Source: Rugalucina vietnamica (taxonomy: Eukaryota; Mollusca; Bivalvia; Lucinida; Lucinidae). From it: a DNA stretch of 64,000 nucleotides. The translations under genes were made by a program, and so were the position numbers. The notes beneath the pieces were generated by a model. That model was not told where the DNA came from and did no database searches. It was given only the letters and a program-made list of their open reading frames with translations. Location of the stretch: the NCBI GenBank assembly GCA_964017185.1, contig OZ024882.1, forward strand, positions 39,653,988 to 39,717,987, given 5' to 3'. Below are positions 1 through 64,000 of the stretch, in pieces. Each line of letters starts with the position of its first letter. Position 1 is the first letter of the stretch.

Positions 1-387
1 CCCCCGCCCCCGGGCTATATACATGTATATGACCATAATATTCAAAGATCTTCTTCTCTGAAACCACTTGGCCAATCAAAGCCAAAGTTTAACCTTTATG
101 TGGAGCTTCGTTAGAAAAGGCGAGTGAAAGCTAATATAAATGGTCCAGGTCATATAACCAAGATGGCAGCCATGGCTATAAATAGTAAAAACCATTATAA
201 ATCTTCTTCAGAACCAGAAGGCCTTTGATTTTGAAACTTGGCCGGAAGCATCAATGAATACAGCTCTACAAAGTTTGTTTAAATCATGACCCTGGGATGG
301 CCTTGACCTATTTTATGGCAAGGTCAGCTTAGGTTGCATATCCCAGTTCTCAGGTGAGCATTTACAGGACCAATGGTCCTCTTGTTA
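1..387 (+). repeat. Family A hairpin-capped tandem-core element, right part (cut by window edge)
   Basis: It contains one core unit (CCAAGATGGCAGCCATG, GGCCTTGACCTATTTTATGG) and the right terminal hairpin AGGACCAATGGTCCT. The left end is outside the window. Confidence 0.8.
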
Positions 388-788
388 GTTGTTATACGCA
401 TAATTTCCCAAAAACGTGCTCGAACTTATAATGGAAATTTAACCAGCTTTACAGAATAAATTATGCTGAATTTTGTCAAATTTCCGTACGTATCAACGAG
501 GTTGCATGACTTTGTAAACATATCGTGTAGTGACATCGTGAGGAATATGAAGCTATTCATGTAAGTTAGAAAAAAGAAATCAATTGGTGTGCTCCAGCAA
601 TTACCATCAATTAACGCCACTACTGTCAAGATTTTTGTATGTGTGTAGAGCTTGCCCAATGTGAGAAAAACAAGTCGTCCGTAAATGTTTATTTTACGAT
701 TCTTTGATTCAATGATTCAACATAAAACTCACCTGAATATATTATCGACTTTTTGTCTATACTTACCTTTAGCCATTTCCGATATATA

Positions 789-890
789 GGCTAAAGATAC
801 GGTACTGTATCTCTAGCCCACAGGCTAAAGGTATGGTACCGTATCTCTAGCCCACAGGCTAAAGATACGGTACCCTATCTCTAGCCACTG
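789..890. repeat. 34-bp tandem repeat, three units
   Basis: Units start at 789, 823 and 857. Each holds the palindrome GATACGGTACCGTATC or a close variant, followed by TCTAGCCCACAGGCT. It abuts the head of the next family A element. Confidence 0.8.
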
Positions 891-896
891 CCTTTT

Positions 897-2422
897 TAGC
901 TCACCTGAGCCGTCAGGCTCACAAGGTGAGCTTATAGTATACCCATGCTCCGTCGTCCGTCCGTCGTCCGTCCTCCGTCCGTCCGTCCGTCCGTCGTCCA
1001 CAATTTTCAAAGATCTTCTACTCTGAAACAGCTTGGCCAATCAAAGCCAAATTTTACATGAAGCATCTATGGGAAGGGGGAACCAATGTGTATATAAATA
1101 ATCCAGGTCACATGACCAAGATGGCCGCCATGCCCATATATGGTAAAAACCCTTCAAAAATCTTCTTCTCCGGAACCACTGGACCGATTTCAACCAAACT
1201 TGGCATGAAGCATCAATGACTCAAGTACTACAATGTGTATATAAATCATGACCTTGCGGTGACCTTGACCTATTTTACGGCAAGGTCAACATAGGTCCCC
1301 TTTGCATTTGAATGGGAAAAATTGTTAAATTGTCATTTAAAGGAAAAATCATGCAGAAAATGAGCAGTAGGACTGAATATTAATGATTCTGAAAAAAATT
1401 GGGCACCAGGGGCTCATCCACCCCGGGGCAATATACATGTATATTATCATAATATTCAAACATCTTCTTCTCTGAAACCGCTTGGCCAATCAAAGCCAAA
1501 TTTTACATGAAGCATCTATGGGAAGGGAGAACCAATGTATATATAAATAATCCAGGTCACATGACCAAGATGGCCGCCATGCCCATATATGGTAAAAACC
1601 CTTCAAAAATCTTCTTCTCCAGAACCGATTGACCGATTTCGACAAAACTTGGCATGAAGCATCGATGGCTCAAGCACTACATTGTGTATATAAATCGTGA
1701 CCCTGTGATGACCTTGACCTTCTTTACGGCAAGGTCAACATAGGTCTCCAATGCATTTGAATGGGGAAAAATTTTAAAATGTCATTTAAAGTGGAAATCT
1801 TGCAGGAAATTGGCAGTAGGACTGAATATTGATGATTCTGAAAAATTTTGACCCCAGGGGCTCATCTGCCCCCACCCCGGGGCAATATACCTGTACATTA
1901 CCATCATATTCAAACATCATCTCCTCTGAAACCGCTTGGCCAATCAAAGCCAAATTTTATGTGAAGCATCTATAGGATGGGGTAACCAATGTATATATAA
2001 ATAATCCAGGTCACATGACCAAGATGGCGGCCATGCCCATATATGGTAAAAACCCTTCAAAAATCTTCTTCTCCGGAACCGGTGGACCGATTTCAAAGAA
2101 ACTTGGCATGAAGCATGGATGGCTAAAGTACTACAATGTGTATATAAATCATGACCCTGTGGAGACCTTGACCTATTTGACGACAAGGTCAACATAGGTT
2201 GCCAATGCATTAGAATGGGGAAAACTGTAAACATGTCATTTGAAGGGAATAAATAAAATAGAAATTGGCAAATGGACAGAATATTGATTATTCTGAAAAC
2301 AAATGGCCCAAGGGCTTCATCTGCCCCTGCACTGGAGCTAAATACCATAATATTCAAACATGTTTATTTACATAAGTAGCAGATCTCAGGTGAGCGTTTA
2401 CAGGACCATTGGTCCTCTGGTT
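897..2422 (+). repeat. Family A element with three core units
   Basis: The left cap is a hairpin (AGCTCACCTGAGCC against GGCTCACAAGGTGAGCT) followed by a (CGTC/CGTCC)n tract at about 950-1000. Three tandem core units of about 420-450 bp follow, each with CACATGACCAAGATGG, a TGACCTTGACC-type site and a GGGGCTCATCTGCCCC-like spacer. The right cap is CAGGTGAGCGTTTACAGG plus AGGACCATTGGTCCT. Small ORFs in the cores carry stops in some units and are not judged coding. Confidence 0.85.
952..1000 (+). repeat. (CGTC/CGTCC)n tract next to the family A head
   Basis: Mixed CGTCGTCCGTCC words, about 49 bp. Similar tracts occur at 3564-3604 and, as GGAC, at 50783-50870. Confidence 0.8.
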
Positions 2423-2623
2423 TAAAACAAGTTTAAGCTTTTCAAAAATAATAAAAAGCTTCCAGACTTTCAACTTCTCCTTTAGTGCATGATGCTATAC
2501 TGCAGTGCTGAACAATAAATCAAGTGATTGATTGATAGTTCCCAAGGTACCAAGTGTATGTGGGGGTTATGGACTGACAAATATATGCACCAGTAATTTG
2601 TAACCACATCCCCTACCCCGCCG

Positions 2624-2938
2624 AAGGCATTCGACACAGTCCCTCATGAGAGACTTCTACTGAAGGCAGAGTCATATGGTATTCAAGGGTATATACTACA
2701 ATGGTTGAGGGCATTCCTAATTGGAGAAGGCAAAGAAATCTGTAATGTTAACCGTCAGTTCTCCGATTGGTCTCCTGTCATGAGTGGTATACCCCTAGGA
2801 AGTGTGCTTCGACTAGTGATGTTTGTAATTTACATCAATGACCTACCGAACGGCGTTAAAGATGCCTTACACTGTTTACCGACAACACCAGTGTGCGAAG
2901 CCATTATCTCCTTGCTGTATGAAAGCCAATTTGACTGA
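2624..2938 (+). pseudogene. Reverse transcriptase fragment of a non-LTR retrotransposon
   Basis: The frame reads KAFDTVPHERLL, then SGIPLGSVL and FVIYINDLP, which are RT palm motifs of Jockey/CR1-like elements. The usual Q of GIPQGSVL is L. Past NDLP the frame shifts: the catalytic region reads LFTDNTS in the neighbouring frame instead of the expected LFADDT form, so it is both frameshifted and mutated. It is a short relic between two family A elements. Confidence 0.85.
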
Positions 2939-2959
2939 TGAAATAGAGTCAATGAAGTA

Positions 2960-3505
2960 TACATGTAATTAATTAAGGTCAAGGTCATTTCTTGTCCTTG
3001 ACCCAAGGTCATTGAAATGTCAAAATTCTGTCACAATTTTCAAGATCTTCTTCTCTGAAATCCCTTGGCGGATCAATTTGAAATTTTATGTGGAGCCTGC
3101 TGGTGTAGTGGCATTAAAATCTTGTTCACGATATCTTGGTCACATGACCAAGCTGGCCGCCATGTCCATATATGGTAAAAACCCTAAAAAAACATTCTCC
3201 AGAACCGGTAGGCCGCTTCACAGGACACTTGGGACTCCAGCCCATGGTAGTTTGTTACAATGATGACCCTTGGATGACCTTGACCTATTTTACGACACGG
3301 TCAATTTTGGAAACATAGGCTTTGACATAGAAAAAAGGCGAGAATGATGGATATTTTGGAAACTATTGCAGCCTGAGACCTGAAACTTGGCAGATGAAGT
3401 CAATAAAGGTGTGTGAGTATTCAAAGTCAAGGTCATTTCATGATGACTAAATGCTCCAAGATCAGGCTTCAGGTGAGCGTTTCAGGTCCAATGGTCCTCT
3501 GGTTA
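2960..3505 (+). repeat. Family A element, 5'-truncated and diverged
   Basis: The core has CACATGACCAAGCTGGCCGC and GATGACCTTGACCTATTTT. It ends at the usual right cap with AATGGTCCTCTGGTT. Diverged second-half copies of the core contain GGTCAAGGTCATTTC. Confidence 0.75.
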
Positions 3506-5599
3506 TTAGCTCACCTGAGACGTTAGGCTCACAAGGTGAGCTTATAGGATGGCCATGATCCGGCGTCCGTCTGTCCGTCGTCCGTCCGTCATCAGTCGTC
3601 CGTCCACAATTTCAAAGATCTTCTCCTCTGAAACTGCTTGGCCAATCAAAGCCAAATTTTATATGAAGCATCCATAGGAAGGGGGAACCAATGTGTATAT
3701 AAGAAATCCAGGTCACATGACCAAGATGGCCGCCATGCCCATATATGGTAAAAACCCTTCAAAAATCTTCTTCTCCCGAACCAGTGGACCGATTTCAATG
3801 AAACTTGGCATGAAGCATCAATGGCTCAAGCACTACAATGTGTATATAAATTATGACCCTGTGATGACCTTGACCTATTTTACAGCAAGGTCAACATAAG
3901 TCACCAATGCATTTGAATGGGGAAAACTTTTAAAATGTCATTTAAAGTGAAAGTCTTGCAGGAAATGGGCAGTAGGACTGAATATTAATGATTCTGGAAA
4001 AAATTGGACCCCAGGGGCTCATGTGCCCCCAACCCGGGGCAATATACATGTTTATTTTATACTTGACAGTGAAAACCAATGTATATCAAAACTTGATAAA
4101 ATTGGTATTTTCATTGATATGAAATTTCACTGATATCAAATCTCACTGATATCAAAAGTCACTAGTGACTGATATCAGCCTATATCTTCACTGTAATGAC
4201 GTCAGATATTTTGGATTACTTCTGACGTTTCCATTTACTTGACGTCATTAGATAAGTCTCACTTCAGAAATTCAAACGCCTACAACTCCGTTATTTATGA
4301 ACGAAAACATAAAGTGTGGGTATTCATTTTCTTAGTTAGAACGTAAGGAACAATGTGGTACCAAAATTATTTGTGTTTTCAAAAAATTTTGTTTTTTGCA
4401 TTTTCACCGCCTGCCTTGTGAGCTGGAAAATGCCTGTGTATTGTATAAAATAAAAAGAAAATTTGCTTTTTTTCGGTGAATACCAAATATATTTCATCTC
4501 GTGAGTTGAAAACATAAAAATTTTCACTCGTGCTGCGCACTCGTGAAAATTCTGATGTTTTCAACTCACTCGATGAAATATATTTGGTATTCACCTCAAA
4601 AAAGCAAATATCCTCTATATATCTTCACTATATTCAAACGTCTGCTCCTCTGGAACCACTTGACCAATCAAAGCCAAATTTTATGTAATGCATCAATAGG
4701 AAGGGATAACCAATGTGTATATAAATAATCCAGGTCACATGACCAAGATGGCCGCCATGCCCAAATATGGTAAAAACCCTTCAAAAATCTTTTTCTCTGG
4801 AATCGTTGGACCAATTTCAATGAAACTTGGCATGAAACATCGATGGCTAAAGCACTACAATGTATATATAAATCATGACCCTGTGATGACCTTGACCTAT
4901 TTTATGGCAAGGTCAACATAGGTCACCAATGCATTTAAATGGGGAAAACTTTTAAAATGTCATTTAAAGTGAAAGTCTTGCAGGAAATGGGCTAAAGGAC
5001 TGACTATTAACGATTCTGACAAATGGACCACAGGGGCTCATATGCCCCCACCCCGGGGCAATATACTTGTATATCTCCATAATATTCAAACATGTGCTCC
5101 TCTGAAACCACTTGGCCAATCAAAGCCAAATTTTATGTGAAGCATCTAAAGGATGGGGTAATCAATGTGTATATAAATAATCCAGGTCACATGACCAAGA
5201 TGGCCGCCAGGCCCATATATGGTAAAAATCTCTCAAAAATCTTCTTCTCCGGAACCAGTGGACAGATTTCAAGGAAACTTGGCTTGAAGCATCGATGGCT
5301 CAAGTACTACAATGTATATATAAATCATGACCCTGTGATGACCTTGACCCAGTTTATGGCAAGGTCAACATGGGTTGCCAATGCATTTGAATGGGAATAA
5401 CTGTTAAAATGTCATTTGAAGGTAAAAGCCAGCAGGAAATTGGCAAATGGACAAAATATTGATTATTCTGAAAAAGAAAATGGCCCAAGGGCTTCATCTG
5501 CCCCTGCACTGGGATTAAATACCATAATATTCAAATATGTTTATTGGTATATGCTGCAGATCTCAGGTGAGCGTTTACAGGACCATTGGTCCTCTGGTT
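3506..5599 (+). repeat. Family A element, interrupted by a hairpin element
   Basis: Left cap at 3506 and right cap near 5565-5599. Three core units carry AAGATGGCCGCC (at about 3724, 4746 and 5198). A 575-bp insertion sits at about 4051-4625. Confidence 0.85.
4051..4625. mobile_element. Foldback/hairpin element inserted in family A
   Basis: The left part has several TTTCACTGATATCAAA-like words and two TGACGTCA palindromes (4197, 4240). The right part is a near-perfect palindrome of about 150 bp (4460-4609), with arms from TTTGCTTTTTTTCGGTGAAT to its complement and a centre at CACTCGTGCTGCGCACTCG. No coding capacity was seen. Confidence 0.7.
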
Positions 5600-5699
5600 G
5601 TATTTCAATACTAGCAATTATCATTTTGCTAGAAAGTATGTCTTGACCTGTCATATGGTGATGTACATGTATGTAGGCTCTCAAACCTGATCAACTGTT

Positions 5700-5870
5700 A
5701 TTGCGTCCACCAAGGTGGCTGGAATCACCTTTTTCAGATGCATCTGGAGGAAAATTTTATATTTTCATTATTCAAGAAATAATGGTTACCCCAGCTGAAG
5801 ATCGAACCAGGGACCCATCCTCCAAAAGTGAAAGGAACTGCCCACTGGGACCATCTGCAACACGATTGAT
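5700..5870 (-). repeat. Possible tRNA-derived SINE fragment
   Basis: Read on the minus strand it has a B-box-like CTGGTTCGATC within CCCAGTGGGCAGTTCC...GGGTCCC. Only the promoter-like words support this. Confidence 0.3.
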
Positions 5871-6120
5871 ATACTACTCAAACTTTGTTCACCACCATTG
5901 TATTATTTTCCATACAGCACATTGTAAAGCACTCTAAATTTGACTTTAATGTACAGAAGTCTATGGACCCTTTGTTTTAAAATTTACAAAAATTGGGATT
6001 GTATTCAAAATTATCTCTCACATGATCATTGAAATCAAGTTTTGATCCTGCACTATTCACTTCTGCCAGAATGCATTTTAGACTGACTTTCACAGAGAAA
6101 TCAGTTTCAAGTCAAATTTT

Positions 6121-6527
6121 CAGGCCTGAATTAAAAAATTGTTTGTTTGTCCTTTACCTACCCAGCATTTTAGAATTGGGTAGGTAGGTAGGGAAATTAT
6201 TATTTTGCTTTCAACAGAAAGTGGACAAAAACGCTAACATGTCATTGTTTTATAAATCTTATAAATCTGGTAACACAGTGACTGTATGATCACTTGATCT
6301 TTTGCATTTATTGCAGCAACAATGTTCTCAACAATGCTTAAAATTGGTAGACAATGTGCATAAATTTTGCTGGAAAAATGTTCGATAAAAAATGGATTCC
6401 TATCAAATTATCAAATGATAAAAATATTTTACCCCACAAAACTGCAATATAATTTTTTGGGTAGCGGGGTAAAAAAATAGGTAGGTAGGTGGAGGACAAA
6501 CAAACAAAATTTAATTTTCAGCCTCAT
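6121..6527. mobile_element. TIR element (MITE) in the GLT8D1 upstream region
   Basis: Inverted ends: TTGTTTGTTTGTCCTTTACC near 6140, and the complement of GGAGGACAAACAAACAAAA near 6490-6510. Outside these, CCTGAA and TTTTCAGCC extend the match. No ORF. Confidence 0.6.
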
Positions 6528-6823
6528 GCCGCTGTGGACTTCAAGAAAAATGCCATAATTTCATGATTTCAACAAAAGTACAAAGAATGTTCAATGGACT
6601 ATGGTAGGACATATGCTGTTTCAAATTTCTTGTAATCAGATTCAGAAACTTAGGTGTTATCTAAGAAAAGGCAAATGAGACAGAGATTCTTGCTCCTTGG
6701 CGATTGTCATTAAATGTGGGTCTAAGTCGGAATGATTTACACTGTGCTGTATGGAAAACAATATACATTGATGCTCATCAGATTTTGTGTAGTATATATT
6801 TGTTTATAATTTCTACTACAGTT

Positions 6824-9800
6824 ATGGCGGGGATAGGTTTGCTGTGGCTGTGTGTACTATTCTTTCTTTGGTTCCCAGATCTTCTACCATTTCAAGGGAA
6901 AATGATGTGGAGAAAGTCAAGTCCTGATATAGGTAACATGTGAGCCGCCTCGTGGAAAAACCAATAATGTGGTTTCCGAACAGGTCTGATACAAACCGGC
7001 ATGTACAGCTTCAGAAGCAGGCTAGAAGCTTGAAATTTTGAAGTTAAGTAGAGGAGGAATTGTACTGTCCGAGTAGCGAAAACAAAGGCACTGATCAGCT
7101 TTGCAGTAACTGTGAAGCTGATCTGCGCCTTTGTTTTCGCCTAGGCAGATTGTTGGTTTTCCCATGAGACGGCTCATTTGCTTGAAAATTTTTTGACCAT
7201 TTAAATATTTGCTTTAATGCTTGAAAGCTTTGAAATCCATTTTTGTGGGGGGTTTATTAAATAAAATTTTATGAATTTTGCCACTACTTACACTCCAATC
7301 GGGGATCTGTTTATCTTTTCTGATTCGTGGCATATCAAAATTGTTGAATTATCAAAACAAAATAAGTAGAATACCAACTGTTTGCCACTTTTACACAACA
7401 CCATGAAAGAAGTAGGGTGTGTAATTTCTTTTGTCTCTCAGTTAGTATATGAGCTTGTGCATGAGAAAACCAACAATTTGGGTTCCATCCAGGTCCAACA
7501 CATACCGGGCTGTACAGTCACAGAAGATGGTTAGAGGCTGGAAATTTTGGATTTAGAAAGTAGAGGAATTGTACTATCTGTGTAGTGAAAACAAAGGCGC
7601 TGATCAGCTTCGCAGTTACTGCGAAGCTAATCTGTGCCTTTGTTTTCGCCTATGCAGATTGTTGGTTTTCCCTTGCGGCGGCTCATATTTTGTATTTTCT
7701 GGGACTGATTGGCACTGCCGAGTTAATATTCTGAATTATGCCAGTGAAAAAAAAGCTTTTGTGGCTTGGTGGAAATTAATATAGAGATCCTGGCTGTAAA
7801 GTTGTAAACAACCTAAAATATTTTGATGATGTACCACAGGTGTACACAGAGCAGAAGCTTTCCAGCTGCTTCGCTACAACAGGACAGAGTTGAACAATAC
7901 AGTGAATGTGTGCATCACGTCAGATAGCAACACTTTGATGGGAACCATAGCGCTGATAAACAGCATTGATCTCAACAGTAAACATCCCATCAAATATCAT
8001 ATAGTTGTGGATAAAGATAGCAGCAAACATATCAGGTAATGCTTAAGTCAATCTCAGAAGATATATGCACACTTGTTACACTGATTTTAATATACATGTA
8101 TATCTATATGATAATCAGCATTTATTTTTATCATAGAATCACTGTTTTCAGTGTCTGTAATATTTATGTGAGATCTGCCTATGTAGTAAAATCTTTTTGA
8201 AGTTTAGGTTCTTTTATTGGTTTATTCAGAATTACATGGAATCATTTTCAGGACATGGATAGAGAAGTCTCGACTACACGACATTATGTATGAAGTGAAA
8301 GAATTCCCAGAAGAATGGGTGGCAGGGAAAATCAAAGTCAGGGGTGGGAGGTCAGAGCTTGCCAGTCCTGTAAGTTAGAAACCATTTGATTAATTGTCTG
8401 TTCAGTGTGTTCCATTATGTTCATATTCAACTATTATTAGCTCACCTGAGCTGAAGGCTCACAGGTGAGCTTATAGTATACCCTTGATCCGTCGTCTGTG
8501 GTCGTTGTCTTTGTCGTCCACATTTTTCAAACATCTTCTCCTCTGAAACCGCTTGGCCAATCAAAGCCAAACTTCATGTGAAGCTTCCTTAGGAAGGGGG
8601 AACATAAGTTTATATAAATGGTCCAGGTCACATGACCAAGATGGCCGCCATGGCTATAAATAGCAAAAACCTTTAAAAATCTTCTTCTCCAGAACCAGAA
8701 GGCTTATGATTTTGAAACTTGGCATGAAGCATCAGGCAATGGAGCTCTTCAAAGTTTGTATAAATCATGATCCTGGGATGACCTTGACCTACATGTATTT
8801 TACCGCAAGGTCAGCTTAGGTCACCCATGCATTTGAATGGGGAAAATTGTTAAAATATGATTTGAAGTGCAAAACTTGCAGGAAATGGGCAAATGGACAG
8901 AATATTTATGTTTATGAAAATATTTTGTCCCCAGGGGGTTGTCTGCCCCTGCCCCAGGGCTATATACATGTACATGACCATAATATTCAAACATCTTCTT
9001 CTCTGAAACTGTTTGGCCAATCAAAGCCAAACTTCATGTGGAGCATCCTTAGGAAGGGGCAATGAAATTTTATATAAATGGTCTAGGTCACATGACCAAG
9101 ATGGCCGCCATGGCTATAAATAGCAAAAACCTTTAAAAATCTTCTTCTCTAGAACCAGAAGGCCTATGATTAGCTCGCCTGCACGAAATGCACAGAGCTA
9201 TTGTTGTCACCTCGGTCGTCCGCGTTTACGTTTACGTGTAGGTTTGCGTCCGCGTCACACTTTCGGTGTAAGTTTTTAGAAGTCTATATCTCTTGAACAT
9301 GTAGATGTATCAAGTTGATACTTTTCATATTGGTAGATATTGGTCTGAAGTTTTATGCAGTACCAATATGACCCATCTTGGGTGACCTTGAGGTCAAGGT
9401 CACAGACTTAGAAATTTTATGTGAAAATTTTTCATTAAAAAGATTTAAGAAGTCTATATCTCTTGAACATGTTGATGGATCAAGTTGATACATTGCATGT
9501 TTGAAGATATTGGTCTGAAGTTTTATGGAGTACCATCATGACCCACCCTGGATGACCGTGAGGTCAAGGTCACAAATTTAGAATTTTTTGTTGAAGTTTT
9601 TCGTTAAAGTTGTTAGAAGTCTATATCTCTTGAACATGTTTATGGATCAAGTTGATACTTTGCATGTTTGTAGATATTGGTCTGAAATTTTATGTTTTTA
9701 TTACCCACCTGAGCGACCTTGAGGTCAAGGTCATGGGTCATAGATTTTGATAAATTTAGTGGCAAAGCACAAGTCAGGCGAGCTACTCTGTCCTGCGACA

Positions 9801-11403
9801 GCTCTTATTTTGAAACTTGGCATGAAGCATGAAGCATCAGGCAACGGAGCTCTACAAGGTTTGTATAAATCATGACCCTTGGATGACCTTGACCTATTTT
9901 ATGGCAAGGTCAACATAGGTCGCCCATGCATTTGAATGGGGAAAATTGTTAAAATATGCTTTGAAGGGCAAAACTTGCAGGAAATGGTCAAATATTTATG
10001 TTTATGAAAAAAATTTGTCCCCAGGGGGTTGTCTGCCCCTGTCCAGTGCTATATACATGTACATGACCATAATATTCATCTGCTCTGAAACCGCTTGGCC
10101 AATCAAAGCCAAACTTCATGTGGAGGATCGTTAGGAAGATGCAATGAAAATTTATATAAATGGTCAAGGTCACATGATCAAGATGTCCACCATGGTTATA
10201 AATAACAAAAACCTTTAAAATCTTCTTCCCCAGAACCAGAAGGCCTATGATTTTGAAACTTGGCATGAAGCATCAGGCAATGGAGCTCTAAGTTTATATA
10301 AATCATAACCCTTGGATGACCTATTTTATGATAAGGTCAACTTAGCTCGCCCATGCATCTGAATGGAGAAAATTGTTACAATGTCATTTGAAGGATAAAA
10401 CTTGCAGTAAATTGGCAAATGGACTGAATTATTATGATTTAAAAAAAAAATGACCCCAGAGGTTGCTCTGACATATACCATTCTAGTCAAATAAGTTTAA
10501 TGGTATATATCTCGGGTCTCAGGTGAGCGTTTACAGGACCATTGGTCCTCTGGTTAGTATCATGACTTTTAACTTGAAATCAGACTGTTCTATATGTTCC
10601 TTTCTTCAAAACTACAAGCATTGTCTTAAACTGACACTTTGGGTGAGTTTTGAGCCTTACCTGTTTAAACATTGAACAGGTCCGACACAAACTGACCTGT
10701 ACAGTCACAGAAGCAGGCTAGAAGCTAGAAATTTCGGATTAAGAAGAAGAGGAAGTGTACTATCTGAGTAGCGAAAACAAAGACGCTGATCAGCTTCGCA
10801 GTTGCTGCAAAGCTGATCTGCGCCTTTGTTTTTGCCTATGCAGATTGTTGGTTTTCCCACGCAGTGGCTCATTTGTTAATCCATCCTACTGAGTAAGCCA
10901 CACAGGGGGCGAGGGAAGTCATAGTCAAGGATCCTGGGAGATTAATAGTTCTGAAATTTGTATGATCAAAGGATAATACAGCTACATGTACTCATGTTTT
11001 TTTTTTAAACTGGATATGTAGTCTTAACATATTCCACACGCAACTTGAAAACATGAGTTGCAAGTAATTTCAATGACATCTAAAATTGACAGCTGTAGCA
11101 CTGCTCTATTTTATTTTCAACATTTATAACTATTTCAATAATTTTTTTTTTCAGCTCAACTATGCAAGATACTACCTTCCCCAGCTATTCCCTGATCTCA
11201 ACAGAATTGTGTTTATTGATGATGATTGTATAGTACAGGGTGAGTACTAAACTATTCTGTAGTTTAACAGGGTTGCCACGCATCAGGGAAAAGTCCGGGA
11301 AATTTAAATTTTCTCAAGGTCAGGGAATTGTCAGGGAATTTTGCAAACTGTCAGGGAAATTTGGATTTGTTGGCAAATGTCAGGGAATCATCAGGGAATT
11401 TTG

Positions 11404-11451
<48 letters not shown>

Positions 11452-14400
11452 ATTCAAGTCAAATTATTCAGTGGATTTCTCTACATCCCATCAGTGTTTT
11501 GAGGGCAGTCATCAACCAAATAGTATCCAGAAGTGTATTTTATGATTAATTAAGTTCTGATTGGTGTATTCTAGTAATAAATGAGTTTCCAAATTTTAAG
11601 AATTGTCTAATTAAACTGTCATTAGAGACCGGGTGACAAGATGTCAGTGTCAGGGAAATTTGAAATTCTGTCAGGGAAATGTCAGGGAATTGTGTTTTTG
11701 TCCGAGCGTGGCAATCCTGTTTCAGTAGGCTGGCTAAGTGTATGTGGTAAAGCATCTGTCCCTGACACCAGAGGTCCAAATCCCACTTCCTTGAGCAAGA
11801 CACAAGTTCTCCCCTCCCCATAGTACAGGTTCTTTTACCAGTTGCTGAGGAATAACACTGGATTGCTGCTTCTTACCCAGGGAGGAGGACAATCACAATC
11901 TCAGCTATGAATGGTGGATGGAAAGAAAATGAATCATAATGTGATAAGTTCTGTCGGGGCTAAGTTGCTTAAACTGTGATCAGCATAATTCACAGTCATT
12001 TGACATTCCATGTGTCTCTGAACAGTCTGATCACCCTAAAACTGTGAATATGAAATCTGGCTATATAAACACATAGCAGTTTTTTTGGCTTTCGTGGCCT
12101 TTTTTTTTGTCTTTAAACTGTTTTAGAGGCACACATATTGTTATGCATGTGCACTACAGGATTTCTGGAAGGAGGGTGCAAATCCATCAAAAGGGGTTTC
12201 TTATGAACATTTTACCTGTAAAGTTCTTTCATAAATTTTCCCCATGGAATTGAAATGATTTGGTCCCAGAGGGGGGTTCAAGCAAACCGCTCGAACCTCC
12301 TCTAAATCTGCCACTACTTGAGTTATATTTGAATTCGGCTGAGTAGATGTTTGCAGGAACTGATCCTTGTTTTTCAGGAGACATTAAGGAACTATATGAT
12401 GTGAAGCTTGATCTGGATCACTGGGCTGCTTTCTCTGAAGATTGTTCTGGATCATCCAAGAGGCTTACATTGATGAAGGTAAACTGGAATATTGTTCTTG
12501 AAACATTCTTTCATATATTTAGTGTCGTTTTGGCTGTTTGTTTGAATTGGTGCTTAATGTCCCAGTCAACAGCTAAGGTCATGTTGGGACATTGCCTCCC
12601 TTTTATGGGACTTTTACCAAAATTAAGGATGTCATGACGTCCAACAAGTGCTTAAAATATAATCATCTGAGTAAGCCACAAAGGCTTATATGTGTGGATG
12701 GTTTGACATGAACCTCTTTTCCTGGGCAGGCTCAAACCAGAGCGGTTTTAACACAGCCAGTAGCCTATAAGCTTTGCCTGGAGACACAAGCAGCCCATCT
12801 ATTTCTTTAAGCCCCAGTGGGGTTGTTTGTGCTTACTTACATAAAGTATCTTGAAAACAATTCACAAAGGGTCATGCACCTAAGGCTAAGAGAAAGAATT
12901 AGAAATCCTATTGATGTGACCATTGTGTGGAATGTTGAGAGAGTTAATTATGACAGACTGCAAATTGACCTCATGCAGATAATGTATGCTAAAAATAAAG
13001 GAATAAGTAAGTCGCTTCCTTTCAAAGAAATAAAAACATCCATACCAAAATTGAGGACTTACGGTGCAATTACAGATCTGACACTGACTAGATCAGTTTG
13101 AAAATAAATCGTCAGTCTGGGCAGTGTAATGCTCATGATTTTACTGCTAATCTCTTCTGTCACAATTGTATGTTTGTTTCAGAATATCTACTCAGAATAC
13201 ATAGACTTTCAGAATAAGCATGTACAGGAGCTTGACATCAGCCCGACATCTTGTTCTTTCAATGCTGGTGTGTATGTCACTGATCTGGAGTACTGGAGAA
13301 AATACAATATTACACAGAAACTGCAATATTGGATGGAACTCAATACTAAGTAAGATTATTCTTTTACTAAAGAATATCTGAAATGACTTTTTGTTGTTTC
13401 ATATAGGGATCAACCATGGTTTTCAGTGTTCAAACATTCGATGGATCATGAGGAAGGTGTTTGAACACAAGGCCGCAGGCTGCGTGTTCAAACACCTTCC
13501 GAGTGATCCAGCGAATGTTTGAACACTGAAACAAAACATGGTTGATCGCTATTCTTGCATTTTCACTCTAATCCACTGAAAAGCTCATGAAAATAACATT
13601 AAAAACCTAAAAAATCACCGAAAACCGCGGAGCTTCTTCAACGTCGGCCATTTTGTTTCTACAAAACGCATGACGTCACGTCGCATTGACCAATGACGTC
13701 GGCCAAAACCCATGTTCAAATGGCACGTGAATTTCATGATTTGAACATGGGTTTTGCAGTTTGAACACAGCTTTCGACCAATCGAAAACGGCTTCAAACA
13801 GCTATGCGCATAGATATCTATGCAAGAATATAATTTTTCGAGTCACAATTTGTCGACCAGTTGCAGTGTTGAAAATTTAAACACTGTTGATTGAAGTGTT
13901 TTAATCAGTTAGACTAAGCACATATAAAATGTTTACGTATATTCAAATTTTGTTTCCATAGTAGTCATTAGAAAAGGATGCAAACATTCACCTTTATATT
14001 AGGTACATCATCACTTCATGCACATACTAATTGTGCATTGTGTTGAGATTTGACTTGGAGTATCAGGAAGTATAATTTTAATCATCTAGTGAAAAAAAGT
14101 ATTGTGGGTTTGGAATGAGATGAAAAATAAAAAGCTATATCCTTTGGTAGAGTGGCCTGGTGTAATGTATTGCCACTATGTCAGTTGAGCCTCGTCATAA
14201 GAAAACCAGATTTTTGCCTATGCGAAAAGAAAGGTGCAGATCAGCTTGGCAGTAACTGCGAAGCTGATCAGTGCCTTTGTTTGCGCTACTCAGATAGTAC
14301 AATTCCTCTTCTACTTATAGCCAAAATTTCAAGCCTCTAGCCTGCTTCTGTGACTGTACAGATCTGTTTGTGTCAGTCCTGGTCAGAAACCCAGAAGACC

Positions 14401-15273
14401 GGTTTTCTTGCGTCACAGCTTAATTTATGCTGCTATCAGAGCCTGATTACTTTCTAGAGAAGAAGTGTATGGCAATGAGAAGGGAGGCGGTGGATCCCAA
14501 CCCCCAATGATGCTGGTCTTCCATGGCAAATATACTAAACTAGACCCTGCATGGCATATCAGATACTTGGGTAAGATAGATTTTTGGCATAAAACTGTTT
14601 AATTTTGACTACGAATAGTGGTTGACTGGTAGTAGAGTTTGGACTCCTAATTGAGCGACCCTTGATTTGAACCGGACTTAATGTGTACATCAGCAGGACA
14701 CATTCATTCTCTGTAATACTGATCAATACATGCACCCAGGAATGGTGGTATCAACATGATTTAAAAAATGTTAATTGGGATGTGAAAATCAAATTATAAT
14801 TATGATCAACTCTTTGTAAAACTGGTGTTGAATATCCGTAGACTCTGTCCTGACCTTTTATTCACAGTCTCTTATAGTACTTGGGATAACAATTGACAAA
14901 GTATATGACAAAATATTGAAACTACCGGTGGCACATTTTTGCAAATTAGTGAGTGTAACTAAAAAAACTTGACAGAAATACATTGATAGAGAATTAATCC
15001 ATACTGAACCATAATAAAGTAGTTTGAACAAGAAATGCACATGTATCTGGCAGTTTTTGATGCAAGATCCTTCAGCTTTAACATGTCAGCTATATTTCAG
15101 GTCTAACATCAGGTACAAGTTATACCAAAAACTTTATCAAAAGTGCTAAACTGTTACACTGGAACGGTCATTTCAAGCCATGGGGCCGGGTGGCTCAGCA
15201 CTCTGATGTGTGGGACAGATACTACCTACAGGACCCCACCGGGGAACTACACCCAGTCAGGAAGTCAGGGTGA
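6824..15273 (+). CDS. GLT8D1: GLT8D1/2-type glycosyltransferase 8 domain protein, 8 coding exons
   Basis: Coding exons: 6824-6932, 7840-8035, 8252-8369, 11155-11239, 12378-12478, 13183-13349, 14458-14570, 15101-15273. All junctions are GT-AG, all phases agree, and the product is 353 aa; from memory the vertebrate GLT8D proteins are about 350-370 aa. Residues 4-20 form a hydrophobic signal anchor, as in type II Golgi transferases. The GT8 fold follows, with the DxD metal/UDP motif IDDD at 162-165, SFNAGV near 228-233, and the metal-binding HxxGxxKPW at 316-324. N-glycosylation sequons lie at N50, N55 and N245. Membership of GT family 8 is firm. The choice between GLT8D1 and GLT8D2 is open, and the vertebrate proteins have no settled substrate. 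The start is the first ATG, two bases after a good acceptor (AG at 6820-6821), so an upstream non-coding exon is likely. The stop TGA overlaps a donor-like GTGAGC at 15270. Introns are filled with transposons (B, A, C, SINE and hairpin elements). Confidence 0.94.
6941..7176 (+). mobile_element. B-family MITE, copy in GLT8D1 intron 1
   Basis: About 236 bp with terminal inverted repeats TGAGCCGCCTCGTGG / TGAGCCGTCTCATGG. An internal near-palindrome of about 65 bp runs from AGCGAAAACAAAGGC through TGATCAGC to GCGCCTTTGTTTTCGC. It is non-coding and starts 8 bp after the exon 1 donor. Confidence 0.85.
7450..7685 (+). mobile_element. B-family MITE, second copy in GLT8D1 intron 1
   Basis: Same layout as the copy at 6941. 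The central hairpin is almost perfect (CTGATCAGCTTCGCAG on one arm, CTGCGAAGCTAATC on the other). Confidence 0.85.
8437..10556 (+). repeat. Family A element in GLT8D1 intron 3, with a nested family C element
   Basis: Left cap at 8437 (CTCACCTGAGCTGAAGGCTC) and right cap near 10520-10556. Core units carry CACATGACCAAGATGGCCGC and GATGACCTTGACC. A family C copy sits at 9171-9807, after which the interrupted unit resumes (TTTTGAAACTTGGCATGAAG). Confidence 0.85.
9171..9807 (+). repeat. Family C element nested in family A
   Basis: The left cap TAGCTCGCCTGCACGAAATG pairs internally (TGCACGAAATGCA), with an ACGTTTACG tract next. Three core units each end near GACCTTGAGGTCAAGGTCA or close variants. 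The right cap is CTGTCCTGCGACAGCTCTTA. Insertion leaves at most 1-2 bp of duplication in the host unit. Confidence 0.8.
10651..10871 (+). mobile_element. B-family MITE, GLT8D1 intron 3
   Basis: The left terminal region is diverged or partly deleted. The body from GGTCCGACACAAACTGACC to GTTGGTTTTCCCACGCAGTGG matches the family. Confidence 0.8.
11268..11719. mobile_element. TIR element with internal poly(A) in GLT8D1 intron 4
   Basis: The ends are CAGGGTTGCCACGC and GCGTGGCAATCCTG, which is inverted with one mismatch. Both subterminal regions carry repeats of TCAGGGAA. A run of about 47 A lies at 11404-11450. Confidence 0.7.
11724..11830 (+). repeat. Possible tRNA-derived SINE head
   Basis: An A-box-like GGCTAAGTGTATGTGGTAAAGC and a B-box-like AGGTCCAAATCCC lie about 45 bp apart, with typical ID-like text between. 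Diverged. Confidence 0.4.
12500..12830. other. Intron 5 sequence with a repeat-like block
   Basis: The block at about 12540-12660 (ATTGGTGCTTAATGTCCCAG and following) looks like a degraded SINE-type repeat. The open frame at 12817-13101 beside it has no recognisable motif and lies inside the intron. Confidence 0.25.
13408..13835. mobile_element. Hairpin element in GLT8D1 intron 6
   Basis: A near-perfect palindrome of 140 bp at 13408-13547: arms begin GATCAACCATG and pair with CATGGTTGATC, and the inner stem AAGGTGTTTGAACAC surrounds a GC-rich loop. A flank follows with TGACGTCA at 13671 and a second GACGTCGG, bounded by TATTCTTGCAT and ATGCAAGAATA. No ORF. Confidence 0.7.
14186..14421 (-). 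mobile_element. B-family MITE, reverse orientation, GLT8D1 intron 6
   Basis: Reverse orientation, with the hairpin in the left half (GCAGATCAGCTTGGCAG ... CTGCGAAGCTGATC). It is one of the more diverged copies. Confidence 0.8.
14622..14760 (+). repeat. Possible tRNA-derived SINE
   Basis: An A-box-like TGACTGGTAGTAGAGTTTGG and a B-box-like TTGATTTGAACC, then a body typical of tRNA-SINEs. It lies in GLT8D1 intron 7. Confidence 0.45.
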
Positions 15274-16240
15274 GCAGTGGCTGTTAGATCACATTGCTGG
15301 AGACTCAGGATAATGGAACTGATCATGTTATGGACATGGAAGCTATCATCAGCCTATGTAGCCAAAAACATATGCATGTCATTCTGTAAATAGGCAGGCT
15401 AATGTGCAATGTTATTGTCACATTGTTATATCTTTACTTCTGTATGCATTGCCTTTTGAGAAATTATGTCATAGATTTTCTGTGCAGAGCAAATCTAACT
15501 GAACATTTGCAAGTTCAGAAGCTGGCTTCTGATTTAAGAAAGGTGATTGAAATATGCCTGTTACGTAGTGAAAACAGTTTGCACTCTTGCATGTAAGTAG
15601 ATATGAAATGGCAGAGACGTACTACTGTTTTTAATCATATTGCATTAGTTACATGTTTGCATACATGTAAGTGAATTCTGTGATATCCTGTATGACACTG
15701 ACAACATAATGTGTTCTCACCATTTTGCTGTATGTTTGATGCTAAATATGATGAATAGTTTAAGGTGGCCTGCATGGAGGTATATTGCAGCCATACTAAT
15801 TAGGATTTCTGACTAAGTCCACCATGACCTAGCTTTACACAGAGGATTGTCTGTCTCAGAACTTCTTAGGGAAGGTTATCATGTTCAATTTATTTGACGA
15901 AATGTTTTATAAGCGCTTATCTTCCGTATGATATTGGTGCATTTGGTCTGATCCTTGGATATCATATCAAAAGCAGGTTTTGCAAGAGGAAGAGGAAAGC
16001 CAGCGGTTAAATTTCCACAATTTCTATTTTAGAACTCCACTCTTACCAAATGTACATTCAAAGTGACAATTTGAAAGATTTTTTCAAAGATGTATCTGTT
16101 GAACACATTTTGTGATTTTTAAAACGAACTAACCTTTTTAACAAAATATAAATTTTTAACAAAACTCTATTTATACCTTTTTCCATTTATATCATTTCAA
16201 CTTAATCACATTATCTTTCTGCTAGCGGAATAATTATTTG
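15274..16240. other. GLT8D1 3' flank
   Basis: Probably 3' UTR and intergenic DNA. No gene or well-bounded repeat seen. The first good AATAAA on + after the stop, outside a MITE, is near 17289. Confidence 0.4.
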
Positions 16241-16242
16241 AA

Positions 16243-16842
16243 CCTCAACGTGACAAAATGTACCTTCGGACATTCTGAAAAATACCAGTAGAAAGCAGCA
16301 AAAAAGCGGGAAAATGATGTAATATATGTTTTAGAAATAACACTGTATTTGTAATCTTTGAACACTGGGCTACCAAATGAATGAGTTATAAAACATATTT
16401 ATTTTCAATATTTGGAGTTATCTGCCCTTGTTTTAGCCCATAATACACATAATTTTCCTATATCTATCGTTATACGGTAACCATAGCAACCGCATCATCA
16501 TAAAGTAGACAAAATAATTTCGTCAGATTGCATGTAAGGATGGTATGCTTCTATCTTAACAATAGGTTCTGACCAGTGCTTAAACAGTTTTAAGCAAATG
16601 CATCGAGTGTCGTAAGCTCTACTAACAAGCAGAAATGCATTGCGCAACTTTGACGTCATTTTTCAGGACAATGACGTCTGTAGGGCGCATAAAGTAAATT
16701 GATCATAACTAACTAAATAACTGAAATAATCTGGTCAAATAAAGACTAACAGACTCTACAAACATCATACATTCAAAGTAACTTTGTTTTTCAAATACTC
16801 AAAAAAATTGTCCGAAGGTACATTTTCTCACGTTGTGGCCCA
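16243..16842. mobile_element. TIR/foldback element with TGACGTCA and X-box-like sites
   Basis: The left arm AACGTGACAAAATGTACC (about 16249) pairs with the complement of GGTACATTTTCTCACGTT (about 16820), and the similarity extends outward with gaps. Inside lie GTAACCATAGCAAC (16477), TGACGTCA (16651) and TGACGTCT (16671). No ORF. Confidence 0.6.
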
Positions 16843-16986
16843 TTTATTATAACTTTGATAAATTCGTACCATATTTTTTGCTTTTTCTCTGAACTAAATT
16901 ATGCATTTTACATTTGTTAGACGCTAATGACCCATTAGGGTTGATGTGTCATTAAACATCAATCATTCAATCAACCAAATGTACAT

Positions 16987-17221
16987 AAGCTACATCATGA
17001 GAAAACCAACAATCTGCATATGTGAATAAACAAAGACTCTGATCAGATTCACGGTAACAGCGAAGCTGATCAGCACCTTTGTTTTTGCTACATGGATAAT
17101 AAAATTCCTCTACTTTCTAAATCCAATTTCAAGCTTCTTGCTATCTTCTCTTCTTGTACAGCTCGGTTTGTGTCCGACCTGTTCAAAAGTCACCTTGTTG
17201 GTTTTCTCATGGGGTGGCTCC
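16987..17221 (-). mobile_element. B-family MITE, reverse orientation
   Basis: It matches the family from ATGAGAAAACCAACAATCTG to TTGGTTTTCTCATGGGGTGG. It lies downstream of the GLT8D1 stop and may fall in the 3' UTR. Confidence 0.8.
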
Positions 17222-17442
17222 AATGTATTTTAGGTTCACATGTTTATAGTATTTAGTCACTCCAGTCTCCTTGTTTCAGATATTATTGAATAAATCTATA
17301 TGAGAACTCGCCTTAAATGTATGCTATATGTAGAATAAATTGTTTGGTTATATTTTTAACTAAAGTATGAATACATATATTATGTGTGCCATATGTAGAA
17401 TAAGAAAGATTTTGTGTCCTGATGACTGCCTGTTAAGTATAT

Positions 17443-17676
17443 GTGAGCCGCTGCATGGGAAAACCAACAATATGCATAGGGGAAACCAAAGACGCAGATC
17501 AGCTTCGCAGTTACTGCGAAGCTGATCAGCGCCTTTGTTTTCGCTAAACGGATAGCACACTTCCTCTTCTTCTTAAATCCGAAATTTCAAGCTTCTAGCC
17601 ATCTTCTGTGCTTGTACAGGCCGGTTTGTGTCGGACCTGTTCGAAAACCACGTTGGTTTTTCCACGAGGTGGCTCA
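17443..17676 (-). mobile_element. B-family MITE, reverse orientation, well preserved
   Basis: Clear inverted ends TGAGCCGCTGCATGGG / CCACGAGGTGGCTCA and an intact central hairpin (CTTCGCAGTTACTGCGAAG core). It is among the least diverged copies. Confidence 0.85.
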
Positions 17677-17865
17677 TGTATACATTATGTTGATCAGCAT
17701 TGCTATTAAGTATAGAAGTATAGAGCTTGTCAAAGTTACTAGACTGACCCAACTTTCCCCTCTGAGTGTAATTTTCACAATGAAAATCATGTAAAATGTG
17801 ATAGATTTCATGTTGCTGTGGCAAATTTTTGTTTAAAAAATACATCAGCTCTAGCTGTGAATTGT

Positions 17866-18225
17866 TGAGTAATAATTCACTGTTTGGAGACCAGTTGTAA
17901 AGAAATCAAATCAGGAGAGAATAGCGGGAGTGATGACGGACAAACAGTGAATTCATGCACTTGAGCTGATCTATTTCGATTCGAACAAACAATAAACAGA
18001 ATAAAAATTGCTGCAACTGTCAATATTGTTCACCTTTCCAACATTGCATTTTAGACATCCCACCAAATATTTGACTGTAATGTGGGTATTTACACACATT
18101 CGTTACGTTTGTTGTGCGCTAAAACAATGTTACACTGTCTAACACCGCATGATGGGATAGTTGACGTCAAAAATGATATCCAAATGGCTCAGAGTAAAGT
18201 CACACTTATTCGCCCAGTGAATTGT
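17866..18225. mobile_element. Candidate hairpin element
   Basis: AATTCACTGTTTG (about 17874) pairs perfectly with CAAACAGTGAATT (about 17942) across a loop of about 55 bp. TGACGTCA lies downstream at 18162, and CAGTGAATTGTTGCAC near 18218 may mark the far end. Boundaries are uncertain. Confidence 0.45.
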
Positions 18226-18674
18226 TGCACAATATATTACATTATTACATTGGCTATATAGGCGAGGTGTGTATTATGAATACTCAAAAACAGTGTTATA
18301 GAGGAAAATGAGCAGATCTGATAATACTGGATATGCATAAAGCTCATTGTATTTCTGTCGTATGTATTCTGTGTTTGTTTATTTTCCTAATGTATGAAAC
18401 ATTTTTTCATTAATTCTCAGAGTGAAAAGCGTATCAAACTGCTGCATGGATTGTTGTTTAGGACACCTGTAGTAGATGTAAATGATCATAAAGTTCACTT
18501 TTCTAACTGGCTGCCCTTTTTGGTAAAAATGTGGTTTGTTAGGCTGCCAGGCTTACAGAAAATATTCAATATTTAAATATATGCCAAGGTAGTGTATTTA
18601 CTTGCTAACATTGACTTAAATGTGTTGTGTCTTTGCTGTATTATATGTAGTAAAATATTTTCAGAAGTATATAG
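18226..18674. other. Intergenic, no supported gene
   Basis: A good acceptor (TTAATTCTCAG, ending 18420) is followed by a short open frame. It could be an alternative last exon of the GLT8D1-like gene, but nothing in the peptide supports this. Confidence 0.25.
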
Positions 18675-19154
18675 TCTGTGAGTCCTGGTTTTTGATTCAT
18701 CAGGATGTTTATCATGATTTATTTGTTTGTTCTTGATGATTCATTGACTAGTTAGAGATTCACCACGAGGACCGAAGAACTAACTAAATGTTATGAACCA
18801 CTGCAGAAGCTGAGGGTGAGGTTATGGCCATGTAAAATCGATTTAAACCCGCCAGTAACTTTGTGTTACTGATCGTTTCAAGTCGATACTTCTGTGGTGG
18901 TTCTTTTTGTTTTATGTCTTGGTGTTTAAAATATTTTTGTGCTGTTGGCGCTTTATGTATGTTTTCATATTTTTAGTTAAGTTAAGGTAACTGAGTGGCC
19001 ACCTATTGGGAAAATAGCTGCTCATTCTGCTTACGAAATGTTTTCATGGTATAAGTACCTGATTGTTAGTTTGTTTTTTTCCCACCTCGGTTTTTGGAGT
19101 GGGAATCTTTTTCTGATCGCGCCTTTTCCTGATCTTTGCCTACTTGTACCTTTT
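18675..19154 (+). repeat. Family G retroelement 3' end, 5'-truncated copy
   Basis: It matches the 3' UTR of the element at 40162-41251, from CTGTGAGTCCTGG to the shared 3' end GCCTACTTGTACCTTTT. Confidence 0.85.
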
Positions 19155-19984
19155 GATGCAGGTCCAGAACACTGCACTGTATGCTTTAAGATCATGTCAG
19201 TTTTTAGTGATTTTAGACCTTTTCCACATAGTTCATATATTTACATATACCTGTAATGTTTAATGTCATAAATCAAACTCTCATAATGAATATAGTAATG
19301 AGTAAAGATATAAATAGATAATATATATTGTTTTTCTTTGACAGTGCTGGTATACTTCTCATGACTATTTTATGTAAATATTAGCAAAGGTTAAGAAAGA
19401 CATATTTCAAGTGCATGAACATGTCTTCATGACCTATCAGAATGTCATTATTAAAAAATGTCTATTTGAAGCAGTCTGATCAACAATACATTTCTGTGGG
19501 CAAAGATCAGCTGGCACGGTCAAAGAAACTAGACTATTAATGTTTATGTAAAGCATGATGACATGATCAGATGAAATATACATGTAAACAAAGTTGTGCA
19601 ATAAAATATTTTTACAAGCTTACACGGAATAATTACTGTGAATACTCCAATATTTGCCAAACCATGTAGAAAGTTAATGGTGGTAATGCCCACAACTGAG
19701 TCTGAGACATGCTCAATTGCACATTCACGTTTTTGTTTGATTCTTCTTTTAAGCAGACAAATGAATATGAAAAAATGTTGACTATGTCATTTAAATGTAA
19801 AATAGATAAAACTTCGGTGCTGCAACTGCTTAAGCTCCATAATGGACTAGGGCGTTTAACGCCTGATTTTAGCCTCAGATTTTGAAAAAAAAAATAAATT
19901 TTGGAATCTAGGTGAGAAAACTATTCCTTAAAACAGTCATATGTCTCCTCTATTAAAAATAAGAAGAAGTACTTCATTAATCGT
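19155..19984. other. Intergenic, AT-rich, no feature seen
   Basis: No exon, repeat unit or RNA gene recognised. Confidence 0.4.
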
Positions 19985-20285
19985 ACAAGCGTTGCCATGG
20001 CAACACCCAGAAGAACCATGGGTAGAGCATATTTTGCACTTTTTGGTCTATTCTTGACCATTTCTGAACACATTTTTTATTTTTTAAGTGCCAGCCCATA
20101 CGACGAACAAAATGATACTTAGCATACAATATCTCTGGACGATACTTCATAATTATTTCATAACAAGAAATTGTTCGTCGTGTGGGCCGGTAGTTGAAAA
20201 TGATGTTGAATGATGAAAACTAGACCCAAAATTGCAAAAAGTGGTATTTCTATGCTTTTCGGAGCATTGCTATGGCAACATGTGT
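19985..20285. mobile_element. Foldback element with X-box-like arm ends
   Basis: GTTGCCATGGCAAC at 19991 and ATTGCTATGGCAAC at 20266 lie at the ends. CCCATACGACGAACAA (20095) pairs with TTGTTCGTCGTGTGGG (20171). Intermediate arm sequence is also inverted but diverged. Confidence 0.6.
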
Positions 20286-21450
20286 AATTTGAATGTGATA
20301 GTTTGCTAGAATTTATAAGCAGGGACATATATACTCGGACTCCGTATTCTCGATGGCTTCATATTCTCGGTGTAAACGGGTTTTCACGAGATAAACAAAA
20401 AACTGCGCCACTGGTGATTGTTGACGTATGCAAATCAGTCACTGAAGACCTTCGCCAGTTTTCACGGTCAGTTTCCCCAAGATATTTTGATTATCGGTAA
20501 AAGAAAAACAACAGAAACGGTACCTGAAGTAAATAAATACATATGCTGCATAAAAACCTACCCCCAACCCGAAAATACCCTTATTTCTCCCAGACAAAAG
20601 ATAAATATGAGCAGTTTTCACCTGCCTAAATCTCCGGCTCATTAATATACATGAGTGGAACAGTTCCGGTCACGTGATCTTTCCCGCCAGTCTAAGAAAA
20701 CTACGGAGGAAAATGAGTGTCATAAAATATAAATAATTTTTTTCTATGTGTCATATTTAACTTGTTTTGTTTGCATTAAAGGTTGCAGCTTTAGTAATTT
20801 AGTCACGATTGTTATGTTAAGCACTTATATTTCAAGGAAAAAGTATTGAAAATTATTTTTTATAACAATAATTCATGATTTTATGTTCTCGGCCCAATTT
20901 TGGTGGGGGTAGGGGCGTGGGATTTGCTTTTCTCAAAATTGAGCAGTCATTTTATTGTGATATGCCTAAAATTGATAAAATTATCTTTTACTGCTGAAAT
21001 ATTTTGAGTTACCGCCGTGTTTAGATGAACTGGATGTTTGGGGTGTTTCTACGGACCGATTTAGTCACCGGTGTGCCGCCGTAGATAACTTTTTACTTCG
21101 GGTAGTAGTTACACCGAGTATATGACGTCATGATTCAAGATGGCGACTTCCAACGTGTTGTTGACAAAAACGAAACGTAATGGAAACCGAACAAAATATT
21201 GAGGATTCTTGCTGCGTTTGGAAAGAATGATAACAAAGGTTCGATAATTTAACCATGGTTTAATTGTCTGCTATGTTTCTTGTTTTTTCCTGATCGTTGA
21301 AGAGTTCACCGGAAATACGAAGGGCCAGCATACCTGCTATTTGCAATACTTCTCTCCTTAAAGTTCCAAAATTTATTTTTTTACCAACACATGAGGCCGA
21401 AATCAGGCCTTAAATTCCCTAGGCCTTTGTAAGCATTGGTTAACATATAA
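20286..21450. other. Intergenic, no supported gene
   Basis: GC is slightly higher at 20300-20720, with open frames on both strands and no recognisable domain. At 21123 TGACGTCA precedes an ATG (AAGATGGCGACTTCC) with only a 20-codon frame, possibly a first exon but unsupported. Confidence 0.3.
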
Positions 21451-21451
21451 A

Positions 21452-22870
21452 ATGTTTAGCTCACTTGAGCCATTAGGCACATAAAGGAAGCTTATACACT
21501 CAAGATCAGGCATCCATATACTAAGCACATTACTGTGGTCAATCAAAGCCGTATTTCATTTTGAGCCTTCACGAGTAGCATTGGTAGAATGGAACACTTT
21601 TTAGCTCCCTCACATGAGCCGAAGGTTCAAAAGGTGAGCTTATGTGATAGGTATCTGTTTTCTGTGTGGTTGTCTTTCACAATGTTCAAACATTTATATC
21701 TCGGACAAATTCAGTCTGGTCACCATGAAACTTTATTAGAAGATAATTGTGGTGGGAGATTTCCTGCATTAGGTTATAAGACTGGCAGGATCAAACTCTG
21801 GTTTCCATGGCAACAGTTTGCTCCCATAGGGTTATAATGGGGAAAACTTTGTTTACACACTAGCACCTTCATTTTTGATCAGATCTTCGGTTTTTGCAGG
21901 TAACGATTATAACCATTATATTTCTGATGATTTCGACTTTTGGCCAGATTGAATCACAGACTGTGGATTAAATGCGGGTGTTGATCTTGAAAAATCTCCA
22001 TAGATCTACAATGGGAGAATTGTGTTAATGCTCCAGCTACTTTATTCTTGCTTTAATTATGCAAAAAAAAAATTCTTTTGAATAGACATTTTGCATGTGC
22101 AAGGGAAATAATACAAACACCGTAAAATTGAAAATCAAGCAAATATGTGGAATAATTTTAAGAGTTTGATGTTCAGCTATGCATACAATACAATTTTGTT
22201 TCGGTTTGGTGCATTTTAAATGAAAAATTACCAATTTAGAATTTTTTTCCGGGAAAATAGTTACTTCCCTTGCTGACATTTTACATTGGAAAAAGCCATG
22301 AGGTCAGCCATATTCAAAAATATTTTCCGGCAGAAATTTTTTTATTTGTTAACCAATTTTCAAAATTTTTGTGGCACTTTTTAAGAGTTTTGGAATGCAA
22401 AGTGGTGACATGGAAATATTTTTCTTGAAGTCTTTCAGAAATGTGAGTTTTGAAAAATGCAGTTTCTGGAAGATGATGAATAGACAGTAGTGCCTTCATT
22501 TCTGACCAAATCTTCATTCTTGCAGGTAACAATGACAACTATTATATCTGGGATGACTTCGACTTTGGGCTGGATTGGGTCAAACTGCAGAAATAGCTGC
22601 CCTTGTTGTGCTTGAAAAAAATCTCCATAGACTTGTACATGTAATGGGAAAGCATTTTATTAAATGAAGCTGCTTTATTTCTTATTGGATTTTCTTCGTT
22701 TCTCAGGTACATGTAACTAGGTCAACCATAAAATCTGAATAAATTTAAAATTTGGCCATATACCACCACTCTGCCATGAGTGTTTGAAAAATTGATATTG
22801 CGTACAAACACTCTAGCTCCTTCATTTTTGATTGGATCATCTTCCTGTTTTTCAAGTTTTCTGCCAAATT
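21452..22870 (+). repeat. Family A-like hairpin-capped tandem element (variant)
   Basis: Two successive heads (AGCTCACTTGAGCCATTAGG at 21453; AGCTCCCTCACATGAGCCG at 21602), then core repeats marked by GCACCTTCATTTTTGATCAG-like words near 21864, 22490 and 22808, with CTCCATAGA 3' of the first two. The right end is not defined. Confidence 0.6.
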
Positions 22871-22936
22871 ACAACAAAATGAACTTATTTCAACTGGCAT
22901 TTTAGTTTAAAAATTTGATGATTATTTCCTCACATA

Positions 22937-23172
22937 TGAGGCGCGAAACAAGAAAACCAGTCTTTGGGGTTTCTGACCAAGTCAGACACAAACCGGCCTG
23001 TGCAGCTACAGATGATGGCTAGAAGCTTGAAATTTTGGATTTTGGAAGAAGAGGAGTGGTACTATCCGAGTAGCGAAAACAAAGGCGCTGATCAGCTTCG
23101 CAATTACTGCAAAGCTAATTTGCGCCTTTGTTATCGCAAAGGCAAAAACCTGTTTTCTGGTGGCGCGGCTCA
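22937..23172 (+). mobile_element. B-family MITE
   Basis: Ends TGAGGCGCGAAACAAG and CTGGTGGCGCGGCTCA, with the central hairpin present. The left and right halves are diverged from the other copies. Confidence 0.8.
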
Positions 23173-23313
23173 TATCTAAACAAGACTACATGACAAACAA
23201 GTTGTATCAATCTTTGGATAAGAATAATAAATATTTTTAATGTTTATTAATGGGATAAGCATACCTTCTTGCATGACATTGACATGCTTGTTTTACAGTA
23301 CGTTATTTTGTTT

Positions 23314-23372
23314 TTAATTCCGTAGGTCATTTAATTCCAATTCCACAGGTCATTTAATTCCGTAGGTCATAT
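23314..23372. repeat. Short tandem repeat
   Basis: Three copies of TAATTCCGTAGGTCATTT or near variants, about 22 bp each. Confidence 0.6.
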
Positions 23373-23514
23373 TGTCCTTGAAAAATAGTCACAACAAAGG
23401 TGAAAAGGTGTGTTCACTATTGGCTGCCTGTAATTCTAATAGGCTGACTTCTCCATCATCAATGTGCTTGGGTTTCCTGCAACAGAAATCAGAGACTTGT
23501 TATTATGACATTTT

Positions 23515-23873
23515 CACTGGGTGCTTCCTTGGTGTTTTGTTTGACTTTTTGGTAACGGATTTTGTTCTACTTCTTTAACACAGTAAATCTCAACAAAACA
23601 GAGTCGACAATAACATAAATCGCTTGATTTATATCACTATTTAACGAATCAAATTAAATCTTACTATAAAATTGCATTCAAAGCACAATATTTTGACACG
23701 AAATTCTTTCAGTGACGTCATAAATTAGAATCAAATCAGATCATTGACCAAATTCTAGGAATTATTGTAGAAAAAAATCTTATACCGGAATCAAACAAAA
23801 CCAAATCCTATCGGGACCTATAGTAAAAGTCAAACAAAACCTTTTTATATCGGGACGAAGGAAGCACCCAGTG
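23515..23873. mobile_element. 359-bp TIR element, CACTGGG ends, 5-bp target duplication
   Basis: Inverted ends CACTGGGTGCTTCCTT (16 bp, perfect) flanked by ATTTT on both sides. A second inverted block GTTTTGTTTGACTTTT lies further in. It contains TGACGTCA at 23713. A CAC start and a 5-bp duplication are features of Transib/RAG-type transposons, but the heptamer is not the canonical one and no transposase is present. Confidence 0.65.
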
Positions 23874-23968
23874 ATTTTCTGAACATCAGGAAAACATGTC
23901 CGTGCAATAAATACCCCCATAAACCCCACTTTTATATACTAAAACTGGGGTTTGCAGGGGTAAACCTG

Positions 23969-24080
23969 TTTTTCTTATTTTTGCTCTAAAACATAGATTG
24001 TGGGTACTTGTTAGGACCGGCTCGCCGAGGCGGTTCTAACGTGTACCCACAATCTATGTTTTGAGCAAAAATAAGAAAAA
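23969..24080. repeat. Palindromic hairpin, about 112 bp
   Basis: The arms start TTTTTCTTATTTTTGCTC and end at the complement. The inner stem is AACATAGATTGTGGGTAC. The loop GGACCGGCTCGCCGAGGCGG is GC-rich and itself palindromic. Confidence 0.75.
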
Positions 24081-24783
24081 TATCTTTTTTTTTTCCAGTG
24101 AAATTTTTCATTTTTACAAACAATTTTTTTCTGTATATTGCATGGGCGTTTTTTCGTAATGAGACTTTTCCTGACCAGAGGTGTCATTGTCTAGCAAACT
24201 CAGCGAATTGACCTCCTTTTGAATATGTCATAGATTTGTGTAGGCCCATTTAAAAGGTTAGTTCTGTGCTTCTTCAGTCGTTCAGTCAGTGCCTTATGGT
24301 TGTATGGCAAGAAGGGTTCTGTGTGATAAGTGTGCTGCATGTACTTTTATGATTATGTTTTGTTAGAAAGTTGAAGAAATTTGTGTTAAGTCCGAAGCCA
24401 GTGATAGTAATATAGCTTACCTTATTTACATTTATGCTGCCTTTACACAACAAACGAGGCAGCATCGACATTTTCGGAAACATTTGAAGATGCGCCATTT
24501 AGTTCTTAGACCCATTTCTTAGATCACTTAGCTGTAAACAAGAAGGGTAATGCTAGCTATAGTTGCTCGAGGTGTTTTACATGGCTGAAGAACTAATTAT
24601 TAATTTATGAGATCATTACCAAATCGTAAAAAAGACATCAAACAAGTCCACTATTCTGTCACAAACAATTTTTCGTTTTTACCAATACCTGCCATATGAC
24701 GGAGATAGCGTAAAATTTACATGTAGATAAACATTAAATTGTTTTGTGCCACGATAGCCTGCGCTAGCTGTAGTATTGCTGGA
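24081..24783. other. Intergenic, no feature seen
   Basis: AT-rich; no exon or bounded repeat recognised. Confidence 0.35.
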
Positions 24784-24821
24784 ACTAAATTATGTTGCCA
24801 AAACTCCTTAATTCATAAGGC

Positions 24822-25923
24822 TCTGTCACATATTCACGTATCAGCGGCGTATCGCTCACATATCTATAAAAATTTCGATACGCCGATGTCTGAGCCGTAT
24901 TTTGCTTGAGCGACATATGTGCCACGTACGTGTGACGTTCCTGCTTCGTTCCCGTGGCGTATCCGTGACGTATCTGTATTCGTATGGAATTTCACTTTCG
25001 TATGTACGGCGTATCAAAGCGTATGTGCTACGTACGCGTGACGTATGTATGCGCGTGACGTATCTACGGCGTATGTATTACGTTCCATTCTTATCTGCGG
25101 CGTATCTATTCTGTACCAATTGCTTTTTAATACCTGTGAGAACAAACGGTTGTGTTCACTTTGGTCATGCAATTCGCACATTACAGTTATCAATTATCAG
25201 AGGTCCAAGGTGCCACCGGAGAAATCTAGATAATCTAGATTAACACCGAAGAAAAAACTCGAGGTGGTTGTGGTAGTGGGGGGGGGCATCTCCAAGCTCC
25301 CCGTCCTGTTCGTAAGAAGACATGAACAAAGACAGAGGCTACACCAAGCGTAGCCCTGAAAGAACCCTGCACGGCACCCGAACCTTGAGAAACATCTGAT
25401 CATGACTTCAGAAAAACGAAAACATGTACATAGAAGCATTAAGATTCTCTGAGAACGCCACAAAACATTCCTAATACTCTTAATACGTCACACATACTCA
25501 ACAGCAGCGAAACGTACGTAGCACATACGTAGCACATACGTCATTGGTACGCGAGATACGCCACACGTAGATACGAAAAGAGAGTCGAGGATACGCCACA
25601 CATACGTAGCAGATACGAAAGGTACGCTGTACGCTGTGGCATGTTAACCGCGACGTACGTGTGACGTATGAGGAGTATGAGCTACGTATCTACGGCGTAC
25701 CTGCCACGTTGCTTTCGTATGTACCACGTATGTGTGACGTATGTAAGGCGTATCGGACCTGCCACGTACATGCTACGAATTTTTAAGTAGCACCTCGGCG
25801 TATGAAGAGTATGAGCTACGTATCGAGGAGTATGAGCTACGTATGCTCACGTATGTACGACGTACGCGTGACGTACCTTTCGTGTCTTGATACGTGAGTG
25901 GATACGCGATAGTGTGACAGTGG
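24822..25923. mobile_element. 1.1-kb foldback element built of ACGTA/GCGTAT words
   Basis: The ends are CTCTGTCACATATTCACG and the complement of GCGATAGTGTGACAGTG. About 280 bp on the left and 420 bp on the right are degenerate arrays of words such as GACGTAT, GCGTAT and CTACGTACG in opposite orientations. The middle (about 25120-25480) is ordinary sequence. Open frames inside are by-products of the arrays. Confidence 0.65.
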
Positions 25924-26260
25924 TTTTACCCATAGTATGGCCATAAATAAAAGGATTTTTGTTACCAAAAATAAATTCACACCAATATTATGAGAAGAAA
26001 AAAAAAAAAAAAAAAAAAAAAAATTAAGTTGGCAAAACTGTTAATTCATACCAATAGTATGGCAAAAACTAAAATGTTACTTTTTACCAAAACTCTTTTT
26101 TCACACCTAAAGTATGGCAAAATTGAAATTATGTTGCCAGAACTCTTTTTTTCATACCCGTTGTAAAAACAAGATTATGCTACCAGAACGTTTAATTCAA
26201 ACCCATATTATGGCAAACACTAAAATTACGTTGCCAAAACTCTTAATGCACATAAGCTAT
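25924..26260. repeat. Degenerate tandem array, about 70-bp units
   Basis: Five or so units around TTGCCAAAACTCTTAATTCA and AGTATGGCAAAAACTAAAAT. One unit also lies left of the foldback element (24786-24821), so the element inserted into this array. A run of about 35 A lies at 25989-26024. Confidence 0.6.
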
Positions 26261-26284
26261 CACATAGTATATGGCAGAGGTGCA

Positions 26285-26420
26285 CCATGCCGGGGATTTT
26301 TGTAGACATATATGTTTTGAAAGCCAGTACCCTAAGCTACTAAATGCCGCTTGTTAGCACTCTGACTGCTGGGGCTTTATCGTGCCAGAGCGTGTTACGT
26401 ACGTTACCAACGTATGATTT
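26285..26420 (+). repeat. Left member of an inverted repeat pair (partner at 31545)
   Basis: GGTGCACCATGCCGGGGATT ... TTGTTAGCACTCTGAC ... GCGTGTTACGTACGTTAC matches the complement of 31545-31682. The two may be the ends of one 5.4-kb element. Confidence 0.55.
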
Positions 26421-27900
26421 TTAAATTCAAGCTGCTAAGGGGATCACCAAAATTTATGACAAAAAGCAAATATTTGACAAGAACTTTACCTTTGAATATG
26501 TAGCAGAGATGTTACCTAATCTAACGGGACCAAATTCAATAATATTTAGATTTCATGACTACTGGTACAGCAGAAGTAACGTAAATAACCCATGTATTTT
26601 GGCATATCCACCGTGTTTCGTTTCTTATAAAATACAGCTTAGACAAAATACCAAAATATAATTTATTATCTACAGTCCTTGCCCTTTAAAATGACATATA
26701 GTACAGATCTCTGTGACCTTCCATCACTCCACAGATGCCGATTGTCTTCCCCTACCCCATTTAAATATACTCATCAAAAGAAGTTTTGCACCAGTTAATA
26801 TTTTTCTCATTTTAAAATAATGTCTAGTATAGATATTTTTCGAATAAACTTTTAAAACTTAATACCATCTTAAAGGGCTGGACTTCCTGAATGACAAATC
26901 AATATTTCTTCTTAAAAAGATTAAATAAAAATGTGCAAAAATGCATATTTTTGAAAACACCAAAATTTGGGATGCAGCAAAAAGCCCACATCTTTATTTC
27001 TGGGCTTTCAAACCCGGATTCGTTTCAGATCCTTATTCGGGATACTGAAAGCAATCATTTAAAGCAAAAAACTAAAAATTGAATTTTTTTGACAAAAACA
27101 CTATTTTTGACCAAAAATAACGATTTTTGAGATTTTGTTTAAATTCTCAGATAAAGCTTAGTAACTCATCTCTCCAATAAAATGGGTTGTTTTTCTTTCA
27201 AACAGAGCATGCAGCACCCATTAATGTTTAACTGAAGGTACTGGTTTTCAACCCATCCAAATTCAGAATTTTTAAAAAGCTACATGTCAAAAAAGTACTC
27301 ATGCAACATCTTTGACATGAGATTGCCTTTAACAGAAAGAAAACAGGCGGCAATTTTTGGTGTCAAAACATCTCATAGTGATCAAAAATTGAAATGAATT
27401 TCGATTTTACTCATTTTTTTCCAATATTTATCATTTTTTCTCAAAAATTGCAATTTTGTCCAAAAATGAATTTGTACTAAAATTTTGAGATTTTTTAAAT
27501 TGTTTTTAGGCTTAATCATTAGCTTTGGAGCTCTTGTGTGTAAATTTGGAAACAAAAATTTTTTCTTGATGCTGTGGCATTTTTTGTGGAATTTTTTCGA
27601 TTTTCCAATTTTCAGCATTTACAGAAAATTGGAATTTTCAATTTTTCCTAAGATCGTTTCCGCAACAATTTTTGGTCTTATCCTACACATTATCAAACTC
27701 TTTCAGACTGTGCAAATTCAAAAAGCTAACTTTAAAATTTGTTAGTTAAAATGTCACTTAAAAATATGAAAAAATCTAAATGGTGCAAAACTTCTTTTGA
27801 TGAGTATATAATATTCCTTTTAAGAAACAAATCCCAGCAGAAACAGAACAAAGACACTTCCTTTCCTGAACAACATCCCAGTTTTCGAAATAAAACTTCC
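26421..27900. other. AT-rich DNA without a supported gene
   Basis: Long T- and A-rich stretches. The open frames at 27382-27745 on both strands follow from this composition and have no domain. Confidence 0.4.
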
Positions 27901-28295
27901 ATAGGTATTAAAAACACACAAAAATCAACTACAGATCATGCTTCATGATAATGGTAACATATTTTATGTAATGTCATGGTAACGTATGTAACAATTTTGT
28001 TTTTTCACTATAAAATCATATACTTATGATTAATTGCAGATTATCATTTTTCTCTCACAGTTATTTCAATAAGGAAATTAAATTTATTGAATATCTGTCC
28101 TGAAAGGTATTAAAAGCACACAAAAATCAACTACAGAACATGCTTCATGATAACGGTCACATACTTTACGTAATGGCATGTTTACTTACGTAACAATTTT
28201 GTATTTTCTCTATAGAATCAAATACTTATAATTTATAGCAGATTATCATTTTTCTCCCATAATTATTTCCAATTAGAAAATTAAATTTACTGAAA
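27901..28295 (+). repeat. Tandem duplication of about 195 bp
   Basis: Two diverged copies beginning AGGTATTAAAAACACACAAA and AGGTATTAAAAGCACACAAA, about 205 bp apart. Confidence 0.7.
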
Positions 28296-28469
28296 TGAAC
28301 AAAATGAGAGCCAAAAGGGCAACAATCGCTTACCTGATAACAATTAAGTATGAAAAGGATTAAATCAGTAACAGAAATGGAATGGAATATTAATTGCGGT
28401 TCTATTCTGCTAACATACAAATTTATTAAAGCTTATTTGTGTATTCACATTATTGTGTAATTCTATTAT

Positions 28470-28643
28470 GACGTAGACTCAAGTCACAGATTTACCGTTA
28501 TGAAACTGAATGACTCTCCAGTGTTGCGATTGATCAAATACATCCGTTATGAAACTGAATGACTCTCCAGTGTTGCGATTGATCAAATACATTCACTTCC
28601 TTCATAATGTTCATGGCAAATCTGTGACGTCAGTCTACTACGA
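28470..28643. repeat. Small inverted-repeat element around a 52-bp tandem duplication
   Basis: The left arm AGTCACAGATTT pairs with AAATCTGTGACGTCAGTCTAC on the right, which carries TGACGTCA at 28625. Between them, CCGTTATGAAACTGAATGAC and the following 30 bp are present twice in tandem. Confidence 0.6.
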
Positions 28644-28968
28644 TCGATATAATATATCATACGTATCAAATGGATCATAAAGTGAAGGCTCTAAAGAACA
28701 TTATATTAGCTGAGTGAGCAGCTATTTCACTAAAGGTGGACATACAATTACCTGAACTTAACTACTTCCGTGTGACTTCAGAAATCGACACCAAAACTTA
28801 AAACAAATACACGTAGGACCACAAAAGAAATACGACCCTGGGACATTGTGAAGCAATGAAAGTTGTGTATTCATGTGGATTTGCTTATTACATGTATCCA
28901 TTCTTTCACAAAAACGAAAACTACACCATAGATACAGCCTGCTATATGTCTTTAGTTTAGTTTAAGTG

Positions 28969-29067
28969 CCTAATTGTCAATTTAGTTTTTCCACACCTCG
29001 GTTTTTGGAGTGTGAATCTCTGTCTGACTGCGCCTTTTCCTGACCATTGCCTACTTGTACCTTTTAG
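28969..29067 (+). repeat. Family G retroelement, short 3' fragment
   Basis: It carries CACACCTCGGTTTTTGGAGT and the shared 3' end GCCTACTTGTACCTTTT. Confidence 0.8.
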
Positions 29068-30555
29068 GGTCACATGTAACACAACTGAAACTACTGACTG
29101 AATGATCATCTGATTACTGGTTAACCACTCAGGTATGAGCCTCTCAAGAAAATGTGGTTACGTCAAGCCATTCATTACATATGCCTCAATGGTTAGTTGG
29201 GTGGTTATATTTGAAGCAATTTTTGGATGTCATGACGGCCTAATTTTGGGTATAAGTTCCGTAAAATGAAGGGAACTTCCCAACATGAATATAGCTGTTG
29301 ACTGGGATGCTAAGCATCAATGCAAACAAACAAACGTTGGAGCAAACGAAAACTGCCATATGAACCTCAGAGGACTGAGCAAGACACACGAAGGGTCTTG
29401 CCCCAGCCCACCCTACATAAACAATATTTCCAGACACGCCAGTAATGGGATTTTCATTCCTGACTTACATATGTACTTCTTACAGAAGTTTAAATAAGAT
29501 ATTGAAGGTGCTATAGAATGGCCTCACTTACAAATTCACCATCTTAGGTGTAACATGTTTTGTCTTTTTGTCAAGGGCAGCTTATGTCGTAGTTAAAAGG
29601 AGATGCGATCAAAGATATAACCGCTAGAGTGACCATAGTACTTTCACCCACCAATCATATACATTGTCATGGGAACGGGAGTTCTGTTCTGATCTGGCTC
29701 TTCTTTATGCATGTAAACTGCAGAACTGTATCCGTCTAAATAAAATACATGTAGCTTGTGGTATCGCAGACAGTTAATGCGCAAAAATGACAAATTTTCG
29801 TGATAAAGAGAGCAGCTATTAAGTGTTTTCTGTCCCATAACACCATTGTTGCTTGCTACTGATTGTTTTAAAGTGATGGTTTGGATTAAATTCTTACTTG
29901 GTGTTAGATGGAGTCACGAGTAGAATTATTATATTATATTTTCTTTGTTGCCATTTTTGTTTTTGTCCGTATACTTGTAGAAAATTCACGGTAAAGAAAG
30001 TTTCGAACAACCAAGTTCTCACTCCTGGGCTCGACACTGTACCACCACTACTGTGAGCGTTTTTCTCCATTGGGAACAACATTAAGCGCGACTCCTTGAG
30101 GCTGTGTTCCTTTTGATTGGTTATACACCTAACATGCATTGGATGGTTAGTGAAAGATAGATACTTGCATGAAATCTGCAAAACCCAACATGATTAGGTT
30201 GCTAATGATGATATAGCACACTCACTTAAAAGCCTTGATGACACCAATCTTGACGTCAATAGACATATCTGCAAGGCTCATTTTTATGTAGATTCAACAA
30301 GTTTAGGCCTATAGTGCCTTGTTACACACCCGCTTTAAGTCTATGCCACATAACTATGGCTAAAGTTTATCAATCCACCTTCACATTTTGCTTGCATACA
30401 TATAACAAAGATTGATAGTCCTATTGTAATCATATCTAGTGAATTTCATGATTGATTGATTGAAAGACTGATTATAATATTATAATGATGATCAAAAAAC
30501 ACTGAAACCACTTTAGAGCCAAATTCTGAAATGTAGGATGTGTTTTATTTTTGTT
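29068..30555. other. No supported gene
   Basis: A repeat-like block near 29290-29350 (GACTGGGATGCTAAGCATCA, AACAAACAAACG) may be SINE-derived. Otherwise nothing is recognised. Confidence 0.3.
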
Positions 30556-30559
30556 CAGA

Positions 30560-31440
30560 TTCATAAGCGTTTAGGAATCTCAGCCCTTTTTGTATGAGTG
30601 GAAATGACTTTACGACACTTACCGTTATCTACGTTACCATGTAACAAGACACTAGGCGACATGCATTATGGTTGTGTTAGTATTAAGCTTGTAATCATTA
30701 AAACAATGGCAATTTTAAACTGAAAATGCGTCATTGAATTGAGTGTTTCCCCCAATGACACTTCAAGAAAGTATATTATGTATTTTCAAATGCGTCTCTG
30801 TCAAATACATGTATGTGGGCAAGCAACAACGGCACATGTTTCACTCAACAGGATACAGTTGAAACAAAGTCCAAACATTGTTGGTTAAATAATTTGGACA
30901 ACAGACTTATTTGCAAACACTAAATTCATTATTTCGAAAGCAAATCCTCACAACTCATTCCACCTCAGCCCTCTGTATGAAGGGAATGTTCTTACGGTAT
31001 TTTGCCGTTATCTACGTTACCAATGACAAAGCACTCGGTAACAATTAATAAGATGTCATTGGTTTATGATAAGTTTACCATTTAGACAACGCCAAGTTTT
31101 AATTTGAATGTTTTGCTGAATTGTACTATTTACCAGTGTCCCTTGGAGAATGACTAAGTATGATTTAGTTATAGACATAAGTATATGTATACTGGCAAGT
31201 GGGGACGACACAAGTTTCAATATATGACATGCAGCTGCAAACAAAGCACACGCTTTTGGGTGAACTAATTCGGACAACAGACTTTATTCAAAAATATGTC
31301 CACACAATCAGTTTGTTTATTTGCGTTAGAAATTCGATGTACTGTTTGTTCATATGGAACGTCTAATGCATATTTCGTTACATACGTTACCATATGTGGT
31401 ACAATGAATTATGCTCATATAAAAGCATGTTTTAGTATTT
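30560..31440 (+). repeat. Tandem duplication of about 400 bp, two to three diverged units
   Basis: Units start near 30590 (CAGCCCTTTTTGTATGAGTG), 30965 (CAGCCCTCTGTATGAAGGGA) and a partial third near 31310. Each has CCGTTATCTACGTTACCA or a variant, and GGACAACAGACTT near its end. Confidence 0.6.
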
Positions 31441-31544
31441 TTTTCCTATTTCTAATCTGTGTGTTTGCTTTAACACTAAACTTCATAAAAAACATACCAA
31501 ATGTCGATTTTATGGTAATTCTCATGAAATTTGCAACATGTCAC

Positions 31545-31690
31545 GTACGTAACGCATTCAAAAGGCCGCTACGTCCAAACGCCCCAACGGTCAGAGTGCT
31601 AACAAGTGTTATTTTGAAGGGAATCGGATGGACTTTCAGAAAATTATACCCTTCAAAAATCCCCGGCATGGTGCACCAGGGTCTATTGGC
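31545..31690 (-). repeat. Right member of an inverted repeat pair (partner at 26285)
   Basis: CAGAGTGCTAACAAGTG ... AAAAATCCCCGGCATGGTGC is the complement of the left member, with internal differences. Confidence 0.55.
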
Positions 31691-32400
31691 TCCTGGAGGT
31701 CTAACATACATTATATCGAAAAACTAAAATTATGTTTCCAATTTTCTAAATCTATATCTACGAAAACTAATCACCTGATTGCCGTGAATTTCTTTGCTTT
31801 CAGAAACTAAAATCCTCTTGTAGATCCTAGATACTTTGATCAACAATATTCAAATGGCCAATGCTAAATTTCGTGTCCACTAACGACAATATTTGGGCTC
31901 AGAAGAAAAAGTGCCTTACGTAAATGATAATCAAGTCTCTCTTAAAATATCTGAGCAGCTTGACCCATATTTGACTACAGGATTTTCCAAGCCCCGATTT
32001 GCTGGTAAGGACCCCCATGAGAAAATGTTTCATTTATTCAAGTATAACTCCTATATATACCTCAAAGTCCACTGGCGAGCTTGCCAATGACAGATGTCTC
32101 CGTGACTGACAGAAGATGTGCTACGAACTGTTTGTCATCTCCCCAGCGTTGGACGACATGCTTACATGGGTTGAATAGTTGAAGTGGTTGGTTTTGCTAT
32201 TCCGGGTCGTATTTCCTTATTGACCCAAGCTCTCAGTTTAAACATTGTCTCACTTCCTTATTAGCGATCATTAGCTCAACAATCTAACCACATGTAGTTC
32301 AAACACGGGGATGGAGTGCAATCAATTCACTCTATGTATTGCCGACCAAATGTACAACGATTTGAACTATTTATACGGCCATTTCATTTTGGTGTTCATT
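31691..32400. other. No feature seen
   Basis: Short open frames only; no domain, exon chain or repeat unit recognised. Confidence 0.35.
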
Positions 32401-32404
32401 TAAG

Positions 32405-32770
32405 AAATGAATTTCATTTTTCTGGTGTTCATGGAGCTATGAACCGCAGTGGGTCGCGTGCAAAGTGAATGAACCCCGAAGGGGTTCATGTAAGCTTTGC
32501 TAGCGACCCACTGGTGTTCATAGCTCCATGAACAACAGAAAAATTAAACTCATTGCTTATATTTATATTCATTTCTCTCTATCGCTTGTTGAAAAATCAC
32601 CAAGGCGGTCACATTTACCAGTAAACAGAGAATCTACACACAGTGTGTGTTGAAACAGCGGAACGGCGTCGACGTTTACAACGTCCAATCAGATTGGCGA
32701 GATTCATGTTTTATGACGTCAAGTTTGGATTACGTCACGTCGCGTGACACAATGTTGTTCATGGAAGTAT
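32405..32770. mobile_element. Hairpin element with TGACGTCA
   Basis: Near-perfect palindrome at 32416-32544: GTGTTCATGGAGCTATGAAC pairs with its complement, and the inner stem GTGGGTCGC surrounds GAACCCCGAAGGGGTTC. The right part has TGACGTCA at 32714, then ACGTCACGTCGCGTGAC, and a short return of the GTTCATGGAAGTATGAAC word. Confidence 0.7.
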
Positions 32771-33880
32771 GAACACAGATGAACATCTAATGGTTTATCT
32801 AAGGAGGTTTTAGAAAAATGTAAATATATATGCGTATCCCAGAGAAGGGGTTTCTTTTCGAAAGGCCGGCGTTTTGTAGCATCCCATATTATCTCCGAAG
32901 AATGTTTGCAGAGGTGGTTCATTAAATTCCAGTTTCACCACGGAGATATATAATGAAATGGCCAAAATATAACCCATCAATGGCCAGAATATCTATAAAT
33001 ACTGTAGCAGAGAGCGACTGAGGGGGTGAGATAAGCAGCCAGTGTGAGAGTTCCCTGCCTCTAACGGCACTTACATATTAAATTGAACGGTAGAAGAATT
33101 GTTTACCATGTAGGCATACGCCAAGGAAGATATATCGGTCCAGCCGCGCTCACATTTCACCAAATCTCTCTGAGACGGACTATTGGTGTGGTCATCCGGA
33201 TGTATACACAAACGCATGCATGATCTGGCCGTTTTCAAATCGTTAGATTCTCTACTGTGTACGTCATATCAGGAATCGACTTGCAGAATTTCAGCATGTA
33301 GGTTTCTAGCTGTTATCACCGCTGGTACATACAACAGCTGCATGGGTGATGATACAAAGGTGAAGAATGGAAACGGCCTCAAGTTGAAATAATCGTTAAA
33401 AATGACGAGATTGACTACGTTAAGATATTGACGTCAAGCGTCTAGAGGCGATGGCACATAGCCTCAGCACAAGGAATGGTAACAGATGCTAAACCACGAC
33501 ATATGCGATGTTCCTTCCGGTAGAATTAGGCACGTATCAAAAGAGAAAATACATAGGTGGTTTAACATAGCAACAATTTACTAAAGATTAATCATAAAGA
33601 GGGCGTAAAAATGTCATTGGAGCCGTCGATTGCTAAAAATCACACATTCTGCATTACGGCATTATGCCCTTGCTCCATAAATAGCGTTCATGCCAACATT
33701 ACATTAGTAGCGTTTTGTTGGGCCCAGAATGCTAGGACTGTATGCGAATTTTACAATGTAAAAATATACATGTATCTTTAAGTCATTCACTGAAGTGAAA
33801 GCCATAGCAAATGTTGAAAATTGGAAGTTACTAAATTCGTACATCATTTTGTGTTAGAGTGAATAATATAGTCTAACAAA
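32771..33880. other. Upstream region of the secreted-protein gene
   Basis: No exon recognised. TGACGTCA at 33429. No clear TATA box was identified near the 33881 ATG. Confidence 0.35.
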
Positions 33881-35075
33881 ATGGCTGGTTTGTCCATGAT
33901 TCTATTCATTACTATACTTTCTTTCAGTGTTCTAAGTATTTTTGGTACTCCAGATGTGTTTGTGGTAACAAAATCTCACAGGACGTCAAATGAACGTTCA
34001 CAACAAAGCCAGACTGACTTGCAGAAAGAAACTGGACATACTACACGCAGATTATTGGGAAAACCAGGTGATAGAAAATGGCGAAAACACCTATTGCCTG
34101 AACGCTTAAGAATATTGCAACACCAAGCGCCAGCTGAATTTCGCGCGTCACTTGACTGGCCACCCGGTGTTTTCCCCTCAGGAAATCCCAATGAAAGGAC
34201 GGCTAACAGAAGGACCAATGCTGCCCTAAACAGACCGATACATGTGATAGTCGGAAATACTCAAACTACGTCAACAACTGGCGTACATTCGTCAAAGTAT
34301 ACATTTTCAAGGGAAGCTACAGGCCAAAGAGCCATTAGAAAGAAACCAATAGGTGCTTCTTTTCATAGCAGTTCTATACAAGATTCCAATATGGTTTTGC
34401 CCGATGTTATGTCCACACCTAATTCAGCTGCCGACAATCTTACACCAAAGACACCTGTAGACGAGAGTGGCAGTAGACGCGATAACAAGCAACAGACGGC
34501 TCCAAACAATGGCAAGAGCATTATCGAGGGCCCAGATCAAATGACAGATAAAGCTTTTGACGGTAACGTTCTTTTCCATGTCCGAAATAGGTATTTTGTT
34601 GTGGTTCCAATTGTTGAAGTTTGTGCTGTTTGCACCTTATGTACGTTTTCATATTTTTAGTTAAGTTCGGGTAACTGAGTGGCCGCCTATTGGGAAATAA
34701 CTGCTCACTCAGCTTTCGATATGTTTTCTTAGTATAAGTACCTGACTGTCAAATTAGTGTTTTCCCATCTCGTTTTTTGGAGGGGGATTTCTTTCTGATT
34801 GCGCTGTTTCATGATCGTTGCCTACTTTTACCTTCGTATATATATAATAGTGGATATTATATGAAATTTTAGCTTTCTTCTGCTACGTCCTCTTTATGAT
34901 CACGTATTCTATTCCTTTTTCAGGAAAAGCTGATATAAAGAACGCACGAACACCTGACAGCAGTGCTGCGACAGTTGTAGGTTTATTGGCTGATGGTCTC
35001 TGTAGTTTGTGTTTGGAAAACGAAGGAATGGATTGTTCAAAAATACACTGTCAAATACAAAACCAAAATGTGTAA
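33881..35075 (+). CDS. Uncharacterised secreted protein, two exons
   Basis: Exon 1 is 33881-34562 and exon 2 is 34924-35075, giving 277 aa. The ATG sits in a good context (AACAAAATGG). Residues 1-22 are a hydrophobic signal peptide, probably cut near FG|TPD. The middle is polar, basic and probably disordered, with a dibasic RR near residue 57 and a low-complexity Thr/Ser/Asn region. The intron has donor GGTAACG and a pyrimidine-rich acceptor ending CCTTTTTCAG, and phases match. Exon 2 gives a short C-terminal domain with four cysteines (CSLC, then MDCSKIHC) and a TAA stop. Exon 1 also reads on into the intron for 32 codons, but that tail is partly a repeat copy (34614-34835), so the spliced form is preferred. 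I do not recognise the family. A peptide precursor or matrix protein is possible, but nothing proves it. Confidence 0.6.
34614..34835 (+). repeat. Family G retroelement fragment in the secreted-protein intron
   Basis: It matches the family 3' region (GTTTTCATATTTTTAGTTAA, GTAACTGAGTGGCCGCC) and ends near CCTACTTTTACCTT. It is older than the other copies. Confidence 0.8.
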
Positions 35076-35211
35076 ATAGCAAACATCACAAGCAAACTTG
35101 AACAACAAATATATATTATCAACTTTTTGTAGAAATACACAATCATGATAATAGCCAGGTCTTAACTGCTGGTGGCCAATGTTCTACCAACGTCAACGCA
35201 CTTGAAGTATG

Positions 35212-35212
<1 letters not shown>

Positions 35213-35242
<30 letters not shown>
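35213..35242. repeat. (TG)n microsatellite
   Basis: About 15 GT repeats 140 bp after the secreted-protein stop. Confidence 0.9.
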
Positions 35243-35245
<3 letters not shown>

Positions 35246-35438
35246 AATTGTAGGCATGACCGTGAAACCAACACAGAAGTGAAAGTTTTAATTTAACATA
35301 TACTTATTCGCAAAAGAAACGCGGAAATAAATAATACAATTGTTTTCTCTTTCTATATCATTAAAAGTTGTTTAAGTGATATAAATATCGATAGTCCCGT
35401 TAAGTCTCTTATATAGAATTTGAAAATCATGACGTTAA

Positions 35439-35618
35439 TTCATGCGCGGATCCAGAGGGGGGGACCGGGGGTCCGGACCCCCCTGGAATTTGAAAATTTT
35501 ACCTAAAAAAAAGGTAATTTCGGGATTTTGGGGGGGTTGGACCCCCTCTCGTCTGTGACCAAAAATTACCATTTTCGTTGGACCCCCTCTCATGAAAATT
35601 TCTGGATCCGCGCATGAG
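35439..35618. mobile_element. 180-bp piggyBac-like MITE with TTAA target duplication
   Basis: Ends TTCATGCGCGGATCCAGA and the complement of TCTGGATCCGCGCATGAG (17 of 18 match), flanked by TTAA at 35435 and 35619. Internal GGACCCCC-rich inverted blocks. No ORF. Confidence 0.8.
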
Positions 35619-35622
35619 TTAA

Positions 35623-36411
35623 GACTTAACGCTTGTCGCGTTGCCGCGAAAAAATAAGTTATATCCCATTTATATAGCCAGAGGTTAGTATACCTTTAAT
35701 TACCTTGCAAAAAGTTTCCGAACTGATACTAATATTCGAAAGTCATGGGTGAAACAAAATCAAATCAGAAAACTTTATGCCTTTTCGACGCTTTTTTCTT
35801 GAACTTGACGTCGATTTTACTTTTTGACGTAAATTGCCATTTTATATCATGCGGATAGACGTACTCGAAATCTTTCAGTGCCTTAAGATAGCTGTTGACA
35901 CACCGAACAGACATCTACAGAATCACAATGTGAAAGCCCATAGTGTGTCTGTAGTGAACAATAATGACGATCTCAAAACAATAGGCTTACGTCAGCAGAA
36001 AAACGCGACCCTTGGGAGCGTTGGCAAGCGGTATTTTCCAAATCTTTTTGTACGATTTCTTTAGCTTACTACTTCATGTCATCTGTTTTCAAATCACATA
36101 AATCGTGAATGTTTTAGATGTAATTTTGTAATACACGTGCTCGTACACTAACGTCATTGCAACATCCTAATGAAGCATGCTAAAAAGTCCAGTTTTGGTT
36201 GATTATTGCTCACTGAAAATACTCATACGTTTTATCACTGAAAATTCCATCAAAATGATTCTTTTCAAGAAAATTGGGTTTTAATATTTTTGCGTTTCTT
36301 TTGCGGATAAATATATTTACAAGTGTTATTTGAAGTATATGATATCTGATGTCAAGTCCAACAAAACATTACATTGTCCGTGGTTTTATTAACATTTTTT
36401 AAATAATTTTC
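35623..36411. other. No supported gene
   Basis: An open frame at 35834-36064 has no recognised domain and no splice partner found. Confidence 0.3.
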
Positions 36412-36811
36412 AGCCCATGAAAGGATTCGTCCCTGGACCAACAGGGCTGTGAAATGGGCTTTGAACATGAAATAGGCTTTGGCCAACAACTGGTCCTGTA
36501 AGTCCAAAATTATCACCGACATGCGCAGAACCACGTATTTCTGAAAATAAAAAGATATAAGAACATGTATACTGATATGTAGTATGAGTATACTGATATG
36601 ACATCAACAAATGGTATACCGGGTTGGTACTTATAGACAAGAAAAATATTTGGGCGTCCCAACACTCATCATTATATAAAACTGAACTATATACAAACAG
36701 CAGAGAACAGCATTTCGCAATTATGTCATGAATTATGGTTAATCTCACATAAGACATGCCACCGAGAACTTGATTGCCAACATTCGCCATTTCATTGACC
36801 ATGGCTGTGGC
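36412..36811 (-). other. Two candidate minus-strand exons downstream of the lectin exon (weak)
   Basis: One stretch (about 36756-36811) follows a CAG acceptor and ends at a GTGAGA donor; it reads NEMANVGNQVLGGMSY in one frame. A second (36412-36542) follows a good TTTTATTTTCAG acceptor and reads GDNFGLTGPVVGQSLF to a TGA. Both have Gly/Asn/Val-rich composition that could be a lectin C-terminal tail. However, the phases of the two pieces do not join to each other or to the lectin exon, so they are listed only as candidates. Confidence 0.2.
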
Positions 36812-36914
36812 ATGGCTTCTGTCAAACTAATGCGAATTGCTATTTAGGTGCAAAACGTTTCGCTGTTCAGTCACATTAGTCACATTGGTAGACTTAGACA
36901 CCTGATGAATATAA

Positions 36915-37218
36915 ATGTATACGCAGGCAAAGATCAGGAGAAGGCGCAATCAGAAAAAGATTTCCACTGCAAAAACCCAGGTGGGAAAAAACCAAACTAA
37001 CAATCAGGTACTTATACCATGAAAACATATCGTAAGCCGAATGAGCAGCTATTTTCCCAATAGGTGGCCACTCAGTTACCTAAACTTAACTAAAAATATG
37101 AAAACATACATAAAGCGCCAACAGCACAAAAATTTTAAACACCAAGACATAAAACAAAAAGAACCACCACAGAAGTATCGCCTTGGAACGATCAGTAACA
37201 CAAAGTTACTGGCGGGCT
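36915..37218 (-). repeat. Family G retroelement, 3' part, reverse orientation
   Basis: It starts at the family 3' end (GGCAAAGATCAGGAGAAGGC) and runs to GTTACTGGCGGGCTTA, where a 490-bp unrelated block begins. The copy resumes at 37711. Confidence 0.85.
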
Positions 37219-37226
37219 TAAAGCGT

Positions 37227-37710
37227 TCTTAAAGGATCTCAGTTTTATTTGTATTTGCTGTTACTGCAGCTGGTGTTGTGCCGTGTGGCGGCCCTAAAAA
37301 GTCTCCCCGTACATCATCCATAGTGCAGATTATATTTTCCTTTTGGTCCTTTGAGATCGGAGAGGATATTTTGAGAAATCAGAAAATTATCATATTCTAA
37401 CCAACGTTCAATATATTTGGTCCCATTTTGATTATACTAGTCTTTGTACCGACTAGCCTGCTGAAAGTTGAAAAATTACTGTAACTCTTTTTGGCTCCAT
37501 GTTGCCAAATCTAAAGGGTCAATGACGAGGCTTGAATAGCCGAAACCGCGGTATGACCCATCACCTTTCTCGAAAATATGCTCACTGCTCTTAAAGGATC
37601 TCAGTTTTATTTTTATTTGCTATTACTGCAGCTGGTGTTGTGCCGTGTGGCGGCCCTAAAAAGTCTCCCCGTACATCATCCATAGTGCAGATTATATTTT
37701 CCTTTTGGTC
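37227..37710. repeat. Two 122-bp direct repeats around 240 bp, inside family G
   Basis: Copies at 37227-37348 and 37589-37710 begin TCTTAAAGGATCTCAG (second copy CTCTTAAAGG) and end CCTTTTGGTC. They are nearly identical. The block replaces about 135 bp of the host element. Confidence 0.75.
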
Positions 37711-37911
37711 ATCCTGATGAATCAAAAACCAGGACTCACAGACTGGGTAAGCTGCGCGACGATGGAGATCCTTGGGCGCCGAATAACCTTCTAACTTCGG
37801 AGCAAAAGAAAAACACTAGTTGGACCCCGGTGGGCCAAGCAACAGACAACAACCGACTCCAACCAACTAAAATGAATAGCTTTAAATCGGGGGCCATCAT
37901 AGAGTCTGCCA
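37711..37911 (-). repeat. Family G retroelement, 5'-ward part, reverse orientation
   Basis: It runs from CCTGATGAATCAAAAACCAG to CATAGAGTCTGCC, matching 40608-40800 in reverse, and ends 9 bp from the lectin exon donor. Confidence 0.8.
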
Positions 37912-37919
37912 AAACTCAC

Positions 37920-38102
37920 TGTATTCACAAATGTACGGATGAACCTCGCCCTGGTCATGGCTGAACATAAATCCAGAATAACCACAAGGAACATCATCCC
38001 ATTGTCCCTGTCTGTAAGGTAGGAACAGAACACAGTCCTCAGAATCGTGGCTCTGGATATTCTTACGACCTGGGATCCAGTTGGTATATTGCAGTCGATC
38101 AC
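37920..38102 (-). CDS. C-type lectin domain, C-terminal exon (partial gene)
   Basis: The minus-strand exon runs from an acceptor (TTTTCCAG, ending at 38103) to a strong donor GTGAGT at 37919. It encodes about 60 residues of a CTLD C-terminal half: LQYTNWIPGRKN, then SEDCVLF, then QGQWDDVPC, then YICEY. The spacing of the three cysteines and the W-D-D and YICE blocks fits the family. The position of the sugar-specificity triplet (EPN or QPD in calcium-dependent lectins) reads RKN here, and WND reads WDD, so classical calcium/mannose binding is doubtful. Upstream exons of the domain were not found; the sequence to the right is broken by mobile elements. Downstream, a retroelement copy (family G, minus) begins 9 bp past the donor. 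It could be a perlucin-like or immune lectin, or a decaying gene. Confidence 0.75.
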
Positions 38103-39125
38103 CTGGAAAATCCAGAGTACACTTTGCAAGTTAAAACTAGTCCTAAATAGTGAAACCGTGCAGACAGGAGGGTTCAATGACAACAGAGAGGGGAGAAACG
38201 GTAGTGTTGGGCTTCCGTGGACTACCGTAGCGTGGTGTATCTGTATGGTTAAGAGACAGCTCATACATGTATAGTGTTTGCAATAGGTGTTCCTATGTTA
38301 AATCATTTGGCGTTCTGTCCATTCATTATAATACACGCCTATCAATGTATTTTCAGGGAACACTAATATGATCGGTTAGTTTATAAAATACTGTATAATT
38401 ATATCTCATTTTTGTCTATAACTTGCATCTTGGTTTGATTCAGTGGAAGCAAACAGAGACGCGCTACGTGCATTGTAACATGACATTTCTGTAGATCGTG
38501 AAACCGAACTAGCGTACGATATCGGCAGAGCATCAAGCCAACCACAGCCGATTTCATGCGCTCAGTTTGGCCTGTTCTGTTGCACGTGTCACAGAATTGA
38601 CACGATCTCTTTTTTACTCCTCGCTTGTTAAAATGCTTGTAGTCCGGGTCCTTTTGACATGCTATATCCGAAGAATGGAATTTTCAGGAGGGAAGCCATT
38701 AGCCGTAGTATTGACCTCTCCATATGTTTTCAGTATTCTGTCAATCATTTCACGTAATAAGGCTCCTTAGGGGTTCATGAAGGTGAATTTTCATTTCTGT
38801 TTCTATACACGATTATTGAATTCCCTTTATTGGGCCTCATGCACTTCGAGGCTAGACTAGGCTAGTGTTTGTTTTGTCGGCCATTTTTGTCACTTTCACT
38901 TCGATAAATAAACCTATTTTCTTCACGCTAACAAGATCAGTATCTATTTGTCTATCTTTTCATACTGCAGCACCCTCTCACGAGTATTATTTGCAGTCGC
39001 GCAGTCAGTGCAAGATTAAAAGCTAGATTCTAGCAGATGTGAAAGTAAAATAGTGAGTGGGAAATAAAAGATGATAGTGTTAGTGCAGAGTGGATTTAAA
39101 AGCAGGTTAAAAACAGTGTTAAAAT
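38103..39125. other. No supported gene
   Basis: It should hold upstream lectin exons if the gene is intact, but none was recognised. Confidence 0.3.
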
Positions 39126-39333
39126 TTATGGGGACCTATGTTGGATCTGACAGACTCCTTTTTTAAAGGAGTCAAGATCAGCCCTAAGCACAAGTTCCGA
39201 GGGGAGCCTGTTCCAAAGAACAATTGTAGCTGGATAAAATGACTGCTGATAATAAGTTGTTCGAGTATGGATTTGTCTAAACGAGAGAGGGTGCATGTGA
39301 CGGGTTAATCGCTGGGGTTTCTCAAAGTATGTA
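39126..39333 (-). pseudogene. Non-LTR reverse transcriptase, C-terminal end (downstream part)
   Basis: The minus strand reads YFEKPQRLTRHMHPLSFRQI, then TRTTYYQQSFYPATIVLWNR and LPSELVLRADLDSFKKGV, with a stop at 39126. This is the usual C-terminal tail of Jockey/CR1-like elements. It continues the reading frame of the fragment at 47210-47394; the 7.9-kb element lies between them. Confidence 0.85.
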
Positions 39334-39757
39334 TGATAATAATTTTATTTACAGTCTATACACATTTTGTTTTATCTCTCTTTTTCTCAGGTTCATGTTT
39401 ATATATATTGTTTAAGGTTTTCTATAATATTGATAAGTTCTTTTAGGCCCAATAGGCATCTTGATCAGATTAACATAGTTAAATATGGTGACTGCACCTG
39501 CATCACACATGCATTAAGTTGGATAGCCTCTTAGTGGTGTTATGTAATTATGATTCTACTTCAGTAGTTTCTGTTATGTAATTATCTATAATTGTCTGGC
39601 CAGTGCAATGCTGATTCTACATCAAACAAGTTCTGTTATGTAATTACTTATAACTGTCTGGCTTAAAGTGGGTGTGTATCCAGTTTTTAACTGATAAGCA
39701 GTTCTTCTTTCAGTGTTCAAATTGCAGCTGTTTAATAAACATGTCTGTTTAAGCTAT
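39334..39757 (+). repeat. Repeat A1 of the 7.9-kb element
   Basis: It starts TGATAATAATTTTATTTACA and ends AATAAACATGTCTGTTTAAG plus CTAT. It is nearly identical to 46019-46440 and contains an internal duplication around GTTCTGTTATGTAATTA. Confidence 0.85.
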
Positions 39758-40147
39758 TATTATTCATGTGGAATTATTTAGGATTGAATTATTTTAGGAA
39801 TAAAATAACTTTTACTTCTAATATAAATAATTTAGTCCTAAGATGAGATGAATAATTATCATTATAAAGTTACACAATAAACTGTGTTGTAAGGATAATT
39901 GAGAAATTGAATTTATATTATAAGAAGTGTTATAATAATCATGGATTCATTTGAATGTCGGGAATTTATCCAATGTGGACGCCAACAGTAGGGTGACTGT
40001 GTAACTCTTTCTGTACTTTCATACAGGCGATCTAATAACTGTTGGAAATTGCTTCAAAAATGTAATATTCAGACATTTATGTTCGAAATAGATATTGAAA
40101 ATAAACATATAGTTTAAAGATGTGATGGCAGAAATCAACAGAAGAAC

Positions 40148-40161
40148 TTATCATCAACCTA
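40148..40161 (+). repeat. Target site duplication, left copy
   Basis: TTATCATCAACCTA, identical to 41252-41265. The two flank the family G copy. Confidence 0.9.
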
Positions 40162-40629
40162 CGTCGTGCTTCTTATGGTGTTTATATTTCACAACTTATT
40201 AGGTTTGCTAGAGTCTGCAATCATGTTACAGACTTCAACGCTCGAAATAAATGTTTAACGGCAAAACTTCTCCAACAGGGCTATCGGTATCATAAACTTC
40301 GAAAAACCTTTTCTAAATTTTATCGTAGACACTATGAATTGATTTCCAAATAAAATGTTGGATTAAAGACGCTTTTAAGTGAGGGCCTTTCGGAACCTGA
40401 ATTTTATGGTGACTTAGTTTACAAATTTAAGAAACTTATAGGAATGAATGATTTTTCTTTTCAGTTGAGAAAAATCATAACACGTTACAGACGTATAGGT
40501 TATAACTTGAATGTTATGCGACAGTCTGCATGCTTAGTTTTTAACCCAATCATGGTTGATAACTATGCTGCCTTCTTTAATTGCACGCCGGTGGGTCGGG
40601 CGTCAGACTCTATGATGGCCTCGACTTAA
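40162..40629 (+). pseudogene. C-terminal part of a retroelement reverse transcriptase protein
   Basis: It reads RRASYGVYISQLIRFARVC, then KLLQQGYRYHKLRKTFSKFY, EPEFYGDLVY and RQSACLVFNPIMVDNYAAFF, ending NCTPVGRASDSMMAST. I recall this C-terminal region from many bivalve RT-domain proteins, but its clade is not clear to me. There is one in-frame stop (TAA at 40351-40353) and no frameshift. The RT core itself is absent because of 5' truncation. Confidence 0.75.
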
Positions 40630-41251
40630 AGCTATTCATTTTAGTTGGTTGGGGCCGGAGCTTCTTGTCTGTTGCTTGGCCCACAGGGGTCCAACTGGTG
40701 TTTTTCTTTTGCTCCGGAGTTAGTAGGTTATTCGGCGCCCAGGGATCTCCATCGTCGGGCAGCTTACTCAATCTGTGAGTCCTTGTTTTTGATTCATCAG
40801 GATGTTTATCGTGATTTATTTGTTTGTTCTTGATGATTCATTGACTAGTAAGAGATTCACCACGAGGACCGAAGAACTTACTAAATGTTATGAACCACTG
40901 CAGAAGCTGAGGGTAAGGTTAGGATCCTGTAAAACCGGTTTAAGCCCGCCATTAACTTTGTGTTACTGATCGTTCCAAGGCGATACTTCTGTGGTGGTTC
41001 TTTTTGTTTTATGTCTTGGTGTTTAAAAAAAATTTTTGTGCTGTTGGCACCTTATGTATGTTTTCATATTTTTAATTAAGTTAAGGTAACTGAGTGGCCA
41101 CCTATTGGGAAAATAGCTGCTCATTCGGCTTACGATATGTTTCATGGTATAAGTGCCTGATTGTTAGTTTGGTTTTTTCCCACCTCGGTTTTTGGAGTGG
41201 GAATCTCTTTCTGATTGCGCCTTTTCCTGATCTTTGCCTACTTGTACCTTT
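40162..41251 (+). mobile_element. Family G retroelement, 5'-truncated copy with 14-bp target duplication
   Basis: 1,090 bp: the C-terminal 155 codons of an RT-type ORF, then about 620 bp of 3' UTR ending TGCCTACTTGTACCTTT. The perfect 14-bp duplication and 5' truncation fit target-primed reverse transcription. This copy defines the 3' end shared by the four other family G copies. Confidence 0.9.
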
Positions 41252-41265
41252 TTATCATCAACCTA
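41252..41265 (+). repeat. Target site duplication, right copy
   Basis: TTATCATCAACCTA directly after the family G 3' end. Confidence 0.9.
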
Positions 41266-41613
41266 AGATTCATAGCAAGACAACTGAGCAGAGCTCTTTA
41301 TACTACAGCTATGCATGGCAGAAGAAAATTACTATTCTTTGGATACCTATGCGGCAAAGAATGGTTAATTCAGTGCATTAACAGTATGAAGTTGTTGAGA
41401 AACATACCAATATATATACATTCATGTCATAAAGATTGAATCAACAGTGCCAGTGCCACATGCAGGCACTCAGGTCTACAACTAGCCGGTACAGATTGGT
41501 TTAATTTCCATGCAGTCACAGCATTCAAGTCTTTGTGGTGGAATCAAGTGTCAAAATATATTGTGTCATTATTATGTGTTTTCAAAGTGTAGTGTTTATA
41601 TAAAAGCAGAGCA

Positions 41614-41653
<40 letters not shown>

Positions 41654-42709
41654 CAGATATATCTATTCTGTGTAGTGTGTTTAAAGGAAGGAATCCTTCT
41701 TGTGTCAGCATCTTAAGGTCCGTGTTTTTCTCTATTAAAGTGGTAAAAAGTATTCCTTTGGTGGATGGTGGAATAAGTTTAGTCTTTAAGGTGTTTAAAA
41801 GTATTCTTTTGGTGGAAAAAGTTTATTCCTTAAGGGTTTAAAAGTATTCTTTTGGTGGAATAAGTTTAGTTCAATTCCTTTGGTGGAGTTAAAAAGAGAA
41901 AGTGTATAGCATCTGTGAAAAATTAGTGTCAGTGTTCTTCATCAATATCAGTGGTGTGGAAAGCTATATGCTTTCAGAAAGCAGAGTATTTGTGTTATAG
42001 TAATTCAGCAAGGAAATGTATTCTAGCAGTAATGAGCCAGTGTCACCAATCATGTTCCGTGGCTGCAAAAGCAGAAAGAAGGTTGTATTGCCAAATACGC
42101 ATTGATTTGCTGGTTCCCAATTTTCTGATTTTCGATATTGGGACAGGCAAATAACTGGGATGGACCCTCTCAGTTCGTCAATTGGGCAGTATTAGATACA
42201 CCTTCAGATATTGTCCGTTGGCTGGCTGAGGGGGTTTTGCTGGTTGCTTAGTATGTTTATTGTTTGTTTGCTATAAGCCTGCAAATGAGAGTGTATATGG
42301 TTATTTTATTAAGAATCGAGTATACATGTAATAAGATATAGTTTATTTGGATAGCTCATCAAGCCTCCAAAGAACTGATTCAGTCATAGAAATGTTTAGA
42401 CATTACATATCAAATTGCATGTGAAGAAATGTTGGTAGAATGTATCATAGATAATGATCAGAATAGCTATTTTGTCAGTCTGGAGAAGTATTTCAGTCAA
42501 AAAATCTTTATCACAGGTAGAAATGTATTTTCTTGTGTGTTGGATGAAGTAAGAAGTTAAACTAAAGATGACTTCATTCAGCTGACAATGCAATTGATCT
42601 AATTCTTAAAACTATCACTGGTGACAATTCTAATACTGCTGGAAATACATGTGGGGTCTCAAATTAAGACATTCAGCTGTCATGTTCTGAATATCATGTT
42701 TGCAATTTT

Positions 42710-42740
<31 letters not shown>

Positions 42741-43080
42741 TAGCAAGTAAGTAAGTAATTTTAAAAGTAGGTAAATAAGTAAGTAAGTATTTTATTTCTT
42801 TTAGGGTAACAACATTTAACATTTACGAAATTTCAGTGCTTGATCTAATGTCTTGACACCATACTGGTTTACATCCTTTGAAAAAGGGAACAGCATAAAT
42901 TTGCTATATTTATGGCTGAACCAATATCAGACTGCCGAAGCTCATGAACATTCCAGGCTTAATTTGCATTCCTGACTGTTACCAATTTTCAAGAATTGTC
43001 TCTGAGGTTTCATGACCCTTATTCTGCACATGTTCGCTTCTCGCCTATGTCTAAACTCCAAATAGTCTGATAGTCTGAAT
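41266..43080. other. Interior of the 7.9-kb element, mostly non-coding
   Basis: It holds (ATT)n at 41618-41650, four repeats of AGTATTCTTTTGGTGGAATA-like words at about 41750-41885, the short RT-linker-like frame at about 42150-42240, and a (TAAG)n tract at 42711-42790. Confidence 0.5.
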
Positions 43081-43084
43081 CATG

Positions 43085-43900
43085 CTCCATTTCATGTTGT
43101 TCGCACTAAGAGATAGCACCGTTCATGCACTAAAAGATTGCACCGTTTATGACTCTGGGTGGAATATAATCTGCACCATTTCATGCCGGATGCCTAGGAT
43201 ATATACAGCACAGCTTATAACCTATAAATGATCCTAACTAAGCCATGATTTCTTCACACATTCTACAGCATTGTGTCTCAAGTGCAAAATATTCTATTTC
43301 ATGCTCAAAGTACACTGATCAGTTATGAGATAGCACCGTTCATTCCTGAATCTCAAGCCTCTGTGTGGAAAAAATTTGCACCATTCATGCCTGAATCTAA
43401 GAAGGTGAGACAGCTCTAATCTTGCCTGATACTCATATTCCATAAAGACAGCACCATTCATGCCTGATGAATTTTAAACCTCAAGAGGTATGACCCCATT
43501 TCATGCTCCGTTTCATGCATGATTAGGCTCGAGATAGCACCGTTCATGCCTCAAGTCTCAGCCTCTGGGTGGAATCCTATCTGCACCGTTTCATGCCTGA
43601 ATCCAAGGCTCCAAGGCACTTCATGCCCGACGCTTGGCCTTTGGTCATGAGACGCACCGTTCATGCCTCAGACCCATTATATTCCCCAGCAACATGTCAA
43701 GAGACATAGCCCGTCTCCTCTGACATTTTTCATACTCAAGTCAAGAGATAGCCCGTCATGCCTCATATTCTCCTCTGACTTTCAGGGGTCATACCTATCA
43801 AGAGATTTCACTTTCATGCCTCAAATCTCAGATTTTCATTCAATCCAAACTTATTTCATGCTTCCTCTCAGGGCTTCATACATTCTTCATTGGCTGGTTA
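43085..43900. repeat. Degenerate repeats around GCACCGTTCATGCC
   Basis: A dozen or more variants of GATAGCACCGTTCATGCCT, TCAAGCCTCTGGGTGGAA and related words at irregular 40-120 bp spacing. The same words occur once in repeat B (CTTCATGCACCGTTTCCATG). Confidence 0.6.
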
Positions 43901-45418
43901 GGATCATGGGCCCATGAAACACCTCAGGACAAACCTACTACAGTATAATGAATTTGAACCTACAGCTTGGGTGTGCAATCTCATGAGTTTGGGGAAGTCG
44001 CAGATAAGCAAACAATGCATAGATATTAGAGTGTCTAAGTTCTGGCCATGGCAGGTATCATAGGATGCATGTCTTATATTTGACATTTAGAGATCACATG
44101 AACAATCTTGTAGAAGTTCAGAATCATTTTCAATTGAAGACCATGGAGTTTTCATGATAATGGGTAGGGCATGTACCACATTTTCTACCCATTAACCAGA
44201 TGCATTGACTTAGATCAGATATGTAGTCTTCAATTTCAGGTTGAAAGTTGGGCTATATACATATATTTATATGATGTACAATAGGCTATACAGGGGCAGG
44301 TTATGATGGTGTTAGGTTTGACTTTCTAATGTTATGTTTTCTTACGACAATAGGTGCACCTTCAGTTATTCATACATAGTAATAGATGTTAAACACATGG
44401 TGGAATCAAACTGAAACCATCTAGTTAAAAGGAATTAAAGTCAGCCTCCTTTATTTGTCATCTTAAGACACACCTTAAGTTTAAGACTGTGTTGGGTCCC
44501 ACCAATGGCTAGTCATACCAAGCTGAATATAGTTTATTTCATAATTCATATATTAAGTAAGTAAGTGAGTTATTTGCTTGACCTGCTTTAGTGTTGTGTA
44601 ATAATATTGTCTCATATTCGCACCATGATATCCTACTTCTGCTGGTGCCGGGTTGTGTCCTAGGGTAAATATACAAGGAAACATCGAAAAAATTGTTGAC
44701 AACCACGTTAAATAACATCAACTTACATTAGGATCAAACAGCTTATGAGTGGATCGAACACAGGACCCATTAATAATGTATTGGATTTTGTCTTTAAAAA
44801 TGCCTCTATTTGATAGTCTTCAACCTTTCAAAGTGTGTACGCTGAGGATTTACATCCCATCATCAGCTAGTGTAATGTCCTGCTTGAACCTTGTTAACAA
44901 TTTGTTCTCATGTCTCGTCTGGATAACACAAAGTTAGGGTTGGCTCCTGCCAACATGACTGGGATGTTAAACCTCAAAACAACAAACAAAGAATGGGCAT
45001 TTACGTCAGAACTTTGTTTCAAACTTATAAGTTACTGTTAAATTAGGGACAATGATTTCTGTCTTCACTGTCATAGTTATATTCGTACATCAGTATAATG
45101 ATTTGTTTCCCATTACTGGCAGTAAAACCACGGTTTCCACGAATTTTTCTCCAAAAAGGAGTTTTTTATATGTGGTTTTAGCCCAGGCTTTTCTGCCTTA
45201 TAATGGGTCACAAGAGGAGACCAAATTTTGCTTTCATTGTTTTCTTTCAGTTTTGTATAAATTGGTGTAGAATTGGAAGAACACAATGAGTAGCTGGTCT
45301 GAAATTTATTACAATCTTACATGCATTATCTATTACACTAAGTTACTCATTTATTCATTATTGCAATCATGGCTCTAATTTTTTGGGGGGCCTCACTTGC
45401 TACCGCAAATTCGTTTGG
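43901..45418. other. Interior of the 7.9-kb element, no intact gene
   Basis: A minus-strand B-box-like word (GGATCGAACACAGGACCC, 44754-44771) suggests a SINE remnant. Otherwise nothing is recognised. Confidence 0.35.
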
Positions 45419-46017
45419 CCTTCTTTACCACCAAAATATCATGCTTTATCAAGCAAGTAGGCAAAAGTCAGGCTAACCTGAGTATGGGATCTACCTAACT
45501 TAGCATTAGCAATGTTCATATCACGTTTATTCTTTCTGTTCAACAATTCAGTACCATGTCTGAGACTGCAATTCAGAGTCGAGCTTTTATTCAAAAGGCA
45601 AGCAAGCATTACAATCCAAGTCAAGGTGACCTATTCACTCTTGTTCATACTTCAGACAACACCATGATGGGCATAATTCTTATGCTTGGAAAGTCCACTC
45701 TTCATGCACCGTTTCCATGCTTGCTACAGCCTTAAGGTGGAATCGATACACTGATTCTGACCTGCATACACAGTTTTAGTAGTCCGACTATATAGGGTTG
45801 ATCCCCAGGTTAGCCAAAGCAACTCAAGATAGTGGAAGTGAGCTGCCCCCAAGAAAGAGCCAAAGTTGTGAGTTTTTAATTTTATGTAAATTGTAGAAAA
45901 TTATTTAGATTGTGTTTCAAGTGTTAAGTTTTAAGCATTAGAAATTATGGTTAGTACATTATGTTAATTATATGAATAAACTATGTCTAAATTTATCAAC
46001 TTGTTATTGTGTATAAA
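45419..46017 (+). repeat. Repeat B1 of the 7.9-kb element
   Basis: It starts GCCTTCTTTACC and ends TTGTTATTGTGTATAAA, with ATGAATAAACTATG near the end. It is nearly identical to 46619-47209. Confidence 0.85.
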
Positions 46018-46018
46018 A

Positions 46019-46440
46019 TGAGAATAATTTTATTTACAGTTTATACACATTTTGTTTTATCTCTCTTTTTCTCAGGTTCATGTTTATATATTGTTTAAGG
46101 TTTTCTATAATATTGATAAGTTCTTTTAGGCCCAATAGGCATCTTGATCAGATTAACATAATTAAATATGGTGACTGCACCTGCATCACACCTGCATCAA
46201 GTTGGATAGCCTCTTAGTGGTGTTATGTAATTATGATTCTACTTCAATAGTTTCTGTTATGTAATTATCTATAATTGTCTGGCCAGTGCAATGCTGATTC
46301 TACATCAAACAAGTTCTGTTATGTAATTACTTATAACTGTCTGGCTTAAAGTGGGTGTGTATCCAGTTTTTAACTGATAAGCAGTTCTTCTTTCAGTGTT
46401 CAAATTGCAGCTGTTTAATAAACATGTCTGTTTAAGCTAT
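46019..46440 (+). repeat. Repeat A2 of the 7.9-kb element
   Basis: It starts TGAGAATAATTTTATTTACA, directly after B1, and differs from A1 at only a few positions. Confidence 0.85.
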
Positions 46441-46618
46441 CCCACCTGCCATCCCCAGCACCTCCAGTAGGTATATAAAGTTTATACATGAATTTCTGTC
46501 TGGCGTCTTAAATTTCAATTATGAGATATCTTTATTTTGCTTTTTAGTAATTTATAGATCTGTAAATTTAAGTAAACTCTGATTCAGTCTTTGGGGTAGT
46601 TTTCTTCTATCATCCGCC

Positions 46619-47209
46619 AGCCTTCTTTACCCCCAAAATATCATGCTTTATCAAGCAAGTATGCAAAAGTCAGGCTAACCTAAGTATGGGATCTACCTAA
46701 CTTAGCATTAGCAATGTTCATATCACGTTTATTCTTTCTGTTCAACAATTCAGTACCATGTCTGAGACTGCAATTCAGAGTCGAGCTTTTATTCAAAGCA
46801 TTACAATCCAAGTCAAGGTGACCTATTCACTCTTGTTCATACTTCAGACAACACCATGATGGGCATAATTCTTATGCTTGGAAAGACCACTCTTCATGCA
46901 CCGTTTCCATGCTTGCTACAGCCTTAAGGTGGAATCGATACACTGATTCTGACCTGCATACACAGTTTTAGTAGTCCGACTATATAGGGTTGATCCCCGG
47001 GTCAGCCAAAGCAACTCAAGGTAGTGGAAGTGAGCTGCCCCCAAGAAAGAGCCAAAGTTGTGAGTTTTTAATTTTATGTAAATTGTAGAAAATTATTTAG
47101 ATTGTGTTTCAAGTGTTAAGTTTTAAGCATTAGAAATTATGGTTAGTACATTATGTTTATTATATGAATAAACTATGTCTAAATTTATCAACTTGTTATT
47201 GTGTATAAA
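46619..47209 (+). repeat. Repeat B2 of the 7.9-kb element
   Basis: Near-identical to B1, with one short deletion (AAAAGGCAAGCA region). It ends at the junction with the reverse transcriptase fragment. Confidence 0.85.
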
Positions 47210-47394
47210 TGGTATCTGTATTGCCACATGGCCATAGATGATTTTATAAAACATAATGAGTCTGGAGTCATATATATACGCCGATTTTCAAGCGAACGCC
47301 AACCTAGGCTGTCAAGCATAGATGTGACACTGTCATACGGAGAATAGTTGTTTTTGACCCATCTGGCAGCTCGTCTTTGTATCATTTCAATTTT
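47210..47394 (-). pseudogene. Non-LTR reverse transcriptase, C-terminal region (upstream part)
   Basis: The minus strand reads PKIEMIQRRAARWVKNNYSP, then SVTSMLDSLGWRSLENRR, and stops matching at 47210 where the inserted element begins. It is truncated on its 5' side near 47394. Confidence 0.85.
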
Positions 47395-48558
47395 AGGATA
47401 TTATATACGATGCTTATGATAAAATTAAACTTGAGATGTATTGTTTAATGATATTAACTAGAGTTGCTTAGTTTCAAATGTTTTTAAATTATAAGATTTG
47501 GACGAACTCTCTCGTTGACCTATTTATCGTTTTTTTATCGGAAAACGATCCATATGAAATTATGTTGTTCCAATACAGTGTTCTCTTTCACGTCCGCTGT
47601 ACAGAGATGATTGACATGCGGTATCACGAATTAACGGAGTGGACCGAAACTCTCCGAAACGAACCAAAACTGAAAGTATGTTCACAGAAAACGTCAACAT
47701 AAAATGTAACATGTCTACAGACATGTATTATTTCACATTTTTTGTATATAGAGTATATCTAGGTGAATATCCGAGATATTTTGCCAGTGTTATTTACAAA
47801 ACAAACAGCTAAGGCAAAGTCTGGATCACACTACCCCTAACCAAGCCTCATGGATGCAGATTTATGGGGTTTCAGTTTAACCTCACTTTTTAAGATTATA
47901 CCATTTGGGTCACGTGCTAGCAGATTTTGGCTCTTAGATTTACCGGATTCACACTGTCCTTCCATTATTGCTTGATTCTGTGATATTTAGTTTTTTTCTT
48001 ATTGCTTGATTCTGTGATATTTAGTTTTATTCTGATTGGCCTTAGCAAAATCAAACTTTCATCATGTATTTTAAATCTTTGTTTGGAGACTCAGAGCATC
48101 TAATCAGGTTAGGCACCAGCACGCTATACAACTTCGGGTCACTCAGATAGCAAGAATATATGTTTGAAATTTTGAATAAAACTTGCTTTGCTGATGGAAT
48201 TTTACATATGTTTGTTTGTTTCTTTTAAGTTTTAAAGATCAAGTCAACAATTTTTCAGACGTGGTGATGAATTCATTCACAGTATCTGTTTTATTTGGTA
48301 TCAAAATGCATTATACGTTACTATTCTTCTTGTCGGTGTAGACTTCTGTCACAATCTCATATTATTTTGAACTTCCAAATAACACTGTCTATTTCCAACC
48401 AAAAGATAACATTGTAATGAGGTTGCTGTTTATAGGGATCAAACATGATTTTCCATTTATTAACATTTGCTAGGTCCCGAGGGGAATGTTTTCAACACTC
48501 CCCAAGGGACTGACAAAATCATTTTGATCCCTATTATAAATTCTGCACAGACAAAAAT
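47395..48558. other. No supported gene; weak hairpin at the right
   Basis: An open frame at 47478-47702 has protein-like composition but no recognised domain or splice partner. At 48434-48537 an imperfect palindrome (AGGGATCAAA ... TTTTGATCCCT, inner GGGGAATG/ACTCCCC) resembles the other hairpin elements. Confidence 0.35.
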
Positions 48559-49858
48559 AAGAGCTGTCGCAGGACAGCGTAGCTCGCCTGACTTGTGCTT
48601 TGACACTACATCTGTTAAAATCTATGACCCATGACCTTGACCTCAAGGTCACTCAGGTGGGTCATGATGGTACAACATAAAACTTCAGACCAATGCAAAG
48701 TATCAACTTGATCAATCTACATGTTCAAGAGATATAGACTTATTAAAACATTAACCAAAGCTTAAACACAAAACTTCCAAGTCTGTGACCCTGACCTCAA
48801 GGTCATCCAGGTGAGTTGTGATGTACAGCATAAAACCTGAGACCAATATCTATCAACATGCAAGTATCAACTTTATCCATCAACATGTTCAAGAGATTAA
48901 GACTTTAACCAAAAAATTTAACACAAAATTTCTAAGTCTGTGACCTTGACCTCAAGGTCATCGAGAGTGGATCATGATGGTACTGCATAAAACTTCAGAC
49001 CAATATCTAGCAACATGCAAAGTATCAAGTCAATCCATCAATATGGTCAAGAGATATAGACATACAAAAACTTCAACCAAAAACTTAAACACAAAATTTC
49101 TAAGTCCGTGACCTTGACCTCAAGGTCACCCAGGGTGGGTCATGATGGTACTGCGTAAAACTTCAGACCAATATCTAGCAACATGCAAAGTATCAACTCA
49201 ATCCATCGATATGGTAAAGAGATATAGACTTACAAAAACTTTAACCAAAAACTTATTAAAACACAAAATTTCTAAGTCTATGACCTTGACCTCAAGGTCA
49301 CCCAGGGTGGGTCATGATGGTACTGCGTAAAACTTCAGACCAATATCTAGCAACATGCAAAGTATCAACTCAATCCATCGATATGGTAAAGAGATATAGA
49401 CTTACAAAAACTTTAACCAAAAACTTATTAAAACACAAAATTTCTAAGTCTATGACCTTGACCTCAAGGTCACCCAGGGTGGGTCATGATGGTACTGCGT
49501 AAAACTTCAGACCAATATCTAGCAACATGCAAAGTATCAACTCAATCCATCAATATGGTCAAGAGATATAGACTTACAAAAACTTTAACCAAAAACTTAT
49601 TAAAACACAAAATTTCTAAGTCTGTGACCTTGACCTCAAGGTCACCCAGGGTGGGTCATGATGGTACTGCGTAAAACTTCAGACCAATATCTAGCAACAT
49701 GCAAAGTATCAATTTGATCCATCAACATGGTCAAGAGATATAGACTTATAAAAAACTTTAACCGAAAGTGTGACGCGGACGTAAACATACACGTACACGT
49801 AAACGGGGACGACCGAGGTGACTACAATAGCTCTATGCACTTCGTGCAGGCGAGCTAA
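48559..49858 (-). repeat. Family C element with six to seven core units of about 172 bp
   Basis: Caps: TAAGAGCTGTCGCAGGACAG (stem GCTGTC/GACAGC) and CTCTATGCACTTCGTGCAGG (TGCAC/GTGCA). The core units each carry TGACCTTGACCTCAAGGTCA or a near variant. Units starting at 49142, 49314 and 49486 are exactly 172 bp apart and almost identical. The repeated 62-codon frames in them are by-products. Confidence 0.85.
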
Positions 49859-49861
49859 AAA

Positions 49862-50048
49862 TGAAAAAAGAGACAATAAGCAATGCTTATTAAATACCCC
49901 CAGCAGGGTAACTGTTTATCACAAAAATTATTTTGGCAATAAAATTTCTTCATGCAATGTCCAATGGGTCTACATCATGTAGGCATGATATCAAGTTGTT
50001 CCATCAAAAACTGTGGTAGGAGTTGATCGGCCCGTGAAAGCCTTTACC

Positions 50049-50082
<34 letters not shown>

Positions 50083-50922
50083 AAAATTGTCTAAGTTCTC
50101 ATAGCTGTCATTTTATCAAAAATTATTTTTTCACAATAACAATTCTTCATGCAAATGTCCAATGGGTGTAAATCATGTAGGCATGATATCAAATTATTCC
50201 ATCAAAAACTGTGGTAGGAGTTGATCGGCCCGTGAAAGCCCTTACCTGTAAAAAAACTAAGAAAAATTGTCTAAGTTCTCATTGCTGTAATTTAAACAAA
50301 ATTGAAAAATTATTTTTTCACAATAAAATTTCTTTATGCAAATGTCCAATGGGTGTACATCATGTAGGCACGATATCAAATTGTTCCATCAAAAACTGTG
50401 GTAGGAGTTGATCGGCCTGTGAAAGCCCTTACCTGTAAAAAAAAGTAAGAAAATTGCCTAAGTTCTCAGAGCTGTCATTTTGTAAAAAATTATTTTTTTG
50501 CGATAACATTTCTTCATGCAAATGTCCAATGGGCCTACATCATTTAGGCATAATATCAAAAAGTTCCAACAAAAACTGTTGTAGGAGTTGATCGGCCCGT
50601 AAATGCACTATCTTCACTGTATACAAAAGCCATCAAGAACTATAAAGGGAAGTAACTCAAAAGGGACTGGCCCCTAGCCCTTAATTTTTGCATGTACATA
50701 TCTGCCCAATAGATATACAGATGCCTGCAAAGTTTCATGAAATTCCATCAATGGGTCTTCAAGATATTAAAGAAACAAAACGTTACGGACGGACGGACGC
50801 ACGGACGCACAGACACACGGACGGCGTAACGGATGGACGCACAGACACACGGACGGATGGACTGACAACGTGAAAACAGTATACCCCCCTTTAAACTTCG
50901 TTTTGGCGGGGGGTATAATAAT
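49862..50922. repeat. Family E element: four core units, GGAC tract, terminal hairpin
   Basis: Core units marked by CCAATGGGT at 49961, 50159, 50346 and 50526, each followed by GTAGGAGTTGATCGGCC. Then comes a GGACGGACGCAC-type tract (50783-50870) and a terminal hairpin TATACCCCCC/GGGGGGTATA (50880-50917). A poly(A) run lies at 50050-50080. Confidence 0.75.
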
Positions 50923-51309
50923 TAAGCACTGTATTTTACAGCCTCATCACATTTTTATACGCGTAAAAGCTTTCATTTTTATGCTCGTTCCGGGCCGACT
51001 TCAGTTTCTCATTATCAGCACATCTTTGCGTGGCACTTGGTAATGAGCATAAGTATAAGCCATGTATTAATGGCACATGCACGGGTAAATTGCAATATTG
51101 ATGTATGGCTTTCTCTTCAAAAGTAAATGGTTGTTAATATCCTGTGACATGGGTATTTATGCAATGATTTGAGTTGATACATTCAAGCTTATTAAGGCAC
51201 TACAACATACACACTATTGTAAAACTATAAAAGATGTACTGATTAAAATGAGAACACAACAGTATGCACTACTAACAAATAACACATGAATATACTGCAC
51301 CATTCTGTG
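50923..51309. other. No feature seen
   Basis: Spacer between families E and A. Confidence 0.4.
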
Positions 51310-52310
51310 AACCAGAGGACCAATGGTCCTGCAAACGCTCACCTGAGACCTGAGATATATACCAAAAAACTTAGTTGACTAGAATGGTAATAAATGTATA
51401 TAACCCCAGGGCAGGGTCAGAGCAAACCCTGGAGTGAATTTCTTTTTCAAATCATAAAAATTCAGTCCATTTGCCAATTTATTGCAAGTTCTGCCCTTCA
51501 AATGACATTTTAACAATTTTCCCCATTCAAATGCATGGGCAACCTAAGTTGACCTTGCCATAAAATAGGTCAAGGTCATCCAAGGGTCATGATTTATAAA
51601 AACTTTGTAGAACTTGATTGCCTGGTGCTTCATGCCAAGTTTCAAAATCATAGGCCTTCTGGTTCTGGAGAAGAAGATTTTTACAGGTTTTTGCTATTGA
51701 TAACCATGGCGGCCATCTTGGTCATGTGACCTTGACCATTTATACAAACTTTCATTGCCCCTTCCTAACGATCCTCCACATAAAGTTTAACTTTGATTGG
51801 CCGCGCAGTTTCAGAGCAGATGATGTTTGAATATTATGGTCTTGTACATATATATAGCCCAAGGGCAGGGGCAGACAACCCCATGGTGACAATCATGTTT
51901 TTTTTTCATTAACATAAATATTCTGTCTATTTGTCCATTTCCTGCAAGTTTTGCCCTTCAAATCATATTTTAACAATTTTCTCCAATCAAAAGCATGGGC
52001 GACCTATGTTGACCTTGCCATAAAATAGGTCAAGGTCATCCAAGGATCATGATTTATACAAACTTTGTAGAGCTCAATTGCCTAATGCTTCATGCCAAGT
52101 TTCAAAATCATAGGCCTTCTGGTTCTGGAGAAGAATTCTTTTTTAAAGGTTTTTGCTATTTATAGCCATGGCGGCCATCTTGGTCATATGACCAAGACCA
52201 TTTATATAAACTTTCATTGCCTCTTCCTAAGGATGCTCCACATAAAGTTTGGCTTTGATTAGCCAAGCGGTTTCAGAGGAGAAGTTTGAATATTATGGTC
52301 ATATACATGT
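51310..52310 (-). repeat. Family A element, reverse, truncated on its head side
   Basis: It starts at the right cap (ACCAGAGGACCAATGGTCCT) and has two core units, each with AATAGGTCAAGGTCATCCAA and ATGGCGGCCATCTTGG. Confidence 0.85.
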
Positions 52311-52639
52311 TTCTTGCACACCAGATAGAGAAATCCTACGTTTTACCCCATGTGAGAAATTCTTTTCTCACATACCTCTATCATAAAGATAGAAAAATTC
52401 CGGTATTTTAGTGGTGGTAGATAAATCGATCTTACACTGCTGGCTTGGTTGCTCATACAAGATAAGAAAAGCACGCAGCTAAATTCGATCGTTTCTAGCC
52501 CAAAGCAGCTTCTTGCAGCAATAATGTTCAACAAAACTAGACTAAATTGGTGTGAATTCATTAGGTATAATCTTGATTCACGCTTGTTTTCAACGAAAAA
52601 CAAATCAAACTGCATCTCTTTTGACTTTGACAACGATTT

Positions 52640-53258
52640 ATTTACATTTGACGTCATATCCGTAATAAACACTACGTCATCAGAGTTAAAGCACGGTACC
52701 AGGTTACTTTACCGGTAAAATGAATTTAGGCCTAATCGGGGTATGTAAGAAAAAGAATCCATCCGTGGTGTTCAGTGGAGAAAGGAAAATCTCAACCCTT
52801 GGGTCCATCGTTCCTCGTTTCCCACTGGAACGGATGGACCCTCGGGTTGAGATTTTCCTATCTCCACTGACCACCCATGATGGATTCTATTTATCTCACC
52901 CTCTTTATCTCACCCCGGTCGCACCCTGCGTTCAAGTGTTCTTTTTTTAACATTGGTTGTAAAGGACGTCACGTAATTTCGTCGCTAAGCGCACACGTCA
53001 CGATGACGTCAAAACGTTTTAATTCAAAATGGCGGACGCCGCGATTGTAGCATTTTTCTAAGTAAATAGTATAAAAATCAAGCTTCGCCGCATTACGGTG
53101 TGCAAGAAAAAGAATCCATCATTCATGTAAGGTATGGATAGGCAAATCTGTCCCTCGGGTCACAGTTTGGCATCACTCGGCGAGCCTCGTGATGCCAAAA
53201 TGTGACCCTCGGGACAGATTTGTCTATCCATACCTGACACTCATGTAAGATTCTTATA
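52640..53258. mobile_element. Double-hairpin element with TGACGTCA sites
   Basis: Hairpin 1 at 52755-52887: AATCCATC ... CAGTGGAGA ... AAAATCTCAACCC pairs with its complement. Hairpin 2 at about 53110-53255: GGTATGGATAG, AAATCTGTCCC and TTTGGCATCAC pair with complements. Each is preceded by AAGAAAAAGAATCCATC. TGACGTCA lies at 52649 and 53004, with further ACGTCA words. ATGGCGGAC at 53029 opens no long frame. Confidence 0.65.
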
Positions 53259-53760
53259 ATATAGCCCCTGGGCAGGGGCAGGCAACCCCTTGGGGACAAA
53301 ATTTTCTCATAAACATAAATATTCTGTCCATTTGCCCATTTCCTGCAAGTTTTGCCCTTCAAATCATATTTTAACAATTTTCCCCATTCAAATGCATGGG
53401 GGACCTATGTTGACCTTGCCGTAAAATAGGTCATTGTCATCCTAGGGTCATGATTTATATAAACTTTACAGAGCTCGATTGCCTGATGCTTCATGCCAAG
53501 TTTCAAAATCATAGGCCTTCTGGTTCTGGAGAAGAAGATTTTTACAGGTTTTTGCTTTTTTTTTGCCATCGCGGCCATCTTGGTCATGTGACCTGTGCCA
53601 TTTATACAAACTTCCGTTCCCCCTTCCTAAGGATGCTCCACATGAAGTTTGACTTTGATTGGACTAACGGTTTCAGAGGAGAAGATGTTTGAAAAATGTG
53701 GACAACAACAACGACGACGGAGCATGGGTAAAAGGTAAAAGCCAAAGGCTCAGGTGAACT
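53259..53760 (-). repeat. Family A element, reverse, one core unit
   Basis: One unit with the usual words (ATCTTGGTCATGTGACC; AAAATAGGTCATTGTCATCC, a mutated form). It is joined to the next copy at 53761. Confidence 0.75.
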
Positions 53761-55223
53761 AACCAGAGAACCAATGGTCCTGCAAACGCTCACCTGAAAC
53801 CCGAGATATATACTAATAAACTTGTTTGACTAGAATGGTACTATACATGTATAAAACCCCAGGGCCGGGTCAGAGCAACCCCTGGAGTCAATTTCTTTTT
53901 AAAATCATAAAACTGCAGTCCATTTGCCAATTTACTGCAAGTTTTGCCCTTCAAATGACATTTTAACAATTTTCCCCATTCAAATGCATGGGCGACCTAA
54001 GTTGACCTTGCCGTAAAATAGGTCAAGGTCATCAAAGGGTCAAGATTTACATAAACTTTGTAGATGTCCCATTGCCTGATGCTTCATGCCAAGTTTCAAA
54101 ATCATAGGCCTTCTGGTTCTGGAGAAAAAGATTTTTAAAGGTTTTTGCTATTTATAGCCATGGCAGCCATCTTGGTCATGTGACCTTGACATTTATATAT
54201 ACTTTCAATCCCACTTCCTAACAATGCTCCTCATAAAGTTTGGCTTTGATTGGCCAAGCAGTTTCAGAGAAGAAGATCTTTGAATATCACTGTAATATAC
54301 ATATATATTGCCCCGGGGTGGGGGCAGACAGACCCCTGGGGTCCAAATTTTTTCAGAATCATCAATCTTAAGTCCATTTGCCCATTTCCTGCAAGTTTTT
54401 CCCTACAAATGACATTTAAACACCTTTCCCCATTCAAATGCATGAGCGACCTATGTTGACCTTGCCGTAAAATAGGTCAAGGTCATCCCAGGGTCATGAT
54501 CTATATAAACTTTGTAGAGCTCCAGTCACTGATGCTTCACACCAAGTTTCAAAATCATTGGCCTTCTGGTTCTGGAGAAGAAGATTTTTAAAGGTTTTTT
54601 CTATTTATAGCCATGGCGGCCATCTTGGTCATGTGACCTTGACTATTTATATAAACTTTCTTTCCCCCTTCCCAAGGATGCTCCATATGAAGTTTGGCTT
54701 TGATTGGCCAAGTGGTTTCAGGGGAGAAGATGTTTCATTATTATGAAAAATATACATGTATATAGCCCCGGGGCAGGGGTAGACAACCCCCCAGGGGCTA
54801 AAATTTTCCATTAACATTAATCTTTTGTCCATTTGCCTATTCCCAGTAAGTTTTACCCATTAAACAGCATTTTACCATTTTTCCCATTCAAATGCATTGG
54901 AGACCTAAGTTGACCTTGTCTTACAATAGGTCAAGGTCATCCTAGGGTCATGATTTATAAAAAACTATGATGAGCCCGCGTCCCCGATGCTACATACCAA
55001 GTTTCGTGGAAATCGGCCTACTGGTTCTGGAGAAGAAGATTTTTAAAGGTTTTTGCTATTTATAGCCTTGACGGCCATCTTGGTCATGTGACCTGGACCA
55101 TTTATATAAACTTTCGTTCCCCCTTCCTAAGGATGCTCCACATGAAGTTTGGCTTTGATTGGCCAAGCCGGAGCATGGGTATACTATAAGCTCACCTGTG
55201 AGCCTTCGGCTCAGGTGAGCTAA
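53761..55223 (-). repeat. Family A element, reverse, three core units, both caps present
   Basis: It runs from ACCAGAGAACCAATGGTCCT to the head hairpin AAGCTCACCTGTGAGCC / GGCTCAGGTGAGCT at 55190-55223. Each core carries AATAGGTCAAGGTCATC. Confidence 0.85.
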
Positions 55224-55379
55224 AAATGGTCAGACACCTGTCCCATAAAATGAGTGGTTTGTTGGTTGAAATATATTTAACAACACAATCATTTTGTATG
55301 ACAGGTGTCAGTGACCATTTTTCATCTATTCAAAATGAGCAGTTGGTTGGTTGATATATATTTTAACATCACAATCTAC

Positions 55380-55520
55380 AAAGTTCACAGTCATGAAAGT
55401 AAATATGACTTGCTCAAGGAAACAACACTGCAGCATTAGGTTTCAAACCCAGGACCTCTTGTTCCAGAGTCTTACAGTCTACCATTACCCCACAGGGATT
55501 TCCAAATTCAGAATTAGTGG
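55380..55520 (-). repeat. Possible tRNA-derived SINE
   Basis: The minus strand has the A-box-like TGTGGGGTAATGGTAGAC and the B-box-like CCTGGGTTTGAAACC about 45 bp apart. Confidence 0.45.
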
Positions 55521-55553
55521 TTGGAAGAATTCCCAAGCAAGAAGTTCATGAAA

Positions 55554-57723
55554 TAAGAGCTGTCGCATGACAGCGTGCTCGACTGCTTCTGACCTTTGTC
55601 AAACATAAGGCCAAACTTGACCAGTAACCCAAAGCATTATATTCATACATCATTTTTGCCTTCATGCAATAAGGCAAAATCACTGAACCATGAAAGTTAA
55701 CTATAACTACCTAAGATGTAAAGGTCTCCTTCATATTGTGAAAGAAGTGTGTCCATATACCAACTGAGTGCCAAGACACAATGCAAAATCACTGAACTGT
55801 GAAATAAGGTCACACTGACCTATAAGTATTTCAGGGTCAAAGGTCTAGTGATACTTACTCATAATGTGAAAGAAATATGATCATATACCCATTCAGTGTT
55901 GAGATATAAAGCAAAATCACTGAACCATAAAATTAGGTCATAGTGACCTATAAGTATGTTTGGGTTAAAGGTCTGGTCATACTCATTCATAATCAGAAAG
56001 AAGTATGAAAAAATACCAACTGAGTGTCTGGATATAAGGCAAAATCACTGAACCATGAAATTCGGTCACAATGACCCAGTGATACTTTACGCTCAAAGGT
56101 CTTGTCATACGCAAACATATCATGAAAGAAGTTTGTTCATAAACCAATTGAGTGCTGAGATATAAAGGAAAATCACTGAACCATGAAATTAGGTCATATT
56201 GACCGAGGACTACTTTAGGGTCAAAGGTCTTGTCGTACGCAAACATAGTGTGAAAGAAGTTTGTTCATAAACCACATGAGTGCTGAGATATAAAGCAAAG
56301 TCACTGAACCGTGAAATTAGGTCACAGTGACCTATAAGTATATTGGGGTTAAAGGTCTGGTCATACTCACTCATAATCTGAAAAAAGTATGAAAATATAC
56401 TAATTGAGTGTCAAGATATAAGGCAAAATCACTGAACTGTGAAATTAGGTCACAGTGACCTATAAGTATATTATGGTCAAAGGTATGGTCATACTCACTC
56501 ATAATCTGAAAAAGTACGAAAATATACTAATTGAGTGTCAAGATATAAGGCAAAATCACTGAACCGTGAAATTAGGTCACAGTGACCTATAAGTATATTG
56601 GGGTCAAAGGCCTGGTCATACTCACTCATAATCTGAAAAAAGTATGAAAATATACTAATTGAGTGTCAAGATATAAGGCAAAATCACTGAACCGTGAAAT
56701 TAGGTCACAGTGACCTATAAGTATATTGGAGACAAAGGCCTGGTCGTACTCATGCATAATCTGAAAAAAGTAAGAAAATATATTAATTGAGTGTCAAGAT
56801 ATAAGGCAAAATCACTGAACCATGGAAAGTAGGTCAACCAACCCTTACCGTCATGACACACAAGTCAGTGTCACAAAGTCAAAAGATGAATGACAAGCCA
56901 TCTTCCTAAGTTGTTTCTATTAAGAAATGAAAAGAAAAAAAAAATCAAGGAGTTCTAGATTTTGACCTCTAGCCCCGCCCCCCTGACTCCGACCCAGAGG
57001 TCCGATGTCATGGAACCTAAAGTGCATGAAGTATGAATGCTTTATGATCAGTTGTTGTCAAGATATGGACTCCTTGTAAAAGTTACACAGCAGTACATCT
57101 ATTTTTAGTGGTCTAGTTTTTAACCTCTAGCCCCACCCCCCAGGCATGGACCCAGAGATCCGATGCCATGAAATGAAACTCAACCCTACAGGGTACCTAT
57201 GGTCCGAGTATGAAAGCCCTCTGATAAAAAGTTTTCAAGATGTAAACTTCTAGAATACTATATTACAGAAAAGCCATTATTATTAATGGTGTTCTAGATT
57301 TTAACCTCTAGCCCCACCCCCTGGCATGGACCCAGGGATCTGATGCCATGGAATGAAAGCCGACCCTACAGGGTGTCAATGGCCCAAGTATCAATGCTTT
57401 TTGATGAGTGGTTGTCAAGATATGGACTTCTAGAAAACTTTAACACAAGAATTGCCATTTTTGAAGGTGTTCTAGATTTTAACCTCTAGCCCCACCCCCT
57501 GGCCTGGACCCAGGGGCCCGATGCCATGGAATGAAAGCTAACCCTACAGGGTATCTATGTTCCAAGTATGAATGCTTTCTGTCGAGTGGTTGCTAAGATA
57601 TGGACTTCTAGAAAACTTTAACGCAAGTGTGACGCGCACGGGAACGGGAACGCACACAGGAACGGGAATGTGAACGACCGGGGTGACTGCAATAGCTCTA
57701 TGCACTTCGTGCAGTCGAGCTAA
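55554..57723 (-). repeat. Family D element: two different tandem cores between hairpin caps
   Basis: Caps TAAGAGCTGTCGCATGACAG and CTATGCACTTCGTGCAGTCG, like family C. Core 1 (about 55600-56830) has 128-bp units with AAAATCACTGAACC and a receptor-like palindrome. Core 2 (about 56950-57630) has four units of about 170-180 bp marked by TTCTAGATTTTAACCTCTAG and CCCACCCCCTGGCATGGACC. A GGGAACGGGAACG tract precedes the right cap. Confidence 0.85.
55807..56716. promoter_or_regulatory. Six perfect AGGTCAnnnTGACCT palindromes at 128-bp spacing
   Basis: Positions 55807, 55935, 56319, 56447, 56574 and 56702, with spacers CAC, TAG and CAG. Degenerate versions fill the phase at about 56063 and 56191. 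The motif equals the consensus inverted-repeat-3 element bound by oestrogen-receptor-type nuclear receptors. In some units GGGTCAAAGGTC (direct-repeat-1-like) follows about 12 bp later. The motif is seen; any function is inference. Confidence 0.6.
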
Positions 57724-57964
57724 AAATGTTTGAATGATAAAATGAGGACATTGAAGGGGCTAAACTATAAAGACATAATGATGATGAATTATTTACAAGT
57801 ATAGACAATGAGCATGAATATTCAAACTGGTCAACCTATATGCCGATTTGTTGGGTTTTAAGCAAGTTTGATGGTGCTTAAAATGTGGAAGTGGTTCTTT
57901 TTAGTCTGTATTTGCATATACTATATGAAAAAGCACCACATATGCCAGAGACAATTGAAATATT
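57724..57964. other. Spacer, no feature seen
   Basis: Between the family D cap and the split B-family MITE. Confidence 0.4.
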
Positions 57965-58080
57965 TGAGCCGCATCGTGGGAAAACCAACAATGTGGTTTC
58001 CGACCAGGTCCGACACAAACCGGCCTGTACAAGCACAGAAAAGAGCCAAAAGCTTGAGATTTCAGATTTAAGTAGAAGAG
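57965..58080 (+). mobile_element. B-family MITE, left part (split by the retrotransposon)
   Basis: It begins TGAGCCGCATCGTGGGAAAA like other B copies and stops exactly at the retrotransposon's target duplication. The rest of the MITE continues at 62046. Confidence 0.85.
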
Positions 58081-58507
58081 CATGTCATCTTATTTCTCAA
58101 CACACAAGCACTTGCATACACAACAATTTCATCACACTTGCACCCACATACCTACAAAGTCCTGTGGCGATGGGCGAGTGGCGAAGCAGCAGGTGTAGGA
58201 CACACTGGGAGCTGTAGTTGCAGACCTGCACACAGGCGGCTCAGTTCTAATGGTCGTTTTCTGTGAGGAGAAGCAGTAAGCAGAATTCGGCAGTCGGCTG
58301 AGCGACTGAGCAGACCTATTTAGGACCGCACTGCTCACCCCCGTAGCATGGGGAAGGGGCTAGAAAAGGTGCCCTAAACAATTGCCTGCTTCAAACCCCC
58401 TGGCTGGTTAACCGCGATCAGCGGGGATCCCCTTAAGCGGTCGAAATACAAAGAAAAAAGCTAGAGTAATCCCCTTACGGATTGGCGCATGGAATGTGCG
58501 TACTTTA

Positions 58508-61500
58508 ATGGACAATGCTGGGTCAGATAGACCACAGCGTAGAACGGCCCTTGTGGGCAGAGAACTTGGGAGGTATGATATACAGATAGCTGCATTGAGT
58601 GAGACTCGTTTCGCAGATGTTGGGGAGATCAAAGAAGTTGGTGCTGGATACACCTTCTTCTGGAGTGGACGCAAAAGTGAAGAGAGGCGTGAAGCAGGAG
58701 TTGGCTTTGCCATCAAAACAGAACTTGTTGGTAAGCTGTCAGGATTGCCAAAAGGCATTAATGACCGTCTAATGACATTGAGACTTCCTCTGTCAGGCAA
58801 TAAACATGCAACTATTGTCAGTGCTTATGCACCCACATTGACCAATCCAGATGAGGTCAAGGACAAGTTCTATGATGACCTAGACAATGTTATTTCTGCA
58901 ACACCCCGCACAGACAAGCTTATCCTTCTTGGCGACTTTAATGCCAGAGTGAGTACAGACCACCAGACCTGGGAAGGAGTTATAGGTCCAGAAGGGGTTG
59001 GAAAGTGCAACAGCAATGGTCTCTTGCTTCTCAGGAAGTGTGCTGAACATGACCTTCTAATCACCAACACAGTCTTCCGCCTACCTAATAGGAACAAAAC
59101 ATCCTGGATGCATCCCCGTTCCAAACACTGGCATCTCATAGACTATGTCATAGTGCGGAGAACAGACAGGCAGGATGTTAAAATGACAAAGACTATGTGT
59201 GGTGCAGACTGCTGGACAGATCATAGACTGGTTGTCAGCAAACTCAACCTAAGAATACAGCCTGCGAGGCGACCTCAAGGCAAGAAAGCTCCTAAGAGAC
59301 TGGATGTCTCAAAGCTGAATAAAGACAGCATGAGACAAGATTTCTTAACAGACATTTGCAACCAACTGGATGCAATGAATCTCAGTTCAGAGGACCCCGA
59401 AGAAAACTGGACAGTTTTCCATAAAACAGTTCTTTCTTCAGCTGCAAGCACCTTAGGCCATCCATCTCGCAAACATCAAGACTGGTTTGATGAGAATGAT
59501 GACGAAATTCAGAGGCTTCTTGAAGAAAAGCACCGATTGCACAAGGCACATCAAGATGATACTAGCTCAGTATCAAAGCAGCCTACAGCAACATTTGTAA
59601 GACAGTTCAGACCAAGCTTAGGGACATGCGATTCCTGGCTGAGGAAGAAAACAGAAGAAATTCAGTCTTTTGCGGATAGAAAGGACATGAAGAAATTTCA
59701 TGATGCACTGAAAACCATTTATGGTCCAAAGAGTTCTGGAGCCACCACATTGCTCAGTGCAGATGGAAACACTCTTCTCACAGATAAAGAAGCTATCTTG
59801 GAAAGGTGGGCAGAACACTTCAATAGTGTGCTTAATCGACCATCAAGCATCAATGAGGATGCAATCGACAGACTTCCACAGATAGAGTGCAATGTTCTGT
59901 TAGATGAATTTCCTACCGTTACGGAAACAAGAAAAGCAGTTCAACAACTATCATCTGGCAAAGCCCCAGGTGCAGATGCAATTCCTGCCGAAGTTTACAA
60001 GGCTGGGGGGCTACCCATGGCAGAGAAACTGACAGAGTTGTTTCACTGTATGTGGAGAAAGGAGGCTATTCCACAAGAATTTAAGGATGCATCCATAATC
60101 CACCTATACAAGCGGAAAGGAAATCCTCAAGTCTGTGACAATCACAGAGGCATCTCCCTCCTATCAATTGCTGGGAAGATACTTGCAAAAATTCTGTTGA
60201 ATCGTCTGAATGTTCATCTTGATCAGACGGGACTTATCCCAGAAAGTCAATGTGGATTCAGAAAAGACAGAGGGACAATAGACATGATCTTCACAGCAAG
60301 ACAGCTTCAGGAGAAATGCCAAGAACAGAATGAAGATCTATACATGACGTTTGTTGACCTCACCAAAGCTTTTGACACTGTTAGTCGTGATGGACTCTGG
60401 AAAATCATGGCCAAGTTTGGCTGTCCACCCAGATTCATAGCAATGGTGCGGCAGTTTCATGATGGCATGCAGGCACGTGTGCAAAATGATGGAGAGTTCT
60501 CTGAACCATTTGAAGTAACAAATGGCGTCAAACAAGGCTGTGTTCTGGCACCAACACTGTTCAGCATGATGTTTTCTGCCATGCTTATGGATGCTTTTCA
60601 GGACAGTGACACTGGTTTTCCAATCAGGTACCGTTTTGATGGCAACATATTCAACCTCAGAAGGTTGCAAGCCAAAACTAAGGTCCAGACTGATGTGCTA
60701 GATGAGCTCCTCTATGCAGATGATATGGATAAGAATGCCAGCACAGAGGCAAAAATGCAAAGAGCCATGGATCAAGTCTCACAGTCATGTGATAACTATG
60801 ATCTCACAATCAGCACAAAAAAGACAGAGGTTGTACACCAACCAGCGCCCGGAAAGCCATTGACACGATCGGCGTGACGTCATAGGTCATAGTACGAGGT
60901 GAATTCCTCGGTGTTTATCGCTGTAACCTTACTGAATTAAAATCAGAAAATATGAAAACAAAATAAAAATATTTATAAAAGCTTTGCGTGTCTTTTTATA
61001 TTTTCATTATTTATTCAACTCAAGGTATGAACCCCGTTATTATTCTGACAAATTATGATTTTATAAGCGTCTAAAAATGATTGAATTACAGCGATATTGA
61101 CCGAGTTATACCCTCGACCGAATGAGCGAAGAGGTGGGAAAGGTGCAGTTCCGGTAACCAATATTGATTTTTTTCAAACGAAAGAGTAGCTTGCCGACCG
61201 GTTCAATATAATGAACCAACCATCACTGTGAATGGGCAAAAACTGAAAGTTGTTGACAAGTTCACCTACCTGGGAAGCACTCTCTCCAGAGCAGTGCATA
61301 TTGATGATGAGATCACTGCCAGAATTGCAAAGGCTAGTGTGGCATTCGGACGACTCCGTGCAAATGTCTGGGAGCGAAATGGAATCAAGCTTGACACCAA
61401 GCTGAAAGTCTACAAGGCTGTGGTACTGCCAACCCTCTTGTATGCATGTGAGACCTGGACAGTATACCAATGCCATGCAAAGAGACTTAACCATTTCCAC

Positions 61501-62010
61501 TTAAGCTGTTTGAGAAAGTTGTTAAAAATCAAGTGGCAGGACAAGATTCCAGACACAGAGGTCCTGACGAAAGCAGGGATGCAAAGCATGCATACAGTCT
61601 TAAAGCTAGCACAGCTAAGATGGACTGGCCATGTTATAAGAATGCCTGATGCGCGACTTCCAAAGAAAGTTTTCTATGGAGAACTACAGGAGGGAAAGCG
61701 CTCTCAAGGTGGCCAGAAGAAACGCTACAAAGACACCCTCAAAGCCTCTCTGAAGGGGTCCTGGGAACAGACTGCACAGGAGCAATCAAAGTGGCGAGGT
61801 CTCATCAACAAAGGGGCAGCTCTTTATGAAAAGAAGAGAATCTGTGAAGCTGAAAGAAAGCGAAAAGAGCGCAAAGCCAAAACAAATGTGCCACCATCAG
61901 ACTCTATGACATTGACTTGCTCTACTTGCAACCGACAGTTTAGAGCCAGAATTGGCCTAGTCAGCCATCAAAGAACTCACCAACACACATCAGCACTATT
62001 CAAGAAATAA
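58508..62010 (+). pseudogene. Endonuclease-reverse transcriptase ORF of the non-LTR element, interrupted
   Basis: The frame is open from after a TAA near 58410, but the first ATG is at 58508, after the endonuclease start motif WNVRTL (about 58487), so the normal initiation site is missing or non-AUG. Endonuclease motifs in order: SETRF, SAYAPT, GDFNAR, DYVIV, TDHRLV. RT motifs: GKAPGADAIP, HRGISLL, GFRKDRGT, FVDLTKAFDTV, NGVKQGCVLAP and the catalytic YADD near 60713. A stretch at about 59575-59635 reads better in another frame, suggesting two compensating indels. After YADD the frame enters the 345-bp insertion and stops at 60877. The thumb and C-terminal part resume after 61206 and end at 62010 with a CxxC...HxxxH zinc finger (CSTC ... 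HQRTH). Confidence 0.9.
60861..61205. mobile_element. 345-bp TIR element inserted in the reverse transcriptase ORF
   Basis: The ends are inverted: TGACACGATCGGC on the left, and the reverse complement of the right end is TGAACCGGTCGGC. Flanking AT dinucleotides suggest a 2-bp target duplication. Further in, the arms share TATCGCTGTAA in inverted order. The left end holds a TGACGTCA palindrome (60875-60882). There is no coding capacity, so it is a MITE. The host ORF resumes directly after it. Confidence 0.7.
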
Positions 62011-62045
62011 TGATGGTCTTTCTCATTAGTGAGAGACGAACTATC

Positions 62046-62143
62046 AAGTAGAAGAGGAATTGTACTATCTAAGTAGTGAAAACAAAGGCGATGATTCATT
62101 TGTTTTCACCTATGCAGATTGTTGGTTTTCCCATGAGCGGCCC
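62046..62143 (+). mobile_element. B-family MITE, right part (split by the retrotransposon)
   Basis: It resumes with the duplicated target AAGTAGAAGAG and runs through a shortened central hairpin (one arm is largely deleted) to the terminal repeat GTTGGTTTTCCCATGAGCGG. Confidence 0.8.
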
Positions 62144-62421
62144 TTTTGTCTCATATAAACAAGTTTCACCTCCAAACTGTTATTTTATTTCGATGTTACA
62201 AGACCAGGCAATGAATTGTGCAAAAATGCAGAGAAGGGCATGAAACCCAGATCAAAATTAGATCACTTGAGAAAGTCTGTAATTTACGAGAAATTAACAA
62301 AAATGATCTATCCTTTGGGTTGGTAGTCTAAATCATCCTTAAATGCTTGCTTATAGTCTCTTTGACATTTTGTATGCTTTTCTTTACAGCATCAACATGA
62401 CTAAAAATGAAAAATCCAAAA

Positions 62422-62427
62422 TTTATT
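62422..62427 (-). terminator. Candidate poly(A) signal of the caspase gene
   Basis: TTTATT on the plus strand reads AATAAA on the minus strand, 134 nt downstream of the caspase stop codon. That is a typical 3' UTR distance, but no transcript evidence is available. Confidence 0.4.
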
Positions 62428-62560
62428 TACTGGCCTCTGCCATTTTTTATCTCCAGTAAATCTCAAAGCATCATAAACACCGCAAATCAACATTAAGGTT
62501 GATAGTGTGCTATTGCAACGAATTAGATATACACTATAATCCCTAAAAGTAGGGACACTT

Positions 62561-64000
62561 TCAGCTGTCTGATGCTATCACTCCAGGGAAGAAATAGAAC
62601 ATTTTCTGTAATGATGAGTCAAATCTTGATGACTGCATGAGATCAGCTGATCCATCACGATTTCTTGTTCGTCCTTTACTTACTAGACGATTCACCTGAA
62701 AACAGAACATTATGACAGATTAAAATCTAACAATGTGATGGTACTTTATATAAGCCCCGACGCGAGAAAACCAACAATGTGGTTTCCGAACAGGTCTGAC
62801 ATAAACCGGTCTGTACAGTCACAGAAGCAGGCTAGAAGCTTGAAATTTTGGATATAAGTAGAGAAGGAAATGTGCTATCTGTGTAGCGAAAACAAAGGTG
62901 CTGATCAGCTGTGCAGTTACTGTTAGTGCACAGCTGATCTGCCTCTTTGGTTTTGCCTAGGCAAAAATCCGGTTTTCTCATGTCGCGGCGCATATCGTGA
63001 CAATCATGACATTATTAATTTACCAATGGAAAATTACAGTAGTTCTACAGCTGAAAAAAAAATCAAAATTTTGGGATGAAATGTTCTTTTTCTTGGTTTC
63101 TAAAGCCCATTTTAAGCAATAATGAAAAAAAGAAGGTCAACATAATAATCTTCCAACTGTACATTATTCAATGGAAACTGCAAGTCCTTATCTGACTGGA
63201 CTGAAAAACAACATTATTCTTCCTAACCCAGCTCTAAGAATACTCTATCATGAAATCTTTATTTTATATGCCTCTCTGATGTGTGGTGCACCTTTTTGTT
63301 GTTGTTGATGTAGCTAGCCAGATGGCAACCTTGCAAAGAAATACCTAGTCAACTTCCTCTTACCAGTGTGAGCAGTGTGTACAAGTCTTTGTTGTAGGCA
63401 TACCTCTGGAACACCCAGACTACAGCCTGAATGAACCAAGAACCATATACTGTGTTTCTGAAGGATACATAGCCTACAACACACATACAATATTTTACCA
63501 TACAAGAATACCAGAAAATTGAGTCAATGGAAGAAAATTCTAAAGAATAACAGTCAGTAATGTTAAATATATCTGTTCATAAATACCGGAGTACAGGGCT
63601 GACCATTAAAAAACTGAAGCTTAAAATCTGAGAACTATCACACAGGACCTATTTCACTCTCATTGTTTCCAGTGAAGTGAGCATTGACTACCAAATTCTG
63701 AAGGTTTAAGTAAAATCGCATAAGCTTCAGCTCTAAAACAAAGGTATGTTCTATTTTATTTTTAATATTGAAAGCTACAGATTATTCCATTTAATGAAAA
63801 CCTACAGTATCCGTATACTGACCCTGAGCCCCTACTATACTAACCTGGATGTGTGGCCCTTGCTACAATAAAGTCTGTATTACTGGGCATATTGATAATT
63901 CTCTGGGCATCAGTATCATCTAGCCCTGGACCGGGCTCTGCCCCTGGGTTGTCACTGAGCCTATCTCCCTGGCCGTCACTCAGCCGTAGCTGTCCTAGTG
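62561..64000 (-). CDS. Caspase, C-terminal part (p10 subunit); continues past the right edge
   Basis: Three exons on the minus strand: 63845-64000 (cut by the window edge), 63364-63473 and 62561-62695. Junctions are GT-AG and phases match. The first exon has an acidic, Gly/Pro-rich linker with DDTD, a plausible cleavage site between large and small subunits, then TDFIVARATHPG, the first small-subunit strand. The second gives GYVSFRN and GSWFIQ, the caspase p10 signature whose serine and tryptophan line the substrate pocket. The third ends with FDSSLQKMFYFFPG and a TGA stop. The active-site His and the QACxG cysteine lie outside the window, so activity and subtype (executioner-like by the short p10) cannot be judged. 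The second intron carries a B-family MITE at 62752-62993. A minus-strand AATAAA lies 134 nt past the stop. The catalytic type is certain from the p10 motifs; the exact member is not. Confidence 0.9.
62752..62993 (+). mobile_element. B-family MITE inside a caspase intron
   Basis: It runs from about GCCCCGACGCGAGAAAACC to CATGTCGCGGCGCA, between caspase exons 62561-62695 and 63364-63473. The hairpin loop is altered (CTGTGCAGTTACTGTTAGTG). Confidence 0.8.

Follow-up and report, generated by a model that had tools for sequence, protein, structure and literature searches.

The window, meaning the whole 64-kb stretch of DNA analysed here, contains an insertion of 7.9 kb inside an old transposon. 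No protein gene belonging to the insertion could be recognised, and its end repeats follow the unusual order A1-interior-B1-A2-C(179 bp)-B2, i.e. A-B-A-B. Our preferred reading, held tentatively and at somewhat less than an even chance, is one insertion of a large non-coding retroelement (A1-I-B1A2-C-B2), which would have been moved in trans by a tyrosine-recombinase retroelement of the PAT/Ngaro/VIPER kind. The choice between a single split-direct-repeat copy and two abutting units is nearly balanced.

Repeat layout and target site

The following features were delimited:
39141-39332, minus strand: target, downstream half of a LINE reverse-transcriptase C-terminal frame
39333-39335, plus strand: left-junction ATG, which may be a shared core or a duplication of 3 bp
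39333-39757, plus strand: A1, left outer repeat, 425 bp, starting ATGATAATAATTTT and ending AATAAACATGTCTGTTTAAGCTAT, 98.1% identical to A2
39758-45417, plus strand: interior I, 5660 bp, without a long frame
40162-41251, plus strand: nested 5'-truncated LINE tail (RT C-terminus and 3' UTR) with a 14-bp target duplication
43117-43667, plus strand: motif CACCRTT/CACCRTTYCATGC, forming an irregular array within the native interior
45418-46017, plus strand: B1, internal copy, 600 bp, ending TTATTGTGTATAAA, 97.0% identical to B2
46018-46440, plus strand: A2, internal copy, 423 bp, directly adjoining B1
46040-46049, plus strand: TTTATACACA in A2, inverse to the 10 bp with which B ends (46008-46017, 47200-47209)
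46441-46619, plus strand: C, 179 bp between A2 and B2, with no relation to the interior seen
46620-47209, plus strand: B2, right outer repeat, 590 bp, with AATAAA at 47167
47210-47400, minus strand: remaining, upstream half of the target LINE frame, which has a frameshift near 47270

The A copies differ by 6 substitutions and one 2-bp gap over 425 columns, the B copies by 8 substitutions and one 10-bp gap over 600 columns, and zero bases lie between B1 and A2. Counting substitutions, the repeat copies are about 1.4% apart, so that the copy is young by this measure, and the two pairs have diverged equally (6/423 in A vs. 8/590 in B, Fisher p = 1.0). A blastn search (E 1e-3) detected no further copies of A or B within the window. 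The idea that A and B are diverged copies of each other was rejected because 74 and 72 of 100 shuffles scored just as well. A has its own AATAAA 18 bp short of its inner end (at 39734 in A1 and 46417 in A2), and TTTATACACA recurs in A1 at 39355-39364 with one mismatch. The order A1, interior, B1, A2, B2 given in the preliminary description was borne out, with edges at most one base from ours, as was the presence of a spacer between A2 and B2, whose length we corrected from 178 to 179 bp.

The insertion splits the C-terminal frame of a LINE-type reverse transcriptase on the minus strand (...FYKIIYGHVAIQIP / TYFEKPQRLTRHMHPLS...), the halves of which join in frame. Because the frameshift, which may predate or postdate the insertion, lies about 60 bp from the join, the in-frame join may be a 1-in-3 coincidence. 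ATG is present at all three junctions (39333-39335, 46018-46020 at B1/A2 and 47209-47211 on the right), which allows for a shared core or a duplication of 3 bp, and the sequence fits both alike. No target duplication of 4-6 bp was found exactly at the repeat edges. Matches of 4-5 bp between the flanks within 8 bp of the edges occur in 11 placements, none of which leaves either edge on the repeats or the LINE frame intact. One of them, GTAT, sits symmetrically 2 bp outside both edges; with 11 such placements in the area searched, this pair is unremarkable and leaves the weighing of the readings unchanged. Of the clean join claimed earlier, the rejoining of the flanks in frame was confirmed, whereas the statement that no bases are duplicated is unproven in view of the three ATGs, the GTAT pair and the 1-in-3 chance of phase. 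Exact-pattern scans of viral contigs with the B end and the A interior gave 0 matches each. With the joined LINE peptide, viral and prokaryote scans yielded 0 relatives among 12 candidate stretches and 1 among 62, the latter a 16-residue match in a MAG (L001) that we judged to be chance.

Interior, spacer and coding capacity

The nested LINE tail is a separate insertion into the interior and not part of the element. After removing it together with one copy of its target duplication (40148-40161 and 41252-41265), the interior comprises about 4.56 kb. Relatives of this LINE in the window are five other pieces of 106-482 bp with 86-94% identity and one further piece of 58 bp with 79%. The native interior contains degenerate repeats and a tetranucleotide microsatellite, and the motif of its irregular array has one copy in B at 45707, with GGTGGAA at 45736 in B1. 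We counted two motifs chosen by eye: CACC[AG]TT[TC]*CATGC occurs 7 times in the native interior and once in B1, always on the plus strand, and 0 times outside the insertion (56 kb, both strands), while GGTGGAAT occurs 6 times in the interior, once in B and once outside the insertion. Because I and B share these plus-strand motifs, which occur at most once outside the insertion, I and B1 give the impression of a single tract. A further sequence, TTCATGCC, is not element-specific, with 8 occurrences in the interior and 14 in the remaining window.

Spacer C has no second match in the window (blastn, 178/179 bp of C). Its alignment to the native interior is at chance level, the score being reached by 48 (plus strand) and 20 (minus strand) of 100 shuffles, and we therefore rejected C as an interior leftover. 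Two matches were not built on: one of 17 bp between C and A2, reached by 4/100 shuffles, and one of 38 columns in which B1 aligns to the interior's opposite strand, reached by 4/60.

Stop-free pieces with a length of 45 aa or more number 60; of these, 19 were scanned whole and one in part against Pfam, including 14 of the 42 pieces that are confined to the element's own sequence, clear of the nested LINE. In these 20 pieces, no Pfam family reached the cut-off, and no RT, RNase H, tyrosine recombinase or Rep-helicase was seen; the RT-RNase H and tyrosine recombinase domains for which the preliminary description had proposed a search are thus not found in the scanned pieces of this copy. The longest frame to the right of the nested LINE has 88 aa, a length reached by 150 of 200 shuffles, and 0 tRNAs were found. 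The earlier description of the interior as decayed is probably wrong, and we rejected it: with repeats only about 1.4% apart, open frames of a decayed autonomous interior should remain visible, yet they are no longer than in shuffles. The copy was therefore probably non-coding already when it moved. The proposed Ngaro/PAT identity keeps the repeat order, the exact B1A2 junction, the equal divergence and the absence of a 4-6 bp edge duplication on its side, but because no RT-RNase H or tyrosine recombinase was found in the pieces scanned and the frames are of shuffle length, we do not file the element as a PAT, Ngaro or VIPER member.

One insertion or two abutting units

If the insertion is one split-direct-repeat copy, an RNA extending from within A1 to the AATAAA of B2 would lose the extreme ends, which the internal B1A2 block would template during reverse transcription, the product being a circle in which B meets A. 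This junction would then undergo recombination with a short identical target, possibly ATG, catalysed by a tyrosine recombinase, and such recombination would leave no ordinary target duplication. The order of the repeats and the abutment of B1 and A2 are exactly as defined in the accounts of such elements (PMC4157794; PMC6681497), and the flanks rejoin one LINE frame. The repeat lengths are close to the TATE precedent, and plus-strand motifs are common to the interior and B. The equal divergence of A and B is what a single event requires, although two family members would match it too. The ATG at the left end, the B1A2 junction and the right end corresponds to a 3-bp circular-junction model known from accounts of DIRS1-like elements (PMC3266345), but an ATG core only works if B1 and B2 differ by one A, and with it the LINE frame of the empty site is no longer in phase. 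Further points against it are the AATAAA in A, at which the proposed RNA might stop prematurely, the GTAT pair 2 bp beyond the edges on either side, the lack of any RT, RNase H or recombinase trace in the scanned pieces, and the single copy seen in the 64-kb window. An inverted repeat at Helitron2-like offsets is also left unexplained by a single split-direct-repeat copy. This repeat bears on the main rival, which we regard as a real possibility without expecting it to be the answer: two non-autonomous units of one family placed head to tail (A-I-B, 39333-46017, and A-C-B, 46018-47209) with common ends and different cores, a rolling-circle engine being the likeliest driver. The engine would be Helitron2/Helentron-like and act on the minus strand, where the 5' end is the reverse complement of B; it would leave no target duplication and tolerate exchanged cores. 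On this strand, the 5' end starts with TTTATACACA, at offset 0, and the inverse of that sequence is found at a distance of 22 bp from the 3' end. Helitron2 ATIRs are described with offsets of 0-2 and about 20-30 bp, a length of 8-15 bp and a 5' T (PMC3627910), and an asymmetric terminal inverted repeat at offsets of this type is present here, with 10 bp for A2 and 8 bp for A1. At those offsets, 3/20000 shuffles reached the A2 length of 10 bp and 88/20000 the A1 length of 8 bp, the counts rising to 8 and 115, respectively, when either orientation was allowed. Random pairs of places in the window, in either orientation, reached 10 bp in 3/20000 and 8 bp in 35/20000 cases. If the offsets are disregarded, the inverted repeat carries little weight, being reached in 15-59 of 1000 shuffles for A2 and 150-428 of 1000 for A1, depending on the length of the end tested.

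The inverted repeat had favoured the rolling-circle pair, which no longer looked best after the hairpin folds failed. The hairpin at the 3' end is at chance (z +0.45 to +0.79). At the 5' end the ATIR can form a fold, yet shuffles do equally well, the first 30 nt (the ATIR pairing zone) giving z +0.41 for B1 and B2 alike. Over its first 60 nt, the 5' end of the second unit (B2) folds better than most shuffles (z -1.97, matched by 11/200), but mainly through a separate 7-bp hairpin at nt 37-55, which B1 has only with a mismatch (60 nt, z +0.41). Moreover, the target reads A^A on the minus strand and is not T-rich or TT, no Rep-helicase was seen in the pieces scanned, and two events at the same place are needed. 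The degenerate repeats and the microsatellite of the native interior speak for such a pair, as do oyster HINEs, described as lacking target duplications, in some cases with common flanks round unrelated cores, and as possibly forming tandems (PMC7492417). The tandem explanation for which the preliminary description left room stays in contention, now with a Helitron2-like terminal inverted repeat in its favour. Much less probable is an origin by recombination, or by slippage during replication, between copies of an element of the integrase-type LTR or TRIM-like kind, the product being circularly permuted with BA as its repeat. Bivalve biv-TRIM elements have been found in tandem (PMC6934838), a 3-bp ATG duplication would recall the unusual LTR group Troyka (PMC12440569), and GTAT would provide 4 bp, albeit 2 bp outside both edges. 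However, all 11 of the 4-5 bp flank matches lie off the repeat edges and break the LINE frame, C is no interior remnant by alignment, and the biv-TRIM repeats are given as 202-218 bp (PMC6934838). The edges read ATG...AAA, neither TG...CA nor the CG...CG given for Troyka (PMC12440569). In line with the earlier argument against an integrase-type LTR element, the insertion does not show an LTR-interior-LTR layout with TG...CA ends and 4-6 bp duplicated exactly where the repeats end.

Split direct repeats are a feature by which YR retroelements get recognised. A single split-direct-repeat copy would indicate which cis sequences are needed, the genes being gone and the repeats and the B1A2 junction kept; two abutting units would be a clear warning that head-to-tail elements with shared ends can mimic split direct repeats. 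LARDs are known among LTR elements. A large, wholly non-coding split-direct-repeat retroelement as their tyrosine-recombinase counterpart, with A, B and the B1A2 junction as minimal cis needs, is conceivable but on the whole doubtful; as part of the same doubtful proposal, the B1A2 block would be kept and the 179-bp spacer would replace the recombinase gene. Recombination between A1 and A2 would leave a lone A-C-B.

Comparison with known systems

Like biv-TRIM, a bivalve element known in tandem, the insertion is non-coding, but biv-TRIM has repeats of 202-218 bp, a core of 77-80 bp and the ordinary LTR order. With the oyster HINEs derived from Helitron2/Helentron, it has in common an inverted repeat with a 5' offset of 0, a 3' offset of 22 and a 5' T, the lack of a clear duplication, the non-coding nature and common ends around different cores. 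Unlike them, it forms no hairpin of significance at either ATIR, 5' or 3', its target is not T-rich, and its common ends measure 425 and 600 bp vs. a right flank consensus of 60 bp in oyster. Ngaro, VIPER and TATE likewise carry A1 on one side and B1-A2-B2 on the opposite side, with repeats of a few hundred bp, such as the A of 381 bp and B of 294 bp described for TATE of L. braziliensis (PMC6681497), and the short form of VIPER, SIRE, covers A2 and B2; here, however, A2 does not touch B2, and no coding sequence was found. Sequence between A2 and B2 has a precedent in the description of PAT elements (PMC4157794). Unlike in PAT, the genes for gag, RT, methyltransferase and recombinase were not found here, and the 179-bp gap has no long frame. 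As in PAT elements, the nematode-form Pat1 and Kangaroo (DIRS order), the arrangement is A1...B1A2...B2 with sequence between A2 and B2, and as for PAT, no ordinary target duplication is expected.

Repeat arrangement and target site

Two pairs of direct repeats, A and B, were recovered in the window by a repeat search and by blastn; they enclose the interior (between A1 and B1) and a 179-bp stretch, C (between A2 and B2):

39333-39757, A1, paired with A2 at 98.1% identity
40162-41251, nested LINE tail inside the interior, flanked by a perfect target duplication of 14 bp and represented by other copies elsewhere in the window
45418-46017, B1, paired with B2 at 97.0% identity
46018-46440, A2
46620-47209, B2

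The order A1, interior, B1, A2, C, B2 bears out the repeat layout of the preliminary description, and A2 starts directly at the end of B1 with zero intervening bases. No additional A or B copies were found in the window (blastn, E 1e-3). Between A1 and A2 there are 6 substitutions and a loss of 2 bases, and between B1 and B2 there are 8 substitutions and a single gap of 10 bases, giving equal substitution rates in both pairs (6/423 vs. 8/590, Fisher p 1.0). The insertion is young as judged by this repeat divergence. The arrangement is real, and its insertion into a LINE marks it as mobile in origin.

On the minus strand, 47210-47400 followed by 39141-39332 read as successive parts of what we take to be one LINE-type reverse-transcriptase C-terminus; a Pfam scan of the two flank pieces matched no family. 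The halves rejoin in frame (...AIQIP/TYFEKPQ..., minus strand). The target LINE is frameshifted at about 60 bp from the join and, immediately upstream of its readable part, carries a stop; if it was already dead before the insertion, an in-frame join would arise accidentally with a one-in-three chance. ATG occurs at 39333-39335, 46018-46020 and 47209-47211; taken as a shared core, it leaves B1 with one A more before the ATG than B2 and puts the empty LINE out of frame. Flank-to-flank matches of 4-5 bp within 8 bp of the edges allow 11 placements, all frame-breaking; the symmetrical placement among them is GTAT, which lies two bases beyond each edge. The earlier claim that the flanks join exactly with no duplicated bases is therefore unproven in view of the ATG at three junctions and of GTAT.

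Interior and other features of the window

Apart from the nested LINE tail, the interior contains no long frame. Over 39200-47400, 60 stop-free pieces reach 45 aa or more; a Pfam scan covering 19 in full and a portion of another, among them 14 of the 42 pieces that fall entirely inside the element and outside the nested tail, gave no match at cut-off. The longest stop-free run right of the nested tail (88 aa) was equalled in 150 of 200 shuffles. Since the repeats are just 1.4% apart, a coding interior should remain visible, so the interior, previously described as decayed, was probably non-coding when the element moved. Among motif words chosen by eye, CACC[AG]TT[TC]*CATGC occurs seven times in the interior, once in B1 and never in the outside 56 kb (both strands), and GGTGGAAT six times in the interior, once in B1 and once outside; both lie on the element's plus strand and, being common to both parts, tie the interior to B. 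TTCATGCC was rejected as such a link (8 in the interior, 14 outside). No relation was found between C and the interior.

Further fragments of the nested-tail LINE are 86-94% identical, except the last listed (58 columns at 79%). An Rfam SECIS_1 match at 40604-40671 (plus strand; 36.9 bits vs. a gathering cut-off of 35) sits in the nested tail where the LINE's RT frame ends and has the AUGA, AAA and GA core; it may be a selenocysteine-type signal in the LINE 3' UTR or a chance match. The LINE copy at 37710-37908 (minus strand) keeps ATGA and AAA, yet gives no SECIS match up to E 1.

18675-19154, 34620-34834, 28960-29065, plus strand, nested-tail LINE fragments
36913-37238, 37710-37908, 28708-28764, minus strand, nested-tail LINE fragments
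58412-60877 (821 aa) and 61168-62010 (280 aa), plus strand, frames LINE-like by eye, with endonuclease and reverse transcriptase (YADD)
998-2327, 4618-5475, 51310-52317, 53761-55168, both orientations, dispersed arrays of a ~450 bp repeat, about 70-92% alike among the first 60 pairs listed
9270-9694 and 48902-49767, a 170-172 bp unit repeated in two arrays whose words are alike (ATGACCCACCCTGG and its inverse), oppositely oriented by eye from a partly seen consensus
33872-34660, plus strand, stop-free frame of 262 aa with a start signal-peptide-like by eye

One insertion or two abutting units

We slightly prefer, by a small margin, a single split-direct-repeat copy (A1-interior-B1A2-C-B2), because one insertion suffices and the exact B1A2 abutment is predicted, over two abutting Helitron2/HINE-like units on the minus strand, A-interior-B and A-C-B. 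For such rolling-circle units speaks that on the minus strand TTTATACACA opens the element and its inverse lies 22 bp from the other end, matching the Helitron2 inverted-repeat offsets of 0-2 and about 20-30 bp (PMC3627910). At these offsets the A2 match was reached by 3 of 20000 shuffles (8 in either orientation) and the A1 match by 88 of 20000 (115 in either orientation), the inverted repeat having been spotted before the offset rule was read and the rule tested afterwards. However, the inverted repeat is weak once this rule is dropped, and its accompanying hairpins are no better than shuffles; the 60-nt fold of B2 reaches a z of -1.97 via a second hairpin, which in B1 carries a mismatch. 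The target site reads A^A, whereas HINEs favour T-rich sites according to PMC4067079 and PMC7492417, the latter also describing certain oyster HINEs with common flanks and unrelated cores, as A-interior-B and A-C-B would have.

For the preferred single copy, the AATAAA within A (39734 in A1, 46417 in A2) is awkward, as its RNA would have to continue to B2. In proposed replication models, the internal block would restore lost ends. No title among the literature matches listed for split-direct-repeat, bivalve DIRS/Ngaro and non-autonomous tyrosine-recombinase (YR) elements named a large split-direct-repeat element that is wholly non-coding. The repeats of PAT, Ngaro and VIPER elements follow the order A1-B1A2-B2, and nematode-form PAT and Kangaroo have their internal block between MT and YR (PMC4157794), so that a gap ahead of B2 is ordinary in these elements and the 3' architecture, earlier called unusual, is not so for PAT. 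In TATE of L. braziliensis, A measures 381 bp and B 294 bp (PMC6681497). Neither VIPER nor TATE generates a target duplication, and SIRE is a short VIPER form spanning A2 and B2 (PMC12278014); by this precedent, a lone A-C-B elsewhere would be compatible with a single split-direct-repeat element unless flanked by a 4-6 bp duplication. The DIRS1-like integration model (PMC3266345) lets a 3-bp circular junction recombine with an identical target sequence and leaves no duplication, which would fit the ATG at the junctions of this element.
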